64,000 nt of DNA, taken from Cytophagaceae bacterium ABcell3 (GTDB lineage: Bacteria > Bacteroidota > Bacteroidia > Cytophagales > Cytophagaceae). Under the pieces are notes generated by a model. That model did not search any database. It was not told the origin of the DNA and worked only from the letters and a program-made list of their open reading frames with translations. Each line of letters starts with the position of its first letter. Within the stretch, counting starts at the first letter, position 1. The stretch covers positions 3,060,584 to 3,124,583 of the forward strand of contig CP133159.1 of the NCBI GenBank assembly GCA_030913385.1, in the 5' to 3' direction. This document shows, piece by piece, positions 1 to 64,000 of the stretch. The position numbers and the translations under genes are program-made.

Positions 1-1170
1 ACCGTCCACTTTTATGACCCTCATGAATATACACACCAAATGCAAGAGTGGGCCAACACCGGCGATGGTGGAACTTATCCAGACGAAAATGAAATTACAG
101 AGCCTTCTGATATTACTTATGCTACAGGTAATTATTCTAACCCTTCATTGCCCGAAGGCGATACAGAATGGACGTATTTTGAGGGCTCCCCTTTTAAAAT
201 AGAAGGTGATTCCTTAATCATGGGAAGAGTAGTTTTTATAGGAAACAACTTAGAATCAGGCACTGCATACTATGACGACATTCGTCTAATAGAAACTGAT
301 GAAAATGGTGAAGAAATTCGTGAAATACACAATTCTGACATTTCTTCTACCCCTTCTATATGGTTTTGGTCAGAAGAAAACGATGGAGAACAAAGCATGG
401 TGGCTGGAAGACAGTCTGGAAATGCTATAAGGTTGTCAGGTACATCTGGAAAATCTTCTGTAACAGTAGCAAGCTTATCTTTTCAGGTAGAAGAAGGTAA
501 ATACTATAAAATTAGTGGCTGGATGAAAGGCGAAGAGATACCTGCTGAAGCTTTTGCTATTATAACAACAGAGTTTCAATACTCTCCATCTGGACAAGGT
601 TTGTCTTTTAGAAATTACGATTACTTGAAGGAGAGGATTCTAGAGTACAGCAAGTATATAAGAGACCAAGGCTTCCCTGTTTATTATGGGGAGTTTGGAG
701 TTGTCCGAGCAGCATTTGAAGATGATAAAGGTGGTGAACGCTGGGTAAGAGATGTAGTCGAAATATTTGATGAGTTAGGGTTTCATTATACCTATCATGT
801 ATGGCGTGAAGGAGGGTTTGGTTATTACGATGGTTGGGATGGACATGTAGACCGTTCTACACGAAACGATGCATTGAAGGAAATTTTTATTGATTCCTCT
901 ACAAGAGTGTTATATGTAGAAGAGAAAGAAATAGAAGAAGGAGCCCTAAAAGTATTTCCCAACCCTTATAAAGATGACCTGAACTTATACAATACTGGTA
1001 GTGAAGCGCTTTCTGTTACACTTATTGATAATAAAGGGGAGCAGCTTTGGGAAGAAAGTTTGCTCCCAAACGAACAAAAAAGTTTTAATAAGAACATCCC
1101 TCAGGGAATATATATAATTAAAGTCTTATACCCTTCAGGGAACTATAGTACCAAAGTGGTAAAAAATTAG
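1..1170 (+). CDS. GH5-family glycoside hydrolase, 3' part, with T9SS type A sorting domain
   Basis: The reading frame is open from base 1, so the 5' part lies outside the window. Codons 2-9 read VHFYDPHE, which fits the active-site His-x-Tyr strand of a GH5 barrel. YYGEFGV at codons 228-234 supplies the probable catalytic nucleophile Glu231. About 170 residues between these motifs look like a beta-sandwich carbohydrate-binding domain (YYDDIRLIE, YYKISGWMKG), so the barrel appears to carry an inserted domain. From about codon 316 a C-terminal domain with LKVFPNPYKDDLNLY and a final GNYSTKVVKN is a T9SS type A sorting signal, implying export and attachment to the cell surface. Substrate is probably a beta-1,4-glucan or mannan; the subfamily cannot be told from this half. 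GH5 is fairly sure, the insertion is inferred. Confidence 0.8.
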   Translation, partial: TVHFYDPHEYTHQMQEWANTGDGGTYPDENEITEPSDITYATGNYSNPSLPEGDTEWTYFEGSPFKIEGDSLIMGRVVFIGNNLESGTAYYDDIRLIETDENGEEIREIHNSDISSTPSIWFWSEENDGEQSMVAGRQSGNAIRLSGTSGKSSVTVASLSFQVEEGKYYKISGWMKGEEIPAEAFAIITTEFQYSPSGQGLSFRNYDYLKERILEYSKYIRDQGFPVYYGEFGVVRAAFEDDKGGERWVRDVVEIFDELGFHYTYHVWREGGFGYYDGWDGHVDRSTRNDALKEIFIDSSTRVLYVEEKEIEEGALKVFPNPYKDDLNLYNTGSEALSVTLIDNKGEQLWEESLLPNEQKSFNKNIPQGIYIIKVLYPSGNYSTKVVKN

Positions 1171-1199
1171 TTTTACCATGTTTGTTTCTTTAAAAATAA

Positions 1200-1555
1200 T
1201 AGGATTACCCATTTAAGTCTCTAGTAATAAGATTTTATTTCTACGATAAAAATGCTTTAAACTGCCTTTCTTAAATGGCGGTATGTGCCATTGTTAGAAA
1301 ATAAGGCGGCCATTGATGAAATTGCGCCTGCCTGTCGGCAGACAGGTTAAAACTTTATAAGCATGGAGCGCCCAAAAAATTTGCTGTTTGAGCCCGACGC
1401 AAGGAGGGTGAGTTCCATCCCGATAGCTATCGGAATAGCGTAATGGTTTATAAAGTTTAGCAAATTTCATCACAGGCCCTGCCGGCGAGGCAAAAAGTAA
1501 CTAAACGAGCCCAAGTAAGCTAATAACACATAAGATATCTAAATGGGTAACCCTA
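1200..1555. repeat. MITE-like interspersed element, family 1, copy 1
   Basis: The ends form a terminal inverted repeat: TAGGATTACCCATTTA on the left, and TAGGGTTACCCATTTA when the right end is read in reverse complement. It is flanked by a 9-bp direct repeat TAAAAATAA (1191-1199 and 1556-1564) that looks like a target-site duplication. Closely related sequence occurs at 50153-50536 and 57983-58348. This copy contains the palindrome CCTGCCTGTCGGCAGACAGG and lacks a Lys-codon-like A-rich module present in the other two. No credible protein is encoded. It fills most of the 513-bp gap between the GH5 gene and the PAS gene. Confidence 0.8.
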
Positions 1556-1683
1556 TAAAAATAAATAGACCTTGATAGATCATTAGATAAGTTTATCTAT
1601 AGCATGTTTTAGATGAAAAAATCAGAAATGAGTAACCTATAGTCTTTTTAATAGTTATTCACTATAAAAAAGAAGGGGTTTTC

Positions 1684-3816
1684 ATGTCAGATAGACATAA
1701 AGTTGTAGCTGCTAATAATATTAGAATAATAGGTAAAAGCCTATGCCTTTTAGTCATTGCTATTGGGACATTGGTGTTTTTGGGCTGGATCAGCAACAGC
1801 GACCGCCTGATTAGAGGCATATCAGACTCACCACTTACTGATCCTGTTACAGCCTTGTTATTCATACTGTCTGGGGTAGCATTGTGGTTAGTTAGAAACA
1901 AACGATACCCTATTAAATATAGGAACATTTCTCAATTAATGGGAGGCGTGATTGCCCTTGTTGGGCTAACTAAATTGGGCTCTATTGTTCTCGACTATGA
2001 ATTGGTGTTTAGTCGGTTCATCATGGGCAACCGTTTAATAGACGCTTCCGAAAATGGGCTTGTCCAAATGGCACCCAATACGGCATTGAATTTTATTTTG
2101 TCTGGTTTGGCTATTGTTCTTATTGACAGTACACGTGGTCAAAGGGAAAGAACTATTTCTGAAATATTTTGTATAGCAGTTTCTTTGATGTCACTGTTAA
2201 ACCTTTACGGTTATGTGTATGGTGTAGACTTTTTAATAGGTCTTGCAGCCTATATTCCAATGTCATTTCCTGGTGCCATTAGCTTTCTTGCCCTTTCTTT
2301 TTCCGTATTGTTTTTACGGCCACATAAAGGATCTATGGCATTACTTATAGGGGAAAACCCTTTTGAAGTATTTGTACTTCGCATTTTAGCTTTCATCCTA
2401 CCTTTACTGTTTGGATGGTTTGTAGTTTGGTCTGTTAATCATGGGATTCTTACCAATGAGATGGGTACAGCCGTATTTGCAGTTTTGTCTTACTCTATTG
2501 CTATTTTTTTGTTAGGCAGAAAATCGCTTATCCAATACCGCCTAAGAAATGTTAGAAAAAAAGCCATGCAGCAAATCAAAAAAGATGCGCTAAGACTGCA
2601 TTCTATCATGAACAATAGCGGAGCAGTTATCTTTATAAGAGACTTGAAAGGCAGGTATATGACTGTAAACCGCCAGTATGAAATGCTTTATGATGTTAAA
2701 AAAGATAATATAATAGGAAAGCATATTACGGAAGTATTTCCAAAAGAAATGGCAGCAATAGGTTTACAGGAAGATGAAGAAGTGATTGAAACCGGGAGAT
2801 CTGTCACCTCTGAAGAGGAAGTAAATGTTGGGGATTATACTTACACATTCTTAAACAATAAATTTCCATTAACCGACCATACAGGTCAAATATATGCGGT
2901 ATGTGGAATTTCTACGGATATTTCAAAAAATAAAGAATATGAAGCCGAACTTTCTCAGAAGGAGCAAAGATTAAAAGCCATTATTGAAAATATTGGAGAA
3001 GGCATTGTAGTGGCCGAGCACGATGGCCGGTTTTCTGTTTATAACAGTAAAGCTAAAGAAATACTAGGAGCTACGGCGGATAATATTCCACCAGAGCAAT
3101 GGTCAGAGCATTATAAAGTGTATTATCCAGATGGAAGAAAGTTGTTCCCTTCTAAACTGCTTCCTTTAAACAGAGCCTTGAAAGGCGAAACAACACATGA
3201 AGTAGAATTGCTTATAAAAAATCCAGATTTTCCTGAAGGAAAAAAGATAAGCATTACGGGTACCCCGATTAATTATGACTCTGAAAAACCTTCTGCAGTG
3301 GTAGTTTTTAGGGACGTAACTCAGCGTAGAAAACTCCAAAAAGCAATTGAAGACAAAGAAAAGCACCTGAGAGCCATAATTTCTACTGTACAGGAAGGTA
3401 TTGTTGTGAGTGACAATCACGGAAATTTAATTTTGATGAATGAAGCAGCAAAAGAGATTTTAGGGGAAGGGATAGAAACCAAGGGCTCGGAACATTGGAC
3501 AGAAGATTATGAGATTTATTATCCAGATGGAGAGACTCCATACCCAAAAGAAAACCTCCCACTTTCAAGGGCATTACAAGGGTATGTTACTGAAAGTACA
3601 GAAGTAGTAATAAAACCGAAAGGGGAAGTCAATGGCAGGCGTATTTTTATTTCTGGAAAACCCGTAACAGACGATGAAGGGAAGATTACTGCTGGCGTGT
3701 TTGACTTCAGGGATATTACCAATTGCGGCATTTCCCCATATATTGGACAGCGTTTACCTGAAAAACGCGAACCCAAAAAAGGATTACAAAGAAAAAGAAA
3801 TCCAAAAAAAGACTAG
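1684..3816 (+). CDS. Membrane-anchored multi-PAS sensor without a transmitter domain
   Basis: The 710-residue protein begins with about eight hydrophobic segments (residues about 15-290), followed by three PAS domains at roughly 300-420, 430-550 and 555-680. PAS2 and PAS3 are near duplicates, both containing a YYPDG motif and ending in FRDVT or FRDIT. After PAS3 the protein stops with a short Lys/Arg-rich tail where a His-kinase or cyclase domain would be expected. It either acts as a sensor partner for a separate kinase, for example the product of the gene 130 bp downstream, or has lost its output domain. The start is preceded by a purine-rich AGAAGGGG. A 14-bp inverted repeat, TATTCACTATAAAA, brackets the gene (1656-1669 and 3821-3834). 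Confidence 0.75.
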   Translation: MSDRHKVVAANNIRIIGKSLCLLVIAIGTLVFLGWISNSDRLIRGISDSPLTDPVTALLFILSGVALWLVRNKRYPIKYRNISQLMGGVIALVGLTKLGSIVLDYELVFSRFIMGNRLIDASENGLVQMAPNTALNFILSGLAIVLIDSTRGQRERTISEIFCIAVSLMSLLNLYGYVYGVDFLIGLAAYIPMSFPGAISFLALSFSVLFLRPHKGSMALLIGENPFEVFVLRILAFILPLLFGWFVVWSVNHGILTNEMGTAVFAVLSYSIAIFLLGRKSLIQYRLRNVRKKAMQQIKKDALRLHSIMNNSGAVIFIRDLKGRYMTVNRQYEMLYDVKKDNIIGKHITEVFPKEMAAIGLQEDEEVIETGRSVTSEEEVNVGDYTYTFLNNKFPLTDHTGQIYAVCGISTDISKNKEYEAELSQKEQRLKAIIENIGEGIVVAEHDGRFSVYNSKAKEILGATADNIPPEQWSEHYKVYYPDGRKLFPSKLLPLNRALKGETTHEVELLIKNPDFPEGKKISITGTPINYDSEKPSAVVVFRDVTQRRKLQKAIEDKEKHLRAIISTVQEGIVVSDNHGNLILMNEAAKEILGEGIETKGSEHWTEDYEIYYPDGETPYPKENLPLSRALQGYVTESTEVVIKPKGEVNGRRIFISGKPVTDDEGKITAGVFDFRDITNCGISPYIGQRLPEKREPKKGLQRKRNPKKD

Positions 3817-3948
3817 TTCCTTTTATAGTGAATACCTTTTATAGGTGTTGCTAAAATTGAACAATTAGTTTATAAATAAGTTAAGGAATAACATTTTATT
3901 CCTGCAACCATTTAAATGTTGCGCTAAGTTATTTAAATAAGTGCTTTT

Positions 3949-5094
3949 ATGGACGACACTATATTTCATCAAGACCACCTGAATATTGATACCAACCAAT
4001 TTTTTAAGTTTATAAACGAAAACTCTCAGACTACATGTATTTTGATCATGGATGCACAGGGAGTCATTTTAGATTCTAACTTGGGTTTTCAAAAAAATTT
4101 CGGCTACGCACCAAATGATTTGAGAGGAAAACATCTTAAAGAAACATTTCTGGAAAAAGACAGATTAAAAAAACTTCCAGAAATAGAGCTGGAGGAGGCT
4201 TTGCTAAAAGGACATGCATCAGACAATAATTACCTCCTTCACAAAGATGGTTCTAAAATTTTTGTTCATGGAGAGTCGATTAGCGTTAAGGACAACCAAC
4301 AAAATTCTTATATCATTAAAATACTTTATGATATCAATCAGCAAAAGCTGCTTGAAAAACATTTGAAAGAGTCTCAGCAAATACTTTTGGAGAAACTTGA
4401 TGAACTACAACGGCTTAATGAAGAGCTAGATACTTTTGTGTATGCCGCTTCCCATGACTTAAAAGCTCCAATTAGTAATATAGAAGCTTTAATTCAGACC
4501 TTACAAGAAGATTTAAGTGAGGAAAGCAAAAAAGCAACTGAAGATATTATGGGAATGGTAGACATTTCGCTCCAAAAACTTCGAAATACAGTAATAGAAT
4601 TAGCAAGCACAGCCAAAGCAAAAATTAAAACGAAGGCCGACTATGGTAAAAGTAACTTTCAGAAGATCTTCGACGAGGTCAAAATAAGTTTGCTTAAGCA
4701 AATTCAAGAGTCTCATGCAACACTAAATGTAGATTTTTCAAAAGCTCCAGATATTTATTACTCAGGAAAGAACTTGAGGAGCATTATATTCAATTTGCTT
4801 TCCAATGCGATCAAATATCGACATCCACAAAGAAACCCTAATATTAATATATCATCTGAAAAAGAAGGGGACTACATTGTTTTAAAAATTTCGGACAATG
4901 GGTTGGGGATTAAAAAAGAAGATCAAGAAAAGGTTTTTGAGATTTATTCAAGAATATATACCCACGTAGAGGGAAGTGGTGTAGGGATGGCCATTGTTGC
5001 TAAAATGGTTAGGTCTGCTGGTGGTAAAATAGAGATTGATAGCCGGATAGATAAAGGTACGGAATTCAGGGTGTATATTCCTCAAGGTAAATAG
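3949..5094 (+). CDS. Soluble PAS-domain sensor histidine kinase
   Basis: The 381-residue protein has no membrane segment. A PAS domain (about 20-130) is followed by a coiled-coil linker (about 130-160), a HisKA dimerisation domain with the phosphoacceptor His169 in AASHDLKAP, and a HATPase domain with the N box NLLSNAIKYR, G1 box DNGLGI and G2 box GSGVGMAI. All boxes needed for autophosphorylation are present. It probably signals to an unlinked response regulator, since none is encoded nearby. It follows a PAS protein that lacks a kinase domain by about 130 bp in the same direction, so the two could work together; that is inference. The ligand is unknown. Confidence 0.88.
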   Translation: MDDTIFHQDHLNIDTNQFFKFINENSQTTCILIMDAQGVILDSNLGFQKNFGYAPNDLRGKHLKETFLEKDRLKKLPEIELEEALLKGHASDNNYLLHKDGSKIFVHGESISVKDNQQNSYIIKILYDINQQKLLEKHLKESQQILLEKLDELQRLNEELDTFVYAASHDLKAPISNIEALIQTLQEDLSEESKKATEDIMGMVDISLQKLRNTVIELASTAKAKIKTKADYGKSNFQKIFDEVKISLLKQIQESHATLNVDFSKAPDIYYSGKNLRSIIFNLLSNAIKYRHPQRNPNINISSEKEGDYIVLKISDNGLGIKKEDQEKVFEIYSRIYTHVEGSGVGMAIVAKMVRSAGGKIEIDSRIDKGTEFRVYIPQGK

Positions 5095-5147
5095 TTAGGG
5101 TGAATTTCAAAAACAAAAACTTTGCTTTTGAAATACTAAAATTGAAC

Positions 5148-5189
5148 AAGAGCTCTTTGGCGCACTTGAAGCAGCCAAAAAGCTCTTTT
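5148..5189. terminator. Bidirectional terminator between convergent genes
   Basis: AAGAGCTCTTTGGC (5148-5161) pairs with GCCAAAAAGCTCTT (5174-5187) around a 12-nt loop, and T-rich sequence follows. It lies between the kinase gene on the plus strand and the lipoprotein gene on the minus strand. Confidence 0.75.
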
Positions 5190-5204
5190 AATGCTATTGA
5201 TTAC

Positions 5205-5654
5205 CTATTCTTCAATTTTCCAACCAGTAAAAACCTCTTCAAAAACTTCATCCTCTTCATTGGTAAGAATTAGCCAGTAGTTTAGTTTTTTTGTTTCCAA
5301 ATCAAACCTTCCGTGTGTATCTGGATCATTTGAACTAAGTGATCTTCCTTCAATAAGAATGCCATCAATTTCTTGTGGTTCAATCGTTAAAAAGTATTCA
5401 TCATCTTCTGTGCGTGTTACTTTGGCATTAAAAGATGATGCATCTGTTTCGTTATAAGGTACAATCTTAATTTCGTCATCTTTTACTTTCAACACCTCAA
5501 TCATGTCATTGTTAGTAATAACACCTTCAGCAGACAGGTTCCCTTCATAAACGCCTACCAAGTTTAAGGTTTTGTCAGCAGCAATTGAATCCAAAAATGC
5601 ATTGCAACCGGTAAGTAGGAGGTAAGGTAAAAGAAGAAGTAAATGTTTTTTCAT
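5205..5654 (-). CDS. Small lipoprotein of unknown function
   Basis: The 149-residue protein starts MKKHLLLLLPYLLLTGC, a clear lipoprotein signal with the lipobox LTGC, so Cys17 is expected to be lipidated after cleavage. The rest is acidic and beta-rich, with alternating hydrophobic residues and no recognised catalytic motif. The size and the GVYEGNLSAEG opening are reminiscent of small lipocalin-like or calycin-like lipoproteins, but I cannot assign a family. It stands alone between a convergent kinase gene and the divergent Rieske gene. It is a real gene by its signal peptide and clean reading frame; its role is unknown. Confidence 0.75.
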   Translation of the reverse strand: MKKHLLLLLPYLLLTGCNAFLDSIAADKTLNLVGVYEGNLSAEGVITNNDMIEVLKVKDDEIKIVPYNETDASSFNAKVTRTEDDEYFLTIEPQEIDGILIEGRSLSSNDPDTHGRFDLETKKLNYWLILTNEEDEVFEEVFTGWKIEE

Positions 5655-5900
5655 AGTTAAATTGTTTCAAATAAAATAAAGGCGAATATAGCTAAATAAC
5701 CTTTTATTTTAACTAAAAAAATAAGATTTATCTTAGAATTTACTTACTTGGCATGATATAATGTTTATTAGATGCCCATTATTTAAGAGACTGCAAGTAA
5801 ATTGGGGTACTGAACTGCAGTCAATCTAAAGTCTCAAGAAAAATGTTTTAATTACAAAAACCCTTCTGACTGATATGGGTTATATGGAAAAAACTATGAT

Positions 5901-6710
5901 ATGAGAAGCAAGGCAAATTTTAAAACACACCCTATTCACCCAATGTTGGTAGTCTTTCCTTTAGGATTACTGTTTACTGCGTTCATTTTTGATTTATTGG
6001 CAGTGCTTAGCGGGAATTCCACTTTTTGGCAAACGGGAAGTCATTTAAATATAGCAGGTATAATAGGTGGTTTGCTGGCTGCGGTGCCTGGTATTATAGA
6101 TTATTATTATACGATTCCTCCTGACAGTTCAGCCAAAACCAGAGGCACAAACCATGCACGGGTAAACACCTCTGCAATATTAATCTTTGTACTGGTATAT
6201 ATACTTCGTGGTGAGCTGGGAGGTATTACCCCTTTTATAATCTTAGGGCTTGAAGTTGTAGCGCTTGGATTGTTGACTGTTGGTGGTTGGATGGGAGGAA
6301 CATTGGTTTACCGTAACCAAATTGGTGTAGACCATAGGTTTGCGGGAGCAGGAAAATGGAAAGAGGAGTCTGTTGACCCGGAAGCAAAGGAAAAGCCGCT
6401 TGCTAAAGAAGACGAGCTTGAAATGAATCAAATGAAGCTGTTGCATTTAAATGGAAAAAGAATAGTTTTGGCCAAAACACAGGCAGGCTATGTAGCTTAT
6501 GATGATCGGTGTTCTCACAAAGGAGGATCTTTGGCTGGAGGTTCTGTCGTTTGTAATACCGTGCAATGTCCGTGGCATGGCTCCCAATTTGATGTGCATA
6601 CTGGGGAGGTCAAAGAAGGGCCTGCTAAAGAAAAGATCAAAACTTATAAAGTCACTATTAAAAATGGCAGGGTTATGCTGGGTCAACCAATTGACTTAGG
6701 TCATAAATAG
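5901..6710 (+). CDS. DUF2231 membrane domain fused to a Rieske [2Fe-2S] domain
   Basis: Residues 1-140 form a four-helix membrane domain of DUF2231 type, starting with the typical HPIHPMLVVFPLG. Residues 170-262 form a Rieske domain with ligands Cys204-x-His206 in CSHKGGS and Cys223-x-x-His226 in CPWHGSQFD. The cluster should sit on the cytoplasmic or periplasmic face according to helix number, which I cannot settle. A membrane-bound electron-transfer role is likely. DUF2231 and Rieske fusions occur elsewhere, but their redox partners are unknown to me. The gene is monocistronic: it diverges from the lipoprotein gene and is followed by an inverted-repeat element. Confidence 0.88.
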   Translation: MRSKANFKTHPIHPMLVVFPLGLLFTAFIFDLLAVLSGNSTFWQTGSHLNIAGIIGGLLAAVPGIIDYYYTIPPDSSAKTRGTNHARVNTSAILIFVLVYILRGELGGITPFIILGLEVVALGLLTVGGWMGGTLVYRNQIGVDHRFAGAGKWKEESVDPEAKEKPLAKEDELEMNQMKLLHLNGKRIVLAKTQAGYVAYDDRCSHKGGSLAGGSVVCNTVQCPWHGSQFDVHTGEVKEGPAKEKIKTYKVTIKNGRVMLGQPIDLGHK

Positions 6711-7035
6711 TTAAACCTAAAATATGCATTAGAAGCTTCTATTGCGTGGCAAAGTGACCTCAAATCAGATTCTTTTGCCCCTCATAATAAAATCTAATGC
6801 ATAATCCAGGTTAAAACTCCCTTAAATTGTACATTTGAACTAACGATTTTGCTAAACTAGTAAATAGCGGCAAATTAAATTACATTTAACAAAAAGGTAT
6901 TTGTTTAAGTATTAACCCTTTCCTTTCAGTAAGAAATAAAACGGCTGGTGTAAAAAAAATATAGGGTAAATGTATGGCTTTTAACATATATCATGTAACT
7001 TAGTAAGTTAGTATGGTCTTGAAATAGATGTTTCT
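6711..7035. other. Intergenic region: family 2 element plus AT-rich promoter region
   Basis: The first 100 bases are a small inverted-repeat element, described separately. The remainder up to the GTG start at 7036 is AT-rich with no other reading frame or hairpin that I can support; it presumably holds the promoter of the downstream kinase gene. Confidence 0.5.
6712..6814. repeat. Small inverted-repeat element, family 2, copy A
   Basis: The left end TAAACCTAAAATATGCATTA and the reverse complement of the right end, TTAACCTGGATTATGCATTA, form imperfect terminal inverted repeats. The inner sequence, read in reverse complement, matches the element at 41741-41909 (shared GGGGCAAAAGAA and TTTGCCAC blocks), which is longer in the middle. 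It starts directly after the stop codon of the Rieske gene. Noncoding. Confidence 0.65.
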
Positions 7036-9228
7036 GTGTTAGAAAAAATAAAAAAATACCTAATTATCTTACTAGAGAAAACAGATAGTAAAATTACAGC
7101 TATACTATTTTTATTACTTATTTTTTCCTTTCATGCTTTTGGAGCACCTACCATAGACTTAGAGAAAGGTGTACCTTCAGGTTATATTGGACAATATTTG
7201 CTTTCATTAGAAGATAAAGAAGGGGAGCTTTCAATAGAGGATATTCTTCAGGCAGATACTCAGAATCAGTTTACGGTTAATCATCGTTCCTCCATTCATT
7301 TTACACCAAAAGAATCGTCAAGCTTATGGGTTAAGATTAATGTAAAGAACATTTCCCTTGAAAACTACTATTATTTAAGCTTGCAATTTCCTGATGTAGA
7401 TGAACTTTCTTTCTATGGAATAGAAGGGGATTCTGTTGTTGAGAAAGAGGTTGTTACAGGTAATTTATTTAATTTTTATACAAGGGAAATACCCCATCCG
7501 CTTTTCTCATTTTCCTTAATTCCAGACTGTGATACCTATTATTTAAGGCTTAAATCTACCAATCCTATACATGTAGCTTTAAAAGTTTCTGAAAAACATG
7601 GGCTTTTTCAAAGCTATCATACCTATGATTTATGGCAAGGTATATTTCTAGGCTTGTCCATACTAGTAGTTATGGTATTTGCTACTACTCTAATTGTTGA
7701 AAAAAATAGGCTTTCAGTCTATTATCTTTTACATGTATTAGGGACTGTGCTAATTGTTGGTATTTATCAGGGGCACGCTAAGCAATATTTCTTTCCTAAC
7801 TCAACTTTTATACATACTTACCAAACGGGTTTAATCGCTCTTTTTTCTTTGCCCACCATATTTTTTGTATGCAAGTTTTTAAATGTAAAGTTCATTAACA
7901 AGTCTTGCCGAACTACCTTACTGATCATAATGCAAGCCCTGTTAATGATTATAGTATTTGACATAGCAGAAATGCATAATGTTTCTAGGGTACTGTTAAA
8001 AGTTACAGCATTTGTATTAACCGTTTTCGTGCTGATTCTAGGTGTTTTTATAGCGTCAGAAGGGGATAGGCCAACAAAGATATTTGTTGCAGGATGGGTT
8101 TTATATCTTACAGGGGTTGTTTGCTCTGTTTTGCTTTCCGCTGGCTTAATTTCTTATAGCCTATTAACCTATAATGGTTTTTCTATTGGGGTTGGGGTTA
8201 GTATAATTTTTGCTTCTGTCGCGGTAGCAGATCGTTTTCAGCAGTACAAAAGAAGTAACAATAAGTTGGAAGCAGACATGCTTGAACATTTGCGGAAAAA
8301 CGAAAAACTTGTAAAACAGCAAAACATGATACTTGAGGCTAAAGTAAGTGAACGGACACGCGAAATTGAGCAGCAACGTATTGAAATAGAACTAAAAAAT
8401 AGGATCATCAGAAAACAGAACAATGAGTTGATCCACTATAATACCTCTTTAGAGCAGCAAGTAGAAGACCGGACTAGGGCGCTTTCAAAAAGTTATGACG
8501 AAATCAAAAAGAAAACGCTTCAATTGGAACAGTTCAATTATGTTGCAGCCCATAACCTACGCGCGCCAGTATCAACCCTGTTAGGACTGACGAATATATT
8601 TAATCCTCAAAATGTCAGCCCGGAAAACCTGATGGTTATTGAAAAAATCAAGGAAACATCGCTTAAACTAGATCATATTATAATAGACCTAAACAATATC
8701 CTTAATGTCAGCGACCCCGCTAATATAATACATGAGCACTTTACGCTTTCGGAAGCATTTGATAAAGCTCAGGAAATGCTCCAAAAGGAAATTTATGCAA
8801 CCGAAACAAATGTTGAAGTAAATTTCTCTGAATGTCCTGAAGTCTATACTGTTAAGCCTTTTCTGTTAAGTGTGTTTTATAATTTATTGAGCAATGCCAT
8901 TAAATATAAAAGTGAAAACAGAAAACCGAGCATTAAAGTATCTTCTGGATACCTTGATCAGAATACGCTTTATATTTTATTTGAAGACAATGGCATGGGC
9001 ATTGACCTGAAAGCTTATGGAAGCAAACTCTTTGGATTATACAAAAGATTTTCTTTTCATGTAAAAGGAAAGGGGATGGGGTTATTTATGGTTAAAACTC
9101 AAGTAGAATTAATGGATGGGAAAATTGAGGTTTCAAGCACACCAGGTGTTGGAACTACTTTTCAAATCCACCTTCCGGTAAAGAAAGTCAAGAAAAAAGT
9201 GAGCAAAACAGAAACTTCGCAACTATAA
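7036..9228 (+). CDS. 7TMR-DISM sensor histidine kinase
   Basis: The 730-residue protein has an N-terminal hydrophobic signal anchor (about 18-38), an extracytoplasmic beta-sandwich of 7TMR-DISM extracellular type (about 45-190), and seven transmembrane helices (about 205-400). A long coiled coil (about 405-500) leads to a HisKA domain with His506 in AAHNLRAPVS and a HATPase domain with NLLSNAIKYKS, DNGMGI and GKGMGLFMV. The architecture is complete. DISM extracellular domains are thought to bind carbohydrates or other small ligands, which would suit an organism rich in glycanases, but the ligand is unknown. The start is GTG at 7036; an in-frame TAG at 7009 excludes a longer form, and the nearby ATG at 7028 is out of frame. 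Confidence 0.88.
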   Translation: MLEKIKKYLIILLEKTDSKITAILFLLLIFSFHAFGAPTIDLEKGVPSGYIGQYLLSLEDKEGELSIEDILQADTQNQFTVNHRSSIHFTPKESSSLWVKINVKNISLENYYYLSLQFPDVDELSFYGIEGDSVVEKEVVTGNLFNFYTREIPHPLFSFSLIPDCDTYYLRLKSTNPIHVALKVSEKHGLFQSYHTYDLWQGIFLGLSILVVMVFATTLIVEKNRLSVYYLLHVLGTVLIVGIYQGHAKQYFFPNSTFIHTYQTGLIALFSLPTIFFVCKFLNVKFINKSCRTTLLIIMQALLMIIVFDIAEMHNVSRVLLKVTAFVLTVFVLILGVFIASEGDRPTKIFVAGWVLYLTGVVCSVLLSAGLISYSLLTYNGFSIGVGVSIIFASVAVADRFQQYKRSNNKLEADMLEHLRKNEKLVKQQNMILEAKVSERTREIEQQRIEIELKNRIIRKQNNELIHYNTSLEQQVEDRTRALSKSYDEIKKKTLQLEQFNYVAAHNLRAPVSTLLGLTNIFNPQNVSPENLMVIEKIKETSLKLDHIIIDLNNILNVSDPANIIHEHFTLSEAFDKAQEMLQKEIYATETNVEVNFSECPEVYTVKPFLLSVFYNLLSNAIKYKSENRKPSIKVSSGYLDQNTLYILFEDNGMGIDLKAYGSKLFGLYKRFSFHVKGKGMGLFMVKTQVELMDGKIEVSSTPGVGTTFQIHLPVKKVKKKVSKTETSQL

Positions 9229-9232
9229 ACTT

Positions 9233-9457
9233 TTATTCCTCATTTACCTCCGGATTATCACTTTTATTTTCCTTGAGCAGGGAGTAAAGAAATGGTGTGA
9301 AAAAAGTAAGGTTTTCAAGAAAGCAAGCCATACTATAAAATTTGCTCATGCTTACCTCTTTGTCCTCAGCCATCACTGCGAGTAACTGGTCTTGGCCTTC
9401 TTGAAACTTCTCTTTAAATTCTTCTTGTGTAAACTCCATAATTGATTTTTTTGTCAC
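9233..9457 (-). CDS. Small protein of unknown function overlapping the murU-like gene
   Basis: The 74-residue product contains FTQEEFKEKFQEGQDQLL and a moderately hydrophobic stretch FYSMACFLENLTFFTPFL. Its GTG start at 9457 overlaps the TGA stop of the upstream nucleotidyltransferase gene in a GTGA arrangement, which points to translational coupling; an internal ATG at 9439 is an alternative start. It ends 5 bp from the convergent kinase gene. No family recognised. Coupling to the cell-wall recycling genes suggests a linked role, but this is inference only. Confidence 0.55.
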   Translation of the reverse strand: MTKKSIMEFTQEEFKEKFQEGQDQLLAVMAEDKEVSMSKFYSMACFLENLTFFTPFLYSLLKENKSDNPEVNEE

Positions 9458-10170
9458 TTGAATAACTTTTCTGCCTCATTGACAGCTTCAGGCTTTCCAA
9501 CATCTATCAATATACCATTGCTATGATCAAAACCTAAAATCTTTTGATTTTTGCACAGCTCTAAATATACCTCCACAATAGAAAATTTACCTTCTTGTGA
9601 AATCATATGTAAAAAGTCTGGCTCTATAATATGTATACCACTAAAAGCTTTTTCTTCAAGCTCGGGTTCATCTTTTACAACTTTTTCTTCGCCTGACTTG
9701 GTGTTTTTCCAGCCACACAATTCGTTTTTATCATTAAATAAAAAATAACGGCTGGTTGTTCTTTTGGTTACTGCAAGTGTAACCATGGGCTTATGTCTTT
9801 GGTGGTAGTCGAGCATGCTTGCTATATCCAAATCTGTAAGGATATCTACATTCATAACAACAAAAGGTTCCTGACCATCTAAAACTGGTGTAGCCTTCTT
9901 TAGCCCTCCTCCAGTTTCTAACAGTTGCTCTGTTTCATCTGAAATATGTATTTTACAGCCATAGTTCTCATTTTCTTTCAGCAGGTTTAATATTTGGTCT
10001 GGAAAATGGTGAACATTTACTATAAATTCATTGATTCCAAAAGATTTCAAATAACCTATATTTCTTTCTAGTAAAGTTACTCCATTGACTTCAGCCAAGG
10101 CTTTTGGTTTGTTATTTGTAAATGGTTTTAAGCGAGTCCCTAGACCAGCAGCAAAAATCATTGCTTTCAT
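9454..10170 (-). CDS. murU: Nucleotidyltransferase, MurU-like (N-acetylmuramate-1-phosphate uridylyltransferase)
   Basis: The 238-residue protein starts with the nucleotidyltransferase signature MIFAAGLGTRLKPFTNNKPK and continues with ETGGGLKKA and MNVDILTDLD, the metal and nucleotide-binding elements of this fold. It has no left-handed-helix acyltransferase extension, in line with MurU and short mannose-1-phosphate guanylyltransferase-like enzymes. It lies 55 bp downstream of an AmgK-like sugar kinase. The AmgK-MurU pair converts recycled N-acetylmuramic acid through MurNAc-1-P to UDP-MurNAc, bypassing de novo synthesis, so the pairing supports this assignment over a GDP-mannose role. The nucleotide preference itself cannot be read from the sequence. 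Confidence 0.8.
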   Translation of the reverse strand: MKAMIFAAGLGTRLKPFTNNKPKALAEVNGVTLLERNIGYLKSFGINEFIVNVHHFPDQILNLLKENENYGCKIHISDETEQLLETGGGLKKATPVLDGQEPFVVMNVDILTDLDIASMLDYHQRHKPMVTLAVTKRTTSRYFLFNDKNELCGWKNTKSGEEKVVKDEPELEEKAFSGIHIIEPDFLHMISQEGKFSIVEVYLELCKNQKILGFDHSNGILIDVGKPEAVNEAEKLFK

Positions 10171-10225
10171 CAGAGTATGTTAATATCGTTCTCTACTAGT
10201 AATTTAATAGTTTTTTACTGAAGTA

Positions 10226-11674
10226 TCAGTTTATCCAATTTTTTTCTTCCTGAACAATATGCTTAAGCTCTACTTTTACGCCAAACTTATCTTCAAGATG
10301 TTTAGCCACACTGTCTGCTGCGAAAACGCTTCTATGTTGGCCACCAGTGCATCCAAAACTCACCTGCAAGCTTTCAAATCCTCTTTTCAAATAATCGGAC
10401 ACACTTATGTCTACCAAACTATAGACATGTTGTAAAAAGGTAGGCATTTCGGTTTGATAAACTAAAAAATCTTTCACCTCCTTATCGCGTCCAGTTAGTT
10501 TTTTATAAGGAGCAAACCTACCAGGGTTTAAAATACCCCGACAATCAAAAACAAAACCGCCCCCGTTGCCACTAGGGTCTTCTGGGAGCCCCTTTTTATA
10601 TGAGAAACTGTGGACTTTAACTACAAGTTTGCTTTCATCTGTAGCTTTAATGTTTTCGTACCGAGCTATAATATCATCTGAGGTCATGGCCTCCAACGCT
10701 TTTTGTAGTTCTGGAAGCCGTATTGGTATACTTTTGTTTTCCAGAAACCATTTCAAATTTTTTAAAGCATACGGAATACTACTGATAAAATGTGGCTTTC
10801 TTTCAAATAATCCCCTGTATCCATAAGCCCCAAGCGTCTGCAACATTCGGATAAGGACAAAACCATGGTAGTTGTCAAGGAACTCATCACGCTTAAGCTG
10901 ACCATTCAACAAGTCATTTACCCTGTCAAAATAATAGTCAAATAACTCATCACGCCATTCATAAGGTAGAGCAGCTTTGGCTTGCCATAGCATAGAAGCC
11001 ACATCATATTGTAATGCCCCTTGCATACCACCTTGATAATCTATAAAATACACCTTATCATCTTTGACCATTACATTTCTGCTTTGGCAATCCCTATGCA
11101 TGAAAAATTTATTTTTTTCCTGCATTAAGAAATAGCTCAGCATTTCAAAGTCGTTTAAAAGCAGGTTTTTATCATAAGGAAGCTTTAGAGCCCTTAAGAA
11201 ATAGTATTTAAAATAAAGTAAATCAGAGTAAATGGCGTGTCTATCAAAAGAGCGTGTAGCAATACAATAGTCGTAGTTCAATCCGGTGCCTCCTTGGATT
11301 TGTAAGCGGGCCAGTTGCGCTAAGGTTTTTTGATAAAGCTCAAAGGTATGGTCTGTATATCCCTCTTCCTGCAATTTATCAAGAAGGGAAGTGCTTCCCA
11401 AATCAGCTTGTACATAAAATTGCTTGTCAGCACTAACATGATACACTTCTGGAACAGATATTTGTTTACTGCTAAAATGTTTGGTAAACTCTAAAAAAGC
11501 AGTGTTTTCACGAACATTTGTATTGTAGGTTACGATATATGGCCGCTGAGCAGTGCTGACCCTAAAGTACATTCTGTCACTTCCCGCTAAAGCAAGCTGC
11601 TTAATGTCCTGAATGGCCAACTCTGGTTTCCAATTTTCAAAAAAAGCTTTTACCTGATCTATTATGGTAGGCAT
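10226..11674 (-). CDS. AmgK-like sugar kinase fused to a RapZ C-terminal domain
   Basis: Residues 1-340 form an aminoglycoside-phosphotransferase-type kinase with the catalytic loop HRDCQSRNVMV and the metal motif IDYQGGMQGALQYD, as in AmgK, the anomeric kinase for MurNAc and GlcNAc. From about 352 to 482 the protein matches the RapZ C-terminal domain (FSYKKGLPED, FVFDCRGILNPG, SFGCTGGQHRSV), without RapZ's N-terminal P-loop ATPase domain. In E. coli the RapZ C-terminal domain senses glucosamine-6-phosphate and binds small RNA. Its fusion to a recycling kinase suggests sensing of amino-sugar status. The gene heads a minus-strand operon with murU and a small ORF. Kinase fold and RapZ domain are confident, the substrate is inferred from context. 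Confidence 0.85.
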   Translation of the reverse strand: MPTIIDQVKAFFENWKPELAIQDIKQLALAGSDRMYFRVSTAQRPYIVTYNTNVRENTAFLEFTKHFSSKQISVPEVYHVSADKQFYVQADLGSTSLLDKLQEEGYTDHTFELYQKTLAQLARLQIQGGTGLNYDYCIATRSFDRHAIYSDLLYFKYYFLRALKLPYDKNLLLNDFEMLSYFLMQEKNKFFMHRDCQSRNVMVKDDKVYFIDYQGGMQGALQYDVASMLWQAKAALPYEWRDELFDYYFDRVNDLLNGQLKRDEFLDNYHGFVLIRMLQTLGAYGYRGLFERKPHFISSIPYALKNLKWFLENKSIPIRLPELQKALEAMTSDDIIARYENIKATDESKLVVKVHSFSYKKGLPEDPSGNGGGFVFDCRGILNPGRFAPYKKLTGRDKEVKDFLVYQTEMPTFLQHVYSLVDISVSDYLKRGFESLQVSFGCTGGQHRSVFAADSVAKHLEDKFGVKVELKHIVQEEKNWIN

Positions 11675-11910
11675 ATTATGGTCTATTTAAAGGCGAAAAA
11701 CAATTCCGCTTAATTCTTATTAAGTATAACGCTGACAAATTTATAAAATATAAAGTTTGTTGCAGGTTTTTCTGTAAGAAATGACACAACCCTTTAGAAT
11801 ATAATAATATTAAAATTTTTTAAGATTTTTTTAAAATATTCCATTACCTTAATATATGTAAAATGTATATAGTGTATGCTTTACATTATAATCAACCAAA
11901 CCTAACTTTT

Positions 11911-14900
11911 ATGAAGAAACTGTACTTTTTAACGCTTAGGCGAATGCTGTTGCTGTTGGTTTTTCTAAATATGAGCTTTTTATCAGCAAATGCGCAAAAC
12001 CTTTTAAGCAATGGAGATTTTGAAGATGGGGATACCGATTGGAACCATCAAGCAGGTGGAACATCCAATGCGTCTTTTGATCTAGTAACAGATGATGTTT
12101 ACAGTGGATCGAATGCTCTTAGGGTTCAGGCCAATACGCTTGGAGCAGAAAGTTGGGATATCCAGTCCATCCATTCCGGTTGGGAAGCAGAAGTTGGAAG
12201 GGATTACCAAGTTACGATCCACGCCAAAGCAGACCAAAATGGAAAAAGACTACGTCTGGTGAACCAAAATGAAGTTTACCTGACACATGCTGTCACATTA
12301 AGTACAGAATGGAACAGCTACACTTGGACATTTACCGCTCAAGAATCAAACCCATCGTTCCGGTTGCATTACATTGAAACTGGAACTTTTCACATCGATG
12401 ACATATCTATAGAAGTGCTCCCTGAAATTGAGCCTCCCGTGTTAGAAACATCCTTAAAAGAGCTGGGAGAGTATTGTGGTTTGTATGTAGGAACTGCTGT
12501 GGCTGATGCTCCCCTGAGAAACGAAACGCATTACAGAAATACCATTATCCAACAATTTGGAATGGTAGTGGCCGAGAATGAAATGAAGATGGAGACCATT
12601 AAACCTTCTGAAGACGGCCCTTATAATTTTGAACCTGGCGACAGACTGGTTGATTTTGCAGAAGAACATGGTATGCAGGTGCGTGGACACGCATTACTTT
12701 GGCATAGCCAAATGCCACGATGGATGAACGACAGGTCTTGGACCAAACAAGAGTTGATGGATTACTTAAAAGAATACATCACCACGGTAGTTACCCACTA
12801 TAAAGGAAAAATCCAAGAATGGGATGTCGCCAATGAGGTAATAAGTGATGGCCCTGGCAATCCTATAAGGGATGAACTGTGGTTCAATATTGGTGGAGTG
12901 GAAATTATTGACTCAGCTTTTAAGTGGGCACATGAAGCAGACCCCGACTGTAAACTTTATTATAACGACTATAGTGCCGAAACCATGAACAGCAAGTCTG
13001 ATGCTGTTTATGACTTAGTAAACGGACTGAAAGAAAGAGGTGCTCCTATTTATGGTGTTGGTCTGCAATCGCACCGTAATTACAATGAAGGTCTCCAAAT
13101 GCACTACGACCTGATTACCCAAATGGACCAGAATATTAAAAGGATCGGGGAACTAGGATTGAAAGTGGCCATTACAGAATTAGACCTTGGTATTCATACA
13201 CCAGTAACGGAACAAGATTATCAAGACCAAGCTGCTACTTATGCTAATATTTTGCAAGTAGCCCTGGACAACCGGCCTACCATTGAAACTTTTTGCTTAT
13301 GGGGCTTTACTGACAAACATTCTTGGATTCCAAACTTTTCAGGTGGAGAAAGAGATGAAGCTTTGATCTTTGACCATAATTACTTTCCCAAGCCGGCCTA
13401 TGATGCCTTAGTAGAAACCTTTGAAAATTGTACCCCGCCGGAAACCTGTGATGCGGAAATTTCTTATGAAGGAAGTAGGACTTTATGTGAAGGAGATTCG
13501 CTCGAGTTAACAGCTACAGAAGGTGCTTCTTATGTATGGCGAAAAGACGGTGACAATATAGGTACTTCAAGGACTTTGTGGGCAAAAGAAGATGGAGAGT
13601 ACAATGTTGAGGTGACTTATGCTAATGGCTGTACTGGTACTTCAGAAAGCCTTGGAATCTCTGTTGACCCTAAACCTGAAATATCTTATGAAGCTCCTAC
13701 AGTTGTATTGGTAGAACCTGCGGTCATTAGTTTCTCCGCGGAGTTAGCCAATGGCGGGGGAGATGCATGGAAGCTTAAAAATGAATCAGGAGAAATCATT
13801 TATACAGAAGAAGGGGAGAATTTCAACTTTGAAGAAGACGGGTTTGAAGCAGGAGAGCATTCTTTTATATTGATAGCTACAACAGAAAGTTGTATTGATT
13901 CTGTGGAAATAACTTTTAATGTAGAAGAATGTCCAAAACCCGAATTTTTAACTTATATCCAAAAAAATGAGGAAGAAGTTCAAGAGGTAGACAGTATGTC
14001 TGTTCCTGATGAGGCAAGCGTTAGATTGATACCTGAAACTGAACAAGAGGGCATCTGGAGTTGGACTGGCCCTAACGGTTTTGAAGCTGATACTCGTGAA
14101 ATTACAATAGAAGACTTCTCAGAGTCGCATGAAGGTGAATATGAAGTGACTTTTGTCAATGAATGTGGTCGGGATACCAGTATTATATTTACTTTATCTT
14201 ACTGTTATATATCTGACATACTCCCTTTTGCTTTTGTCAATGAAGAAGAAATCGAGAGCAAGGAAATAATAGTTGCTGAAGGCGATGAATTACTGTTAGA
14301 TCCACGTTTACTTATTACATCCACTCCTGGCCCTGAACCATATCCTGGACAGCCAGAAGATGGTTGGTACTGGGCAGGGCCTAATGATTTTGTTTCCAAT
14401 GAAAGGCAAGTTTCAATAGAAAGCGCTTCTGTTGAAGTTTCTGGTACTTATACAGTAAGCTATACTGCTGAATGCGGTACGAAACAAATAAGGTATGAGG
14501 TGCAGGTACAAGCAGAACCTGCCATCGACTGCAACGGAGACGAAGGGGGGACAGCCGAAATTGACGAATGTGATGTATGTGCCGGTGGCGAAACAGGCAT
14601 TGAACCGGGTTATACTTGCGCTGAGCCTGAAATTGAGTCTATCAGCGAGGACATTGAAGTTGAAGAAGGTGAAGAGCTAACGCTAACAGTTACAGCTTCT
14701 GGCCCTGGCGAACTTTCATACCAATGGTTCAGAAACGGCCAAGCCATTGAAGGTGCCACCGATGCTACCTATACCGTAACGGAAGCTGCTGTTTCTGATG
14801 CTGGCACTTACCATGTGGTGGTAAGCAACGAAAACGGTGACACGCAAAGTGCTTCTGTTGAGGCAACCATTGTCCAAGGAATCGACTGTAACGGCGACGA

Positions 14901-16695
14901 AGGGGGGACAGCCTATATCGATGATTGCGATGTCTGCGCCGGTGGCAATACAGGCATTGAGCCAGGCTTCACTTGCGCAGAGCCAACAGTAGAAGTTGTC
15001 TCCAGCGACATCAATGTAGAAGAAGGTGAAGACTTTACTTTGGAAGTTTCTGTAAGCGGCCCTGGAGAGAACACTTATCAGTGGTTCAAAGACGGAGAGC
15101 CGATTGAAGGTGCTATAGAAAGTACCTATACCGTACCTTCTGCAAGCGGATCCGATGCAGGCAGCTATCATGTGGTTGTGACCAATGACAATGGCGCTAC
15201 CACCAGTGACCCAATTCAAGTAAGTATTGCCTCAGCACCTGAAGTAGACTGCAACGGCGATGAAAACGGAACAGCGGAATATGACGAGTGCGATGTTTGC
15301 GCCGGTGGCAATACAGGCATTGAGCCAGGCTTCACTTGCGCAGAGCCAACGGTAGAAGTTATCTCCAGCGACATCAATGTAGAAGAAGGCGAAGACTTTA
15401 CTTTGGAGGTTTCTGTAAGCGGTCCTGGAGAGAACACTTACCAGTGGTTCAAAGACGGAGAGCCAATTGAAGGCGCTACAGAAAGTACCTTTACAGTTCC
15501 TTCTGCAAGCGGATCCGATGCAGGCAGTTACTATGTAGTGGTGACCAATGACAATGGCGCTACCACCAGTGACCCAATCCAAGTAAGTATTGCCACAGCA
15601 CCTGAAATAGACTGTAACGGCGATGAAAATGGAACAGCTGAATATGACGAGTGCGATGTCTGCGCCGGTGGCAATACAGGCATTGAGCCAGGCTTCACTT
15701 GTGCGGAGCCGGTTATAGATGCCATCTCTGCTGATATTAATGTAGAAGAAGGTGAAGACTTTACTTTGGAGGTTTCTGTAAGCGGTCCTGGTGAAAATAC
15801 TTACCAGTGGTTCAAAGACGGAGAGCCAATTGAAGGCGCTACAGAAAGTACCTATACCGTACCTTCTGCAAGCGGATCCGATGCGGGAAGCTATCATGTG
15901 GTTGTGACCAACGACAATGGTTCTGTCACAAGTGATGAAGTACATGTGGATGTGAGCTTGGCGGTAGACTGTAATGGCGTAGCTGGCGGTACTGCCGAAA
16001 TAGACGAATGTGGAGAGTGTGCCGGTGGCGATACAGGTATCGAACCTGGTTCTTCTTGCCCAGTGGTGAACCCAGAAATCATAAGTATCCCAACTGCACT
16101 AGAAGCGACTTTAGGAGAGCCGTTTGAGCTGAACGTAAACGCTTCTGGACCGGGATCTTTCACTTACCAGTGGTACCATAATAACCAACCAATAAATGGA
16201 GCTACCAACAGTACTTATTCTGTAGAAGAAACTTCTGAGGAAGACGCCGGTACATATCATGTTGTCATTACAAGCAGCAATGGCGGTGAGACCAAAAGCG
16301 AGGAAATTACGCTAACAGTTACCCAACCGGTAGACTGTAATGATGATATTTGGGGCGATGCCTTTTATGATGTATGTGGTATTTGCGCAGGAGGAAACAC
16401 AGGCATTGAGCCAACATTAGATGAGGATGAATGTGTTACCAGCATCAATGGCGAAGAGTTGGGTGCCAAGGTAAATGTTTATCCTAACCCTGCAAGTACA
16501 GAGTTGTTTGTTGAATATCAAGCTGTGGAGACTAAAACCTTGACTTTGTTAAACGGTTTAGGTCAAGTAGTCAGGTCTGTAAACAGTACCAACACAGTTG
16601 ATCGTTTTGACATCTCAGATTTACCTTCAGGAGTTTACCTGTTGGTCGTTGAATATGAAGGCAAGGTACAACATGCTAAAATAGTGGTTCAGTAA
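11911..16695 (+). CDS. GH10 xylanase, multidomain, T9SS-secreted
   Basis: The frame is open from an ATG at 11863, but Met at 11911 starts a proper signal peptide ending SFLSANAQ and is preferred (1594 residues). A CBM4/9-like domain (about 30-172) opens with NLLSNGDFEDG. The GH10 barrel (about 180-506) has acid/base Glu309 in WDVANEV and nucleophile Glu423 in ITELDLG, with RGHALLWHSQ between, so it should cleave xylan internally. Ig-like domains follow, then six cysteine-rich motifs of DCNGDExGTA type alternating with five Ig-like domains (from 14527). A T9SS type A domain with VNVYPNPASTELFVEY ends the protein. The last 741 coding bases appear identical to the end of the GH74 gene. It is divergent from the amgK gene and convergent with wrbA. 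Confidence 0.93.
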   Translation: MKKLYFLTLRRMLLLLVFLNMSFLSANAQNLLSNGDFEDGDTDWNHQAGGTSNASFDLVTDDVYSGSNALRVQANTLGAESWDIQSIHSGWEAEVGRDYQVTIHAKADQNGKRLRLVNQNEVYLTHAVTLSTEWNSYTWTFTAQESNPSFRLHYIETGTFHIDDISIEVLPEIEPPVLETSLKELGEYCGLYVGTAVADAPLRNETHYRNTIIQQFGMVVAENEMKMETIKPSEDGPYNFEPGDRLVDFAEEHGMQVRGHALLWHSQMPRWMNDRSWTKQELMDYLKEYITTVVTHYKGKIQEWDVANEVISDGPGNPIRDELWFNIGGVEIIDSAFKWAHEADPDCKLYYNDYSAETMNSKSDAVYDLVNGLKERGAPIYGVGLQSHRNYNEGLQMHYDLITQMDQNIKRIGELGLKVAITELDLGIHTPVTEQDYQDQAATYANILQVALDNRPTIETFCLWGFTDKHSWIPNFSGGERDEALIFDHNYFPKPAYDALVETFENCTPPETCDAEISYEGSRTLCEGDSLELTATEGASYVWRKDGDNIGTSRTLWAKEDGEYNVEVTYANGCTGTSESLGISVDPKPEISYEAPTVVLVEPAVISFSAELANGGGDAWKLKNESGEIIYTEEGENFNFEEDGFEAGEHSFILIATTESCIDSVEITFNVEECPKPEFLTYIQKNEEEVQEVDSMSVPDEASVRLIPETEQEGIWSWTGPNGFEADTREITIEDFSESHEGEYEVTFVNECGRDTSIIFTLSYCYISDILPFAFVNEEEIESKEIIVAEGDELLLDPRLLITSTPGPEPYPGQPEDGWYWAGPNDFVSNERQVSIESASVEVSGTYTVSYTAECGTKQIRYEVQVQAEPAIDCNGDEGGTAEIDECDVCAGGETGIEPGYTCAEPEIESISEDIEVEEGEELTLTVTASGPGELSYQWFRNGQAIEGATDATYTVTEAAVSDAGTYHVVVSNENGDTQSASVEATIVQGIDCNGDEGGTAYIDDCDVCAGGNTGIEPGFTCAEPTVEVVSSDINVEEGEDFTLEVSVSGPGENTYQWFKDGEPIEGAIESTYTVPSASGSDAGSYHVVVTNDNGATTSDPIQVSIASAPEVDCNGDENGTAEYDECDVCAGGNTGIEPGFTCAEPTVEVISSDINVEEGEDFTLEVSVSGPGENTYQWFKDGEPIEGATESTFTVPSASGSDAGSYYVVVTNDNGATTSDPIQVSIATAPEIDCNGDENGTAEYDECDVCAGGNTGIEPGFTCAEPVIDAISADINVEEGEDFTLEVSVSGPGENTYQWFKDGEPIEGATESTYTVPSASGSDAGSYHVVVTNDNGSVTSDEVHVDVSLAVDCNGVAGGTAEIDECGECAGGDTGIEPGSSCPVVNPEIISIPTALEATLGEPFELNVNASGPGSFTYQWYHNNQPINGATNSTYSVEETSEEDAGTYHVVITSSNGGETKSEEITLTVTQPVDCNDDIWGDAFYDVCGICAGGNTGIEPTLDEDECVTSINGEELGAKVNVYPNPASTELFVEYQAVETKTLTLLNGLGQVVRSVNSTNTVDRFDISDLPSGVYLLVVEYEGKVQHAKIVVQ
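14527..16450 (+). repeat. Cysteine-motif plus Ig-like module array in the GH10 gene
   Basis: Six copies of a motif of about 31 codons (DCNGDExGTAxxDxCDVCAGG type) start at 14527, 14884, 15247, 15610, 15967 and 16333, spaced 357-366 bp. Five Ig-like domains of about 85 residues, with YQWF and DAGxYxVVV strands, fill the spaces. Neighbouring modules are close to identical in places. Motif cysteines probably pair within each motif; calcium binding by the acidic residues is a guess. Confidence 0.85.
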
Positions 16696-16758
16696 CCATA
16701 AGGCATGTGTTGTGCCCTTACAAAAAAAGCTGCCGGATTTTTTCTGGCAGCTTTTTTT
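15955..16758 (+). repeat. Copy 1 of an 804-bp near-perfect duplication (GH10 tail and terminator)
   Basis: This stretch reads as identical to 28184-28987 in all blocks compared by eye. It includes the last two cysteine motifs, one Ig-like domain, the T9SS domain, the stop codon and the terminator, and stops inside the terminal T-run (next base G here, A in the other copy). Confidence 0.88.
16722..16758. terminator. Terminator after the GH10 gene
   Basis: AGCTGCCGGA pairs with TTCTGGCAGCT around a T-rich loop and is flanked by A and T runs, so it can act for both the GH10 gene and the convergent wrbA gene. The same hairpin ends the GH74 gene. Confidence 0.85.
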
Positions 16759-16806
16759 GTTTTATAACTTAAGCTAAGAAATTAACATTGGATAATAAAT
16801 TATAAA

Positions 16807-17424
16807 TTACCCTTCAGCCAAACCTGCTTTCACCCATTTGGCAATTTTTACAGTTCTCCTTGCTTGGTGCTTTATCGCTTTTTCCACACTATTTTGTATT
16901 TTTCCTTCTGAGTCAATGGTGGCGCTAGTGCCGTATGGATTACCTCCTGCTTCAAATATAGATTGGTCAGTATAACCAGTAGGAACAAGTATTGCCCCCC
17001 AATGTGACATAATCTTATATAGTGACCTTAAGGTAGTTTCTTGTCCTCCATGTGGGTTCATGGCAGACGTCATTCCGCTCACTACCTTGTTTGCAAGTTT
17101 TCCTTGAAACCACAGCCCTCCAGTAGTATCTATAAATGATTGTACTTGAGAAGGCATGTTTCCATATCGGGTAGGTATGCTGAAAATAATACTGTCAGCC
17201 CATTCTAGGTCTTCTAAAGTTGCTTCTGGAACATCTTTGGTTGCTTCTACATTTTTCTTCCAGGCAGGATTCTTGTCAATAGCTTCTTTGGGGGCAATTT
17301 CTTTAATTTTCAAAACCTTAACTTCTGCACCAGCTTCTTTTGCTGCCCCTTCGGCCATTTTAGCCATTTTATAATTTCCTCCTGTAGAGCTGTAGTAGAT
17401 TATTGCGAGTTTTAATGTAGCCAT
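16807..17424 (-). CDS. wrbA: WrbA-type NAD(P)H:quinone oxidoreductase (flavodoxin fold)
   Basis: The 205-residue protein has the FMN phosphate loop YYSSTGGNYKMA near the N-terminus, the IPTRYGNMPSQ segment and the SGMTSAMNPHGGQETT segment typical of WrbA. It should bind FMN and reduce quinones by two electrons in the cytoplasm, limiting redox cycling. The length fits the family (about 200). It is convergent with the GH10 gene and divergent from the flavoprotein gene. A 34-bp dyad at 17486-17519, about 60 bp upstream of its start, is a candidate operator. Confidence 0.92.
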   Translation of the reverse strand: MATLKLAIIYYSSTGGNYKMAKMAEGAAKEAGAEVKVLKIKEIAPKEAIDKNPAWKKNVEATKDVPEATLEDLEWADSIIFSIPTRYGNMPSQVQSFIDTTGGLWFQGKLANKVVSGMTSAMNPHGGQETTLRSLYKIMSHWGAILVPTGYTDQSIFEAGGNPYGTSATIDSEGKIQNSVEKAIKHQARRTVKIAKWVKAGLAEG

Positions 17425-17485
17425 TGTTGTTTAAATTAAATGTTATAACATGTATTTTGTCTCTGATAAACATTTAAAGACTCAA

Positions 17486-17519
17486 ATTGTTTGTCAAGGT
17501 AAATACCTTAGCAAACAAT
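17486..17519. promoter_or_regulatory. 34-bp dyad, candidate operator between wrbA and the flavoprotein gene
   Basis: The arms are ATTGTTTG and CAAACAAT on the outside and AAGGTA and TACCTT on the inside, separated by two mismatched positions on each side and a 2-nt centre. No T-run follows, so it is more likely a protein-binding site than a terminator. It lies in the 292-bp divergent intergenic region. Confidence 0.5.
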
Positions 17520-17716
17520 CATTTGCCCTCGCTCTAAGCAAACCACAAACATAATGAGTGTGCTAAAGTTTACATTATTCCGGAATAAGGAGAAAAAGCT
17601 TTTGGTTAAAACTTAAAGTTAGGTTTCATAAATCTTGGTGATGAAAAACTCGAACAAGTTGCAATGATGCGTTCAGGAGTCCTTTCTTCCAAGGTTTCAT
17701 TTAGAACACATCACAT

Positions 17717-19441
17717 ATGGAAAACCCTAATATAGTAACAAACTTTGATTATAAAGTAATAATTCTAGGTGCAGGAGCTGCTGGTATCAGGACAGCTATA
17801 GAACTTAAAAAGAACAATATATCTTGTTTGCTGATTTCAAAACGGAAACACGATGATGCCCACACCAAAATGGCTGCTGGTGGAATTAATGCATCATTGG
17901 GTAGCCTTGATCCTGATGACAACTGGAAAATACATGCGGCGGACACTATTAGAGAAGGTTATTTTATCAATGATCCATCTGCTGTGGAAGTAGTGTGCAA
18001 ACAAGCTCCGGAAGCTGTTTTAGAATTGCAAAAATGGGGCTGTAAATTTAATTTGACTGAAGATGGAAAGATAAACCAACGTTTCTTTGGTGCCCAGTCT
18101 TTTAGACGTACATGTTTTTCAGGAGATGAAACGGGCAAAGAAATTTTAAGAACATTGGTTGCTAAAGCCAAAGCTGAGGCTATAGAACACCAAGAAGGTA
18201 TTTATATTTTTAAAATTCTTAAAAGCAATGAGCGCATAACCGGGGCTTTAGGGTATGATATGGTAAATGAACAATTCGTACATTATTTATCACCTGTTGT
18301 TGTTATCGCTTGTGGGGGATATGCATCGGTATACAGTAGGTCTTCTTCAAGGCAAGGTGAAAATACGGGAGATAGTATTTCCTTGGCACTGCAAGCAGGA
18401 GCAAGGGTCATGGATATGGAAATGGTCCAGTTTCACCCAACGGGAATGGTTAGCCCTCAATCATATCTGGGTAAATTAGTAACAGAAGCTGTTAGGGGAG
18501 AGGGAGGGATATTGGTCAATAAAACAGGAGAGCGTTTTATGGAAAAATACGCTCCAGAGCAAATGGAGCTAGCTACAAGAGATGAAGTAGCACGAGCCAT
18601 TGCAAAGGAAATCCTAGAAGGACGTGGCACAAAAAACAGTGGAGTTTTCCTGGATATTTCACATAAAGATAAGGACTTTATTAAAGATCGTTTGCCACAT
18701 ATGTACGAACGCTTTTCAGGGATTGGTATAGATATCTCTAAAAAACCTATGGAAGTGGCCCCAACCAGCCATTATTCTATGGGAGGTATAGAGGTGGATT
18801 TTACCACTGGCAGTACAGGTGTTAAAGGCCTATATGCAGTAGGTGAGGCTACAGCAGGTTTGCACGGCGCAAATAGGCTCGGAGGAAATTCATTAGCAGA
18901 AACTATAGTATTGGGTAAAATAACTGGCAATAGTATTGCTGAATACTTAACTACACAGGCAACTATTGAGAAAAAAGGGAATGACACTACCATACAGTTG
19001 CCACAGTTCCCTAATTATCTCTCCGCAGAAAAACTTATCAAAGATGTTAAAGAGCTCCTGTGGTTACATGCCGGGATAATTCGTTCTCAAAAAATACTTG
19101 AAGAAGGTCTGGAAAAGCTAGAAAAAATCCAAAAAAATCTAAAGGGCCATGAACAACAAACTGAATTTAATGCTGAGAACTTCTTAATGTCTTTAGACTT
19201 ACATAATATAATGGTGGTAGCTGAACTTATTTTAAAATCAGCTTTAGAAAGAAAAGAGTCCAGAGGTGCGCATTTTAGAGAAGATTTTCCAGAAGAGAGG
19301 AAGCATTGGTGTAAAAATATTTTGTGGGGGAAAACTCAAGCCGGATATCAGATATCATCTAAAGATATTCCAGAAGTTGGTAGAGATATTAAAGAAGTAC
19401 TTGAAGCGCATTATAGATTGGATTACCACCAATTAGAATAA
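17717..19441 (+). CDS. Fumarate reductase/succinate dehydrogenase-type flavoprotein, no partner subunits
   Basis: The 574-residue protein opens with the FAD-binding motif ILGAGAAGIRTAIEL, has HTKMAAGGINAS, in which the His aligns with the covalent-FAD histidine of SdhA/FrdA, and retains the active-site segments FHPTGM, RGEGGILV, HYSMGGIEV and GLHGANRLGGNSL. It is therefore a likely dicarboxylate oxidoreductase. RRTCFSGDETG resembles SdhA more than L-aspartate oxidase. No iron-sulfur or membrane anchor gene is adjacent, so it may be a soluble fumarate reductase or use unlinked partners. The role is inferred from family only. It ends at a terminator shared with rpsU. Confidence 0.8.
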   Translation: MENPNIVTNFDYKVIILGAGAAGIRTAIELKKNNISCLLISKRKHDDAHTKMAAGGINASLGSLDPDDNWKIHAADTIREGYFINDPSAVEVVCKQAPEAVLELQKWGCKFNLTEDGKINQRFFGAQSFRRTCFSGDETGKEILRTLVAKAKAEAIEHQEGIYIFKILKSNERITGALGYDMVNEQFVHYLSPVVVIACGGYASVYSRSSSRQGENTGDSISLALQAGARVMDMEMVQFHPTGMVSPQSYLGKLVTEAVRGEGGILVNKTGERFMEKYAPEQMELATRDEVARAIAKEILEGRGTKNSGVFLDISHKDKDFIKDRLPHMYERFSGIGIDISKKPMEVAPTSHYSMGGIEVDFTTGSTGVKGLYAVGEATAGLHGANRLGGNSLAETIVLGKITGNSIAEYLTTQATIEKKGNDTTIQLPQFPNYLSAEKLIKDVKELLWLHAGIIRSQKILEEGLEKLEKIQKNLKGHEQQTEFNAENFLMSLDLHNIMVVAELILKSALERKESRGAHFREDFPEERKHWCKNILWGKTQAGYQISSKDIPEVGRDIKEVLEAHYRLDYHQLE

Positions 19442-19470
19442 AAAAAAGCCCGATTGTTCGGGCTTTTTTT
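19441..19470. terminator. Bidirectional terminator shared by the flavoprotein gene and rpsU
   Basis: AAAAAAAGCCCGA pairs with TCGGGCTTTTTTT around a TTGT loop. The stem overlaps the last codons of rpsU and directly follows the flavoprotein stop codon. Confidence 0.9.
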
Positions 19471-19663
19471 ATATGTTTTCGTTATTCTGCATTTTCTGAC
19501 GATAAATGGCTTTGATCTTTTGGTTTCTTCTAGCCACTGAAGGTTTTTCGAAATATGAGCGTGAACGAACTTCATTTAAAGTACCTGTCTGCTGAAATTT
19601 CTTTTTATAACGCTTTAAAGCACGGTCAATAGACTCATTTTCTTTTACCTTAATTACGATCAT
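19469..19663 (-). CDS. rpsU: Small ribosomal subunit protein S21
   Basis: The 64-residue product starting MIVIKVKENESIDRALKRYK is a typical Bacteroidota S21, with the conserved RSRSYFEKPSVARR and IKAIYRQK segments. The frame is open for ten more codons upstream (to 19693), but the Met at 19663 matches the family start and is used here. S21 is a component of the 30S platform near the mRNA exit. In Bacteroidota it belongs to the group that sequesters the anti-Shine-Dalgarno tail of 16S rRNA, which fits the scarcity of Shine-Dalgarno sequences in this window. It ends inside a terminator shared with the convergent flavoprotein gene. Confidence 0.95.
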   Translation of the reverse strand: MIVIKVKENESIDRALKRYKKKFQQTGTLNEVRSRSYFEKPSVARRNQKIKAIYRQKMQNNENI

Positions 19664-20026
19664 AATAAATCCTTCTTTCTGTTTAATTTTCAAATTTTGA
19701 TTCGCAAATGTATCACTTTTTTTTATTTAATGCAAGTAGCATTAAGAAAAATATTCTCCTTTATACTAATAACTAAATAACCAAAGCTTTAGTTGCGTAT
19801 CTGTGTTTGATTGGTGTGCCACCTATTTATGACCAGTAAATTTAAAACTATAAGATTTCCTCGCAACTTAACTTAGTACCCTTAAAACAAGGTTGAAACC
19901 AGCTTTGAAAATTAAAAAATGGCAAAAGCTGTTACTTATTGCCGCTATACTTGTATTATTCAATATAATCCAGAGATTGTTCCATTTTTTCTCTGCTAAT
20001 TTTTTCTTAATACATTAAACATCGAT
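19664..20026. other. Intergenic region between rpsU and the mannanase gene
   Basis: AT-rich; it presumably holds both divergent promoters. A 41-codon frame from TTG at 19893 to a stop at 20016 would encode a hydrophobic peptide, but it has no ATG and I do not call it. Nothing else is supported. Confidence 0.4.
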
Positions 20027-23000
20027 ATGAAACGAACTTTACTAATGCTGTTATTGGGCTGCGTTGCCTCTATGTACGCAAATGCCCAAGGGTTTCAAAC
20101 CTCGGGAGCAGAACTATTAGATGCTAATGGAAATCCCTTTGTTATGAAAGGTATCAATGTCCCTTTGGCGTGGTTTACTAACCAAACTTTAGACAACATT
20201 GAAAACATTCGTGAAAACACCAACGCTAACTGTTTGAGGATCGTCATTGGGAATGGCTATACCCCAAATGATGGAACGGGGTCAAACTGGAATACCAGGG
20301 ATGAAGATTGGCAATTGGCAGTAGAGAGGTGTATTGAAAATAATATGATCCCAATGGTAGAAGTTCATAATGTACTGGGGAGCAACGATCCTGAAGACTT
20401 ACAGGCTGTAGCTGAATGGTGGGCTTCGAAAGCAGATTTTTTGACCAGACCTGAAAATGAAAGGTATTTACTCATAAATATTGTCAATGAATGGGGGGAT
20501 TGGTGGATGAGTAGTCCTAATAATGACCCGCCACAAAGTTTATGGCGTGATGCTTATATTGATGCAGTCCAAACTATTAGAGATGCAGGAGTTACCACTA
20601 CTTTGGTAATTGACGCCCCCGGCTACGGCCAAGACTATCAAAGCTCTACTTTGCTAAACTATGCGCCAGAGGTTATTGAGGCTGACCCTGAAAACAATCT
20701 TATGTTTTCGTTACACATGTACTGTGAATGGAGTACCACTGGAAATTCAGATATAGCAACTTTGCTTCCAGCTGTGAAAAACGCAGGAATTCCTATTACT
20801 GTTGGAGAGTTTGGTTTCCAACATGATGAACCTGGTGGTATTTGTGATATTGACGAGGAGCTTATTTTAAGCATTGGGGAACAACATGGTATTGGTTGGC
20901 TAGCATGGTCATGGATTGGTAATGGCAGTCCTTTGGAATATCTAGACTTGAGTAACAACTGGAGTGGAACAGATCTTACCCCATGGGGAGAAACAATAGT
21001 AAATGGAACTTATGGAACCCAAACTGCTGAAACAGCCACTGTGTTCCTCTCTGATGGTGATAACGAACCTCCTGTTGTAAGTTTGATAGCACCTGAAAAT
21101 GAAGCTTCATTTCCTCATGGAGAAGATATCATATTGTCAGCAGAAGCATCAGATCCTGATGGAGAAGTGGCTAATGTCCGTTTTTTTAATGGCAATGTTT
21201 TATTGGGGATAGTTGACTCTGAGCCTTATACGTTTACTTGGGAAAATGCCCCAGAAGGAGAACATACAATTACCGCTCGTGCCACGGACGATGGTGGAGC
21301 TTTTACTACTTCCGACCCAATAGTTATAACAGTAAGAACACCTTGCCCCCAACCAGATTTAGGAACTCAACTGGTAACCTGTCCAGGTAATGTACTAGAG
21401 CTTGATTCAGGGGTAGAACTTAATGATGATTTTGAATTTGGGTGGTCCTTTAACGGACAGGAAATAAGTGGTGCATCTTCCAATACTTTGGAAATTGATG
21501 AACCTGGTATGTATCGGGTTACTATTTCTACTATCGATTGTGAAGCAACTGACGAAGTAGAGGTGGTTTCTGGATTGCTGGAGGCAACAGGGGATACATT
21601 ATGTATAGCTGGCGAGGCAACAATAAGCGTTTCTGGCGGCAACGGGCCTTATGAATGGTTTGCAGAAGAAACAGGTGGAGAAGCATTATATGAAGGAGAG
21701 TCTTATCAGCTACAAGTAGAGGAGACCACAGTTTTTTATGTAGAAGACCTTGGTGCAGAGCCTCATTTGGCAGAGTATATAATGGGCGAAATTGAAAGAC
21801 CGGCAGGTGTAGAACAATGGGGGCTTTCAGGTACTGACTTTGCTGATGACGATAAAAACATTGCCTTTATTGTCTATGAGGAATTAACCCTTAATGCTAT
21901 ACATGTTTATTCTGCAACAGCAAACAATGAAGTAACAATTAGGGTTTTGGAAGGTACCAATGTTATTGAAGAAGTTATCCATACAGTAGGGACAGGCAAG
22001 CAGCGAATACCCTTGAATGTATCGCTTACCCCAGGGGAATACACCATAGACCCTGTAGGAACCTCCGGAACTTTACAGTATCAAGCAGAAGGAGCTAGTT
22101 TTCCATATGAACTTCCAAATATCATGTCATTTACTGGTACCCAGGAGTGGGTATTAAGTGATGGCAGATATGGCTTTTTCTACGAATGGGAAATTTCAGT
22201 TGAGTCAGATTTGGTATGTGGGCGAACTCCCATTACTGTGGTAGTAGATCCTGATCATGAAAGTTGTACTGATTGTCACGGAACTGAAAATGGAACCGCC
22301 GAAATTGACGAATGCGATGTATGTGCTGGTGGCGAAACAGGCATTGAACCGGGTTATACTTGCGCTGAGCCTGAAATTGAATCTATCAGCGAGGACATTG
22401 AAGTTGAAGAAGGGGAAGAGTTAACGCTAACAGTTACAGCTTCTGGCCCTGGCGAACTTTCATATCAATGGTTCAGAAACGGCCAAGCCATAGAAGGTGC
22501 CACTGGTGCTACCTATACCGTAACTGAAGCTGCTGTTTCTGATGCGGGCACTTACCATGTGGTGGTAAGCAACGAAAACGGTGACACGCAAAGCGCCTCT
22601 GTTGAGGTAACCATTATCCAAGGAATTGACTGTAACGGCGACGAAGGGGGAACAGCCTATATCGATGACTGCGATGTCTGCGCCGGTGGCAATACAGGCA
22701 TTGAGCCAGGCTTCACTTGCGCAGAGCCAACAGTAGAAGTTGTCTCCAGCGACATCAATGTAGAAGAAGGTGAAGACTTTACTTTAGAAGTTTCTGTAAG
22801 CGGTCCTGGAGAGAACACTTACCAGTGGTTCAAAGACGGAGAGCCAATTGAAGGCGCTACAGAAAGCACCTATACGGTACCTTCTGCAAGCGGTTCCGAT
22901 GCGGGAAGCTATCATGTGGTTGTGACCAATGACAATGGCTCTACTACCAGTGACCCAATCCAAGTAAGCATTGCCGCAGCACCTGAAGTGGATTGCAACG

Positions 23001-24076
23001 GCGATGAAAACGGAACAGCGGAAATTGACGAGTGCGATGTCTGCGCCGGTGGCAATACAGGTATTGAGCCGGGCTTCACTTGCGCAGCACCAACAGTAGA
23101 AGTTGTTTCCAGCGACATCAATGTAGAAGAAGGTGAAGACTTTACTTTGGAAGTTTCTGTAAGCGGTCCTGGAGAGAACACTTACCAGTGGTTCAAAGAC
23201 GGAGAGCCAATTGAAGGCGCTACAGAAAGTACCTATACGGTTCCTTCTGCTAGTGTGGCCGATGCAGGCAGTTACTATGTAGTTGTGACCAATGACAATG
23301 GTTCTGTCACTAGTGATGAGATACATGTGAATGTAAGCTTGGCAGTAGATTGTAATGGGGTAGCTGGAGGTACTGCTGAGATAGACGAATGTGGAGAATG
23401 TGCCGGTGGCGATACAGGAATCGAACCAGGTTCTTCATGTCCGGTAGAGAACCCAGAAATTGTAAGTATCCCAACAGAGCTTGAAGCTACTTTAGGAGAA
23501 CTATTTGAGTTGAATATAAATGCTACAGGCCCAGGGTCTTTCACTTACCGGTGGTATCACAATGGTAACCCAATAGATGGTGCTACCAGCAGCAGTTATA
23601 CTGTAGATGAAACCTCAGAAGAAGACGCCGGTACTTACTATGTGGTCATTACCAGCAGCAATGGAGGAGAGACCAGAAGTGACAATATTACGCTGACAGT
23701 AACCGAACCGGTAGATTGTAACGGAGACGCTTGGGGAGATGCCTTTATAGATGTATGTGGTGAATGCGCAGGCGGTAATACGGACAGAGAACCTATAGAG
23801 GATGAAGATGAATGCATTACCAGCATTAACGCAGAAGACGTTAATGGCCAGGTAAAAGTTTATCCTAACCCTGCTAATACAGAGTTGTTTGTGGAACATG
23901 GTTTTACAAATACCGTAAACATTACAGTATACAATAATCATGGACAGGCAGTAGTGTCTATAGAAAACAGTCTGTCAACAGAAAGAGTAAATGTTAACGA
24001 CTTACCTGCTGGAATGTATCATATTACAATACAGGGTAATGATTCAATTAAGCATATCTCATTTATTAAACATTAA
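20027..24076 (+). CDS. GH5 (subfamily 8-like) endo-beta-1,4-mannanase, multidomain, T9SS-secreted
   Basis: The 1349-residue protein has a signal peptide ending MYANAQ and a GH5 barrel at about 25-330. Acid/base Glu155 lies in INIVNEW and nucleophile Glu261 in VGEFGF. The segments LVIDAPGYGQ, FSLHMY and IGWLAWSWIGNG follow the pattern of alkaline beta-mannanases of GH5_8, so mannan is the likely substrate; the subfamily is assigned from memory of that pattern. A cadherin/Ig-like domain (about 350-435) and further beta-sandwich domains follow. Five cysteine motifs then alternate with four Ig-like domains (from 22271), and a T9SS type A domain with VKVYPNPANTELFVEH ends it. The GH74 gene follows after 48 bp without an evident terminator, so the two may form an operon. 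Confidence 0.9.
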   Translation: MKRTLLMLLLGCVASMYANAQGFQTSGAELLDANGNPFVMKGINVPLAWFTNQTLDNIENIRENTNANCLRIVIGNGYTPNDGTGSNWNTRDEDWQLAVERCIENNMIPMVEVHNVLGSNDPEDLQAVAEWWASKADFLTRPENERYLLINIVNEWGDWWMSSPNNDPPQSLWRDAYIDAVQTIRDAGVTTTLVIDAPGYGQDYQSSTLLNYAPEVIEADPENNLMFSLHMYCEWSTTGNSDIATLLPAVKNAGIPITVGEFGFQHDEPGGICDIDEELILSIGEQHGIGWLAWSWIGNGSPLEYLDLSNNWSGTDLTPWGETIVNGTYGTQTAETATVFLSDGDNEPPVVSLIAPENEASFPHGEDIILSAEASDPDGEVANVRFFNGNVLLGIVDSEPYTFTWENAPEGEHTITARATDDGGAFTTSDPIVITVRTPCPQPDLGTQLVTCPGNVLELDSGVELNDDFEFGWSFNGQEISGASSNTLEIDEPGMYRVTISTIDCEATDEVEVVSGLLEATGDTLCIAGEATISVSGGNGPYEWFAEETGGEALYEGESYQLQVEETTVFYVEDLGAEPHLAEYIMGEIERPAGVEQWGLSGTDFADDDKNIAFIVYEELTLNAIHVYSATANNEVTIRVLEGTNVIEEVIHTVGTGKQRIPLNVSLTPGEYTIDPVGTSGTLQYQAEGASFPYELPNIMSFTGTQEWVLSDGRYGFFYEWEISVESDLVCGRTPITVVVDPDHESCTDCHGTENGTAEIDECDVCAGGETGIEPGYTCAEPEIESISEDIEVEEGEELTLTVTASGPGELSYQWFRNGQAIEGATGATYTVTEAAVSDAGTYHVVVSNENGDTQSASVEVTIIQGIDCNGDEGGTAYIDDCDVCAGGNTGIEPGFTCAEPTVEVVSSDINVEEGEDFTLEVSVSGPGENTYQWFKDGEPIEGATESTYTVPSASGSDAGSYHVVVTNDNGSTTSDPIQVSIAAAPEVDCNGDENGTAEIDECDVCAGGNTGIEPGFTCAAPTVEVVSSDINVEEGEDFTLEVSVSGPGENTYQWFKDGEPIEGATESTYTVPSASVADAGSYYVVVTNDNGSVTSDEIHVNVSLAVDCNGVAGGTAEIDECGECAGGDTGIEPGSSCPVENPEIVSIPTELEATLGELFELNINATGPGSFTYRWYHNGNPIDGATSSSYTVDETSEEDAGTYYVVITSSNGGETRSDNITLTVTEPVDCNGDAWGDAFIDVCGECAGGNTDREPIEDEDECITSINAEDVNGQVKVYPNPANTELFVEHGFTNTVNITVYNNHGQAVVSIENSLSTERVNVNDLPAGMYHITIQGNDSIKHISFIKH
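22271..23830 (+). repeat. Cysteine-motif plus Ig-like module array in the mannanase gene
   Basis: Five cysteine motifs start at 22271, 22628, 22991, 23348 and 23713, with four Ig-like domains between them. Module order and spacing parallel the arrays in the GH10 and GH74 genes. The first motif is variant (CTDCHGTENG). Confidence 0.85.
23051..23343 (+). repeat. 293-bp tract identical to part of the GH74 gene
   Basis: It reads identical to 27899-28191, covering most of one cysteine motif and one Ig-like domain. The tract is bounded by single mismatches (T versus C at 23050, A versus G at 23344). Confidence 0.82.
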
Positions 24077-24124
24077 ATTCAAAAGCAGCCAGGTTTGACA
24101 GCCTTTCTTATAAAATAAGGTTCT

Positions 24125-27100
24125 ATGAGAAAACGATTATGTAATTTTTGGGTATTTTTTTTAACATTTGTCCTGTACATCCCAACAAGTTATGGACAAA
24201 GTGAATACAGTTGGGGAAATGTGGAAATTGTCGCAGGAGGCTTTTTAACAGGTATTGTTTACCATCCCACAGAACAGGGCCTTGCTTATGCCCGGACAGA
24301 TATGGGTGGTGCCTACAGACTAGATGGCACTACCAGAAGGTGGGAACCACTGACTGATGTATTTGATGCAGATGACTGGAACATGATGGGGATTGAAAGT
24401 ATGGCCATAGATCCTACAGATCCGGATAGGGTTTATATGGCTTGCGGTACCTATGCTTACCATGACTGGGCAGGAAATGCTTCTTTCTTTAGTTCAACTG
24501 ATCGTGGAGAGACTTGGGAAAGAACTTATCTTGATTTTAAACTAGGCGCCAATGAAGATGGTCGGGGCATGGGCGAACGTCTGGCTTTAGATCCTAATGC
24601 ACCTGAAACCCTTTATTTAGGTACTAGGCAAAACGGCCTTTACAAATCTACCAACAGAGGAGCTAATTGGTCTCAGGTAAGTTCATTTCCAAATATAAAT
24701 ACACCACGTGATGTAGGTCTTGGATTTGTAGTAATCGATGCAGCATCTGGCTCTCCGGGAAACCCTTCTCAGGTTATATATGTGGGAGTCGCACGTAATG
24801 ATGGAACGAATTTATACAGAAGCACAGACGGCGGGGAATCTTGGGAAGGGATACCTGGTGCTCCTACAGGAATTATGCCTTATCAGGCTAAACTTGCCAG
24901 CAATGGGACTTTATATATAAGCTATACAGACGCTCCCGGGCCAAATGATATTGATAATGGAGCTGTATATAAATTTAATACTCAAAGTGAAGAATGGACA
25001 CGTATTAAAGCACCTGACCCTGATATGGAATATGGTTTCGGTGGTATAGCTGTTGATCCTAATAATCCTAACACTATCATGGTTGGGTCAATTTGCAGGT
25101 GGTGGCCATACGACCAAATGTACCGTAGTACAGATGGCGGTGACAATTGGATAGCAGTAGGCACTGGCAGGGATTACATAAACAGGGATGTGTCTGCTTC
25201 ACCCTATATTAGGTGGGGAAATGACCCTTCTGAAGATAATAATATTAGAACAGGAAACTGGATAAGTGCTTTGGCCATTGATCCATTTGACTCAGACAGA
25301 GTGCTATATGCTACAGGGGCAACCGTTTGGGGCTGTGATGAAATAAGTAATGCTGATGACCAAAACCCCATCAAATGGGAAATACGTGCTCAAGGGGTAG
25401 AACAAACTGCCATTCTTTCACTGGCAAGTCCTAATGAAGGGCCTAGCCTGTTGAGTGGAATAGGGGATATTTGTGGATTTGTACATAATGATATCAGGAA
25501 ATCTCCTGAAGCTGGTATGATAGACCCTGCTTTTAAAGATGGTGTTGGTGTAGATTTTGCAGAACTAAACCCTTCTGTGTTCGCCATTATCGGGCACGAT
25601 TATGAACCTGTTGACTACATGGGAGCCATATCAACAGACGCAGGTGAAAACTGGACCAGATTTGAAAATCATCCAGCAGACATGGAAGATGGTATGATAG
25701 CATTGAGTGCGGATGGTGAAATAATTATTTGGGCGCCTGAAAATCAAGCTCCTTATAGATCTGTTGATGGAGGAAGTCAGTGGACGCAGGTAAATGGAAT
25801 TGGAGGTACCGCAACTCTGGTTTCTGATAGGGTAAATTCCAATAAATTTTATGCTATCAGAAGCAATACTTTTTATAGAAGTACAGACGGTGGTGTTAAT
25901 TTTTCCGCAGCTGCCACTTCGGGTTTTTCTGGCACAAAACTTAAAGCTGTACCTGGATATGAAAATCATATATGGGTTCCTGCAAACAACGGCCTGTATC
26001 ATTCTTCCAATGGTGGTGATTCTTTTGAAAGAAATAACCAGGTGCAAAGTGCTGACGTAGTAGGGTTTGGAAAAGCAGCTCCGGGTCAGGAATATCCTGC
26101 AATCTTTATCACAGGTTCTGTAAATAATACCTATGGTATTTACAGGTCTGATGATGCAGGTGAAAATTGGGTTAGGATTAATAATGATTTAAATCAGTTT
26201 GGCGCTATAAATACTGCCATTACAGGAGACCCAAGGGTATATGGTAGAGTTTATGTTGCTACAAATGGAAGGGGTATAATTCTTGGGGAGGTAGCTTCAG
26301 AAGAATGTGAAAAACCCAAAATTACAGCTTTTAGTCAAATAGAGGACAAGGAAAAAGAGCAGGTTAATGAAGTGGTTGCTCCGCTTGGAAGCAATATTAC
26401 CCTATCTGTCGAAACCACAGAAGAAGGTACTTGGGAATGGACTGGCCCAGACGAACTAATCTCTGATAATGAATCACTAACAGTAGAAAACTTCAGTTCT
26501 GAAGTTACTGGAACCTACGCTGCCTCATTTACCAACGTTTGTGGAAAGGATACAACTGTTTCTTTCATTCTCTCTCTTTGTGATACAAACACCATTTCTC
26601 CCATGGTAATAATTGGGGAAAATGAACCAGAAGAAAATAAAGAAATTTCAATTTCGGAGGGTAAAAACCTGACATTATCCCCTGTAGCTTCTGATGGGAA
26701 GTGGGAGTGGATAGATATTAACGGTTCTTCAGAAAGTACTAGGGAAATCTCTTTTGCCAATATTGGTATGGAAAGTACAGGCAATTATGAGGTTAATTTT
26801 ACCAACGAATGTGGCGCCCAAAGTTCATTAACCTATTCTGTTCATGTTATTGCCAAACCTGTGGTGGAAAGCTTGCCTACTGAAATCGAAGTTTCGGAAG
26901 GAGAAGCTATTACTTTGGAAGTTATAGCAACCGGAAGCGGCACTTTAAGCTATCAATGGTATCATAATGAAATGCTGATAGAAAATGCGACATCAGCAAC
27001 CTTAGAAATTGAATCTTCCCGTGAATCAGACAGTGGTATATGGCATGTAGCTATAACCGATGAATATGGTGGTGTTACAACAAGTGACAATATCGAGGTT

Positions 27101-28924
27101 ATAGTGAAACCTGCCATCGATTGCAACGGAGACGAAGGGGGGACTGCCGAAATTGACGAATGTGATGTATGTGCTGGTGGCGAAACAGGTATCGAACCGG
27201 GTTATACTTGCGCTGAGCCTGAAATTGAGTCCATCAGCGAGGTCATTGAAGTTGAAGAAGGTGAAGCGTTAACGCTAACAGTCACAGCTTCTGGCCCTGA
27301 TGAACTTTCTTATCAATGGTTCAGAAACGGCCAAGCCATAGAAGGTGCCACCGATGCTACCTATACCGTAACTGAAGCTGCTGTTTCTGATGCGGGCTCT
27401 TACCAAGTGGTGGTAAGCAACGAAAACGGTGACACGCAAAGTGCCTCTGTTGAGGTAAGCATCATCCAGGGAGTCGACTGTAACGGCGACGAAGGGGGGA
27501 CAGCCTATATCGATGATTGCGATGTCTGCGCCGGTGGCAATACAGGCATTGAGCCAGGCTTCACTTGCGCAGATCCAACAGTAGAAGTTATCTCCAGCGA
27601 CATCAATGTAGAAGAAGGCGAAGACTTTACTTTAGAAGTTTCTGTAAGCGGTCCTGGAGAGAACACTTACCAATGGTTCAAAGAAGGAGAGCCGATTGAA
27701 GGTGCTATAGAAAGTACCTATACGGTTACTTCTGCAAGCGGTTCCGATGCGGGAAGCTATCATGTGTTTGTGACCAATGACAATGGCGCTACCACAAGTG
27801 ACCCAATTCAAGTAAGCATTGCTGCAGCACCTGAACTAGACTGCAACGGCGATGAAAACGGAACAGCGGAAATTGACGAGTGCGATGTCTGCGCCGGCGG
27901 CAATACAGGTATTGAGCCGGGCTTCACTTGCGCAGCACCAACAGTAGAAGTTGTTTCCAGCGACATCAATGTAGAAGAAGGTGAAGACTTTACTTTGGAA
28001 GTTTCTGTAAGCGGTCCTGGAGAGAACACTTACCAGTGGTTCAAAGACGGAGAGCCAATTGAAGGCGCTACAGAAAGTACCTATACGGTTCCTTCTGCTA
28101 GTGTGGCCGATGCAGGCAGTTACTATGTAGTTGTGACCAATGACAATGGTTCTGTCACTAGTGATGAGATACATGTGAATGTAAGCTTGGCGGTAGACTG
28201 TAATGGCGTAGCTGGCGGTACTGCCGAAATAGACGAATGTGGAGAGTGTGCCGGTGGCGATACAGGTATCGAACCTGGTTCTTCTTGCCCAGTGGTGAAC
28301 CCAGAAATCATAAGTATCCCAACTGCACTAGAAGCGACTTTAGGAGAGCCGTTTGAGCTGAACGTAAACGCTTCTGGACCGGGATCTTTCACTTACCAGT
28401 GGTACCATAATAACCAACCAATAAATGGAGCTACCAACAGTACTTATTCTGTAGAAGAAACTTCTGAGGAAGACGCCGGTACATATCATGTTGTCATTAC
28501 AAGCAGCAATGGCGGTGAGACCAAAAGCGAGGAAATTACGCTAACAGTTACCCAACCGGTAGACTGTAATGATGATATTTGGGGCGATGCCTTTTATGAT
28601 GTATGTGGTATTTGCGCAGGAGGAAACACAGGCATTGAGCCAACATTAGATGAGGATGAATGTGTTACCAGCATCAATGGCGAAGAGTTGGGTGCCAAGG
28701 TAAATGTTTATCCTAACCCTGCAAGTACAGAGTTGTTTGTTGAATATCAAGCTGTGGAGACTAAAACCTTGACTTTGTTAAACGGTTTAGGTCAAGTAGT
28801 CAGGTCTGTAAACAGTACCAACACAGTTGATCGTTTTGACATCTCAGATTTACCTTCAGGAGTTTACCTGTTGGTCGTTGAATATGAAGGCAAGGTACAA
28901 CATGCTAAAATAGTGGTTCAGTAA
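24125..28924 (+). CDS. GH74 xyloglucanase, multidomain, T9SS-secreted
   Basis: The 1599-residue protein has a signal peptide ending TSYGQ and a GH74 double seven-bladed propeller (about 28-730). It has the opening WGNVEIVAGGFLTGIVYHP, a likely catalytic Asp59 in YARTDMGGAYR, and a GDICGFVHNDI block (about 448-458) that should hold the second catalytic Asp. Several RSTDGGxxW blade motifs are present. It should hydrolyse xyloglucan. Beta-sandwich domains follow, then five cysteine motifs alternating with four Ig-like domains from 27119 and a T9SS type A domain. The tail is a mosaic: 27899-28191 matches the mannanase gene and 28184-28987 matches the GH10 gene. It lies 48 bp after the mannanase gene. 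Confidence 0.93.
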   Translation: MRKRLCNFWVFFLTFVLYIPTSYGQSEYSWGNVEIVAGGFLTGIVYHPTEQGLAYARTDMGGAYRLDGTTRRWEPLTDVFDADDWNMMGIESMAIDPTDPDRVYMACGTYAYHDWAGNASFFSSTDRGETWERTYLDFKLGANEDGRGMGERLALDPNAPETLYLGTRQNGLYKSTNRGANWSQVSSFPNINTPRDVGLGFVVIDAASGSPGNPSQVIYVGVARNDGTNLYRSTDGGESWEGIPGAPTGIMPYQAKLASNGTLYISYTDAPGPNDIDNGAVYKFNTQSEEWTRIKAPDPDMEYGFGGIAVDPNNPNTIMVGSICRWWPYDQMYRSTDGGDNWIAVGTGRDYINRDVSASPYIRWGNDPSEDNNIRTGNWISALAIDPFDSDRVLYATGATVWGCDEISNADDQNPIKWEIRAQGVEQTAILSLASPNEGPSLLSGIGDICGFVHNDIRKSPEAGMIDPAFKDGVGVDFAELNPSVFAIIGHDYEPVDYMGAISTDAGENWTRFENHPADMEDGMIALSADGEIIIWAPENQAPYRSVDGGSQWTQVNGIGGTATLVSDRVNSNKFYAIRSNTFYRSTDGGVNFSAAATSGFSGTKLKAVPGYENHIWVPANNGLYHSSNGGDSFERNNQVQSADVVGFGKAAPGQEYPAIFITGSVNNTYGIYRSDDAGENWVRINNDLNQFGAINTAITGDPRVYGRVYVATNGRGIILGEVASEECEKPKITAFSQIEDKEKEQVNEVVAPLGSNITLSVETTEEGTWEWTGPDELISDNESLTVENFSSEVTGTYAASFTNVCGKDTTVSFILSLCDTNTISPMVIIGENEPEENKEISISEGKNLTLSPVASDGKWEWIDINGSSESTREISFANIGMESTGNYEVNFTNECGAQSSLTYSVHVIAKPVVESLPTEIEVSEGEAITLEVIATGSGTLSYQWYHNEMLIENATSATLEIESSRESDSGIWHVAITDEYGGVTTSDNIEVIVKPAIDCNGDEGGTAEIDECDVCAGGETGIEPGYTCAEPEIESISEVIEVEEGEALTLTVTASGPDELSYQWFRNGQAIEGATDATYTVTEAAVSDAGSYQVVVSNENGDTQSASVEVSIIQGVDCNGDEGGTAYIDDCDVCAGGNTGIEPGFTCADPTVEVISSDINVEEGEDFTLEVSVSGPGENTYQWFKEGEPIEGAIESTYTVTSASGSDAGSYHVFVTNDNGATTSDPIQVSIAAAPELDCNGDENGTAEIDECDVCAGGNTGIEPGFTCAAPTVEVVSSDINVEEGEDFTLEVSVSGPGENTYQWFKDGEPIEGATESTYTVPSASVADAGSYYVVVTNDNGSVTSDEIHVNVSLAVDCNGVAGGTAEIDECGECAGGDTGIEPGSSCPVVNPEIISIPTALEATLGEPFELNVNASGPGSFTYQWYHNNQPINGATNSTYSVEETSEEDAGTYHVVITSSNGGETKSEEITLTVTQPVDCNDDIWGDAFYDVCGICAGGNTGIEPTLDEDECVTSINGEELGAKVNVYPNPASTELFVEYQAVETKTLTLLNGLGQVVRSVNSTNTVDRFDISDLPSGVYLLVVEYEGKVQHAKIVVQ
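27119..28680 (+). repeat. Cysteine-motif plus Ig-like module array in the GH74 gene
   Basis: Cysteine motifs start at 27119, 27476, 27839, 28196 and 28562, with Ig-like domains between. The first two modules resemble the first two in the other enzymes, the third is mannanase-like, and the last two are GH10-like. Confidence 0.85.
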
Positions 28925-28987
28925 CCATAAGGCATGTGTTGTGCCCTTACAAAAAAAGCTGCCGGATTTTTTCTGGCAGCTTTTTTT
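28184..28987 (+). repeat. Copy 2 of the 804-bp near-perfect duplication (GH74 tail and terminator)
   Basis: Reads as identical to 15955-16758, including stop codon and terminator; see that entry. The similarity ends at the terminator T-run. Confidence 0.88.
28951..28987 (+). terminator. Terminator after the GH74 gene
   Basis: Same hairpin as after the GH10 gene: AGCTGCCGGA paired with TTCTGGCAGCT, then a run of seven T. It separates the GH74 gene from the sulfur operon. Confidence 0.85.
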
Positions 28988-29156
28988 ATATTATCCTTTT
29001 GCGTAGCCCTTGAGCTTTTTAAGCACAGATTTAAAGTTTTAGATTCCCTGTAGACTTATCGAATTACGACTTTGTTCATGCCATTTTTCAAATGACAAAA
29101 ATTCTTAAAATTTCCATTCTAACTAATATTTGCCAATATTTTCATATTATTTTTTT

Positions 29157-29182
29157 AACATATGAAATTTTTTTCATATGTT
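29157..29182. promoter_or_regulatory. Perfect 26-bp palindrome, candidate operator of the ArsR-type repressor
   Basis: AACATATGAAA and TTTCATATGTT are perfect 11-bp arms around TTTT. It ends 32 bp before the start of the arsR-like gene, a usual position for autoregulation of an ArsR-type operon. The related stretch TTTTCATATTA lies just upstream (about 29140-29150). Confidence 0.75.
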
Positions 29183-29214
29183 AGCGTTATGGTTATAGAA
29201 GAAAGGAAATATGT

Positions 29215-29526
29215 ATGAATAATTCTGATACTAGACCGCAAATTACTCCTGAGAAACTTGAAAAAGCATGCAGGATACTTAAAGTTATCGCCCATCCTGT
29301 AAGGATGTCAGTGATTGAACTACTGGATAAGTATGAACAATTAAATGTGGGAGAAATTCAGGAGCATATAGAAATAGAACAAGCGGCACTTTCTCACCAT
29401 CTAATCAATATGAAAGATAAAGGAGTTTTGCAATGTTTTAGAGATGGAAAAAATATGGTATATTCTTTAAAAGAAAAGAAGATTGTGAAGATATTGGATT
29501 GCCTTTCCCAATGCGAAATGGAATAA
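29215..29526 (+). CDS. ArsR/SmtB-family repressor, probable persulfide sensor
   Basis: The 103-residue protein has a winged helix with AHPVRMSVIELL, the recognition helix region EQAALSHHLINMKDKGVL and the wing FRDGKNMVYSL. It carries four cysteines: Cys19 in the first helix, Cys74, and Cys96 and Cys100 in the last helix. An N-helix plus C-helix cysteine pair is the pattern of BigR/SqrR-type sensors that form a tetrasulfide bridge with persulfides, and the downstream operon fits that. The classical metal-site motif of SmtB or ArsR is not evident. It probably represses the operon through the palindrome at 29157-29182. Family is sure, ligand inferred. Confidence 0.88.
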   Translation: MNNSDTRPQITPEKLEKACRILKVIAHPVRMSVIELLDKYEQLNVGEIQEHIEIEQAALSHHLINMKDKGVLQCFRDGKNMVYSLKEKKIVKILDCLSQCEME

Positions 29527-29579
29527 TTTTTTTTAAAATATATGCAATTATCTAAATATGTAAATAATTTAATATTTTT

Positions 29580-30389
29580 ATGATGGAATTTTTGGGTTAT
29601 TGTTTAGCAATTCTAATCGGGCTTTCTCTAGGCCTTATAGGCGGGGGAGGATCTATACTGACAGTACCGGTGCTAGTATATATTATGCAACTTAGCCCAT
29701 TAAGTTCAACCGCATATTCATTGTTTATAGTAGGTATTACCTCACTGGTAGGAGCCATTGGGTATTTAAAAAAAGGCCAATTGTGTTATAGAGCGGCAGC
29801 AGTATTCTCCATTCCTTCTTTTATAGCTGTATTTGCAACGAGAAAATATTTGATGCCTCTTTTCCCAGACCATATATTGAACCTTGGCAATTATGTTGTT
29901 TCAAAGCAGCTGATGATAATGGCCATTTTTTCAATTCTAATGATTGCTTCATCTTATACAATGATTAGACAAGGGAATGTAAAAGGAAATGACGCTGATT
30001 TATTTGACCGGAAAAAATTAAAATTTAATTACTCTTTCATAATGTTGGAAGGGGCTATAGTAGGTGTGATAACTGGGTTTGTAGGTGCAGGTGGAGGTTT
30101 TTTGATTATTCCTGCACTTGTATTGTTGACAGGGTTGCCAATGAAAATAGCAGTAGGTACATCATTGTTAATTATTGCTGCAAAATCATTAATAGGGTTT
30201 ACAGGAGACCTTTCTGCAGGCTTATTAGTTGATTGGCCATTTTTAATAATTTTTACTAGCTTTTCCATCATTGGAATTGCTTTGGGCACCGTTTTATCCA
30301 AAAAAATTAGAAGCGATGTCTTAAAACCAAGTTTTGGTTGGTTTACCTTGATTTTAGGTATTGTAATTTTAATTAACGAAATGTTTTAA
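29580..30389 (+). CDS. TauE/SafE-family sulfite/sulfur-compound exporter
   Basis: The 269-residue protein has about eight transmembrane helices and the two TauE/SafE repeats, each beginning with a glycine-rich motif: LSLGLIGGGGSILTVP near residue 16 and GFVGAGGGFLIIPALVLL near 160. The family exports sulfite or small organosulfonates across the inner membrane. Position right after the repressor and before a persulfide dioxygenase-rhodanese gene supports sulfite export: the dioxygenase makes sulfite, and this protein would remove it. The gap to the next gene is 11 bp. The direction of transport is inferred. Confidence 0.88.
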   Translation: MMEFLGYCLAILIGLSLGLIGGGGSILTVPVLVYIMQLSPLSSTAYSLFIVGITSLVGAIGYLKKGQLCYRAAAVFSIPSFIAVFATRKYLMPLFPDHILNLGNYVVSKQLMIMAIFSILMIASSYTMIRQGNVKGNDADLFDRKKLKFNYSFIMLEGAIVGVITGFVGAGGGFLIIPALVLLTGLPMKIAVGTSLLIIAAKSLIGFTGDLSAGLLVDWPFLIIFTSFSIIGIALGTVLSKKIRSDVLKPSFGWFTLILGIVILINEMF

Positions 30390-30400
30390 ATAAAATAAAT

Positions 30401-31813
30401 ATGAAAATAGAGCAAATTTATACTGGTTGTTTGGCACAAGGTGCCTACTACATTGAGTCTGATGGCAAAGCGGCTATTATAGACCCTTTAAGGGAGGTTG
30501 ATCCATATATCCAAAAAGCAGCGCAAAACAATGCGACTATAGAATATATTTTTGAGACACACTTTCACGCAGATTTTGTTTCCGGACATTTAGACCTTAG
30601 TGCAAAAACCGGAGCATCCATTGTGTACGGTCCAACAGCAAAGCCTTCATTTGACGCTATTATTGGAACAGATGGACAAGAGTTTAAGTTAGGCAAGCTT
30701 ACTATAAAAATGCTGCATACTCCTGGGCATACGATGGAAAGTGTGGTTTATTTATTAAAAGATGAAAAGGGTAAAGACCATGCCATATTCACGGGAGACA
30801 CCCTTTTCCTTGGTGATGTAGGAAGGCCGGATCTTGCACAGAAAGCGGCTAATGTTACCAAAGAAACATTGGCTGGATATTTATATGACAGCTTAATGAA
30901 TAAAATAATGCCACTGGCTGATGAAGTTATAGTTTACCCAGCCCATGGCGCAGGAAGTGCATGTGGAAAAAATATGATGAAGGAAACTGTTGATACGCTT
31001 GGCAACCAGAAAAAAGTGAATTATGCGCTCAACCAACCTGATAAGGAATCTTTTATTAAAGCTGTTACAGACGGTTTACTCCCTCCTCCAGCATATTTTC
31101 CTATGAATGTTACAATGAATAAACATGGTTATGAAAGTTTTGACCAAGTTTTAAATAATGGGTTAAAAGCATTATCTCCAGATGAGTTTGAAACATTGGC
31201 AGAGACTAATGCAGCTTTGGTTCTTGATACACGTTCTCCTGAAGTTTTTTCTAAAGGATTTATTCCCAGATCTGTAAATATCGGTCTAAACGGTGATTTC
31301 GCACCTTGGGTAGGAGCTATGATTGGAGATGTTAAACAGCCATTGCTATTAATAACAGAACCTGGAAAAGAAGAAGAGGCTGTGACGCGATTGAGCAGGG
31401 TGGGGTTTGACAATATTCTTGGGCATCTGTCGGGTGGTTATCAATCATGGGTTAAGTCTGAAAAGGAAATTGATACCGTCAATCGTATTGAAGCAGAAAA
31501 GTTTTCAGAAGCATTGAAAACAGGCAGCAAAGTAATAGATGTTCGTAAAGAAAGTGAATATGCAGCTGAACATGTAGAGGGTGCATATAACCGCCCACTA
31601 GCATATATTAATGACTGGATATCAGAAATTGATCCTAAAGAGCATTTCTTCCTGCATTGTGCTGGAGGTTATAGAAGTATGATTGCAGCATCTGTGTTAC
31701 AAGCAAGGGGATATAGGAACTTTTCAGAAATTGAAGGAGGTTTTGGGGCTATTAAAAAAACTGAGGTTCCTAAATCAGATTTTGTTTGCCAAAGTAAGAC
31801 AATGAATGTATAA
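30401..31813 (+). CDS. Persulfide dioxygenase fused to two rhodanese domains (CstB/ETHE1-like)
   Basis: Residues 1-240 form a metallo-beta-lactamase-fold persulfide dioxygenase with THFHADFVSGH (His54, His56), TPGHT (His110) and GDTLFLGDVGRPDL (Asp133), and PAHGAGSACGKN later. A first rhodanese domain (about 265-360) lacks the active-site cysteine, and a second (about 370-450) has Cys420 in the loop CAGGYRS. This order of dioxygenase, pseudorhodanese and rhodanese matches CstB of Staphylococcus (about 444 residues), which converts low-molecular-weight persulfides to thiosulfate by way of sulfite. It should act in the cytoplasm. The context with an ArsR repressor and sulfur transporters is consistent. 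Confidence 0.92.
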   Translation: MKIEQIYTGCLAQGAYYIESDGKAAIIDPLREVDPYIQKAAQNNATIEYIFETHFHADFVSGHLDLSAKTGASIVYGPTAKPSFDAIIGTDGQEFKLGKLTIKMLHTPGHTMESVVYLLKDEKGKDHAIFTGDTLFLGDVGRPDLAQKAANVTKETLAGYLYDSLMNKIMPLADEVIVYPAHGAGSACGKNMMKETVDTLGNQKKVNYALNQPDKESFIKAVTDGLLPPPAYFPMNVTMNKHGYESFDQVLNNGLKALSPDEFETLAETNAALVLDTRSPEVFSKGFIPRSVNIGLNGDFAPWVGAMIGDVKQPLLLITEPGKEEEAVTRLSRVGFDNILGHLSGGYQSWVKSEKEIDTVNRIEAEKFSEALKTGSKVIDVRKESEYAAEHVEGAYNRPLAYINDWISEIDPKEHFFLHCAGGYRSMIAASVLQARGYRNFSEIEGGFGAIKKTEVPKSDFVCQSKTMNV

Positions 31814-31828
31814 CAAAAGCACTAAACA

Positions 31829-32392
31829 ATGATAGAATTTATTTATAAGCCTTGGCCATGGTATGTGGCCGGGCCTCTCATAGGCTTGGTTGTTCCCTTG
31901 CTCCTTATTCTGGGAAATAAATCTTTTGGAATAAGCTCTTCTTTACGGCATATATGTGCGGCATGTATGCCAGCCAATATCCCTTTTTTTAAGTACAATT
32001 GGAAAAAAGAGGTCTGGAATTTATTCTTTGTGACAGGCATCCTTTTAGGGGGAGTACTCACGGCTACTTTCTTTTATAACCCAGATCCTGTAAATATAAA
32101 TCCAAGTCTTGCGGAAGAATTACAGGCATATGGAATTACAAGTTATCAAAACCTGGTGCCAGAAGACCTGTTTAATTGGAACACGTTATTTAGCTTAAAA
32201 GGCTTTCTGCTGATGGTAGTAGGTGGGTTTTTGGTGGGATTTGGAACCCGGTATGCTGGAGGCTGCACCAGCGGTCATGCTATTATGGGCTTGTCTACAC
32301 TACAGTATCCATCGCTCATTGCAACCGTTAGTTTTATGGCAGGAGGTTTTCTCATGGCCAATATTATATTACCCCTAATTCTTTCTTTATAA
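31829..32392 (+). CDS. YeeE/YedE-family membrane protein, sulfur transport (first half)
   Basis: The 187-residue membrane protein has about five hydrophobic segments and the family motifs LRHICAACMPANIP and GFGTRYAGGCTSGHAIMGLS, whose cysteines are typical of YeeE/YedE transporters thought to move thiosulfate or other sulfur species. In this organism the family is split over two adjacent genes; the other half follows after 13 bp, and the two probably form one transporter. The start lies 15 bp after the dioxygenase gene. Confidence 0.88.
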   Translation: MIEFIYKPWPWYVAGPLIGLVVPLLLILGNKSFGISSSLRHICAACMPANIPFFKYNWKKEVWNLFFVTGILLGGVLTATFFYNPDPVNINPSLAEELQAYGITSYQNLVPEDLFNWNTLFSLKGFLLMVVGGFLVGFGTRYAGGCTSGHAIMGLSTLQYPSLIATVSFMAGGFLMANIILPLILSL

Positions 32393-32405
32393 ATACTTAA
32401 TAATT

Positions 32406-32888
32406 ATGGAAAATAAAGAGGCAATAAGAAATCAAAATGCTATTTGCACAAACGAAAGTACGTTACAACATAAATGGTGGCATAATATCAAGTACCTGCT
32501 GGTAGGACTTGCCTTTGGAATCGTATTTGTAAAAGCTGAAGTAATTAGCTGGTTTCGTATTCAAGAGATGTTTCGTTTACAGTCTTTCCACATGTATGGG
32601 ATAATTGGTAGTGCTGTAGCGGTAGGGGCGCTTTCAGTATGGATTATTAGAAAGTTTAATATCAAGACTATCTATGGAGAACCAATTGTTTTTCATTCAA
32701 AAACTTTTAATAAAGGACAGATACTAGGAGGGTTGTTGTTTGGTTTCGGTTGGGCAATGACAGGTGCATGTCCAGGTCCTTTATTTGCTCAAATCGGTAC
32801 GGGCGCAACTGTCATATCGGTCACTTTGTTAAGTGCTATTACAGGGACATGGGTTTATGGGCTTTTGAGGGGTAAGTTACCACATTAA
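32406..32888 (+). CDS. YeeE/YedE-family membrane protein, DUF6691-type (second half)
   Basis: The 160-residue protein has four predicted membrane helices and the motif FGFGWAMTGACPGPLFAQIGTG, truncated here to its key residues: a Cys in TGACPGP as in the second half of YeeE. A soluble N-terminal stretch (about 1-28) precedes the first helix. It pairs with the preceding gene as a presumed two-part sulfur transporter. The same split pair is common next to persulfide dioxygenase genes. Confidence 0.87.
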   Translation: MENKEAIRNQNAICTNESTLQHKWWHNIKYLLVGLAFGIVFVKAEVISWFRIQEMFRLQSFHMYGIIGSAVAVGALSVWIIRKFNIKTIYGEPIVFHSKTFNKGQILGGLLFGFGWAMTGACPGPLFAQIGTGATVISVTLLSAITGTWVYGLLRGKLPH

Positions 32889-32924
32889 TGAAATAATTGG
32901 GTCGAACCGTTAAAAAGATAATGT

Positions 32925-33539
32925 ATGTCAAATATATCCAGAAGAAAGCACTGGGAAAAAGTGTTTGAAGAAAAAAAAGCAGAAGAAGTAAGCTGGTACC
33001 AGCCAATACCGGAAACTTCAATAAACTTAATCCTATCTGTAAACCCAAAAAAGAACGCTCCGATCATAGATATTGGTGCAGGGGATTCTATGCTCATTGA
33101 TCAACTTATATCTCACGGATTTACTAATATATATGCTCTGGACATATCTTCAAAAGCTTTGGATAAGGCAAAAAGACGTTTAGGGGAAAAGGCGGACCTG
33201 GTAAAATGGATAGTTTCAGACATTACCCACTTTAAACCAGACACAGCGTTTGACTTTTGGCATGACAGGGCTGTTTTTCATTTCTTAACAGATAAAAAAG
33301 ATGTCGAAATGTACCGGTCCATTGCAGCATCATCCGTAAGGGGGGATATGAGCATAGGAACATTTGCACCGTCAGGCCCTTCAAAGTGCAGCAACCTGGA
33401 TATCCAACGATATTCAGCTGAAGAACTGAAAACGGTGTTTAAAGAGGGCTTCACATGTGAAAATTGTTTTGAAGAAGCCCATCTTACACCTGCAGGAAAA
33501 GTACAAAACTTTACATTTTGTTTGTTTAGAAAATCATAA
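32925..33539 (+). CDS. Class I SAM-dependent methyltransferase in the sulfur operon
   Basis: The 204-residue protein has motif I DIGAGDS (about residues 48-54), the acidic end of strand 2 in ALDISSKAL and motif D(I)THFKPDTAFDFWHDRAVFHFLT. The substrate is not evident. Placement between sulfur transporters and a heme protein, in the same direction with short gaps (36 and 18 bp), suggests a sulfur compound as methyl acceptor, similar in idea to thiol methyltransferases that detoxify sulfide; this is inference. The Trp-rich start KHWEKVFEEKKAEEVSWYQP is common in bacterial members of this uncharacterised subgroup. Confidence 0.82.
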   Translation: MSNISRRKHWEKVFEEKKAEEVSWYQPIPETSINLILSVNPKKNAPIIDIGAGDSMLIDQLISHGFTNIYALDISSKALDKAKRRLGEKADLVKWIVSDITHFKPDTAFDFWHDRAVFHFLTDKKDVEMYRSIAASSVRGDMSIGTFAPSGPSKCSNLDIQRYSAEELKTVFKEGFTCENCFEEAHLTPAGKVQNFTFCLFRKS

Positions 33540-33557
33540 CACTCTATAAAATTTTTT

Positions 33558-34505
33558 ATGAAAGAAAAGCATATTTTAACTTCTACACTTTTATTGGTCT
33601 TGGCTATTGTTATTCATGCTTGTCAAACTACAACAGAGAAGGAAAACAATAACCTAAGCTTAGAAGAAAAACAGAAAGCTGTGGGGTTGTTTCAAGACGG
33701 CTGCGCATCATGCCATTCACTGACGAGCTCTGAAAAACAAATTGCCCCAGCAATGGATGAAATACGAAAGGCCTATTGGTCAAATAGTCAAACAGAATTC
33801 TCCAGTAAGATGACAAAATTTATCCTTGCCCCCTCAGAAGAATTGTCCATGATAAAAAAGGCAGTTGAGAAATATGGAATTATGCCAAAAATACCTTTTA
33901 AAGAAGAAGATATAATGTTGGTTTCAAAGCTTATTCATGAAACAGATTTTAAAACACTCAAAGAGGAGGACTGGTTGGCGCTTAGCAAAAAAAACAATAT
34001 TTCAGAGGATAGTATAAGCTATGAAGAGAAAGGCAGAAAAATTGCCAATGGCACGAAAGCTACCTTGGGCAAAAATTTAATGAAGGCTATTCACGAGGGT
34101 GGTAGTGTCTATGCGGTGGAGTTTTGTAACACAAAAGCTATTGCACTTACAGATAGTATGGCTGGGGCTTATAAGGCTTTGGTAAAAAGGGTGAGCGATA
34201 AACCACGAAACCCTGAAAATATGGCCACAAACGATGAGCTTAAAATTTTAAACACATTTAAAGAAAAACTGGCTAAAGGTCATAAAAACATCACAGAAGT
34301 ACAGACCCAAAACGAACTGGTAACTGCTTACTACAGTATCGAAACCAACCAAATGTGCCTTCAATGTCATGGAAAGCCCCAAAAAGACATTGCGCCAGAA
34401 ACTTTTACAAAAATTAACAAGCTTTATCCTAATGACAAAGCAGTTGGGTATGATGAAGGTCAGGTGAGGGGGATGTTTGTGGTTGAATTTGAGAAAGGGC
34501 AATGA
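33558..34505 (+). CDS. Diheme c-type cytochrome lipoprotein with DUF3365 domain
   Basis: The 315-residue protein has an N-terminal hydrophobic segment ending in HAC, a plausible lipidated Cys22. A first heme motif, CASCH (49-53), lies in a small cytochrome c domain. A second, CLQCH near residue 269, lies in a DUF3365 (Tll0287-like) sensor or heme domain covering about 155-310. It should be exported and matured with two covalent hemes, and may accept or donate electrons in periplasmic sulfur oxidation or sense redox state. It is the last gene of the operon, followed by a strong terminator. Domains confident, electron partner unknown. Confidence 0.85.
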   Translation: MKEKHILTSTLLLVLAIVIHACQTTTEKENNNLSLEEKQKAVGLFQDGCASCHSLTSSEKQIAPAMDEIRKAYWSNSQTEFSSKMTKFILAPSEELSMIKKAVEKYGIMPKIPFKEEDIMLVSKLIHETDFKTLKEEDWLALSKKNNISEDSISYEEKGRKIANGTKATLGKNLMKAIHEGGSVYAVEFCNTKAIALTDSMAGAYKALVKRVSDKPRNPENMATNDELKILNTFKEKLAKGHKNITEVQTQNELVTAYYSIETNQMCLQCHGKPQKDIAPETFTKINKLYPNDKAVGYDEGQVRGMFVVEFEKGQ

Positions 34506-34531
34506 AAAGCAACATGCCATCATGATATAAA

Positions 34532-34570
34532 ACTAATGAAAGTCTAAAATTGACTTTCATTAGTTTATTT
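34532..34570. terminator. Bidirectional terminator closing the sulfur operon
   Basis: ACTAATGAAAGTC pairs perfectly with GACTTTCATTAGT around a TAAAATT loop, followed by a T-rich tail. It lies between the cytochrome gene (plus) and the Omp85-like gene (minus). Confidence 0.88.
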
Positions 34571-34580
34571 TTAATTATTA

Positions 34581-36098
34581 TTAGAATATATGTCCAAACC
34601 CTAAGAAGAACTGACCACCTTCACGGCTTTGTGCATAATCTAAACGCAATACAGTTGATTGATTCCAAGCGACCCTGCCGCCTATACCTGGGGCACCTCT
34701 CCATTGACGTAAATTTATATCTGTTAAATTGTCCCACACACTACCCATATCATAGAAAGGAGTAAGGCCTAGAACAAAGTGTTGGTTCAGTAACCGGAAG
34801 TCATACAGACGGGTACGCATTTCCAAGTTGATCAAACCAACCGTAGGAGCTAAGAACCTTGCCTCTCTGAAACCACGGAGAGAACGCTCGCCACCCAAAA
34901 CCAATATACCTCCAGCTTCCGCTTGGCTAGATAAATCCCACATTTCTATAAAGTTGATATTGGATCCAAAAATATGGCCTAAAGCACCCATACCAGCAAA
35001 GGTTATACGGCTTTTTCCATTTCTCCATCTTTTTAAGGTATGGATAAATTGACCTTGCAACATGAACTTATTGAAGTTAAACTGGGAACCAATAACCGGA
35101 TTAGAGAACTCATGTGAGTATTCTAAAAAGATACCTTTAGAAGGATCTGGCTCAAAGTCCCTTGTGTCATAAATTAATGCACCGGCCAACATACTGGTAA
35201 ATTGAAACCGGTCTGAGAAGCCAGAGAGATTAAACCTATCCCAAGTACCATCATTCATTTGCTGATGGAATAATGTTTCCCTGTTAATGGCTTCCACTTC
35301 TTCACCTGCTGCGGTATATGCTTCTTCGGCTACCCTCCCAGTATAATCTTCAAACTGCGTAAACAAAGCCTCATATCCGAACATAAACCTTAACCTACCA
35401 TCCATAGCCGTTCTTTCAAATAGAAGGTTGTAAAGCATTTCCCTTTGAATGAAGTGGTTGTAATGGAAGTCCGTCACGTATTGACCATTTCCATTGAGCG
35501 GTACTGCGGTCGCCAAGTTGTCTTCATAATTGTTGACTCTGTTAAACCTTCTTTGTGCACCTATTCTGCCCTCACTTTTATCAGCAAAAGTCAATGGCTG
35601 TAAGGTTTCTCTACCTATGCCCCAATATTGCGCATGAGGGTCTTCCCACAATACAGCATCAGCACGTAACCTCCACTTAGTGTTAAAAATATAAGGGGCA
35701 TCTAAATTTAATTCATACCTTACTCTACCGTTCTGAAATATGAAGAATTCTGTACTCACACGGTACCTATATGGTGTGTAGTAAAAAAACGGGTCTTCTC
35801 TGGTCCTGTTTTGATACATAAACAGATTACCACCTGCTCCAAAGCCTCGGATTGGGTCAAATTCTACCCTAGGTAATCCAGTAAAGAATATACCTTCTTT
35901 TTTGTCTTCAATATCCTGTGGAGAAAGTCTTTTTTCTTCTGCAATATCAAAAGGCAGAGGAGGGATAGTGTCTGGATCAGTCCTAACTGTATCCCTTAAA
36001 ATTGTTACCCCTTCGGTTTCTCCTTCTGGAGCAGGAACTTGTGCAAAAGCTGTATTAAGCAACAGCAGGCATGTTGAAACTAGGTAAAAGTTTTTCAT
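34581..36098 (-). CDS. Omp85/BamA-superfamily outer membrane beta-barrel protein
   Basis: The 505-residue protein has a signal peptide ending NTAFAQ, a short periplasmic linker and a beta-barrel from about 75 to the end, with alternating aromatic strands and a final strand FFLGFGHIF. GGERSLRGFREARF carries the (V/L)RGF-type motif of the Omp85 L6 loop. There are no recognisable POTRA domains, so it belongs to the short D15/surface-antigen members rather than BamA itself. A role in outer membrane protein or lipid handling is possible, not shown. It stands alone on the minus strand. Confidence 0.85.
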   Translation of the reverse strand: MKNFYLVSTCLLLLNTAFAQVPAPEGETEGVTILRDTVRTDPDTIPPLPFDIAEEKRLSPQDIEDKKEGIFFTGLPRVEFDPIRGFGAGGNLFMYQNRTREDPFFYYTPYRYRVSTEFFIFQNGRVRYELNLDAPYIFNTKWRLRADAVLWEDPHAQYWGIGRETLQPLTFADKSEGRIGAQRRFNRVNNYEDNLATAVPLNGNGQYVTDFHYNHFIQREMLYNLLFERTAMDGRLRFMFGYEALFTQFEDYTGRVAEEAYTAAGEEVEAINRETLFHQQMNDGTWDRFNLSGFSDRFQFTSMLAGALIYDTRDFEPDPSKGIFLEYSHEFSNPVIGSQFNFNKFMLQGQFIHTLKRWRNGKSRITFAGMGALGHIFGSNINFIEMWDLSSQAEAGGILVLGGERSLRGFREARFLAPTVGLINLEMRTRLYDFRLLNQHFVLGLTPFYDMGSVWDNLTDINLRQWRGAPGIGGRVAWNQSTVLRLDYAQSREGGQFFLGFGHIF

Positions 36099-36213
36099 TA
36101 TAATTATTTTTCGTGGTTAACTCCAAGGTTTTTGTATCCCTTGTGTTAGAGAGTATGTATATCAGTGGTTGGTAAGAAATTCAGAAATTTAGCTATCTCA
36201 GATTTTTTTATTT

Positions 36214-36921
36214 TCAACCTTGTTGCTCTTCATTCACCTGCCAACTTACCTCACTTACTCCATATTCAAGTGTCAACTGGCCAGCCAATTTTTCCATAAG
36301 TTGATCGAACTTGCCAATGGCCATAATTTCAGCATCTACATAAGAGAAGGCGGGGCTCCCATTGTCGCTGCTCTTCAATGACCTCAGCTGTAAGTGATCA
36401 TCTTTCTTTACTGCGTTCAAGATCATTACTCTAATATGGTTCTCCACTTGCTGTTTGCAACGGATTCTAAAAGCGTAATAATGAATGGCCGAATCATCTT
36501 TTTTAAAGGTAAACCTGTTCATTTTCAACCCAAGTGGCCTTAATAATAAATGGGTGCCTGCAACAGCAGCAGCGGTTACTACAGCCTCTGCCCATAAACC
36601 GGCTCCTGCCAAAGTCCCTACAGCCGCGGAACACCAGATGGTAGCTGCTGTATTTAAACCTGAAATATTGAGTCCGCTTTTCATTATAACACCAGCACCG
36701 AGAAAGCCGATACCTGTCACAATTTGGCCTGCAACCCTAGAAGGGTCACCCATATCGTCCGTTAAAGATTGAGAAAGGAGGATAAAAGCTGCCGCACCCA
36801 TAGAAACGAGTGTATTGGTTCTAAGACCGGCGCTCTTTTGCCGCCATTGCCTTTCCAATCCTATCAAAGCACCTAAAACAATGGCTAAAAGCAACCGGAA
36901 AATAAATGCCGTAAACATCAT
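36214..36921 (-). CDS. mgtC: MgtC/SapB-family membrane protein behind a structured leader
   Basis: The 235-residue protein has the family's membrane domain (about 1-140) with GALIGLERQWRQKSAGLRTN and TGIGFLGAGVIMKSGLNISG, then a soluble ACT-like C-terminal domain (about 150-230). MgtC proteins help survival in low magnesium, in part by restraining the F1Fo ATPase. Unusually for this genome, the start is preceded by a full Shine-Dalgarno AAAGGAGGT five bases upstream. That sequence can pair with ACCTCCTTT inside an upstream short ORF whose stop codon overlaps this start (ATGA). This suggests control of translation. A second mgtC-family gene is at 56519-57226. Confidence 0.92.
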   Translation of the reverse strand: MMFTAFIFRLLLAIVLGALIGLERQWRQKSAGLRTNTLVSMGAAAFILLSQSLTDDMGDPSRVAGQIVTGIGFLGAGVIMKSGLNISGLNTAATIWCSAAVGTLAGAGLWAEAVVTAAAVAGTHLLLRPLGLKMNRFTFKKDDSAIHYYAFRIRCKQQVENHIRVMILNAVKKDDHLQLRSLKSSDNGSPAFSYVDAEIMAIGKFDQLMEKLAGQLTLEYGVSEVSWQVNEEQQG

Positions 36922-37109
36922 TTTTTACCTCCTTTCGTGAAAAAATGAACAAAAACTTTAAAGGAGGTTATTCTTTTGTAAGGCTTTGAATGGTGAAAAC
37001 ATGGCTTGTTTTCAAAACCAAAGGTGCAATTATCATAAGAAGATTTTCTGTTAAGGATCGCTAATATTTTCATGACTATACGTTTTTGTTCCCGCTTAAA
37101 GGGAACCAT
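36918..37109 (-). CDS. Possible leader ORF coupled to mgtC
   Basis: A 63-codon frame (or 51 codons from the ATG at 37073, MKILAILNRKSSYDN) ends in TGA overlapping the mgtC start. The product is basic, with no recognised family. Its last codons encode the mgtC ribosome binding site (KGGKK), and its middle contains the complementary ACCTCCTTT. Translating ribosomes would open that hairpin, so a regulatory leader role is more likely than a functional protein. Leader peptides upstream of mgtC/mgtA are known in Salmonella, but this one is not similar. Confidence 0.45.
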   Translation of the reverse strand: MVPFKREQKRIVMKILAILNRKSSYDNCTFGFENKPCFHHSKPYKRITSFKVFVHFFTKGGKK

Positions 37110-37140
37110 GGGTCATAAGGCAGTCCTTTTGCGGGAGGGT
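36922..37140 (-). promoter_or_regulatory. mgtC mRNA leader with alternative hairpins and sequestered RBS
   Basis: Read on the minus strand, TCCCGC (37136-37131) can pair with GCGGGA (37095-37090), reinforced by AAAGG with CCTTT inside. Alternatively GTTCCC (37106-37101) pairs with GGGAAC (37093-37088), using part of the same bases, so the two are mutually exclusive. Near the start codon, ACCTCCTTT (36968-36960) pairs with the Shine-Dalgarno AAAGGAGGT (36935-36927). The known M-box magnesium riboswitch consensus is not obvious. A magnesium- or translation-dependent switch is inferred. Confidence 0.5.
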
Positions 37141-37495
37141 TAAAAATTCACAATCTGTTGTTCGGGATCGGGATTACTGTCCATGTCGTGATTATTTATT
37201 TTATTTGTACAAAAGTAACCTCAACGATTTGTAAAAACCGTTAGAAAGCTATTAGAGTTTTATTAGAATTTTATTAGAAAGGCATTAGCAGCAAGCATTA
37301 TTGACCTATAATTACTTTATAAGGTTTGTCAATCACCTTTTTTTCAGTGAACTAAAGTTAGTAAACATTAAATAGGGTACACCTAAAAGTAAAATTGATT
37401 ATAAAAAAAAGAGTGCCTTAAAAGACACTCTATCATGATAGTTTTACGAATTAGAGTTTATAGCTATTGTTTTATTCCCCAATTTATCGAACCTA
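37141..37495. other. Intergenic region between hrpB and mgtC
   Basis: It holds the presumed mgtC promoter, AT-rich sequence without a supported reading frame, and the hrpB terminator near 37404-37434. No repeat was recognised. Confidence 0.4.
37404..37434 (-). terminator. Terminator after hrpB
   Basis: On the minus strand AGAGTGTCTTTTAAGGCACTCT forms a hairpin followed by a run of T. It lies about 60 bp after the hrpB stop codon. Confidence 0.75.
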
Positions 37496-39817
37496 TTACA
37501 CTATTCGCACCAAGGTTTTTCCTTCATTGATAAATAATTCCTCATTCTTTGGCACATCCTCTTCAGCAGTTTTAACATAGGGCGGTGCCCCTTCTGGATT
37601 ATAAGTAAGCATTACCACAGTACCTGAAGATGCAGTAATGGTTGTAGGAGCAAGTTCGTCCAACAGCCTCTTTTGTTCATCATCTAAAAAAACGGATAGA
37701 ATGTCCAGCAGTTTTAATGCTTTTAGCTCATCAGGTGTATTAATGGATTTAAGGTATTTCCCTAACCAGTCATAGTTAGTAAGTAACAGTGCGTGTGTAC
37801 TTACGTCAGGCCATCCTTCCTGAGGACGCCATTTTCTTAAGCTAAGAACCCGGTTTTGCCATTGAATTACCTTTTCATTAAACGCTAATAATGACTTGCC
37901 TTCTTTTCTAATCGCATCCGATATAGCCCTCACCTTACTGTGTTCTTCGTCTGGAGCAGGAAGTGGCTGAGACTTTAGGACAATATTTCCTATACTCAAA
38001 TCTAATGTAGCAGAAAGCTCGCCATCTTCAGGATCCCACTTTACTACTTCTTTTTGTTTTACAAGAGGGGCCAGGTCTTTGGGGTTTAATGGAGAGGCTA
38101 GAAAAACTTTGCCTGTATCCTCCCTTGCATTCAGGTTAGCAATAACCAACCATGGTTCATATGCCAAATCGTCTTTGTGGGAAAAAGAAGCATACTTGCC
38201 ATTAGCCAACTGGAACTGTGAGTTGTTTCCCGGTCTGGCACATGCAATCCTTTCAGGATATGCATAAGCCAAAAGCACGCCTGTTTCATAAGGGTCATGC
38301 GCCTCATTATCTGCTTCTATATTGAACATTTTTCTATAAGAGTGGGCAATTCGTTCAACCCTGCCCAACAACCTGCCCTTACCTTGTTCCTTTCGGTACT
38401 TTCTTAATACATCGATTCTGGCGTTAATGTCTACACCAGCTTCCCTTACACGAGACAAAGGGTCTTTTTCTTCAAGAAGGGCCGCAATGTCTGTGGCTAA
38501 GGACAGGGAGTCTGCTTGTTGAGCCATTAACAACATATGGCCAATCCGAGGGTGACATGGCAGTTGGTGAACCGCCTTGCCATGTGCTGTGATTTTACCA
38601 TCTTCAATGGCACTTAGGTGTTCCAATGTTTCCCTTGCAGTGATTACGGCACTTTTAGGCGGGGGGGTAACCCAAGTCAATTGGTTAGGATCTATAATGC
38701 CCCAGTGGGACAGGTCTAGCATAAGCGCACATAAGTCTGCCTCCAGTATTTCAGGTGTTCTGTGTTCTGCCAAACGATAGTGATCTGCCTCGTTCCACAT
38801 TCGGTAACAGGTGCCAGGACCTAATCTTCCAGCCCTTCCGGCACGTTGGTCTGCAGAATCTTTTGATATTTTAATTGTTTGAAGCCCCGAAAGCCCTGAC
38901 ATTGGGTCAAACTTTTGAGTTCTTCCATAGCCTGTATCTACCACAACGGAAACTCCTTCTATAGTAAGACTGCTTTCTGCGATAGAGGTTGCCAAAACCA
39001 CTTTTCTTCGTCCCTGTTTATCAGGCATAATAGCAGCATACTGTTTGCCCGGTGGCAACTGTCCATAAAGAGGCAAAATTGCAAAGCCTTTTAGTTCCTT
39101 TTTTAAAAGATCCATGCATTTTCTTATTTCTCCTTCACCTGGCAAGAAAACAAGTACATCTCCTTGCTTTTCTTTAATAGCTTTATGTACTGTGCGTGCT
39201 GTAAGTTCTGGCAGAACCACTTCATCTTGTCCACCCGTATAAATAACATCCACTGGATATTGACGGCCTTTGCTTTCTACCACAGGAGCCTTAAATTTTT
39301 CTTTTAACTGTGGAATGTTGAGCGTGGCAGACATGACCACTATTTTCAAGTCGGGGCGGTAAACCTGCTGAACTTCCCTGCATAATGCCATTGCCACATC
39401 AGCATGAATGTTTCGCTCATGAAACTCGTCAAAAATGACCATTCCAACATCCTCCAAAGTCTTATCTCCATGAATCATTCTGGTCAGGATACCTTCAGTG
39501 AGAACTTCGATCTTAGTTTGGTCAGAAACCCTAGTCTCGAAACGAATTCTATATCCTACAGTATTTCCCAAGGAGTCATTCAGCAGCGCTGACATTCTTT
39601 CTGCAATGGTTTTCGCTGCCAACCGACGTGGTTCCAACATCAAAATTTTCTTACCTTTTAACCACGGCTCATTCATAAGCGTTAGCGGCAACAAGGTGCT
39701 TTTTCCTGCTCCAGGAGGGGCACTAATAATTAAAGTTTGATTTTCCTGAAGCTGATGTTGTACATCCGATATAATTTCTGTTACCGGAAGATCAATATTG
39801 TAAGGGTTAAAAGACAA
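37496..39817 (-). CDS. hrpB: ATP-dependent helicase HrpB
   Basis: The 773-residue DEAH-type helicase has Walker A GAGKS at 36-40 (in SAPPGAGKSTLLPL), motif II DEFHERN, motif III MSATLN, the motif V and VI segments VVLATSIAESSLTIEG and QRAGRAGR, and the HrpB-specific C-terminal region with RKWRPQEGWPDVS. The length is close to E. coli HrpB (about 809). It is a putative RNA helicase of the DEAH/RHA group; its physiological role is poorly defined. It stands alone on the minus strand with its own terminator. The start codon gives a good family N-terminus. Confidence 0.93.
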   Translation of the reverse strand: MSFNPYNIDLPVTEIISDVQHQLQENQTLIISAPPGAGKSTLLPLTLMNEPWLKGKKILMLEPRRLAAKTIAERMSALLNDSLGNTVGYRIRFETRVSDQTKIEVLTEGILTRMIHGDKTLEDVGMVIFDEFHERNIHADVAMALCREVQQVYRPDLKIVVMSATLNIPQLKEKFKAPVVESKGRQYPVDVIYTGGQDEVVLPELTARTVHKAIKEKQGDVLVFLPGEGEIRKCMDLLKKELKGFAILPLYGQLPPGKQYAAIMPDKQGRRKVVLATSIAESSLTIEGVSVVVDTGYGRTQKFDPMSGLSGLQTIKISKDSADQRAGRAGRLGPGTCYRMWNEADHYRLAEHRTPEILEADLCALMLDLSHWGIIDPNQLTWVTPPPKSAVITARETLEHLSAIEDGKITAHGKAVHQLPCHPRIGHMLLMAQQADSLSLATDIAALLEEKDPLSRVREAGVDINARIDVLRKYRKEQGKGRLLGRVERIAHSYRKMFNIEADNEAHDPYETGVLLAYAYPERIACARPGNNSQFQLANGKYASFSHKDDLAYEPWLVIANLNAREDTGKVFLASPLNPKDLAPLVKQKEVVKWDPEDGELSATLDLSIGNIVLKSQPLPAPDEEHSKVRAISDAIRKEGKSLLAFNEKVIQWQNRVLSLRKWRPQEGWPDVSTHALLLTNYDWLGKYLKSINTPDELKALKLLDILSVFLDDEQKRLLDELAPTTITASSGTVVMLTYNPEGAPPYVKTAEEDVPKNEELFINEGKTLVRIV

Positions 39818-40087
39818 AATCTTGCTATATTTTAAGTAAAGACAGTGCGAATTTATGACTTAAAACACATAAATAGACAAACTCCGTTCATAAAAAATAT
39901 ATACACTTAGGAAGTATCTTAAAAAATGGTCGGAATGTTTTTGGGAATGTATGGCAAAAATTGAAAAAGCAGCTTTTAGTTCGTTCAAAAATATGACAAA
40001 AGGCATCTACAACAGTGACTCAAAGCACCTAAGCTTTACAATAAAAAAATTAAATTTGTGCCGTACGCTTAAAACTTGTCTACAGGC

Positions 40088-40894
40088 ATGAATGATCCTA
40101 TAAATACAGAGCCCGTCAATAACACAGAAGAGCAAGGCTATACTCTAAAAAGTAAAGTTTTTGAAAAGCTAAAGTCATTTTACATGGCTGATCTAAAAAA
40201 AGAGGTCAGTATTATAGGCTTTACTTTTTCTCGACTTTACTTATTTCTGTTAGCTCCTGTATTCCTTTTGGCATCTGCTGACATAATATTGATCAGTTTG
40301 CTTGTTAACGCAGGGTTTTCGGTCTTAGGAATGATTGCCATGGGAATATTTGGACTCACTACAGCAGCCTTATGTGGTTTTTCTTTAGGTATGGTACTTA
40401 GCATTAACCGAATCATGAATGCTGTAGAAAATATACTGGATCTATGTCTGGTTTTTACCATTAAAACCATTAGAGAACTGGAGCAGAAAGCAATTGTGTG
40501 GTTTGGAGATCACGTAAAAGTATCTTCCACCGAAATTTTGAACCAGGTCTCCTCTGATGTCCAAGAAGAAATTAAAAAAACGCTGAAGAAAAAACTTGGG
40601 GTTTTGTCATACCCGCTTAATCAGGCAATTGCTAAATCTATGGCACATGCAACAGTAGAAATCAATGACTCTGTTGGAAAGGCCGTACATTCCTACACAA
40701 CTGATACCGGAGGGAAGTATTTTTCAAAATACATTTCCATATCCATTGAGTATATTGAAAGCTACCGTGGCAAACTGCGAATTTATCTTGAGAACAGCAA
40801 AAAAACGCTTTTGAAACCTTTCCTGATGATTTTAGGGATATACGGAAGTGTATCAGTTGTGGTATTTCTCCTTTTGATCTGGCTATCAGCTTAG
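40088..40894 (+). CDS. Membrane protein of unknown function
   Basis: The frame opens with TTG at 40076, but the ATG at 40088 (MNDPINTEP) is the likelier start, giving 268 residues. An acidic N-terminal stretch is followed by two close hydrophobic segments (about 52-105), a long amphipathic helical region (about 110-235) and a final membrane helix (about 245-268) ending LLLIWLSA. It may be a cytoplasmic or periplasmic coiled domain tethered at both ends. No family recognised. It lies divergent from hrpB and 130 bp before the GNAT gene. Confidence 0.7.
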   Translation: MNDPINTEPVNNTEEQGYTLKSKVFEKLKSFYMADLKKEVSIIGFTFSRLYLFLLAPVFLLASADIILISLLVNAGFSVLGMIAMGIFGLTTAALCGFSLGMVLSINRIMNAVENILDLCLVFTIKTIRELEQKAIVWFGDHVKVSSTEILNQVSSDVQEEIKKTLKKKLGVLSYPLNQAIAKSMAHATVEINDSVGKAVHSYTTDTGGKYFSKYISISIEYIESYRGKLRIYLENSKKTLLKPFLMILGIYGSVSVVVFLLLIWLSA

Positions 40895-41024
40895 AAAGTT
40901 TCGTGGCTCAACTTTCAACCCCATGATCTTTTCTTCAAGAGAGAGATTATTTAAAAATAATCTCTGGTTCATCCATTAAAGTTTCTATTATTCATTTTAT
41001 ATTAGAATTTACTTTAAGCAAACA

Positions 41025-41744
41025 ATGGGAGAACCTGCATTTAAAATTAAATATACATTTTCCAATTTTTTAACCGATTCAGCAGTTCAAGAGCCAAGCC
41101 ATTTTGTAAATGAATACAAAATAAAGATTTGGTTGTTAGATTCTAGTGATCAAAAAGTAGAGCTTGTAGGGAAGGGGAGGTTTTCAGTACTCCTTTTTTC
41201 TCTGGCCGAGGAAAATGGTTGCCCACTATTTGACATCATGGATGTTAATGATCATGTATTAGAAATGTCCGCTTACCTATTTTCACACGAAGAAGAAAGT
41301 GACTATTGGGAAAAGATTGATAATTATTACTCAGAAGAACCCCTGATTGAAAACTTAAATATAGGGTTTCTTGAAAGGTTAGAGCTCTTGCCCGAATACA
41401 GAGGGTTGGGAGTAGGCGAGCGGGTGATACAGGATATTGCTTCACGATTTTATAATTCATGTGGCTTAATTGTTGCCAAAGCTGTCCCTTTACAGCAATC
41501 TGAATATTTGCTCCAAACCAAGTGGGGCAAAAAACTGAGGCTAAATAACTTATCTAATGATGAAGAAACCGCTTCTTATAAATTATATAATTTTTTTCAA
41601 AAACTTGGTTTCGACAATCCTTTTCATGAGAAATACTTCATCGCCAAACCAGAACACATAGTAAGAAAGCTTGTTGAAAAGCAGGGAAATAACAATTCCA
41701 ACTATGATAGTTTGGAAGATGATGACTCGGAATTGCCATTTTAA
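41025..41744 (+). CDS. GNAT-family N-acetyltransferase-like protein
   Basis: The 239-residue protein has the acetyl-CoA-binding motif A in LELLPEYRGLGVGERVIQD (about 123-141), followed by a GLIVAKAVPLQ strand and a late KLGFDNPFHEKYF helix-strand pair, as in GNAT enzymes. The first 110 residues are beta-rich and probably complete the fold. The substrate is unknown. The C-terminus is acidic (SLEDDDSELPF). The stop codon TAA is formed at the very edge of a family 2 repeat element, so the element abuts the gene directly. Confidence 0.78.
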   Translation: MGEPAFKIKYTFSNFLTDSAVQEPSHFVNEYKIKIWLLDSSDQKVELVGKGRFSVLLFSLAEENGCPLFDIMDVNDHVLEMSAYLFSHEEESDYWEKIDNYYSEEPLIENLNIGFLERLELLPEYRGLGVGERVIQDIASRFYNSCGLIVAKAVPLQQSEYLLQTKWGKKLRLNNLSNDEETASYKLYNFFQKLGFDNPFHEKYFIAKPEHIVRKLVEKQGNNNSNYDSLEDDDSELPF

Positions 41745-41909
41745 ACCTGGATTATGCATTCGTTATGAGGGGCAAAAGAACAAAAAATCAGTATATTTAA
41801 TTTGCAAAGCATAGTGGTTCAATGGTTAAAAACCTAATGCGAGCGAAGCGCTTGATTTGAAGTCATTTTGCCACTCAATAGAAAGTTCTAATGCATATTT
41901 TAGGTTAAA
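41741..41909. repeat. Small inverted-repeat element, family 2, copy B
   Basis: The left end TTAAACCTGGATTATGCATT and the right end ATGCATATTTTAGGTTAAA form imperfect inverted repeats. It matches the reverse complement of 6712-6814, with about 65 extra bases in the middle. It overlaps the stop codon of the GNAT gene. Noncoding. Confidence 0.65.
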
Positions 41910-42307
41910 GTTTTCATACTGGCATGAAAAAACTTTGTGCCGGTGTTATAAAACAATTCTGCCTAGGGCTACTGACAAAGTCACAAAACCCAAATACTGA
42001 TGGACTACACTTTCTCAATGTAATGAAAAGAATAATCGAAAAAACTTTCACCTATACCTCGCCAAGAGTTTTATAATTATTTTTGAATCAACATTTCTGA
42101 TATTTTTTTCATCACGACCTTTTCTTAACAGCTACTTAAGTTTAAGTCTTTCATAATCAGTTATAAATTGCTTGTTATCACATAGCTATAGGACAGCAGC
42201 TAATCAATAAGCAAAAAAAGTTCATTTTTTTAGTTACCATCTGCATAAGCAAATGTATTAAAAGGCAATTGCAAGTGTCACTTAAATAAGTATATATATA
42301 ATTATAT
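41910..42307. other. Intergenic region before the GH8 gene
   Basis: AT-rich upstream region of the GH8 gene, ending in TATATATATAATTATATATG at the start codon. I see no reading frame, hairpin or repeat that can be supported; it presumably contains the GH8 promoter. Confidence 0.4.
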
Positions 42308-45300
42308 ATGGATTTTTATAAAACTTCAGCTAGCAGGTTTAGGTCCTTTACTTTCATTTTCTTACTTATTTTTCTTTGGAAAGGAGCATTATTACATGCA
42401 CAAGTACCTGTGGACATAAACTCAGGAAATCCAAACTTTCCTTTTCCTCAATTTAATCCATATACAACAGACGATGGACACTATTTAGGAAACCTAGCCA
42501 CCAATAATGCTCCAGGAGTAGTACATGCTGAAATGGAACAACGTATTAGAGATGCTTGGCAGATCATGGCCAATAGACTTGAATATACGGGCGAAGAACA
42601 TGCGGGGGTTCAATATATTATTGGTAATATAGGCTGTCCTTATGACTGCTCAGAAGGGTGTGGATATGCTTTGCTTGCTGCTGCAGAAATGGCTGACAAA
42701 ACAACTTTTGATGGTCTTTGGATGAGAACACATGACCATAGGATGATTATGCATCCAAGGTATTCGGATTGTGTAGTACCTGACCCGGATTATAGATATG
42801 GTGATAATTCTTTAATGGATAATGTAGATGCTGCTGCTGATGGTGACTTCGATATTGCCCTTGCTTTATTAATTGCCTACAAACAGTGGGGGGAATTTAT
42901 GGGCGTAGATGATGCCTGTGGAAACCCTATCAGTTATAAACAAGAAGCTTTAAATGTTATTCGCGGTCTCGTAGAAGTTTACCAAAGCCCTGACATTGAC
43001 CCAACCGACTGTAGGAAAGTTTCTGGCGCGATTGGATTTGACGGCTATGTTAAAGGCGGAAATACTTGGGGAGAACTTACTAGTTGGGCTACAGGGCAAG
43101 AACCAGATTGTCCTGAGTTTACCGGTCCTACACAACACCATATTGATTACAATGCTCCAGCTTACTTTCATGCCTTCGCTCATTTTTTGGAAACAGAAGG
43201 CGATGCCCAAGATCTTGTCTGGAATATCAACCAATTTTTGCGTGCCGAGGCCTCTTCCGAATGGCTTGATGGGCAAATGCTGGATAATCCAGCAGCGTTA
43301 CCATTGGCAGGCTGGGTTGATTACGAAGTAGGGGATGACAGACCTGTTTATACCAATTTTATGGATGGAGAAGATTTCAGACATGCCTGGAGAACCATCC
43401 TAAACTATGTCTGGCATGGAAACCCCAACACGACCTGGAACCCAAATACCAAGGAAGTAGAACCCGGTGGAAACACTTATGAAAGGGATTTAGGATTACG
43501 TTTAGCCCAATTTATGAATAACCCCGGAGAAGCTCCTTGGAGCAACCCGTGTAATTCTGTTGGGGGTGGACCCGAGCTCACTTATAATGGGCCTTCACAG
43601 TTAAAGTATTATTATGACCCTAATACAGGGGACGAGCTTACAACTTTTACCCTTAACTTTCTGCACGGTACAGGTTCCCCAGCAGCAGTAGCAGCACAGG
43701 ATTTTGACCTTATGGGCAAAATGTATAGGCAATGTGCTATTGAGTGGGATGTGACTGATCCGGGAGACAACTATATTACAAGTGTTCCTGTTTATTTCCA
43801 TGGTTTTTTTAGGCTTTTAGGTATGTTGACGCTATCAGGAAACCACCCTTCTCCTGCAACAAGTGTCCTGCAAGCAAACATGAAAGTCTATAAAGATGTA
43901 GACCGAACCTATGCCTTTACAGATGATTTGGTTACCTATACCATTTCTTATCGAAACTATGCTTCTGTAGATGCAGAAGGGGTAAGGATAACGGAAGAAG
44001 TACCAGAGGGGTATGAGTTTGTTTCTGCCTCTGATGGAGGTTCTTTGAATGGTGAAACCGTAGTATGGGATGTTGGTACTGTCCCTGGATTTACAACAGA
44101 TGGAGGGGTTGAACCTACCACGGGGGAGGTCACTGTCGTGTACCGTGTGTTACCGGAATTTTCTGGTAGAATTTGTGCCGAAGCTGAGATTACCTGTACT
44201 AATGGAACTGGGTGGGTCACCAATGAATATCCTAATAACATTACTGCGGTAATGGAAAGAAACTGTGTGGATATTATAGAAAAGGCACTTGAAATTGATA
44301 AAAAAGTAAACTATGAAGAAGTAAACCCAGGCACAGAGGTAAAATATGAAGTAGATTTTAAAAACGCTTCATCTGGAGGTTTTCTTGACGGGGGTAGACC
44401 AGGCGTTGTAGTTGCTCATGCGCAAGATACTGATGCAGAGGTAGCCCCTGAAATGAACTTAAAGTTTCGCTTGTACCATGGTGCTGATGAGCCTTATATC
44501 GACTATGGAAATTACAGGATATCCATGTTTGTTAATGATAACACATATGACTGTGTAGCAGGAGAGGGAGATTGTGATATTGGTTGGCAACTGAACAATG
44601 AGATTTATGAAGGAGGAGACTTTGAGGCATTGCATATTTTTAATGAACCCATTGTTCCTGGTTCTGATGATCGAGGAGCATGGAACCAAAGAATTGTTGT
44701 GCAATTCTCAGAACAATTAGCAACCACTACCCCTCATCTATCACGGTACTTTGGCATGGGCCAAAGGATTCACCAAGGCGGTACAGAACCATTGAGGGTT
44801 AAGTGGAGACTTAACGCAAGTAATTATGCTGATGTGAACTGGGGAGACGATTGGTCTTATGCTCCTTCCGCTGGTGATGCTGATGATGGTTTGTTTTATC
44901 CTATTACCAATGATTGGACCGATATAAACAATCCTGACATTCCTGTTACGGAATGGCACAATGAAGCTTGTGAAACGCCTTCTCAATTTGTAGACAATAT
45001 TCTTGTTGAAGAGTGGGATGGATACACCTGGAGAAGGGTGTTTGGAGATGGCCCCCTTCCAGGAAGAGAAATTGAAAATGTAATTGTCAGGGATGTACTT
45101 CCTGAGGGTTTTACTTTTACTGGCTTTATTGATGAAGATGGCGAAAGCTTGGGTGATACAGCCGTAATACTAGGAAGAGAGGCTACTTATGATGAGGCAA
45201 CCAGGACCATTACGTGGAGTATACCAAGATTACAAGTTCGGCAGGGGGGGACAATTAGGTATACAGCTATCGCAGACTTTTCTTCCGGAGAGTGTGAACG

Positions 45301-48300
45301 TGAGGATGAACTTCAAACCAATACGGCTTCTATAGAAGGGGACAATGAATCTCCTACCTATGCCCATGCAGATGTAAATGTAACTTGTGCAGAAGTTATT
45401 TTGCCTCCGCCACCTTCTTCTATGACCAAAGAGGCTGATGATACTATATATGAAATTGGTGACAATATCACCTACACATTATCCTATGAAAACACCGATG
45501 GTTCCATAGCACGGGCTAACCTAAACAGCTTGGAAAATTGGACTTCTCAATCTGGTAGTGAAATGACAGTGGAAGGAGGAGAGCTTACTAGTGTCCAAAA
45601 CAATTTAGGAGTAATGACCTATGATTACTCACATGGTATCGATGGGGCTATCAATGCTTCTATAGATTTTGCTGCCAGTGCTGCATTTGGACTTGCTTTT
45701 AGGCACACAGGAGGTGCTGTAGATAATGGACTTTATGTAGTGTTCAAGCCTAATCCAGGTGCAGGTAATGTGGAGGTAAGACTATATGACGGCACCGATG
45801 AACTAAGCACTACTTCTCTTGGTCTTCCTGGAGGTTCGCCTACTAATATCCGGGTGGTACTTTCTGAAGACCGACTAAACCTTTGGCTAGGTAACGTGAC
45901 CAACCCATCACCTACTTGGGCTGTTTCCGGACTTCCTGTAAGGGAAGGTTATGCAGGTGTCATTAACGGGTTTCCTGATGGACAAGATACATGGGGTGAG
46001 CATACGCTGGTTAACTTCAGGACCCACCTTGATTCTGGTTTTGATATTATAATGACTGATCCTATTCCTGCATCTTTAGAGTTTATAAGTGCCTCTGATG
46101 GTGCTACAGTAACAGACGGAGTCATTGAGTGGCCGGTAATCCCTGGCCCTGTACCTGTAGGCGAAACAATTACGAGAACCTGGACAGGCGTAGTAGCTGG
46201 CTGCCCAAGCAGTGGGCAAATTGTCAATAACGCCTATACAAACTTAATGGGTGTCCCTAACAATTCTATACAAGCACAGTCTATTGTATCTTGTGGCCAA
46301 GACATCGTTTGTACCCCTCCTGATGAAGCTGAAATAAATGCTTCTGACTTAGTTTTCTGTACTGGTGATTCAGTAGAACTTACAGCCACAGAAGTTTCAG
46401 GGGCACTCTATAGATGGTATAGGGATGGAGTGGCTTTAGGTCCTGGACAGGAAGACTGGAACTCTATCATGGCCGATCAGGCTGGAGAGTATACCGTACG
46501 CATTGGCGATGGCTCGGTAACAGATGCTACTTGTTATATTGAATCTGACCCTGTTGAATTAGAAGAAAATTTATTGCCAGATGCACCGGACGGCATTGAT
46601 GGAACCAATGAAGTTTGTGCGAATACTACTGATATTGCGCTTCAAATAGAGCCAATTGAAGGTGCAGAAAGCTATACATGGTCGGTTTCTGATGATGGTG
46701 TAATTACTGGTGACAGTCTTGAAGCCTTATTGGACATTGGTCTTGAACCAGAGTATATTGTTACTGTTTACGCAACCAATGGCTGTGGTGATGGTCCATC
46801 AGATACTTTGATTATTGAAACTATTCAGCCGTTGGAGCCAATGGTAGAAATCCAAGCAGATGAAACTGATATTTGTGCAGAAGAAACAATTACCTTTTCC
46901 ATTGCGGATAGTCTCAATTTAGGTTTACCTTCTTTTAGTTGGATTGTCAATGGTGTTGAACAAGGGACGTTAGAAGAGTTCAGCACTTCAGCCCTTGAAG
47001 ACGGAGATGTGGTTCAACTCATTGCAACTTCCGATCTTGCTTGTGTAACTTCAGAAGAGGCGGTGTCTGACTCTATTGTAATTTCTGTAATGGATCCATT
47101 AACACCTTTTGTATCCATTGCAGCCACTGATAGCGTAATTTGTATCGGGGAAGATGTCCAGTTCACCATCGGTGATAGTTTATATCTTGGAAATGCAACC
47201 TATAGCTGGACTGTCAATGGAGTCGAAGAGGAGATAGGTGACGCCTTTTCTAGCACCACGCTGCAAGATGGGGACACGGTAAAGCTGACTGCAACATCAG
47301 ACCTCGGCTGTTTAACTACAGAGGAAGCGGTTTCCGAACCAATTATTATTTTAGTTTCAGATAATATTACCCCTCAAGTGGCTATAGAAGCAACTAGCCC
47401 TGAACTGCTTTGCGATGGAGAAACATTTACGGCAGAAGTCACCAGTGTCACGGGTGGGGGAGATAACCCTTCTTTTGATTGGCATGTAAACGGGTTAAGT
47501 ACTGGGGAAACAGGAGATGTATTTAACAGTTCGTCTCTTGCTAATGGCGATAAAATTACGGTTGTAATGACTAGCAACTCTTCTTGTGCTTCAGAGCCAA
47601 CAGCAACTTCTGATACACTTGTTGTGAATATCGGGGATCCTGTAACTCCTGAAGCAACTATTGTTGCAAGCCAAACAACTATATGTGACGGAGATGAAAT
47701 TATATTTGAAATAGATTCCACTATTTACGCGGGAGAGACTCCTTCTTTCAGTTGGTCTGTAAATGGAAATGAGCAGGAAACTTCAGAAGTTTTCACCACC
47801 TCAACCCTTGAAGACGGCGATGAAGTAACACTTACCATGACATCTTCCCTAACTTGCGTAACAGACCCTGTTGCTGTATCAGCACCTATTGCTATTGCAG
47901 TTACAGATCCCGTAACGCCAACAGTAAATATTGCTGCCACCAATACTACTATTTGTAATGGTGAATCTGTAACTTTTACTCTTAACCAAGGAGAGCATCT
48001 AGGCAATGCATCTTATTCATGGTTGGTTAATGGCGTAGAAGAGGGTACATCTGATGAGTTAATCACCTCTATCTTAAATGATGGAGATGCAATACAGCTT
48101 ATTGCAATATCTGACGAGGGCTGTGTTACGACAGATACAGCTACCTCAGAAGTTATTACTATCAATGTAGATGATAGTGTAACTCCTGAAGTCGAAATCA
48201 TCGCTACAAGCCCTGATCCACTTTGTGATGGAGAAACCTTTACTGCCGAAGTGTCGAGTACATCAGGCGGAGGTAGTGCGCCAACTTATGAGTGGTACAT

Positions 48301-50044
48301 CAATGGTGCAAGCAGTGGTCAAACAGGGACAACCTTTAGCAGTGCAACGCTTGACAATGAAGACGAAATTACGGTAGAGCTTACCAGTAACTCAACTTGT
48401 GCTACGCAACCAACTGCAAGTTCTGGGGCAATTGTGGTTAACATCGGAGCTCCTGTAACACCTATTGTGGATATTGTTGCTGATGAAACAGAAATATGTG
48501 CAGGCACCGATATTAACTTTTCAATAGATGACAGTGAATACTTAGGAAGCAATCCAGTCTATAGTTGGACAATTAATGGGGTAGAGGCTGAGACTTCTGA
48601 TACTTTTTCAAGCGATATACTAGAGGATGGAGACGTGGTGCAACTGATAGCTACCAGTGATATCAATTGTGTTACAGCTTCTGATGCAATTTCCAACGAG
48701 ATTACCATTACAGTACACCCAATAGTGGTTCCTGATATTAGCATTACATCTGATGCCGTTGATGGGGCTTGCGAACCTGATGAAGTGAACTTTTCCATTA
48801 ACACCCAAACCAATGAAGGCCCAGCGCCACACTATGAATGGTATGTTAACGGTGAGGCACATCCCAATCCAGGAACTACATTACAATTAAGCAATCCTCA
48901 AAACAAAGATCAGGTGTATGTCCAGATGACGAGCAATGCCCTTTGTGCTGAACCGCAAATCGTTTCTTCAGAGGTCATTACACTTAATTTTACAGAACCT
49001 GAAAATGCAGAAATAAGCTTGACCGGTGGGCAACCTGCCTATTGTGGTGATCAAGTAGTAGAACTCAACGCTCAAACACCTAATAGCAATGCAACGATTT
49101 CCTGGACCCAAGAACGGGCGGGTACAACTATTTTGACAACAACTGGCACTAGCTTTACCGCTCCGGATTGGGAAGACGGTGATATTATTTTTGCAATTGT
49201 TAATATTACGGGTAGTTGCATAGGGCAACCGAGTGATCAAGATACATTTATTATTAATTTAGGACTTTCACCAGAAATTATCAGCCACAATGGCATAATC
49301 TCTATATGCGAAGGGGATGATCTTGTCCTGGTCGGAAACAGCCCAGGGACTTGGTATGAAAATGACGTACAGGTCGGAGACGGAAATGAGTTTAACACAG
49401 ATCGTGCAGGGGTTTACCATTTCACTTATGAGCCTGGCTGTGGGCTACTGCATAGTGACACAGTTGAGGTAATAGTAGAACCTGTCCCTGAAATTATATT
49501 TATTAGAGATAACCAAGCAGTTTCCTCTGGAGAAGCATACATCTTTAGCCCTAGCGAAGAGGTATGGGTGGAAATAGATGGTTCTTACCTAGAGCCTCAA
49601 CAAACAGTTTGGAGTGCCCAGCCACACCTTAACTTGTCAGACCCTGAAGAGGTGGACGGGAATATAATAACCCGAGCCGATGCACCAATTGGTGATTACT
49701 GGTATTTAGTAAATGCTACCATTGGAAATTGTAGCGCAACAGATAGTATTCTTGTTAGAGTGCTAAACGAGTTAACAGTTCCTAATGCATTTACTCCAGA
49801 TGGAGATGGTATAAACGATTACTGGGAGCTGCCGGGTATAGAAAGGTATCCAGATGCAGAATTTGTTATCTTTAACCGCTGGGGTATGGTAGTATACGAA
49901 CACAAAGGGAGCTATGCAGGCAACCCATGGAATGGAAGAAGTAACAAAGGGCATTTATATCCTGTAGCCACTTACTATTATGTAATCCACCTGAATGACG
50001 GCAGTGGAGAAACACTTACAGGCCATGTGACTTTGATCTATTAA
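42308..50044 (+). CDS. Giant GH8 glucanase/xylanase-type enzyme with T9SS type B sorting domain
   Basis: The 2578-residue protein has a signal peptide ending ALLHAQ. The GH8 (alpha/alpha)6 domain (about 35-520) has the proposed acid Glu116 in SEGCGYALLAA and ADGDFDIALALL at about 178-189 with conserved acidic residues. GH8 enzymes cut beta-1,4-glucan, chitosan or xylan internally; the exact substrate is unclear. DUF11-type repeats (about 525-655, 920-1020, 1240-1320) flank beta-sandwich domains that may bind carbohydrate. Eight PKD/Ig-like repeats (46832-48990) follow. The last about 90 residues, with NAFTPDGDGINDYW and VIFNRWGMVVYEHKG, are a gliding-motility-associated (CHU_C) T9SS type B signal. 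It stands alone, with a terminator at 50079-50112. Confidence 0.9.
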   Translation: MDFYKTSASRFRSFTFIFLLIFLWKGALLHAQVPVDINSGNPNFPFPQFNPYTTDDGHYLGNLATNNAPGVVHAEMEQRIRDAWQIMANRLEYTGEEHAGVQYIIGNIGCPYDCSEGCGYALLAAAEMADKTTFDGLWMRTHDHRMIMHPRYSDCVVPDPDYRYGDNSLMDNVDAAADGDFDIALALLIAYKQWGEFMGVDDACGNPISYKQEALNVIRGLVEVYQSPDIDPTDCRKVSGAIGFDGYVKGGNTWGELTSWATGQEPDCPEFTGPTQHHIDYNAPAYFHAFAHFLETEGDAQDLVWNINQFLRAEASSEWLDGQMLDNPAALPLAGWVDYEVGDDRPVYTNFMDGEDFRHAWRTILNYVWHGNPNTTWNPNTKEVEPGGNTYERDLGLRLAQFMNNPGEAPWSNPCNSVGGGPELTYNGPSQLKYYYDPNTGDELTTFTLNFLHGTGSPAAVAAQDFDLMGKMYRQCAIEWDVTDPGDNYITSVPVYFHGFFRLLGMLTLSGNHPSPATSVLQANMKVYKDVDRTYAFTDDLVTYTISYRNYASVDAEGVRITEEVPEGYEFVSASDGGSLNGETVVWDVGTVPGFTTDGGVEPTTGEVTVVYRVLPEFSGRICAEAEITCTNGTGWVTNEYPNNITAVMERNCVDIIEKALEIDKKVNYEEVNPGTEVKYEVDFKNASSGGFLDGGRPGVVVAHAQDTDAEVAPEMNLKFRLYHGADEPYIDYGNYRISMFVNDNTYDCVAGEGDCDIGWQLNNEIYEGGDFEALHIFNEPIVPGSDDRGAWNQRIVVQFSEQLATTTPHLSRYFGMGQRIHQGGTEPLRVKWRLNASNYADVNWGDDWSYAPSAGDADDGLFYPITNDWTDINNPDIPVTEWHNEACETPSQFVDNILVEEWDGYTWRRVFGDGPLPGREIENVIVRDVLPEGFTFTGFIDEDGESLGDTAVILGREATYDEATRTITWSIPRLQVRQGGTIRYTAIADFSSGECEREDELQTNTASIEGDNESPTYAHADVNVTCAEVILPPPPSSMTKEADDTIYEIGDNITYTLSYENTDGSIARANLNSLENWTSQSGSEMTVEGGELTSVQNNLGVMTYDYSHGIDGAINASIDFAASAAFGLAFRHTGGAVDNGLYVVFKPNPGAGNVEVRLYDGTDELSTTSLGLPGGSPTNIRVVLSEDRLNLWLGNVTNPSPTWAVSGLPVREGYAGVINGFPDGQDTWGEHTLVNFRTHLDSGFDIIMTDPIPASLEFISASDGATVTDGVIEWPVIPGPVPVGETITRTWTGVVAGCPSSGQIVNNAYTNLMGVPNNSIQAQSIVSCGQDIVCTPPDEAEINASDLVFCTGDSVELTATEVSGALYRWYRDGVALGPGQEDWNSIMADQAGEYTVRIGDGSVTDATCYIESDPVELEENLLPDAPDGIDGTNEVCANTTDIALQIEPIEGAESYTWSVSDDGVITGDSLEALLDIGLEPEYIVTVYATNGCGDGPSDTLIIETIQPLEPMVEIQADETDICAEETITFSIADSLNLGLPSFSWIVNGVEQGTLEEFSTSALEDGDVVQLIATSDLACVTSEEAVSDSIVISVMDPLTPFVSIAATDSVICIGEDVQFTIGDSLYLGNATYSWTVNGVEEEIGDAFSSTTLQDGDTVKLTATSDLGCLTTEEAVSEPIIILVSDNITPQVAIEATSPELLCDGETFTAEVTSVTGGGDNPSFDWHVNGLSTGETGDVFNSSSLANGDKITVVMTSNSSCASEPTATSDTLVVNIGDPVTPEATIVASQTTICDGDEIIFEIDSTIYAGETPSFSWSVNGNEQETSEVFTTSTLEDGDEVTLTMTSSLTCVTDPVAVSAPIAIAVTDPVTPTVNIAATNTTICNGESVTFTLNQGEHLGNASYSWLVNGVEEGTSDELITSILNDGDAIQLIAISDEGCVTTDTATSEVITINVDDSVTPEVEIIATSPDPLCDGETFTAEVSSTSGGGSAPTYEWYINGASSGQTGTTFSSATLDNEDEITVELTSNSTCATQPTASSGAIVVNIGAPVTPIVDIVADETEICAGTDINFSIDDSEYLGSNPVYSWTINGVEAETSDTFSSDILEDGDVVQLIATSDINCVTASDAISNEITITVHPIVVPDISITSDAVDGACEPDEVNFSINTQTNEGPAPHYEWYVNGEAHPNPGTTLQLSNPQNKDQVYVQMTSNALCAEPQIVSSEVITLNFTEPENAEISLTGGQPAYCGDQVVELNAQTPNSNATISWTQERAGTTILTTTGTSFTAPDWEDGDIIFAIVNITGSCIGQPSDQDTFIINLGLSPEIISHNGIISICEGDDLVLVGNSPGTWYENDVQVGDGNEFNTDRAGVYHFTYEPGCGLLHSDTVEVIVEPVPEIIFIRDNQAVSSGEAYIFSPSEEVWVEIDGSYLEPQQTVWSAQPHLNLSDPEEVDGNIITRADAPIGDYWYLVNATIGNCSATDSILVRVLNELTVPNAFTPDGDGINDYWELPGIERYPDAEFVIFNRWGMVVYEHKGSYAGNPWNGRSNKGHLYPVATYYYVIHLNDGSGETLTGHVTLIY
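46832..48990 (+). repeat. Eight tandem PKD/Ig-like repeats in the GH8 gene
   Basis: Each repeat is about 87 codons, with the pattern (V/I)TPxVxIxA...C...W.VNG...L.DGD.V...TS...C. The third and sixth share an ATSPxxLCDGETFTAEV variant and GGG loop not found in the others, hinting at a higher-order unit of three domains that was duplicated. Two cysteines per repeat probably form a disulfide. Confidence 0.85.
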
Positions 50045-50078
50045 CCTCAACAGGGGTCTTGAATAAGAGTTAATAAAG

Positions 50079-50112
50079 AAAACCCCAGAAATACTACTTT
50101 TCTGGGGTTTCT
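50079..50112 (+). terminator. Terminator after the GH8 gene
   Basis: AAACCCCAGAAA pairs with TTTCTGGGGTTT around a short loop and T-rich sequence follows. Confidence 0.88.
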
Positions 50113-50152
50113 TAGTTTATTAGGAGTACATTCTAAAACCTGAGTAATACAA

Positions 50153-50536
50153 TAGGGTTATTCATTTAAGTCTCTAGGAAGCAATAAGTTTTTTTTGTAC
50201 GATAAAATGCTTTAAACTGCCTTTCTTAAATGGCGATATGTACCACTGTTAGAAAATAAGGCGGCCATTGATGAAATTGCGTTAAGAACTTTATAAGCAT
50301 GAAGCGGCCAAAAAATTTGCTGTTTGAGCCCGACGCAAGGAGGGTGAGTTTCATCCCGATAGCTATCGGGATAGCGTAATGGTTATAAAGTTTAGCAAAT
50401 TTCATCACAGGCCTTGACTTTTTTGCTTACTTTTTTTGTCTAAGAAAAAAAGTAAGGCCCTGCCGGCGAGGCAAAAAGTAACTTAGCGAGCCTAAGTAAG
50501 CTAATAACACATAAGATATTTAAATGGGTAACCCTA
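50153..50536. repeat. MITE-like interspersed element, family 1, copy 2
   Basis: Ends TAGGGTTATTCATTTA and, in reverse complement, TAGGGTTACCCATTTA. It is flanked by the 8-bp direct repeat TAATACAA (50145-50152 and 50537-50544). Inside is the palindrome CCCGATAGCTATCGGG and the inverted pair CTTACTTTTTTTGTC / AAGAAAAAAAGTAAG. A short minus-strand frame is an accident of the repeat, not a gene. Confidence 0.8.
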
Positions 50537-50596
50537 TAATACAATAGACTTATTGCTACGTAACAGAAAGTTCTATTACATTATTCAGGTTAAATA

Positions 50597-52234
50597 TTAA
50601 TTCTTTCGTTCAATCTCTTTTAAATTCACCATTTTTTTGTTGCGGAGAAATCCATTAATATCCTCAAAGTGTTCTTTAATACGCTTGTTTCCAAATTCAA
50701 AGACCTTGTCTGCAAGTCCATCTAGAAAATCCCTGTCATGCGAAACCAGAATCAAGGTTCCATCAAATGCTTTAAGGGCATCTTTAAGGATGTCTTTGGT
50801 TTTGATATCAAGGTGGTTTGTAGGTTCATCCAGAATAAGGAGATTTACCGGTTGTAGCAATAGCTTTACCATTGCCAACCGCGTTTTTTCACCACCAGAA
50901 AGGACTTTGACCTTTTTTTCTATATCGTCGCCACTAAACATAAAAGCACCTAAAATGTCCTTGACTTTTGTCCTGACATCTCCAACGGCTACTTCATCAA
51001 TTGTCTGAAATACCGAAAGGTCTTCATCAAGTAAAGACGCTTGGTTTTGGGCAAAATATCCAATCATACAATTATGGCCTAGCTGAAGTGTACCTTCATA
51101 ATCGATTTCACCCATAACTGCTTTTACAAAAGTAGACTTACCTTCACCATTACGACCTACCAAAGCTACTTTCTGCCCCCGCTCAATAGCAAATGAAGCA
51201 TCTTGAAACACGGTGTGGTCACCGTAGCGTTTGCTAAGCTGCTCGCAGGTTACAGGATAGTTGCCAGAACGTGGCGCTGGTGGAAACTTAAGATTTAAAG
51301 CAGATGTGTCTATTTCGTCTACTTCTACCAATTCCATTTTTTCCAGCATTTTCACCCTAGACTGTACTTGTAAAGTTTTAGAGTAGGTACCTTTAAATCT
51401 TTCTATAAAAGCTTTTATGTCAGCAATTTCTTTTTGTTGCTCATCATAAGCTTTTTGTTGTTGCTCTCTTCGTTCTTTCCTAAGTTGTAAATATTGAGTA
51501 TATGGAACTTTATAGTCATAAATTCTGCCCATGGTCACCTCTATGGTGCGATTGGTTATATTGTCTACAAAAGCTTTGTCGTGAGATATGACAATAACCG
51601 CTTTCGCATTATTTTTCAAAAAGTCCTCCAACCATTGAATAGATTCAATATCCATGTGGTTCGTGGGTTCATCAAGCAGTATTAAATCTGGGTTTTGCAG
51701 CAGGATTTTAGCAAGCTCTATACGCATTCTCCACCCACCGCTGAACTCCTTTGTTGGTCTGGAGAAGTCACTCCTTAAAAAACCTAAACCTAACAAGGTT
51801 TTTTCAACCTCCGCATCATAGTTGATCTCTTCTATAGAATAATATTTTTCACTAAGTTCAGAAACCTCTTCTATGATTTTCATATATCCATCAGACTCAT
51901 AATCTGTCCGGGTTTCAAGTTGGTTGTTTAACTCATCTATCCGCTTCTTCATGTCAAGGATAGTGGAAAAAGCTTTAGTAGCTTCTTCAAAGACAGAGCA
52001 GTTGTCTTCTGTAAGAAGGTGCTGTGGAAGGTAAGCAATGACGGCATCTTTAGGCGCAGAAATTCTTCCACGTGTAGGGGTATTGACACCAGCTAAAATT
52101 TTTAACAAAGTTGATTTGCCAGCACCATTTTTACCCATTAGGGCTATTTTGTCATTCTCATTAATATTGAAGCAAATATCACTAAAAAGTGTTGAGCCAC
52201 TAAACTCAACCGTTACACCATCAACAGAAATCAT
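50597..52234 (-). CDS. ABC-F family ATPase
   Basis: The frame extends to 52273, but Met at 52234 (MISVDGVTVEF) matches the family start, giving 545 residues. Two ABC domains are present: Walker A GKNGAGKST and GRNGEGKST, signature motifs FSGGWRMR and LSGGEKTR, and Walker B LILLDEPTNHMD and LLILDEPTNHLD. A linker of about 80 residues lies between them, and there are no membrane segments. ABC-F proteins act on the ribosome, in translation quality control or antibiotic protection. The EQ residue of each Walker B is intact. The subgroup (Uup, YbiT, EttA or ARE) cannot be settled by eye. Stand-alone gene. Confidence 0.93.
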   Translation of the reverse strand: MISVDGVTVEFSGSTLFSDICFNINENDKIALMGKNGAGKSTLLKILAGVNTPTRGRISAPKDAVIAYLPQHLLTEDNCSVFEEATKAFSTILDMKKRIDELNNQLETRTDYESDGYMKIIEEVSELSEKYYSIEEINYDAEVEKTLLGLGFLRSDFSRPTKEFSGGWRMRIELAKILLQNPDLILLDEPTNHMDIESIQWLEDFLKNNAKAVIVISHDKAFVDNITNRTIEVTMGRIYDYKVPYTQYLQLRKERREQQQKAYDEQQKEIADIKAFIERFKGTYSKTLQVQSRVKMLEKMELVEVDEIDTSALNLKFPPAPRSGNYPVTCEQLSKRYGDHTVFQDASFAIERGQKVALVGRNGEGKSTFVKAVMGEIDYEGTLQLGHNCMIGYFAQNQASLLDEDLSVFQTIDEVAVGDVRTKVKDILGAFMFSGDDIEKKVKVLSGGEKTRLAMVKLLLQPVNLLILDEPTNHLDIKTKDILKDALKAFDGTLILVSHDRDFLDGLADKVFEFGNKRIKEHFEDINGFLRNKKMVNLKEIERKN

Positions 52235-52389
52235 AAATATTGTCTTTAAATAAAAGGTAAAGATATATATCAATAGTTAGATTTCGGCAACGTGGTTCCC
52301 CAAATATCCCCAATTGGACATACTTTTTCTGATTTTTTCTAAACTATAACAGAATTCAACAATTGTACTGCTTATAATAAGCTAGTACC

Positions 52390-52752
52390 ATGAGCGAAAT
52401 AATCAAGTATATTGAAGTAGTAGCTATAGGAGTGGAGGTAATAGGCGTCACGGTTATAGCGACAGGAACAATTTATGTTTTTAGTAAATTTGCTATTTCT
52501 TTTCGCAAAGACAAACATTTAGCCTATTATCAACTAAGGCATAATTTAGGGAAAGTAATCCTGTTAGGGCTAGAGGTTTTAGTGGCGGCTGACATAATCG
52601 CTACAGTGGTGACAGAGCCCACCATGGAGCGGGTCTTAACACTAGGGCTGATTGTACTGATTCGGACGTTTTTGAGCTTTTCATTAGAGATAGAGCTTGA
52701 AGGAAAACTGCCATGGAAGCAAGGAAAGTCCAACGATAAGGATTTAGGATAA
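52390..52752 (+). CDS. DUF1622 family membrane protein
   Basis: The 120-residue protein has three hydrophobic helices (about 8-32, 54-72, 80-98) and the DUF1622 features: the central LRHNLGKVILLGLEVLVAADI and RTFLSFSLEIELEGKLPWK near the end. Function unknown; members are widespread small inner membrane proteins. Divergent from the ABC-F gene and convergent with the SpoIIAA-like gene. Confidence 0.88.
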   Translation: MSEIIKYIEVVAIGVEVIGVTVIATGTIYVFSKFAISFRKDKHLAYYQLRHNLGKVILLGLEVLVAADIIATVVTEPTMERVLTLGLIVLIRTFLSFSLEIELEGKLPWKQGKSNDKDLG

Positions 52753-52768
52753 AATATTAAAAAGGGGC

Positions 52769-52815
52769 AACCCAGATTATACTAACGTCTTTAAGTGTTT
52801 TGTATAATCTGGGTT
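52769..52815. terminator. Bidirectional terminator
   Basis: AACCCAGATTATAC pairs perfectly with GTATAATCTGGGTT around a 19-nt loop. It lies between the convergent DUF1622 and SpoIIAA-like genes. Confidence 0.8.
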
Positions 52816-52823
52816 TCACAGAA

Positions 52824-53198
52824 CTATGTTTCATTTAGCCAAGATTTAGCCTTGCCCGCATCTTCCAGTGAAAAGCTTTTTAGTTCAATACCTGGAATTA
52901 CTTTATAAATTATTTCCGACAAACTCTGAAACCACTTCTGGTCTGTAACCAGCGCAATCTTGTCTACTTTATTTGTTAACTCTGAAAAATTACTTATACC
53001 AAACTTAAGCCTTTCCCAAAGGGCTTTGGGTTCAATTCCTTCAAAGTTATACACTTCAACATAGCCTTTAAAGTGATCAGACGTCTTTAACTGTGTCTGG
53101 ATAGTGTCCATTACCTCTTGTGCATCTTTTAAGGCCACCTTTCCATCGACCTTAAATGCAATAGTATTATCTTTTTCGATATCTAGTTTTTCTACCAT
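52824..53198 (-). CDS. SpoIIAA-like (STAS fold) protein
   Basis: The 124-residue protein follows the SpoIIAA-like/DUF3478 pattern: an N-terminal strand pair (NTIAFKVDGKVALKDAQ), EVYNFEGIEPKALWERLKFG, a central DKIALVTDQKWFQSLSEI and a final helix FSLEDAGKAKSWL. STAS-fold proteins of this group may bind lipids or hydrophobic ligands. No phosphorylation serine typical of anti-anti-sigma factors is evident. Stand-alone gene. Confidence 0.82.
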   Translation of the reverse strand: MVEKLDIEKDNTIAFKVDGKVALKDAQEVMDTIQTQLKTSDHFKGYVEVYNFEGIEPKALWERLKFGISNFSELTNKVDKIALVTDQKWFQSLSEIIYKVIPGIELKSFSLEDAGKAKSWLNET

Positions 53199-53606
53199 TT
53201 GTCTTAGCTGTTATCCTATGAGAAAGTAACTTATGAGAGAGGAAATTGTGTTATTTTTTACTTCATTTTCATTTTAAGAAAAAATAATCGGATCTTATTT
53301 TTATTTACAAAACACTGATATACTGATATGTAATAAAAACTCTTTTAAAAAGTGGTGCAAATATTTATATATATAAATAGAAAAATCATATGCTGTAAAG
53401 GAATCAAAAAAATTATGATAACAAAGCGTATAAAGGCACAGTTAGGTTTATAGAAGGCATTCAAAAAGGGTTGTGAAGTTGGAAAGAGTTGAAAGAATGT
53501 GTTGTTGGCAGAGGCGTTTTGAATGCAGTGGGGTTGACTAGGAGCGGAATGTTAAGTTAAACAAAGAGGCAGACCTGTAAGTCTGTCTCTTTCTGTTTGT
53601 TTATTA
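53199..53606. other. Intergenic region with repeat copy and terminator
   Basis: The first 230 bases are AT-rich with nothing recognisable; 53431-53592 is a diverged repeat described separately. No reading frame supported. Confidence 0.4.
53431..53592 (+). repeat. Diverged noncoding repeat, copy 1, ending in a terminator
   Basis: Shares TAGAAGGCATTCA, TGAAGTTGG, GGGGTTGA and a final hairpin (GAGGCAGAC / GTCTGTCTC) with 54351-54521 in the same orientation. The two copies bracket a broken gene. It could be a small RNA or a decayed mobile element. Confidence 0.55.
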
Positions 53607-54232
53607 TTAATTTCTCAGGTATAGGCCCAATATAAATTTAATGTTATAAACAGGGTAATACTTGTCATAAATGTACATTGGCTCAATCCCCATAGGTATA
53701 CCATTGATTTCATATTTCAACTGCACATAAAATACAGGGCTCAGTAAATTATAGTCTACAACTGACCTTGCAATATCATCAGATTTAACAATACCTGTTG
53801 TAGAAAATGCGTATCCTGCGCCTGCTAGAAGCCCCAAATTTACGGGTGCTGAAATTGGTTGCCCCCAATCCATAAGCTGCATTAATGGTCAAAGGAAACA
53901 TGAAATTGGCATATCGTGAAGAGAGGCCTCTTCTTTCTCCTGCATTGTACCCACCACTAATGTTCAACCCGGCACTTAAAGCAAAGTCTCCTTTAGCTTT
54001 CCATAAATTATGTCGTATGTTTGCTGAAAATCCAGGAACTACTACTGCTGTTCCACTAATCAAACGCTCTTCCGAAGGATGCTCAATATCATATGGGGCA
54101 AAAGAAACAGAAAACCCCAATTCCATGGGCATATCCTTGTATATAACGGTCTACTCTGTCAAACTGCGCATAAAGAGGACATGCCAACCCAACCAAGAAA
54201 AACAGTATAATTGGCTTCTTAATATAGTACAT
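53607..54232 (-). pseudogene. Frameshifted outer membrane beta-barrel gene
   Basis: Three overlapping frames together read as one outer membrane protein of about 205 residues. Frame 1 starts at 54232 with a signal peptide (MYYIKKPIILFFLVG ... PLYAQ) and runs into DRYIQG. Frame 2 continues with MPMELGFSVSFAPYDIEHP. Frame 3, after a G5 run near 53865-53885, continues with GQPISAPVNLGLLAGAGYAF and ends in a terminal strand FILGLYLRN. Two frameshifts (near 54130 and 53870) break it. This is either a decaying gene or sequencing error. Intact, it would be a small porin-like barrel of unknown role. Confidence 0.7.
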
Positions 54233-54350
54233 ATGTGTTTTTGGCCGCGAATTTAGGTTTTTTATCTATTATAAACACCTTGCCTTCCAAATTATTTAAT
54301 AGTAAAGGAGGTTATTGGTATGAGGAATTTACAATAGTGGAAAAACAAAA

Positions 54351-54521
54351 TATGGCACACCCTGTTATTTTTACAGAAGGCATTCATAAGGAAGTGAAGT
54401 TGGTAAGAGGCGAAAGAAGCGTAGTTGGATGAGGCGAAATGATTGCAGAGGGGTTGATAGAAGCGGATAGAATAGTTTAGTAAAGTAGGGGGCAGGCCTG
54501 TAAGCTTGCCTCTTTTTTTAT
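54351..54521 (+). repeat. Diverged noncoding repeat, copy 2, ending in a terminator
   Basis: Matches 53431-53592 (CAGAAGGCATTCATAAGG, TGAAGTTGG, GGGGTTGATAG) and ends in a strong hairpin GGCAGGC / GCTTGCC followed by TCTTTTTTT, which would end a plus-strand transcript. Confidence 0.55.
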
Positions 54522-54608
54522 AAATATTCAAATGAGTCTTCATGTAAGCAACTGCATAACATGCACAAATACAACTTTTTAATTAAACCTACTTAAAGAT
54601 TTAGTTGC

Positions 54609-54641
54609 CAAAAAAAATCCCGAGAAAAAATATTCTCGGGA
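54609..54641 (-). terminator. Orphan minus-strand terminator
   Basis: On the minus strand TCCCGAGAA pairs with TTCTCGGGA and is followed by eight T. The plus strand has no T-run. No minus-strand gene lies upstream (54642-54875 is noncoding and the next gene is on the plus strand). Confidence 0.6.
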
Positions 54642-54875
54642 AACTAGCAAAAGTAATCCATATTATTGGACTAAAGTAAAAAATAAAAAATGCAGCATAG
54701 TTGGTTGAACATACCCTAATATATACAATTTATGTAAAAAAGGTAACCAGATCTACTGAATTATTTTAACAATATTTCAGTAGAATTACTTACCGAGTAT
54801 AAAAGAAACCCTCAAAACCTTTAAAATTTCCTTGGCAACAACTACTATTTAATACATATTGCGTTAAAGGAAGTA

Positions 54876-55532
54876 ATGAACAACATTTTAGTGCTGACCC
54901 CGCGTAATATGAACTGCTTAACATTTATCAAAACCTTTGCATTTATTGTTTTTGCTTCATCGGTAACTTTAGGTTATGTCCATAAAAAACCACCAGGTGC
55001 AGAATTAATAAAAACCAAGAATGGTATTTCTTTATACGAAAGGTGGGTAAATCTACCTGACAAAAAGGTTAATGCCAGAGAAGTGATTCTAACCCTTAAA
55101 GTCGATGCAAGTCCAAATGAAGTGGTTCAACTTATAAGCAATGCAAATCTGACCGCCAAGTGGAACACCAGTATCCGTTCTGCTAAAATGCTTGAACAAG
55201 ACACTGACTGTTGGATAAAATATGTGCGTTATAATATTCCATGGCCATTTAACGATCAAGATTGTATTTTAGAGCACCGTATTGTTAGACAAACACCTTC
55301 TACTATTCTGATTGAATACTCAAGTATTGCTTATCCCTCAAAACCACCCGTTAGGAGAGTAGATAGAATAGATTATGTAAAAGGGCAGTGGGAAATTAGA
55401 AGAGAAGGCCGACAGACGCATATAACTTATTCTGTATTGTCTACGCCATCTAATGTGCCTCGTTGGATTACCGACCCCTTTGTACGCGATGCTTTTATTA
55501 GCTCAATGACAAACTTAAAAAATATGTTATGA
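54876..55532 (+). CDS. START/SRPBCC-domain exported protein
   Basis: The 218-residue protein has an N-terminal hydrophobic export segment (about 17-32; a start at the inner Met, 54909, would give a more usual signal peptide). It is followed by a START-like domain with TLKVDASPNEVVQLISN, the WPFNDQDCILEHRI strand typical of bacterial START proteins and a C-terminal helix DPFVRDAFISSMTNLKNML. Such domains bind lipids or other hydrophobic ligands. The protein probably acts in the periplasm. It is followed by efp after 105 bp. Confidence 0.82.
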   Translation: MNNILVLTPRNMNCLTFIKTFAFIVFASSVTLGYVHKKPPGAELIKTKNGISLYERWVNLPDKKVNAREVILTLKVDASPNEVVQLISNANLTAKWNTSIRSAKMLEQDTDCWIKYVRYNIPWPFNDQDCILEHRIVRQTPSTILIEYSSIAYPSKPPVRRVDRIDYVKGQWEIRREGRQTHITYSVLSTPSNVPRWITDPFVRDAFISSMTNLKNML

Positions 55533-55637
55533 GTTAAAAAAGGTGTCTTTAATACATATTTTATGCTTTATCAATTGTCAGAATGGTACATATCCCTTAC
55601 CTTTATCATTATTTAATTTTTAATCATCTATAAATAT

Positions 55638-56204
55638 ATGGCAGCTACTACATCAGATCTTTCAAGAGGGGCTTTTTTACGGCATAATGGAGAATTGGTA
55701 ATGGTAATGGACTATACGCATATTACACCAGGAAAAGGAAATGCAATTTATACCGTTAAAAGCCGGAATATCAGAACTGGCAAGCAAAGTGAAATTCGTT
55801 TTCGCTCAGGAGAAAAAATAGAACTAGTAAGGGTCGAAAGCAGGGATGTTCAGTTTCTTTATAAAGAAGGTGATGCACTAGTCTGCATGGACCAGGAAAG
55901 CTTTGAACAGTTTCCGGTGCCTGAAGAGCTTTTTGGCGACACGTTAAAGTTTATAAAAGAGGGAATGGTCTTGAGTGTTTCTTTTGATGAAAATGAAGAA
56001 ATTGTATATGGTCAAGCTCCTAAACATGTGGAGTTAGAAGTAACTTATACCGAACCTGGCATCAAGGGGGACACAGCAACCAAAACTATGAAGCCAGCAG
56101 AGCTTGAAACAGGGGCAACTGTACAAGTTCCTTTGTTTGTAGATAATGGTGAGCTTATTAAAGTAAATACAGAGACTGGAGAATATATGGAAAGGGTCAA
56201 ATAG
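55638..56204 (+). CDS. efp: Elongation factor P
   Basis: The 188-residue protein has the three beta-barrel domains of EF-P. The tip loop reads THITPGKGNAIY, with Lys33 at the position that is modified in many bacteria. EF-P enters the E site and relieves ribosome stalling at consecutive prolines. The modifying enzymes are not encoded nearby. The end VNTETGEYMERVK is typical of the family. A strong terminator follows. Confidence 0.96.
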   Translation: MAATTSDLSRGAFLRHNGELVMVMDYTHITPGKGNAIYTVKSRNIRTGKQSEIRFRSGEKIELVRVESRDVQFLYKEGDALVCMDQESFEQFPVPEELFGDTLKFIKEGMVLSVSFDENEEIVYGQAPKHVELEVTYTEPGIKGDTATKTMKPAELETGATVQVPLFVDNGELIKVNTETGEYMERVK

Positions 56205-56518
56205 CCTTTTTAAAAAAATCAGAAAAAAGCTGGCACGGTCATCCATGTCAGCTTTTTTTATTTATCCGAAGCTGACTTTGCTAAACTTTAACCTTGGCTC
56301 ATTCGTAGCAAATATATACGGGAGAACTTTTGTTTAGCTTTACATGTTTTAAAATGGGAATTTTTTACATCATTAGTAGAACTTTTAACATTTGACATTA
56401 GGTACAAAGGAAAGGCTTAATGTCTTACATAAATAAGAACGAGTCCTAGCAAAGATTTAGAGAGAGTGAATGCTATTCCTTATAGCATTATATATACAAT
56501 GAAACGCTTATAGCCATT
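56205..56518. other. Intergenic region between efp and the second mgtC
   Basis: Holds the efp terminator; the rest is AT-rich with no frame, and no upstream ORF or Shine-Dalgarno comparable to the leader of the other mgtC gene. Confidence 0.4.
56223..56260 (+). terminator. Terminator after efp
   Basis: AAAAAAGCTGGCA pairs with TGTCAGCTTTTTTT around CGGTCATCCA, giving a hairpin with T-run right after the efp stop codon. Confidence 0.9.
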
Positions 56519-57226
56519 ATGGATATTTACGACCTTTTTTCTTCTGACACAGAAATTAACTTGCAAAGCATTGCCATCAGACTAGTGATGAGTATAGTGC
56601 TTGGAGGGCTGATTGGGTGGGAAAGGGAAACCCGTAAGCAACAAGCAGGGTTAAGGACGCATATTATTATATGTTTAGGAGCTACCCTTTTGATGCTTAT
56701 TTCAATATTCATACCCCAAACATTTCAGAACTTCCAAAACGGGGATCCGGGCCGAATTGCCGCACAGGTGGTTTCGGGCATAGGCTTTTTGGGTGCAGGG
56801 GCGATTTTTAGTCTCGGTGGAAGCATTCGTGGCCTGACTACAGCAGCTACTATTTGGGTAGTGGCAGCTATAGGTCTTGCTATTGGGTCAGGAATGTATG
56901 GAGGGTCTGTACTGGTAACCCTGTTCGTTTTGTTTGTCCTGATTTTTGTCGGGAAACTGGAAAGTAGATTTTTTCAAGAAGATGTACTTAAGATCTTACA
57001 AATTACCTTTTCTACCGCAAAAATTGAAACTGATGGAGTCTTTGCCATTCTCGACAAACATAAAATAACCACCCAGTCTGTCAATATACTTCAGTCATAC
57101 GATAAAAAAAGGTCTAAAATGAAGCTGTTTGTCCATGTACCCGAAAAGATAAACTTCAAAGCCTTGTACAAGGATTTAAACGGCATAACAAATGTTAGTC
57201 AAATATCTCTGGGACAAGACTTTTAA
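56519..57226 (+). CDS. MgtC/SapB-family membrane protein, second paralogue
   Basis: The 235-residue protein has the membrane domain with GGLIGWERETRKQQAGLRTH and SGIGFLGAGAIFSLGGSIRG, then a C-terminal domain (about 150-235). It has the same length as the other copy at 36214-36921 but clearly diverged sequence. It lacks the structured leader seen there, so the two are likely controlled differently. Role may be magnesium or envelope homeostasis. Confidence 0.9.
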   Translation: MDIYDLFSSDTEINLQSIAIRLVMSIVLGGLIGWERETRKQQAGLRTHIIICLGATLLMLISIFIPQTFQNFQNGDPGRIAAQVVSGIGFLGAGAIFSLGGSIRGLTTAATIWVVAAIGLAIGSGMYGGSVLVTLFVLFVLIFVGKLESRFFQEDVLKILQITFSTAKIETDGVFAILDKHKITTQSVNILQSYDKKRSKMKLFVHVPEKINFKALYKDLNGITNVSQISLGQDF

Positions 57227-57301
57227 GAAAGGGGGATATCAGTCTATGGGTACACTTCAAAGTAATTTGCTGATTGGTGTCTTTGGAGGGGATACCCAAA
57301 A

Positions 57302-57340
57302 AAGAAAAAAGCAGGAGAGAGGCCAAAAACTCCCCTGCGA
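57302..57340 (-). terminator. Terminator after the TerB-like gene
   Basis: On the minus strand GCAGGGGAG pairs with CTCTCCTGC (one bulge) and T-rich sequence follows. Confidence 0.7.
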
Positions 57341-57361
57341 TATTAACTGATAAGCCAATTC

Positions 57362-57790
57362 CTACCAGTCAAAACTGTCACTGCATCTTACTAACTTTGC
57401 ATGTTGGTTTCGCGTTCTAAGGATAAAAACCCCAGACCGCCTTTTTATAATATCTTTAACAACCATAACCACTACATCCTCTGCAAGATTTAGGTGGTTA
57501 GCTATAGCACGACAAGTTGCAAGTTCAGATTCATGTATTACATTATCTATTAATATCAGGTTTACCATATCATACACCTGCAAAATTCTATTCCCCAATT
57601 TTTCAGGAACTATAGAAGTAACCCTCTGAATATTTTCAAAATCGTACTCATTTTCGGAAAGGTTTAAGCTTTTGGCCCTGGCCTTAATAAAGGCTTCTTC
57701 ATACCTATTTAGAGGACCATCAGCCGTCGCCACCAAATACAAATTTTTTATGTGGTTCAACCTTTTAATTTTCTTCATAGAAGTTTTCAT
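57362..57790 (-). CDS. TerB-like domain protein
   Basis: The 142-residue all-helical protein begins with a basic stretch and then LYLVATADGPLNRYEEAFIKA, the start of a TerB-like domain (cf. TerB, DUF533, DjlA N-terminus), with DNVIHESELATCRAIANHL as the second repeat half. Such domains often bind metal through acidic residues; here Asp and Glu are present in the ADGPLNRYEE and HESEL segments. Function unknown; no ter genes nearby. Confidence 0.65.
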   Translation of the reverse strand: MKTSMKKIKRLNHIKNLYLVATADGPLNRYEEAFIKARAKSLNLSENEYDFENIQRVTSIVPEKLGNRILQVYDMVNLILIDNVIHESELATCRAIANHLNLAEDVVVMVVKDIIKRRSGVFILRTRNQHAKLVRCSDSFDW

Positions 57791-57982
57791 AACAAAAAAG
57801 GTTTTGTTCCAATATATTTACGCATAAAAGATGTAGCAGGTTAATAGTTACAGTTATATTTATGAAAATAATAGCATACAGTTTATGCTTCCTGAAACTT
57901 TTGCAAAATCTAAAGAATTAACTATCAAACCAATGGCCATTAAACGTCGTTCATTTGAAATGCAGGTACAAATATTAATTTT

Positions 57983-58348
57983 TAGGATTACCCATTTAAG
58001 TCTCTAGGAAGTAATAAGTTTTTTTGTAAGATAAAATGCTTAAAACGGGCGTCCTTAAATGGTGGTATGTGCCATTGTTAGAAAATAAGGCGGCCATTGA
58101 TGAAATTGCGTTAAGAACTTTATAAGCATGGAGCGGCCAAAAAATTTGCTGTTTGAACCCGACGAAAGGAGGGTGAGTTTCAAATTTTTTAGCGTAATGG
58201 TTATAAAGTTTAGCAAATTTCATCACAGGCCTTGACTTTTTTGCTTACTTTTTTTGTCTAAGAAAAAAAGTAAGGCCCTGCCGGCGAGGCAAAAAGCAAC
58301 TAAGCGAGCTTAAGTAAGCTAATAACACATAAGATATCTAAATGGGTA
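57983..58348. repeat. MITE-like interspersed element, family 1, copy 3 (right end damaged)
   Basis: The left end TAGGATTACCCATTTA is intact. The right end reads TAAATGGGTA and then a T-run instead of the usual ending, so the terminal bases are lost where a family 2 element begins. No clear target duplication remains. The internal CCCGATAGCTATCGGG palindrome of the other copies is absent. Confidence 0.72.
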
Positions 58349-58356
58349 TTTTTTTT

Positions 58357-58416
58357 TAACCGATTATGCATTAGGTTTTGTTAGGAGGGGCAAAAGAAAG
58401 TTCTAATGCATAAAGA
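58357..58416. repeat. Small inverted-repeat element, family 2, copy C (short form)
   Basis: TTAACCGATTATGCATTAG on the left and TTCTAATGCATAAAGA on the right surround a GGGGCAAAAGAAAG block shared with copies A and B. It is an internal-deletion form that abuts the family 1 element. Confidence 0.55.
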
Positions 58417-58513
58417 CAAAGAGATAATGCTCTTTTTTTGTATCTGCTTAAAGCTTTTCACGTTTATTTTTATATGCATGCTATTTTTGGTTACTTTGGA
58501 GTTTAACCCGTAG

Positions 58514-58765
58514 ATGATGATAACCCCAGATTTGTTTGACAAATTTTCGCTAAAAAACAAGATCCACCTGCTATACTCAGGAGGAAGCTTTATCGTAGCG
58601 ATACGGTACTACGGGTATAAAATCAACTTGTACCTCTTTAACAATTATTATGTAGAGGTATTTTACAACCATAAACTTGACAAAATTGAGAAAATAGAGA
58701 CCTTGAAAAAACACCACTCAAGGATGAAGTTTTATGCAGACCAAGTCAGACTACCTAAAATTTAA
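58514..58765 (+). CDS. Small hypothetical protein
   Basis: The 83-residue product contains LLYSGGSFIVAIRYYGYKINLYLFNNYYVEVFY, shortened here to its pattern of alternating aromatic residues, followed by a basic helix (KLDKIEKIETLKKHH) and ends KFYADQVRLPKI. It has the look of a small conserved cytoplasmic protein; no family known to me. The next gene, a DNA glycosylase, starts 75 bp downstream in the same direction, so the two may be cotranscribed. Confidence 0.65.
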   Translation: MMITPDLFDKFSLKNKIHLLYSGGSFIVAIRYYGYKINLYLFNNYYVEVFYNHKLDKIEKIETLKKHHSRMKFYADQVRLPKI

Positions 58766-58840
58766 TTTTTAAAGGAAAGCGGGTGCGTGCATAACTACTT
58801 TTTAACAATCAGGTTATTTAATAAACAACCAATTGTAATT

Positions 58841-59614
58841 ATGCCAGAATTACCTGACGTAGAAATATACAAACAGTATTTCGAAGAACATTTTCTTAAC
58901 AAAAAGGTCAAGGATGTGGAGGTGTTAAATAGTAAGGTAGCCCCTGACTTTCCTAAACAAGCATTAATAGGTCATACATTTACAGAGGCAAGCAGGACCG
59001 GAAAGTACCTTATGGCAAAGCTAGACCACGGAAAAATTTTGTCCCTTCATTTTGGTATGACAGGTTTTTTAAAATACACGGAAGCTGAAAGCCCGGAGTA
59101 TACGCATTTTATAATACACTTCGAAAACGGAAGTTCGATGGCTTTTTCAGATACAAGGAAGTTAGGTCATATCAACGTGTTTGACAATGCTACAGACTTT
59201 ATAAGCAATTACCAACTTGGACCTGATGCCTTGGAAATATCCAAAGAAGCATTTCTAGCTTTGGTGTTATCAAAGTCCGGAATGATTAAATCTACGTTGA
59301 CTAACCAAAAATACATAGCAGGCATTGGCAATGTGTATGCAGATGAAATTCTTTACCAAGCAAGCATACATCCGCAAACACGTTGCAAAAGTTTAAGCAA
59401 CGAAGAAGTAGAGCACCTATACCACTGCATGAGAGACGTGCTGACCCAATCTATCAAAGCATCAGCCATTCCAGATAATTTGCCTAAAAACTTCCTTACT
59501 CCAAAACGTGGAGAACAGGATACATGCCCAGAAGGAAGAGGAAGTATAAAAAAACTAAAAGTAGCGGGCAGGAGCACATATATATGTTCAGAAAACCAAA
59601 AAATTAAAAAATAG
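58841..59614 (+). CDS. Fpg/Nei-family DNA glycosylase with degenerate zinc finger
   Basis: The frame begins at 58787, but the Met at 58841 gives MPELPDVEIYK, whose Pro1 is the catalytic nucleophile and Glu2 the acid after Met removal (257 residues). The DNA-binding lysine lies in RTGKYLMAKL, and IAGIGNVYADEILY is the helix-two-turn-helix. The C-terminal zinc finger normally holds two Cys-x-x-Cys pairs; here they read CPEG and CSEN, so the second cysteine of each pair is missing. It probably still folds as a zincless finger, or its activity is changed. The family removes oxidised bases such as 8-oxoguanine. An ISAs1 element is inserted 13 bp downstream. Confidence 0.88.
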   Translation: MPELPDVEIYKQYFEEHFLNKKVKDVEVLNSKVAPDFPKQALIGHTFTEASRTGKYLMAKLDHGKILSLHFGMTGFLKYTEAESPEYTHFIIHFENGSSMAFSDTRKLGHINVFDNATDFISNYQLGPDALEISKEAFLALVLSKSGMIKSTLTNQKYIAGIGNVYADEILYQASIHPQTRCKSLSNEEVEHLYHCMRDVLTQSIKASAIPDNLPKNFLTPKRGEQDTCPEGRGSIKKLKVAGRSTYICSENQKIKK

Positions 59615-59626
59615 AAGGGACTACCC

Positions 59627-60955
59627 CAGGGCTGACGCATTTAAGTTTCAGGGTGTAAGGAACTGCCTTACAGGGCGTTCCGCAAGTCTCATAACCTTTA
59701 TTGGGTTTATTTAATATATGGGTGCCTTACGGGGCACTGATGATACAAATATAATAATTTTTTAATTGATAATCAGTGTTTTAACATTTTTTGCTTGACT
59801 TTTTTCTATATAGAGAACTCAATTAAAAAATTCAGTTTCCGATTCATTTGTTCGTATATTTGGCACTGTGTCAGAACCAAGAAGAACCATCAAAGGCAAT
59901 TTCAAATATCCGCTGCAGGAGATCCTGTTTCTGTGCGTAAGTGCCGTTGTCAGCAATGCGGGGGACTGGCATGAGATTGTTACATTCGGCAAAGAAAAAA
60001 TTGAATGGCTACGTAAATTTTTTCCTTACCGTAACGGTGTCCCTTCGCACGATACCCTGGAAAGGGTATTTGCAAAGATAGTACCGGATGAATTTGGCGA
60101 GTGTTTTGTAGAGTGGGCATCAACCATGTTCAGACCAGTCGAAAACGAGACAATCAATATTGACGGGAAGCGGATCCGTGGATCGTATGACAACAGAAAG
60201 GGCGCCAATGCATTGCACATGGTATCGGCTTATGCCACCGCTAACCAGCTTACCCTCGGTCAATTGGCCGTGCCAGACAAAAGCAACGAGATCACAGCCA
60301 TTCCCAAGCTTTTGGATATGATAACTGTTGAAAACACAACAGTGACAATAGATGCCATGGGCTGCCAAAAAGATATTACGGAAAAAATAATCCGGAAAAA
60401 CGGTGATTATGTAATTGCTGTAAAGAACAACCAGAAAGAGCTATTCCAGCAAATAGACAGGGCTTTTAAAAAACAGGTAATTGCAGATGTGCACAAACAG
60501 ATAGACACGGGACATGGCAGGTTGGAGAGCCGCACCTGCAAACTGATAAATGACCTGAGGTTCATAGATGCAGCACATCAATGGTGCGGCATAAAGTCAG
60601 TGGCAAGGTTAGAGTCAGAGCGCTATAACAAGCTTACAGGAAAGCAGGAGCAACAGGTGAGGTATTATATAAGCAGCCATGACAAGACCGCTGAATGGCT
60701 TAACGGTACAATACGCAACCACTGGGCAATTGAAAACAAGCTGCACTGGAGCCTGGATGTGGTTTTTGGGGAAGATAGTTCCAGAAGAAGAAAGGGATAT
60801 ACAGCACAAAACTTCCACATCTTAAATAAAGTGTCCCTGATCTTGCTACAAAAACATAAATCTAAGGAAACAAAACCCAAAAAAAGGTATAAGGCAATAT
60901 TCAATGATGCTTTCAGGGAAGAAATTTTAGATGTTTTTTAAATGCGTCAGCCCTG
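59627..60955 (+). mobile_element. Complete ISAs1-family insertion sequence
   Basis: The 1329-bp element starts CAGGGCTGACGCATTTA and ends with its exact inverse. A 10-bp direct repeat GGGACTACCC flanks it (59617-59626 and 60956-60965). It encodes one DDE transposase. About 240 bp of noncoding sequence lie on the left between the end and the GTG start. The left end recurs at 63817-64000. Confidence 0.93.
59868..60941 (+). CDS. ISAs1-family DDE transposase
   Basis: The 357-residue protein starts with GTG. The catalytic acids sit in NIDGKRIRGS, VTIDAMGCQ and NHWAIENKLHWSLDV, the last holding the Glu within the typical W-x-I-E-N motif. The N-terminal DUF4277-like region (about 1-80, LQEILFLCVSAVVSNAGDW) is characteristic of ISAs1 (IS4-superfamily) transposases. 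The frame is intact and the ends are perfect, so the element could be active. It differs from neighbours in gene content only. Confidence 0.94.
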   Translation: MSEPRRTIKGNFKYPLQEILFLCVSAVVSNAGDWHEIVTFGKEKIEWLRKFFPYRNGVPSHDTLERVFAKIVPDEFGECFVEWASTMFRPVENETINIDGKRIRGSYDNRKGANALHMVSAYATANQLTLGQLAVPDKSNEITAIPKLLDMITVENTTVTIDAMGCQKDITEKIIRKNGDYVIAVKNNQKELFQQIDRAFKKQVIADVHKQIDTGHGRLESRTCKLINDLRFIDAAHQWCGIKSVARLESERYNKLTGKQEQQVRYYISSHDKTAEWLNGTIRNHWAIENKLHWSLDVVFGEDSSRRRKGYTAQNFHILNKVSLILLQKHKSKETKPKKRYKAIFNDAFREEILDVF

Positions 60956-61430
60956 GGGACTACCCAACTCCCCAATAGAATGGACAGCATTTTGAAGGTT
61001 ATGTATAAAACTAAAATTCCTATATCAGTACCCTTCCAGGTGAAAAAAACTCTTGGAGGGTACTAAATTTTTCAATCAACACTAACCATCACTATTACAT
61101 ATAATCATATAACACCAAGCTAACCAATTAGCAAACTATCCTATCGTAAACTTTTCTTAAACATTTTTTTCAGAATCGTGTTAATTCCTTCGTTTCAATG
61201 ACTAAATATAAGTTTGAAGGAACCTATACTGTTCCAGCTCAAAAAATTAAAGATAAAGGAACTTTTTTCGCATATTTCAAACCAAATGAATATCTGGAAC
61301 GAATATTGCTTATAAAAACCTAGAAAAGTTCAAAAGTTGTATTTTAATTTCAATTCGGACATAAAATTCACTAACTTTAACTTTATTGTAAAAAGTACAA
61401 TAACTGAAAAATAAACAATAAACTCACATT
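60942..61430. other. Intergenic region between the IS and the GH9 gene
   Basis: After the IS end and target repeat, the only item of note is a 41-codon frame (61198-61323), listed separately. The remaining sequence is AT-rich and presumably carries the GH9 promoter. Confidence 0.4.
61198..61323 (+). CDS. Possible small protein, 41 residues
   Basis: ATG at 61198 opens MTKYKFEGTYTVPAQKIKDK and ends in TAG at 61321. Composition is protein-like (soluble, mixed charge), but there is no homology evidence, no clear ribosome binding site, and it is short enough to be chance. Confidence 0.25.
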   Translation: MTKYKFEGTYTVPAQKIKDKGTFFAYFKPNEYLERILLIKT

Positions 61431-63680
61431 ATGAAATCAAAATTAGCATGTGCTTTATTAATGCTGGCACCTTTTGTTTCAGATGTACAGGGGCAGAATG
61501 TCTTGAACAACCCTGGCTTTGAAGAAGAAGGTGGCTGGAACCACTGGGGTGCAGAAAGAATCAACAAGGGGCATACCGGTGATTATGCGTTGAAAATTAG
61601 CAACCTGGACTTTAAATGGAGTGGTACAGATCAAATGATCGTAATGCCTGAAGGAGTCAAAACATTGACTGTTTCTGGTTATATGAAAGTTGATTCGGTA
61701 GTAAGAGGCAACAAGCCTTGGGAAAAAGCAAGGATTGCCGTTGAATTCTATGACGAGGACAACCACCAAGTAGGAGGCTTTCTTCCTGTTGTAGCTGAAT
61801 CATTTGGTACCCGTGAATGGAAACATTACGAAAGGGTTTACCAAGTGCCTTCTAAAGCTTTTAGTGCCAAAGTGCAACTAGCACTGGGTAACGCAACTGG
61901 AACTGTATATTTCGACGAAATTAAAGCAGTGCTAAAAGACCCTGAAGAGAATGTATTAGAGGCAGGCGTCATTAAGCCTGAACCTCCAAAACCAGAAGAT
62001 TTTATCAGACTTAACCAGTTAGGATATTATCCACACGGTCCTAAAAAAGCGGTAGTCGTTTCTTCTGATGCGAAAAAATTCAAGGTTATTGATGCCGAGA
62101 CCAACAAAAAGGTATTTAAAGGCAAACTTGATAAAAAAGGAGTATGGGAACACTCTGGTGAAGATGTTAGCCATGCTGATTTTTCTAAGCTTACCAAACC
62201 AGGAACATATTACATAGAAGTACCAGGTTTAGCAAACTCTCACCCATTCAAAATAGCTGATAATATAGCATTGGAAATGGGTAAGGCTAGTTTGAAGACC
62301 TTCTACTTCCAAAGAACAGTAATTGATCTTGATGAAAAATATGCTGGAAAATGGGCTAGGAAAGCAGGTCACCCTGATAAAGAAGTACTAGTACATGCTT
62401 CTGCGGCAACTGAAGAAAGACCTGAAGGAACAAAAATTTCTGCACCTTTCGGTTGGTACGATGCAGGTGACTATAACAAGTATATCGTAAACTCAGGTAT
62501 CACTACTTATACTATGTTGGCGCTTTATGAGCACTTCCCTGAGTTTGCTGCTAACATTGATGTAAACATCCCAGAAAGCGACAATGACATCCCTGACCTT
62601 TTGGATGAAACATTGTATAATATCAGATGGATGCTTGCTATGCAAGACCCTAATGACGGTGGAGTTTACCATAAATTGACCAATCCTAACTTTGATGGGG
62701 AAATCATGCCTCACGAAGCTAAGGAACCAAGATATGTAGTGAAAAAATCTACCGCTGCTACATTGGATTTTGCTGCAGTTATGGCAACTGCTTCAAGGAT
62801 TTTCAAAAACTATGAAAAGCAACTTCCAGGTTTTGCAGACTCTACTTTAGCAGCAGCTAAACAGGCGTATGAATGGGCTAAGAAAAACCCAGAAGAGTAC
62901 TACGACCAAAACGAAATGAACAAGAAGTTCAAGCCTGCTATTGTTACTGGTGAATATGGTGACAAAAAAGTAAGTGATGAGTTCCAATGGGCTGCTTCTG
63001 AGCTTTATATTGCCACAGGAGATGAAGAGTACTACAAAGCAGCTAACATCGTTGCTACATTAGACAGTTTTGCTGTTCCAGCATGGCCAGAAGTAAATAC
63101 CTTGGGCTTGATTTCCCTTGCTAACCAAGGAAGCAAAATCAAAGACGCTGATGCTATTAAAGGCAGAATCGTTGCGCTAGCGGATGAGCTGAAAAACCAT
63201 GCTGCAGAGTCTGAATTTGGTACGCCTATGGGTATCGAAAAAGGAAACTTTGTATGGGGAAGTAACTCTTTTGCTACCAACCAAGGCATTGTACTTATTC
63301 AGGCATACAGATTGACTAAAGATCCTGAGTACTTATATGCTGCCATTGCCAACCTTGACTACATTTTAGGTAGAAACGGTACAGGTTATAGCTACGTGAG
63401 TGGTTTTGGATCTAAGCCTATGAAAAATCCTCACCACCGTCCTTCTCAGACTGACGGAGTTAAAGAGGTGATTCCTGGATTTATGACTGGCGGGCCTAAC
63501 TATGAGCAGCAAGACAAATATGCATGCATGAAGCCTTACCCTTCTAAGCTTCCTGCAAAATCTTATCTTGATGAAGAGTGTAGTTATGCAGCTAACGAAG
63601 TAGCCATTAACTGGAACTCTCCGTTAACTTATATGACCCTTGCAATTGAAGCTCTTATGGCCGAAAAAGCTAAAAAGTAA
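61431..63680 (+). CDS. GH9 cellulase with CBM4/9-like domain, no T9SS tail
   Basis: The 749-residue protein has a signal peptide ending DVQGQ, a CBM4/9-like sandwich (about 23-172), a cellulase N-terminal Ig-like domain (about 188-275) and a GH9 barrel (about 280-745). The catalytic bases are in DAGDYNKY (Asp344 and Asp347), the conserved NPHHRPS segment precedes, and the proton donor is Glu723 in SYAANEVAINWNSPL. It should cleave beta-1,4-glucan. Unlike the other glycanases here it ends AEKAKK without a sorting domain, so it may be periplasmic. It lies between two IS copies in direct orientation. Confidence 0.93.
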   Translation: MKSKLACALLMLAPFVSDVQGQNVLNNPGFEEEGGWNHWGAERINKGHTGDYALKISNLDFKWSGTDQMIVMPEGVKTLTVSGYMKVDSVVRGNKPWEKARIAVEFYDEDNHQVGGFLPVVAESFGTREWKHYERVYQVPSKAFSAKVQLALGNATGTVYFDEIKAVLKDPEENVLEAGVIKPEPPKPEDFIRLNQLGYYPHGPKKAVVVSSDAKKFKVIDAETNKKVFKGKLDKKGVWEHSGEDVSHADFSKLTKPGTYYIEVPGLANSHPFKIADNIALEMGKASLKTFYFQRTVIDLDEKYAGKWARKAGHPDKEVLVHASAATEERPEGTKISAPFGWYDAGDYNKYIVNSGITTYTMLALYEHFPEFAANIDVNIPESDNDIPDLLDETLYNIRWMLAMQDPNDGGVYHKLTNPNFDGEIMPHEAKEPRYVVKKSTAATLDFAAVMATASRIFKNYEKQLPGFADSTLAAAKQAYEWAKKNPEEYYDQNEMNKKFKPAIVTGEYGDKKVSDEFQWAASELYIATGDEEYYKAANIVATLDSFAVPAWPEVNTLGLISLANQGSKIKDADAIKGRIVALADELKNHAAESEFGTPMGIEKGNFVWGSNSFATNQGIVLIQAYRLTKDPEYLYAAIANLDYILGRNGTGYSYVSGFGSKPMKNPHHRPSQTDGVKEVIPGFMTGGPNYEQQDKYACMKPYPSKLPAKSYLDEECSYAANEVAINWNSPLTYMTLAIEALMAEKAKK

Positions 63681-63705
63681 GCTTTAATCAACTTATAATA
63701 AAAAA

Positions 63706-63736
63706 AGAGGCTGGATATTTTCAGCCTCTTTTTTTT
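63706..63736 (+). terminator. Terminator after the GH9 gene
   Basis: AGAGGCTG pairs with CAGCCTCT around an 8-nt loop, followed by a T-run. Confidence 0.9.
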
Positions 63737-63816
63737 ATGCCTGCTTTGTCTGAAAAGTATTACGCTACATAAACAGACTTCTCACCAGTTATTAAAATGT
63801 AACTATCCAGGATCGG

Positions 63817-64000
63817 CAGGGCTGACGCATTTAGACTTTAGGGTGTAAGGAACTGCCTTACAGGGCGTTCCGTAAGTCTCATAACCTTTATTGGGTTTAT
63901 TTAATTTATGGGTGCCTTACGGGGCACTGACGATACAAATATAATAATTTTTTAATTGATAATCAGTGTTTTATTATTTTTGGCTTGACTTTTTTCTATA
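63817..64000 (+). mobile_element. Left end of a second copy of the ISAs1-family element (cut by window end)
   Basis: The sequence from CAGGGCTGACGCATTTA onward follows the left end of the element at 59627 with few differences (for example TAGACTTTA for TAAGTTTCA after the terminal repeat). It runs off the window before the transposase start. Same orientation as the first copy. Confidence 0.9.

Follow-up and report, generated by a model that had tools for sequence, protein, structure and literature searches.

Introduction

T9SS sorting domains provide for the export and surface attachment of enzymes in Bacteroidota. Paralogous repeats in general are subject to gene conversion and concerted evolution, which are recognized by one-way copying, mosaic tracts, and identity at synonymous sites. 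The closest described case among T9SS cargo genes is that of P. gingivalis, in which hagA and kgp are said to have “virtually identical” 3′ ends; the authors infer that spontaneous variants lose kgp by recombination between them (PMC9328147). Together with rgpA, these two genes also carry repeats that are identical both within one gene and from gene to gene (PMC5266723).

The locus examined here, located in a genome of the family Cytophagaceae, resembles hagA–kgp in that neighboring T9SS cargo genes carry different heads and near-identical 3′ ends (PMC9328147). The outcome recorded there is the loss of kgp, whereas a one-way copy is seen here and the genes are intact. Unlike in P. gingivalis, moreover, the heads of the present locus are polysaccharidases, its tails are built of Cys-motif and Ig modules, and the copied piece includes a putative terminator. 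Compared with gene conversion in general, the process is here confined to the 3′ part of multidomain genes having unrelated 5′ parts. A search of titles and abstract openings in the open-licence PMC literature found no report of gene conversion among Cytophaga T9SS tails.

Results

Architecture of the Three Genes

The window, by which we mean the whole 64-kb stretch of DNA analyzed, corresponds to positions 3060584–3124583 of a single 5.115-Mb contig, and its features are numbered below from its first base. Domains were assigned to three neighboring plus-strand genes using Pfam and NCBIfam. The GH10 gene (11863–16695, 1610 aa) contains CBM4_9, GH10, and Ig-like domains and six Cys-motif modules, the last with a T9SS sorting domain. 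A GH5 domain, five Cys-motif modules, and a T9SS sorting domain make up the GH5 gene (20027–24076, 1349 aa), which proved to be a third partner. The GH74 gene (24125–28924, 1599 aa) starts 48 bp downstream of the GH5 gene and has a xyloglucanase-like GH74 head, assigned also by its similarity to solved xyloglucanases, with five Cys-motif modules and a T9SS sorting domain. Modules of these arrays comprise approximately 120 residues each, a Cys motif being followed by an Ig-like domain, and the last module carries the sorting domain. In the GH10 gene this last module (16333–16695, plus strand; Pfam, NCBIfam) consists of a Cys motif and a T9SS type A sorting domain, and the same is found in the GH74 gene at 28562–28924. 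TIGR04183 gave 62.9, 63.8, and 54.7 bits for GH10, GH5, and GH74, respectively (curated cut-off 23), and PF18962 gave 45.3, 42.4, and 43.0 bits (cut-off 27). With C-terminal sorting domains above the curated cut-off, all three proteins are predicted to be T9SS type A cargo, and the GH10 and GH74 enzymes are probably exported and anchored via the same surface tail.

The GH74 head was aligned with the β-1,4-xyloglucan hydrolase 2cn2, which we take to be a GH74 entry, over query residues 3–701 of 701 (E 1.1e-205). Such full-length similarity to solved GH74 enzymes suggests a xyloglucanase-like head. The GH5 head gave no alignment with the GH10 or GH74 head, and that between the GH10 and GH74 heads was limited to residues 652–900 and 726–1010, outside the catalytic domains, at approximately 29–34%.

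Other repeats were noticed in the same window. One of up to 350 bp lies at 1249–1558, 50190–50539, and 58019–58357, outside ORFs of at least 150 aa; its copy at 50190–50539 matches at least 40 other genomic sites (of 100 candidates, 40 were scored), including the two other window copies, at 78–98% identity and on both strands, two of the matches being short. A 184-bp repeat is present 8 times in the genome at 95–100% identity, counting the two copies at 59627–59810 and 63817–64000. Scans of the 64-kb window gave neither an RNA family at gathering score nor a tRNA.

The Identical Tract and Its Terminator

A preliminary description of this DNA held that 15955–16758 and 28184–28987 are identical in every block compared, that they lie in different genes 12 kb apart, and that the identity passes the stop codon and ceases at the end of the terminator. 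Base-by-base comparison bore this out. The GH10 copy (15955–16758, plus strand), the probable source, and the GH74 copy (28184–28987, plus strand), the probable recipient, showed 0 differences in 804 bases, and the exact match is maximal, neither side being extendable. Both copies are on the same strand at a spacing of 12,229 bp, in genes with unrelated catalytic heads. The identity between the GH10 and GH74 tails is hence confirmed as a real observation. The tract holds the final four codons of one module, a whole Cys+Ig module, the sorting-domain module with its stop codon, and 63 bases beyond, where its right edge is the final T of a T-run (T7) after a hairpin. Its edges are sharp, and the right flanks of the two copies differ. 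The genome contains two full-length copies. Among the 106 tails compared, no two share an exact match longer than these 804 bp, and the runner-up, of 788 bp, lies within four tandem whole-gene paralogues.

The hairpin has 18-bp arms in the GH10 copy (16720–16760, plus strand; palindrome and folding), two pairs of which lie past the tract edge, and 16-bp arms in the GH74 copy (28951–28987, plus strand; palindrome comparison), where the right arm stops at the tract edge. The GH10-copy hairpin had a z value of −6.1, and 0 of 200 shuffles were equally stable. Judged by this stable hairpin and the U-run, the 63 bases past the stop codon are predicted to hold an intrinsic terminator; a consensus terminator scan of 11500–29700 did not list the GH10/GH74 hairpin. 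A genome-wide terminator cassette is ruled out by the 23-base hairpin core, which occurs at two genomic places only when up to 2 mismatches are allowed.

Synonymous differences in the two tract modules amounted to 0 of 86.3 + 80.0 sites (approximately 166). In modules 1–2, the synonymous distance (dS) is 0.18–0.26 for all three genes, and GH10 and GH74 show 46 differences in 720 sites; the probability of 804 clean bases at the latter divergence is approximately 10^-23. Module 5 of GH5 stands at dS 0.82 from GH10 and GH74, and the GH5 sorting-domain module, having 59% identity to the GH10/GH74 module, was not homogenized. A tract of near-zero synonymous divergence thus lies inside more divergent homologous sequence, as gene conversion leaves it. 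The sequence to its left is homologous and that to its right has no homology beyond the T-run; the left arrays and right flanks remain gene-specific, indicating that flanks were not exchanged, in keeping with one-way transfer.

Mosaic Structure of the GH74 Gene

Outside the tract, the arrays had been described as only similar. This holds for GH10 against GH74, but not for GH5 against GH74: pairwise and three-way alignment revealed a second tract of approximately one Cys+Ig module, in which GH5 (22994–23343, plus strand) and GH74 (27842–28191, plus strand) have 1 difference in 350 bases, at 27898. The switch from GH5-like to GH10-identical sequence takes place within 8 bp (28184–28191, plus strand), as the last GH5=GH74 site is 28183 and the first GH10=GH74 site is 28192, and its end precedes the next Cys module (28196) by 4 bases. 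In the three-way alignment, which leaves out module 3 of the six-module GH10 array, informative sites were mixed in modules 1–2 and were followed by 45 consecutive GH5=GH74 sites and then by 214 GH10=GH74 sites. Neither run was matched in a permutation test (0 of 20,000 shuffles), where the longest shuffled runs were 41 for GH10=GH74 and 10 for GH5=GH74. Leaving out GH10 module 4 instead of module 3 gave runs of 213 and 37, and again 0 of 20,000 permutations matched. Distances from the edges to module borders were 4–12 bases at the junction and 3–33 bases at the left edge of the GH5/GH74 tract. The 3′ region of GH74 combines GH5-like and GH10-like pieces in a mosaic, and GH74 is probably the recipient.

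Other Tails in the Same Genome

At least 106 sorting-domain matches were obtained in the genome (E up to 0.01), of which 104 were over the curated cut-off; the number is a lower bound, as 150 of 187 first-look candidates were scored. Each sorting domain was compared together with its flanks, to a maximum of 1500 bases on the upstream and 400 bases on the downstream side (blastn, E 1e-10). The pairs 3591482/3592467 and 3649652/3650682, each of which is one physical stretch, were left out along with four pairs whose match lies wholly downstream of that domain, and the tail 3061535 was shortened by the window edge. Nucleotide-level similarity over the sorting domain was detected for 14 of the 106 tails, forming six groups, and five of these groups are neighboring genes. 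Homogenization of tails is not general in this genome, since 92 of the 106 tails are without a partner and the GH5 module reaches only 59%.

Heads and tails were decoupled in the pair 4342533/4345015, with 574 differences at 1200 aligned sites over the first 16 windows versus 14 at 531 sites over the last 177 codons. The same decoupling was observed at approximately 83% for the pair 3940214/3943391. In region L166 (C1:3933000-3945500), two adjacent T9SS genes have heads that are GH5-like and GH30-like by eye, and their Cys+Ig tails match at approximately 83% identity for 1085 nt, as far as the sorting domain reaches. Region L116 (C1:1810121-1822861) contains four tandem T9SS paralogues with 91–97% identity; two of the four are each broken into two reading frames, which may be ascribed to decay, contingency genes, or sequencing errors.

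Tails in Related Genomes

A DNA search with the tail was performed over 59 genomes including the source, and short matches of 24–92 bases were found in 6 of the 58 relatives, a set that includes no same-genus genome. No relative was found by a named-genome scan with the GH74 head. A tail-alignment scan gave 49 named loci, 30 of them at 22–36% identity in the best segment and the others at 39–75%. When each locus was compared with itself, with thresholds of 200 nt, 80%, and E 1e-20 for matches on the same strand between different ORFs of at least 200 aa, a repeat between ORFs was detected in 1 of 49, a weak one (L168, 81.6% over 288 nt). Loci of GH74 relatives had other tails in 12 of the 12 examined, at least three of these loci stopping short of the end of the gene; the finding is consistent with tail replacement, without dating it.

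Twenty regions in four relatives were picked for closely spaced sorting domains among the matches listed (at least 394 in the 4 genomes, candidates having been capped in two of them). Identity of at least 93% over at least 1 kb between different ORFs was found in 3 of these 20 clustered regions (L216, L220, L223). Near-identical tails on divergent heads are counted for only 2 of the 20, because L216 is a near-whole-gene inverted duplicate; this region (G012:C1:3539500-3550500) contains two inverted T9SS genes with 93.6% identity over 1737 nt. In L232, identity was only 73–85%. In G018, a putative Sporocytophaga of the same family as the source, two adjacent T9SS genes have tails of 99.7% identity (pS 0.003 over 1590 nt) and heads of 54.5% identity (pS 0.71 over 558 nt), and the tail match ends at the stop codon. 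Four genes in a row in G012 (GH43; GH10; one lacking any catalytic Pfam match; SASA+GH43) carry tails of approximately 2.4 kb at 96.3–98.5%, with exact matches of up to 938 bp. This polysaccharidase cluster is like the present locus in its consecutive T9SS genes with mostly unrelated heads and common tails. It is unlike it in that the tail consists of CBM9, Big_7, PKD, and the sorting domain, that g1 and g4 both have a GH43-type head (25% identity), and that one match continues through the intergenic region to the start of the next gene. Decoupling of heads and tails recurs beyond this locus, namely in a second pair of this genome, in G018, and in G012.

Discussion

Gene conversion between paralogous tails is the best explanation of these observations, and we hold it to be likely. 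Three neighboring genes with unrelated catalytic heads have homologous 3′ tails, composed of Cys-motif and Ig arrays that end in a T9SS sorting domain. Homologous recombination between such direct-repeat tails, presumably by a RecA-type mechanism, would copy stretches from gene to gene while the flanks stay in place. In the latest event, the end of GH10, comprising a Cys+Ig module, the sorting-domain module, the stop codon, and the terminator, would have been copied over the 3′ end of GH74. This copy would have overwritten part of an older GH5/GH74 exchange, and the two tracts would abut for that reason. The right end may have been resolved in the T-run, where homology stops: the homology from before the event may have reached no further than this point, or the end may have been joined within the run. 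Two-ended conversion alone does not account for a right tract end without homology beyond it. Recent gene conversion had been suggested in the preliminary description, and the synonymous identity, the sharp edges, and the permutation test for the mosaic favor it, although the involvement of GH5 as a third gene, the mosaic nature of GH74, and the possibility of arguing for a direction had been missed. Movement of a complete tail as one cassette had been suggested as well; the tail with its terminator does appear to have been copied as one piece, but a freely mobile cassette is unsupported, since no mobile-element domain was found in the 9 nearby ORFs examined, there is no plasmid or phage match, and only two full-length copies occur in the genome.

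As the sorting domain has a function in T9SS, purifying selection might be thought to have held the two tails identical. Selection is rejected because 0 of approximately 166 synonymous sites differ versus a dS of 0.18–0.26 in modules 1–2. Synonymous and noncoding differences are both 0 over the 804 bases, which rules it out as the cause of the tail identity, and the GH5 tail, at 59% identity in the sorting-domain module and dS 0.82 in module 5, stands against it too; the chance left to it is vanishingly small. Another explanation is that the tails differ in the cell and that one was overwritten through mis-mapped reads during assembly or polishing. Automated assembly did not fully resolve the identical repeats of hagA, rgpA, and kgp (PMC5266723). 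Such an artefact is very improbable here, however, as the genome is in one 5.115-Mb contig, the right flanks of the copies differ at sharp edges, and the same pattern is present in two other, separately assembled genomes.

Two further explanations concern how, and in which direction, the tail was copied. A duplicative insertion, by which the GH10 tail and terminator were duplicated once and joined to GH74, its left end through recombination and its right end through an illegitimate junction at the T-run, would dispense with repeated conversion. It fits a right edge located inside the T7 run with no homology beyond, as well as edges near module or gene borders, and those near module borders would also suit module duplication. 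Against it, the arrays already have modules 1–2 in common, and GH5 and GH74 share a separate near-identical module; therefore, homologous exchange acted more than once. In addition, no transposase or recombinase domain was found in the 9 ORFs examined between 7036 and 34505, and the 804-bp tract had no match in plasmid or phage collections at E 1e-5. We regard this insertion as quite unlikely. Slightly less so, yet still unlikely, is conversion in the reverse direction, from GH74 to GH10. Identity alone is directionless, and both tract edges could lie together owing to a hotspot at module borders; without such a hotspot, the GH5/GH74 and GH10/GH74 edges must coincide within 8 bases by chance. 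GH10 is taken as the source because transfer of its tail to GH74 subsequent to the GH5/GH74 exchange would by itself make the two tracts abut. A weaker clue is that the palindrome arms of 18 bp in GH10 are cut to 16 bp in GH74 at the tract edge. Under reverse conversion, the recipient would carry the fuller 18-bp stem, of which the two extra pairs have a chance of approximately 1 in 16. On these grounds, gene conversion from GH10 to GH74 is the probable direction.

The GH10/GH74 tail exchange is a clear example of a known process, of the same kind as that of hagA/kgp in P. gingivalis. As a mosaic of three genes whose two tracts differ in age, the locus offers a place to test tail homogenization. 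If the tails of neighbors homogenize while their heads diverge, tail trees do not reflect gene history, and exchanges can be dated by the identity of the tails. Polysaccharidase clusters would then also have, in their identical direct repeats, sites of deletion or head–tail fusion, as was inferred for the loss of kgp in P. gingivalis (PMC9328147). More tentatively, and with some doubt on our part, the tails of clustered T9SS cargo in Cytophagaceae may evolve in concert, a pool of modules being copied between unrelated heads, often module-wise and sometimes with the terminator, such that the tail type follows the neighborhood and not the enzyme. If this is true, the tails would be interchangeable parts, and heads and tails could be reassorted by recombination.
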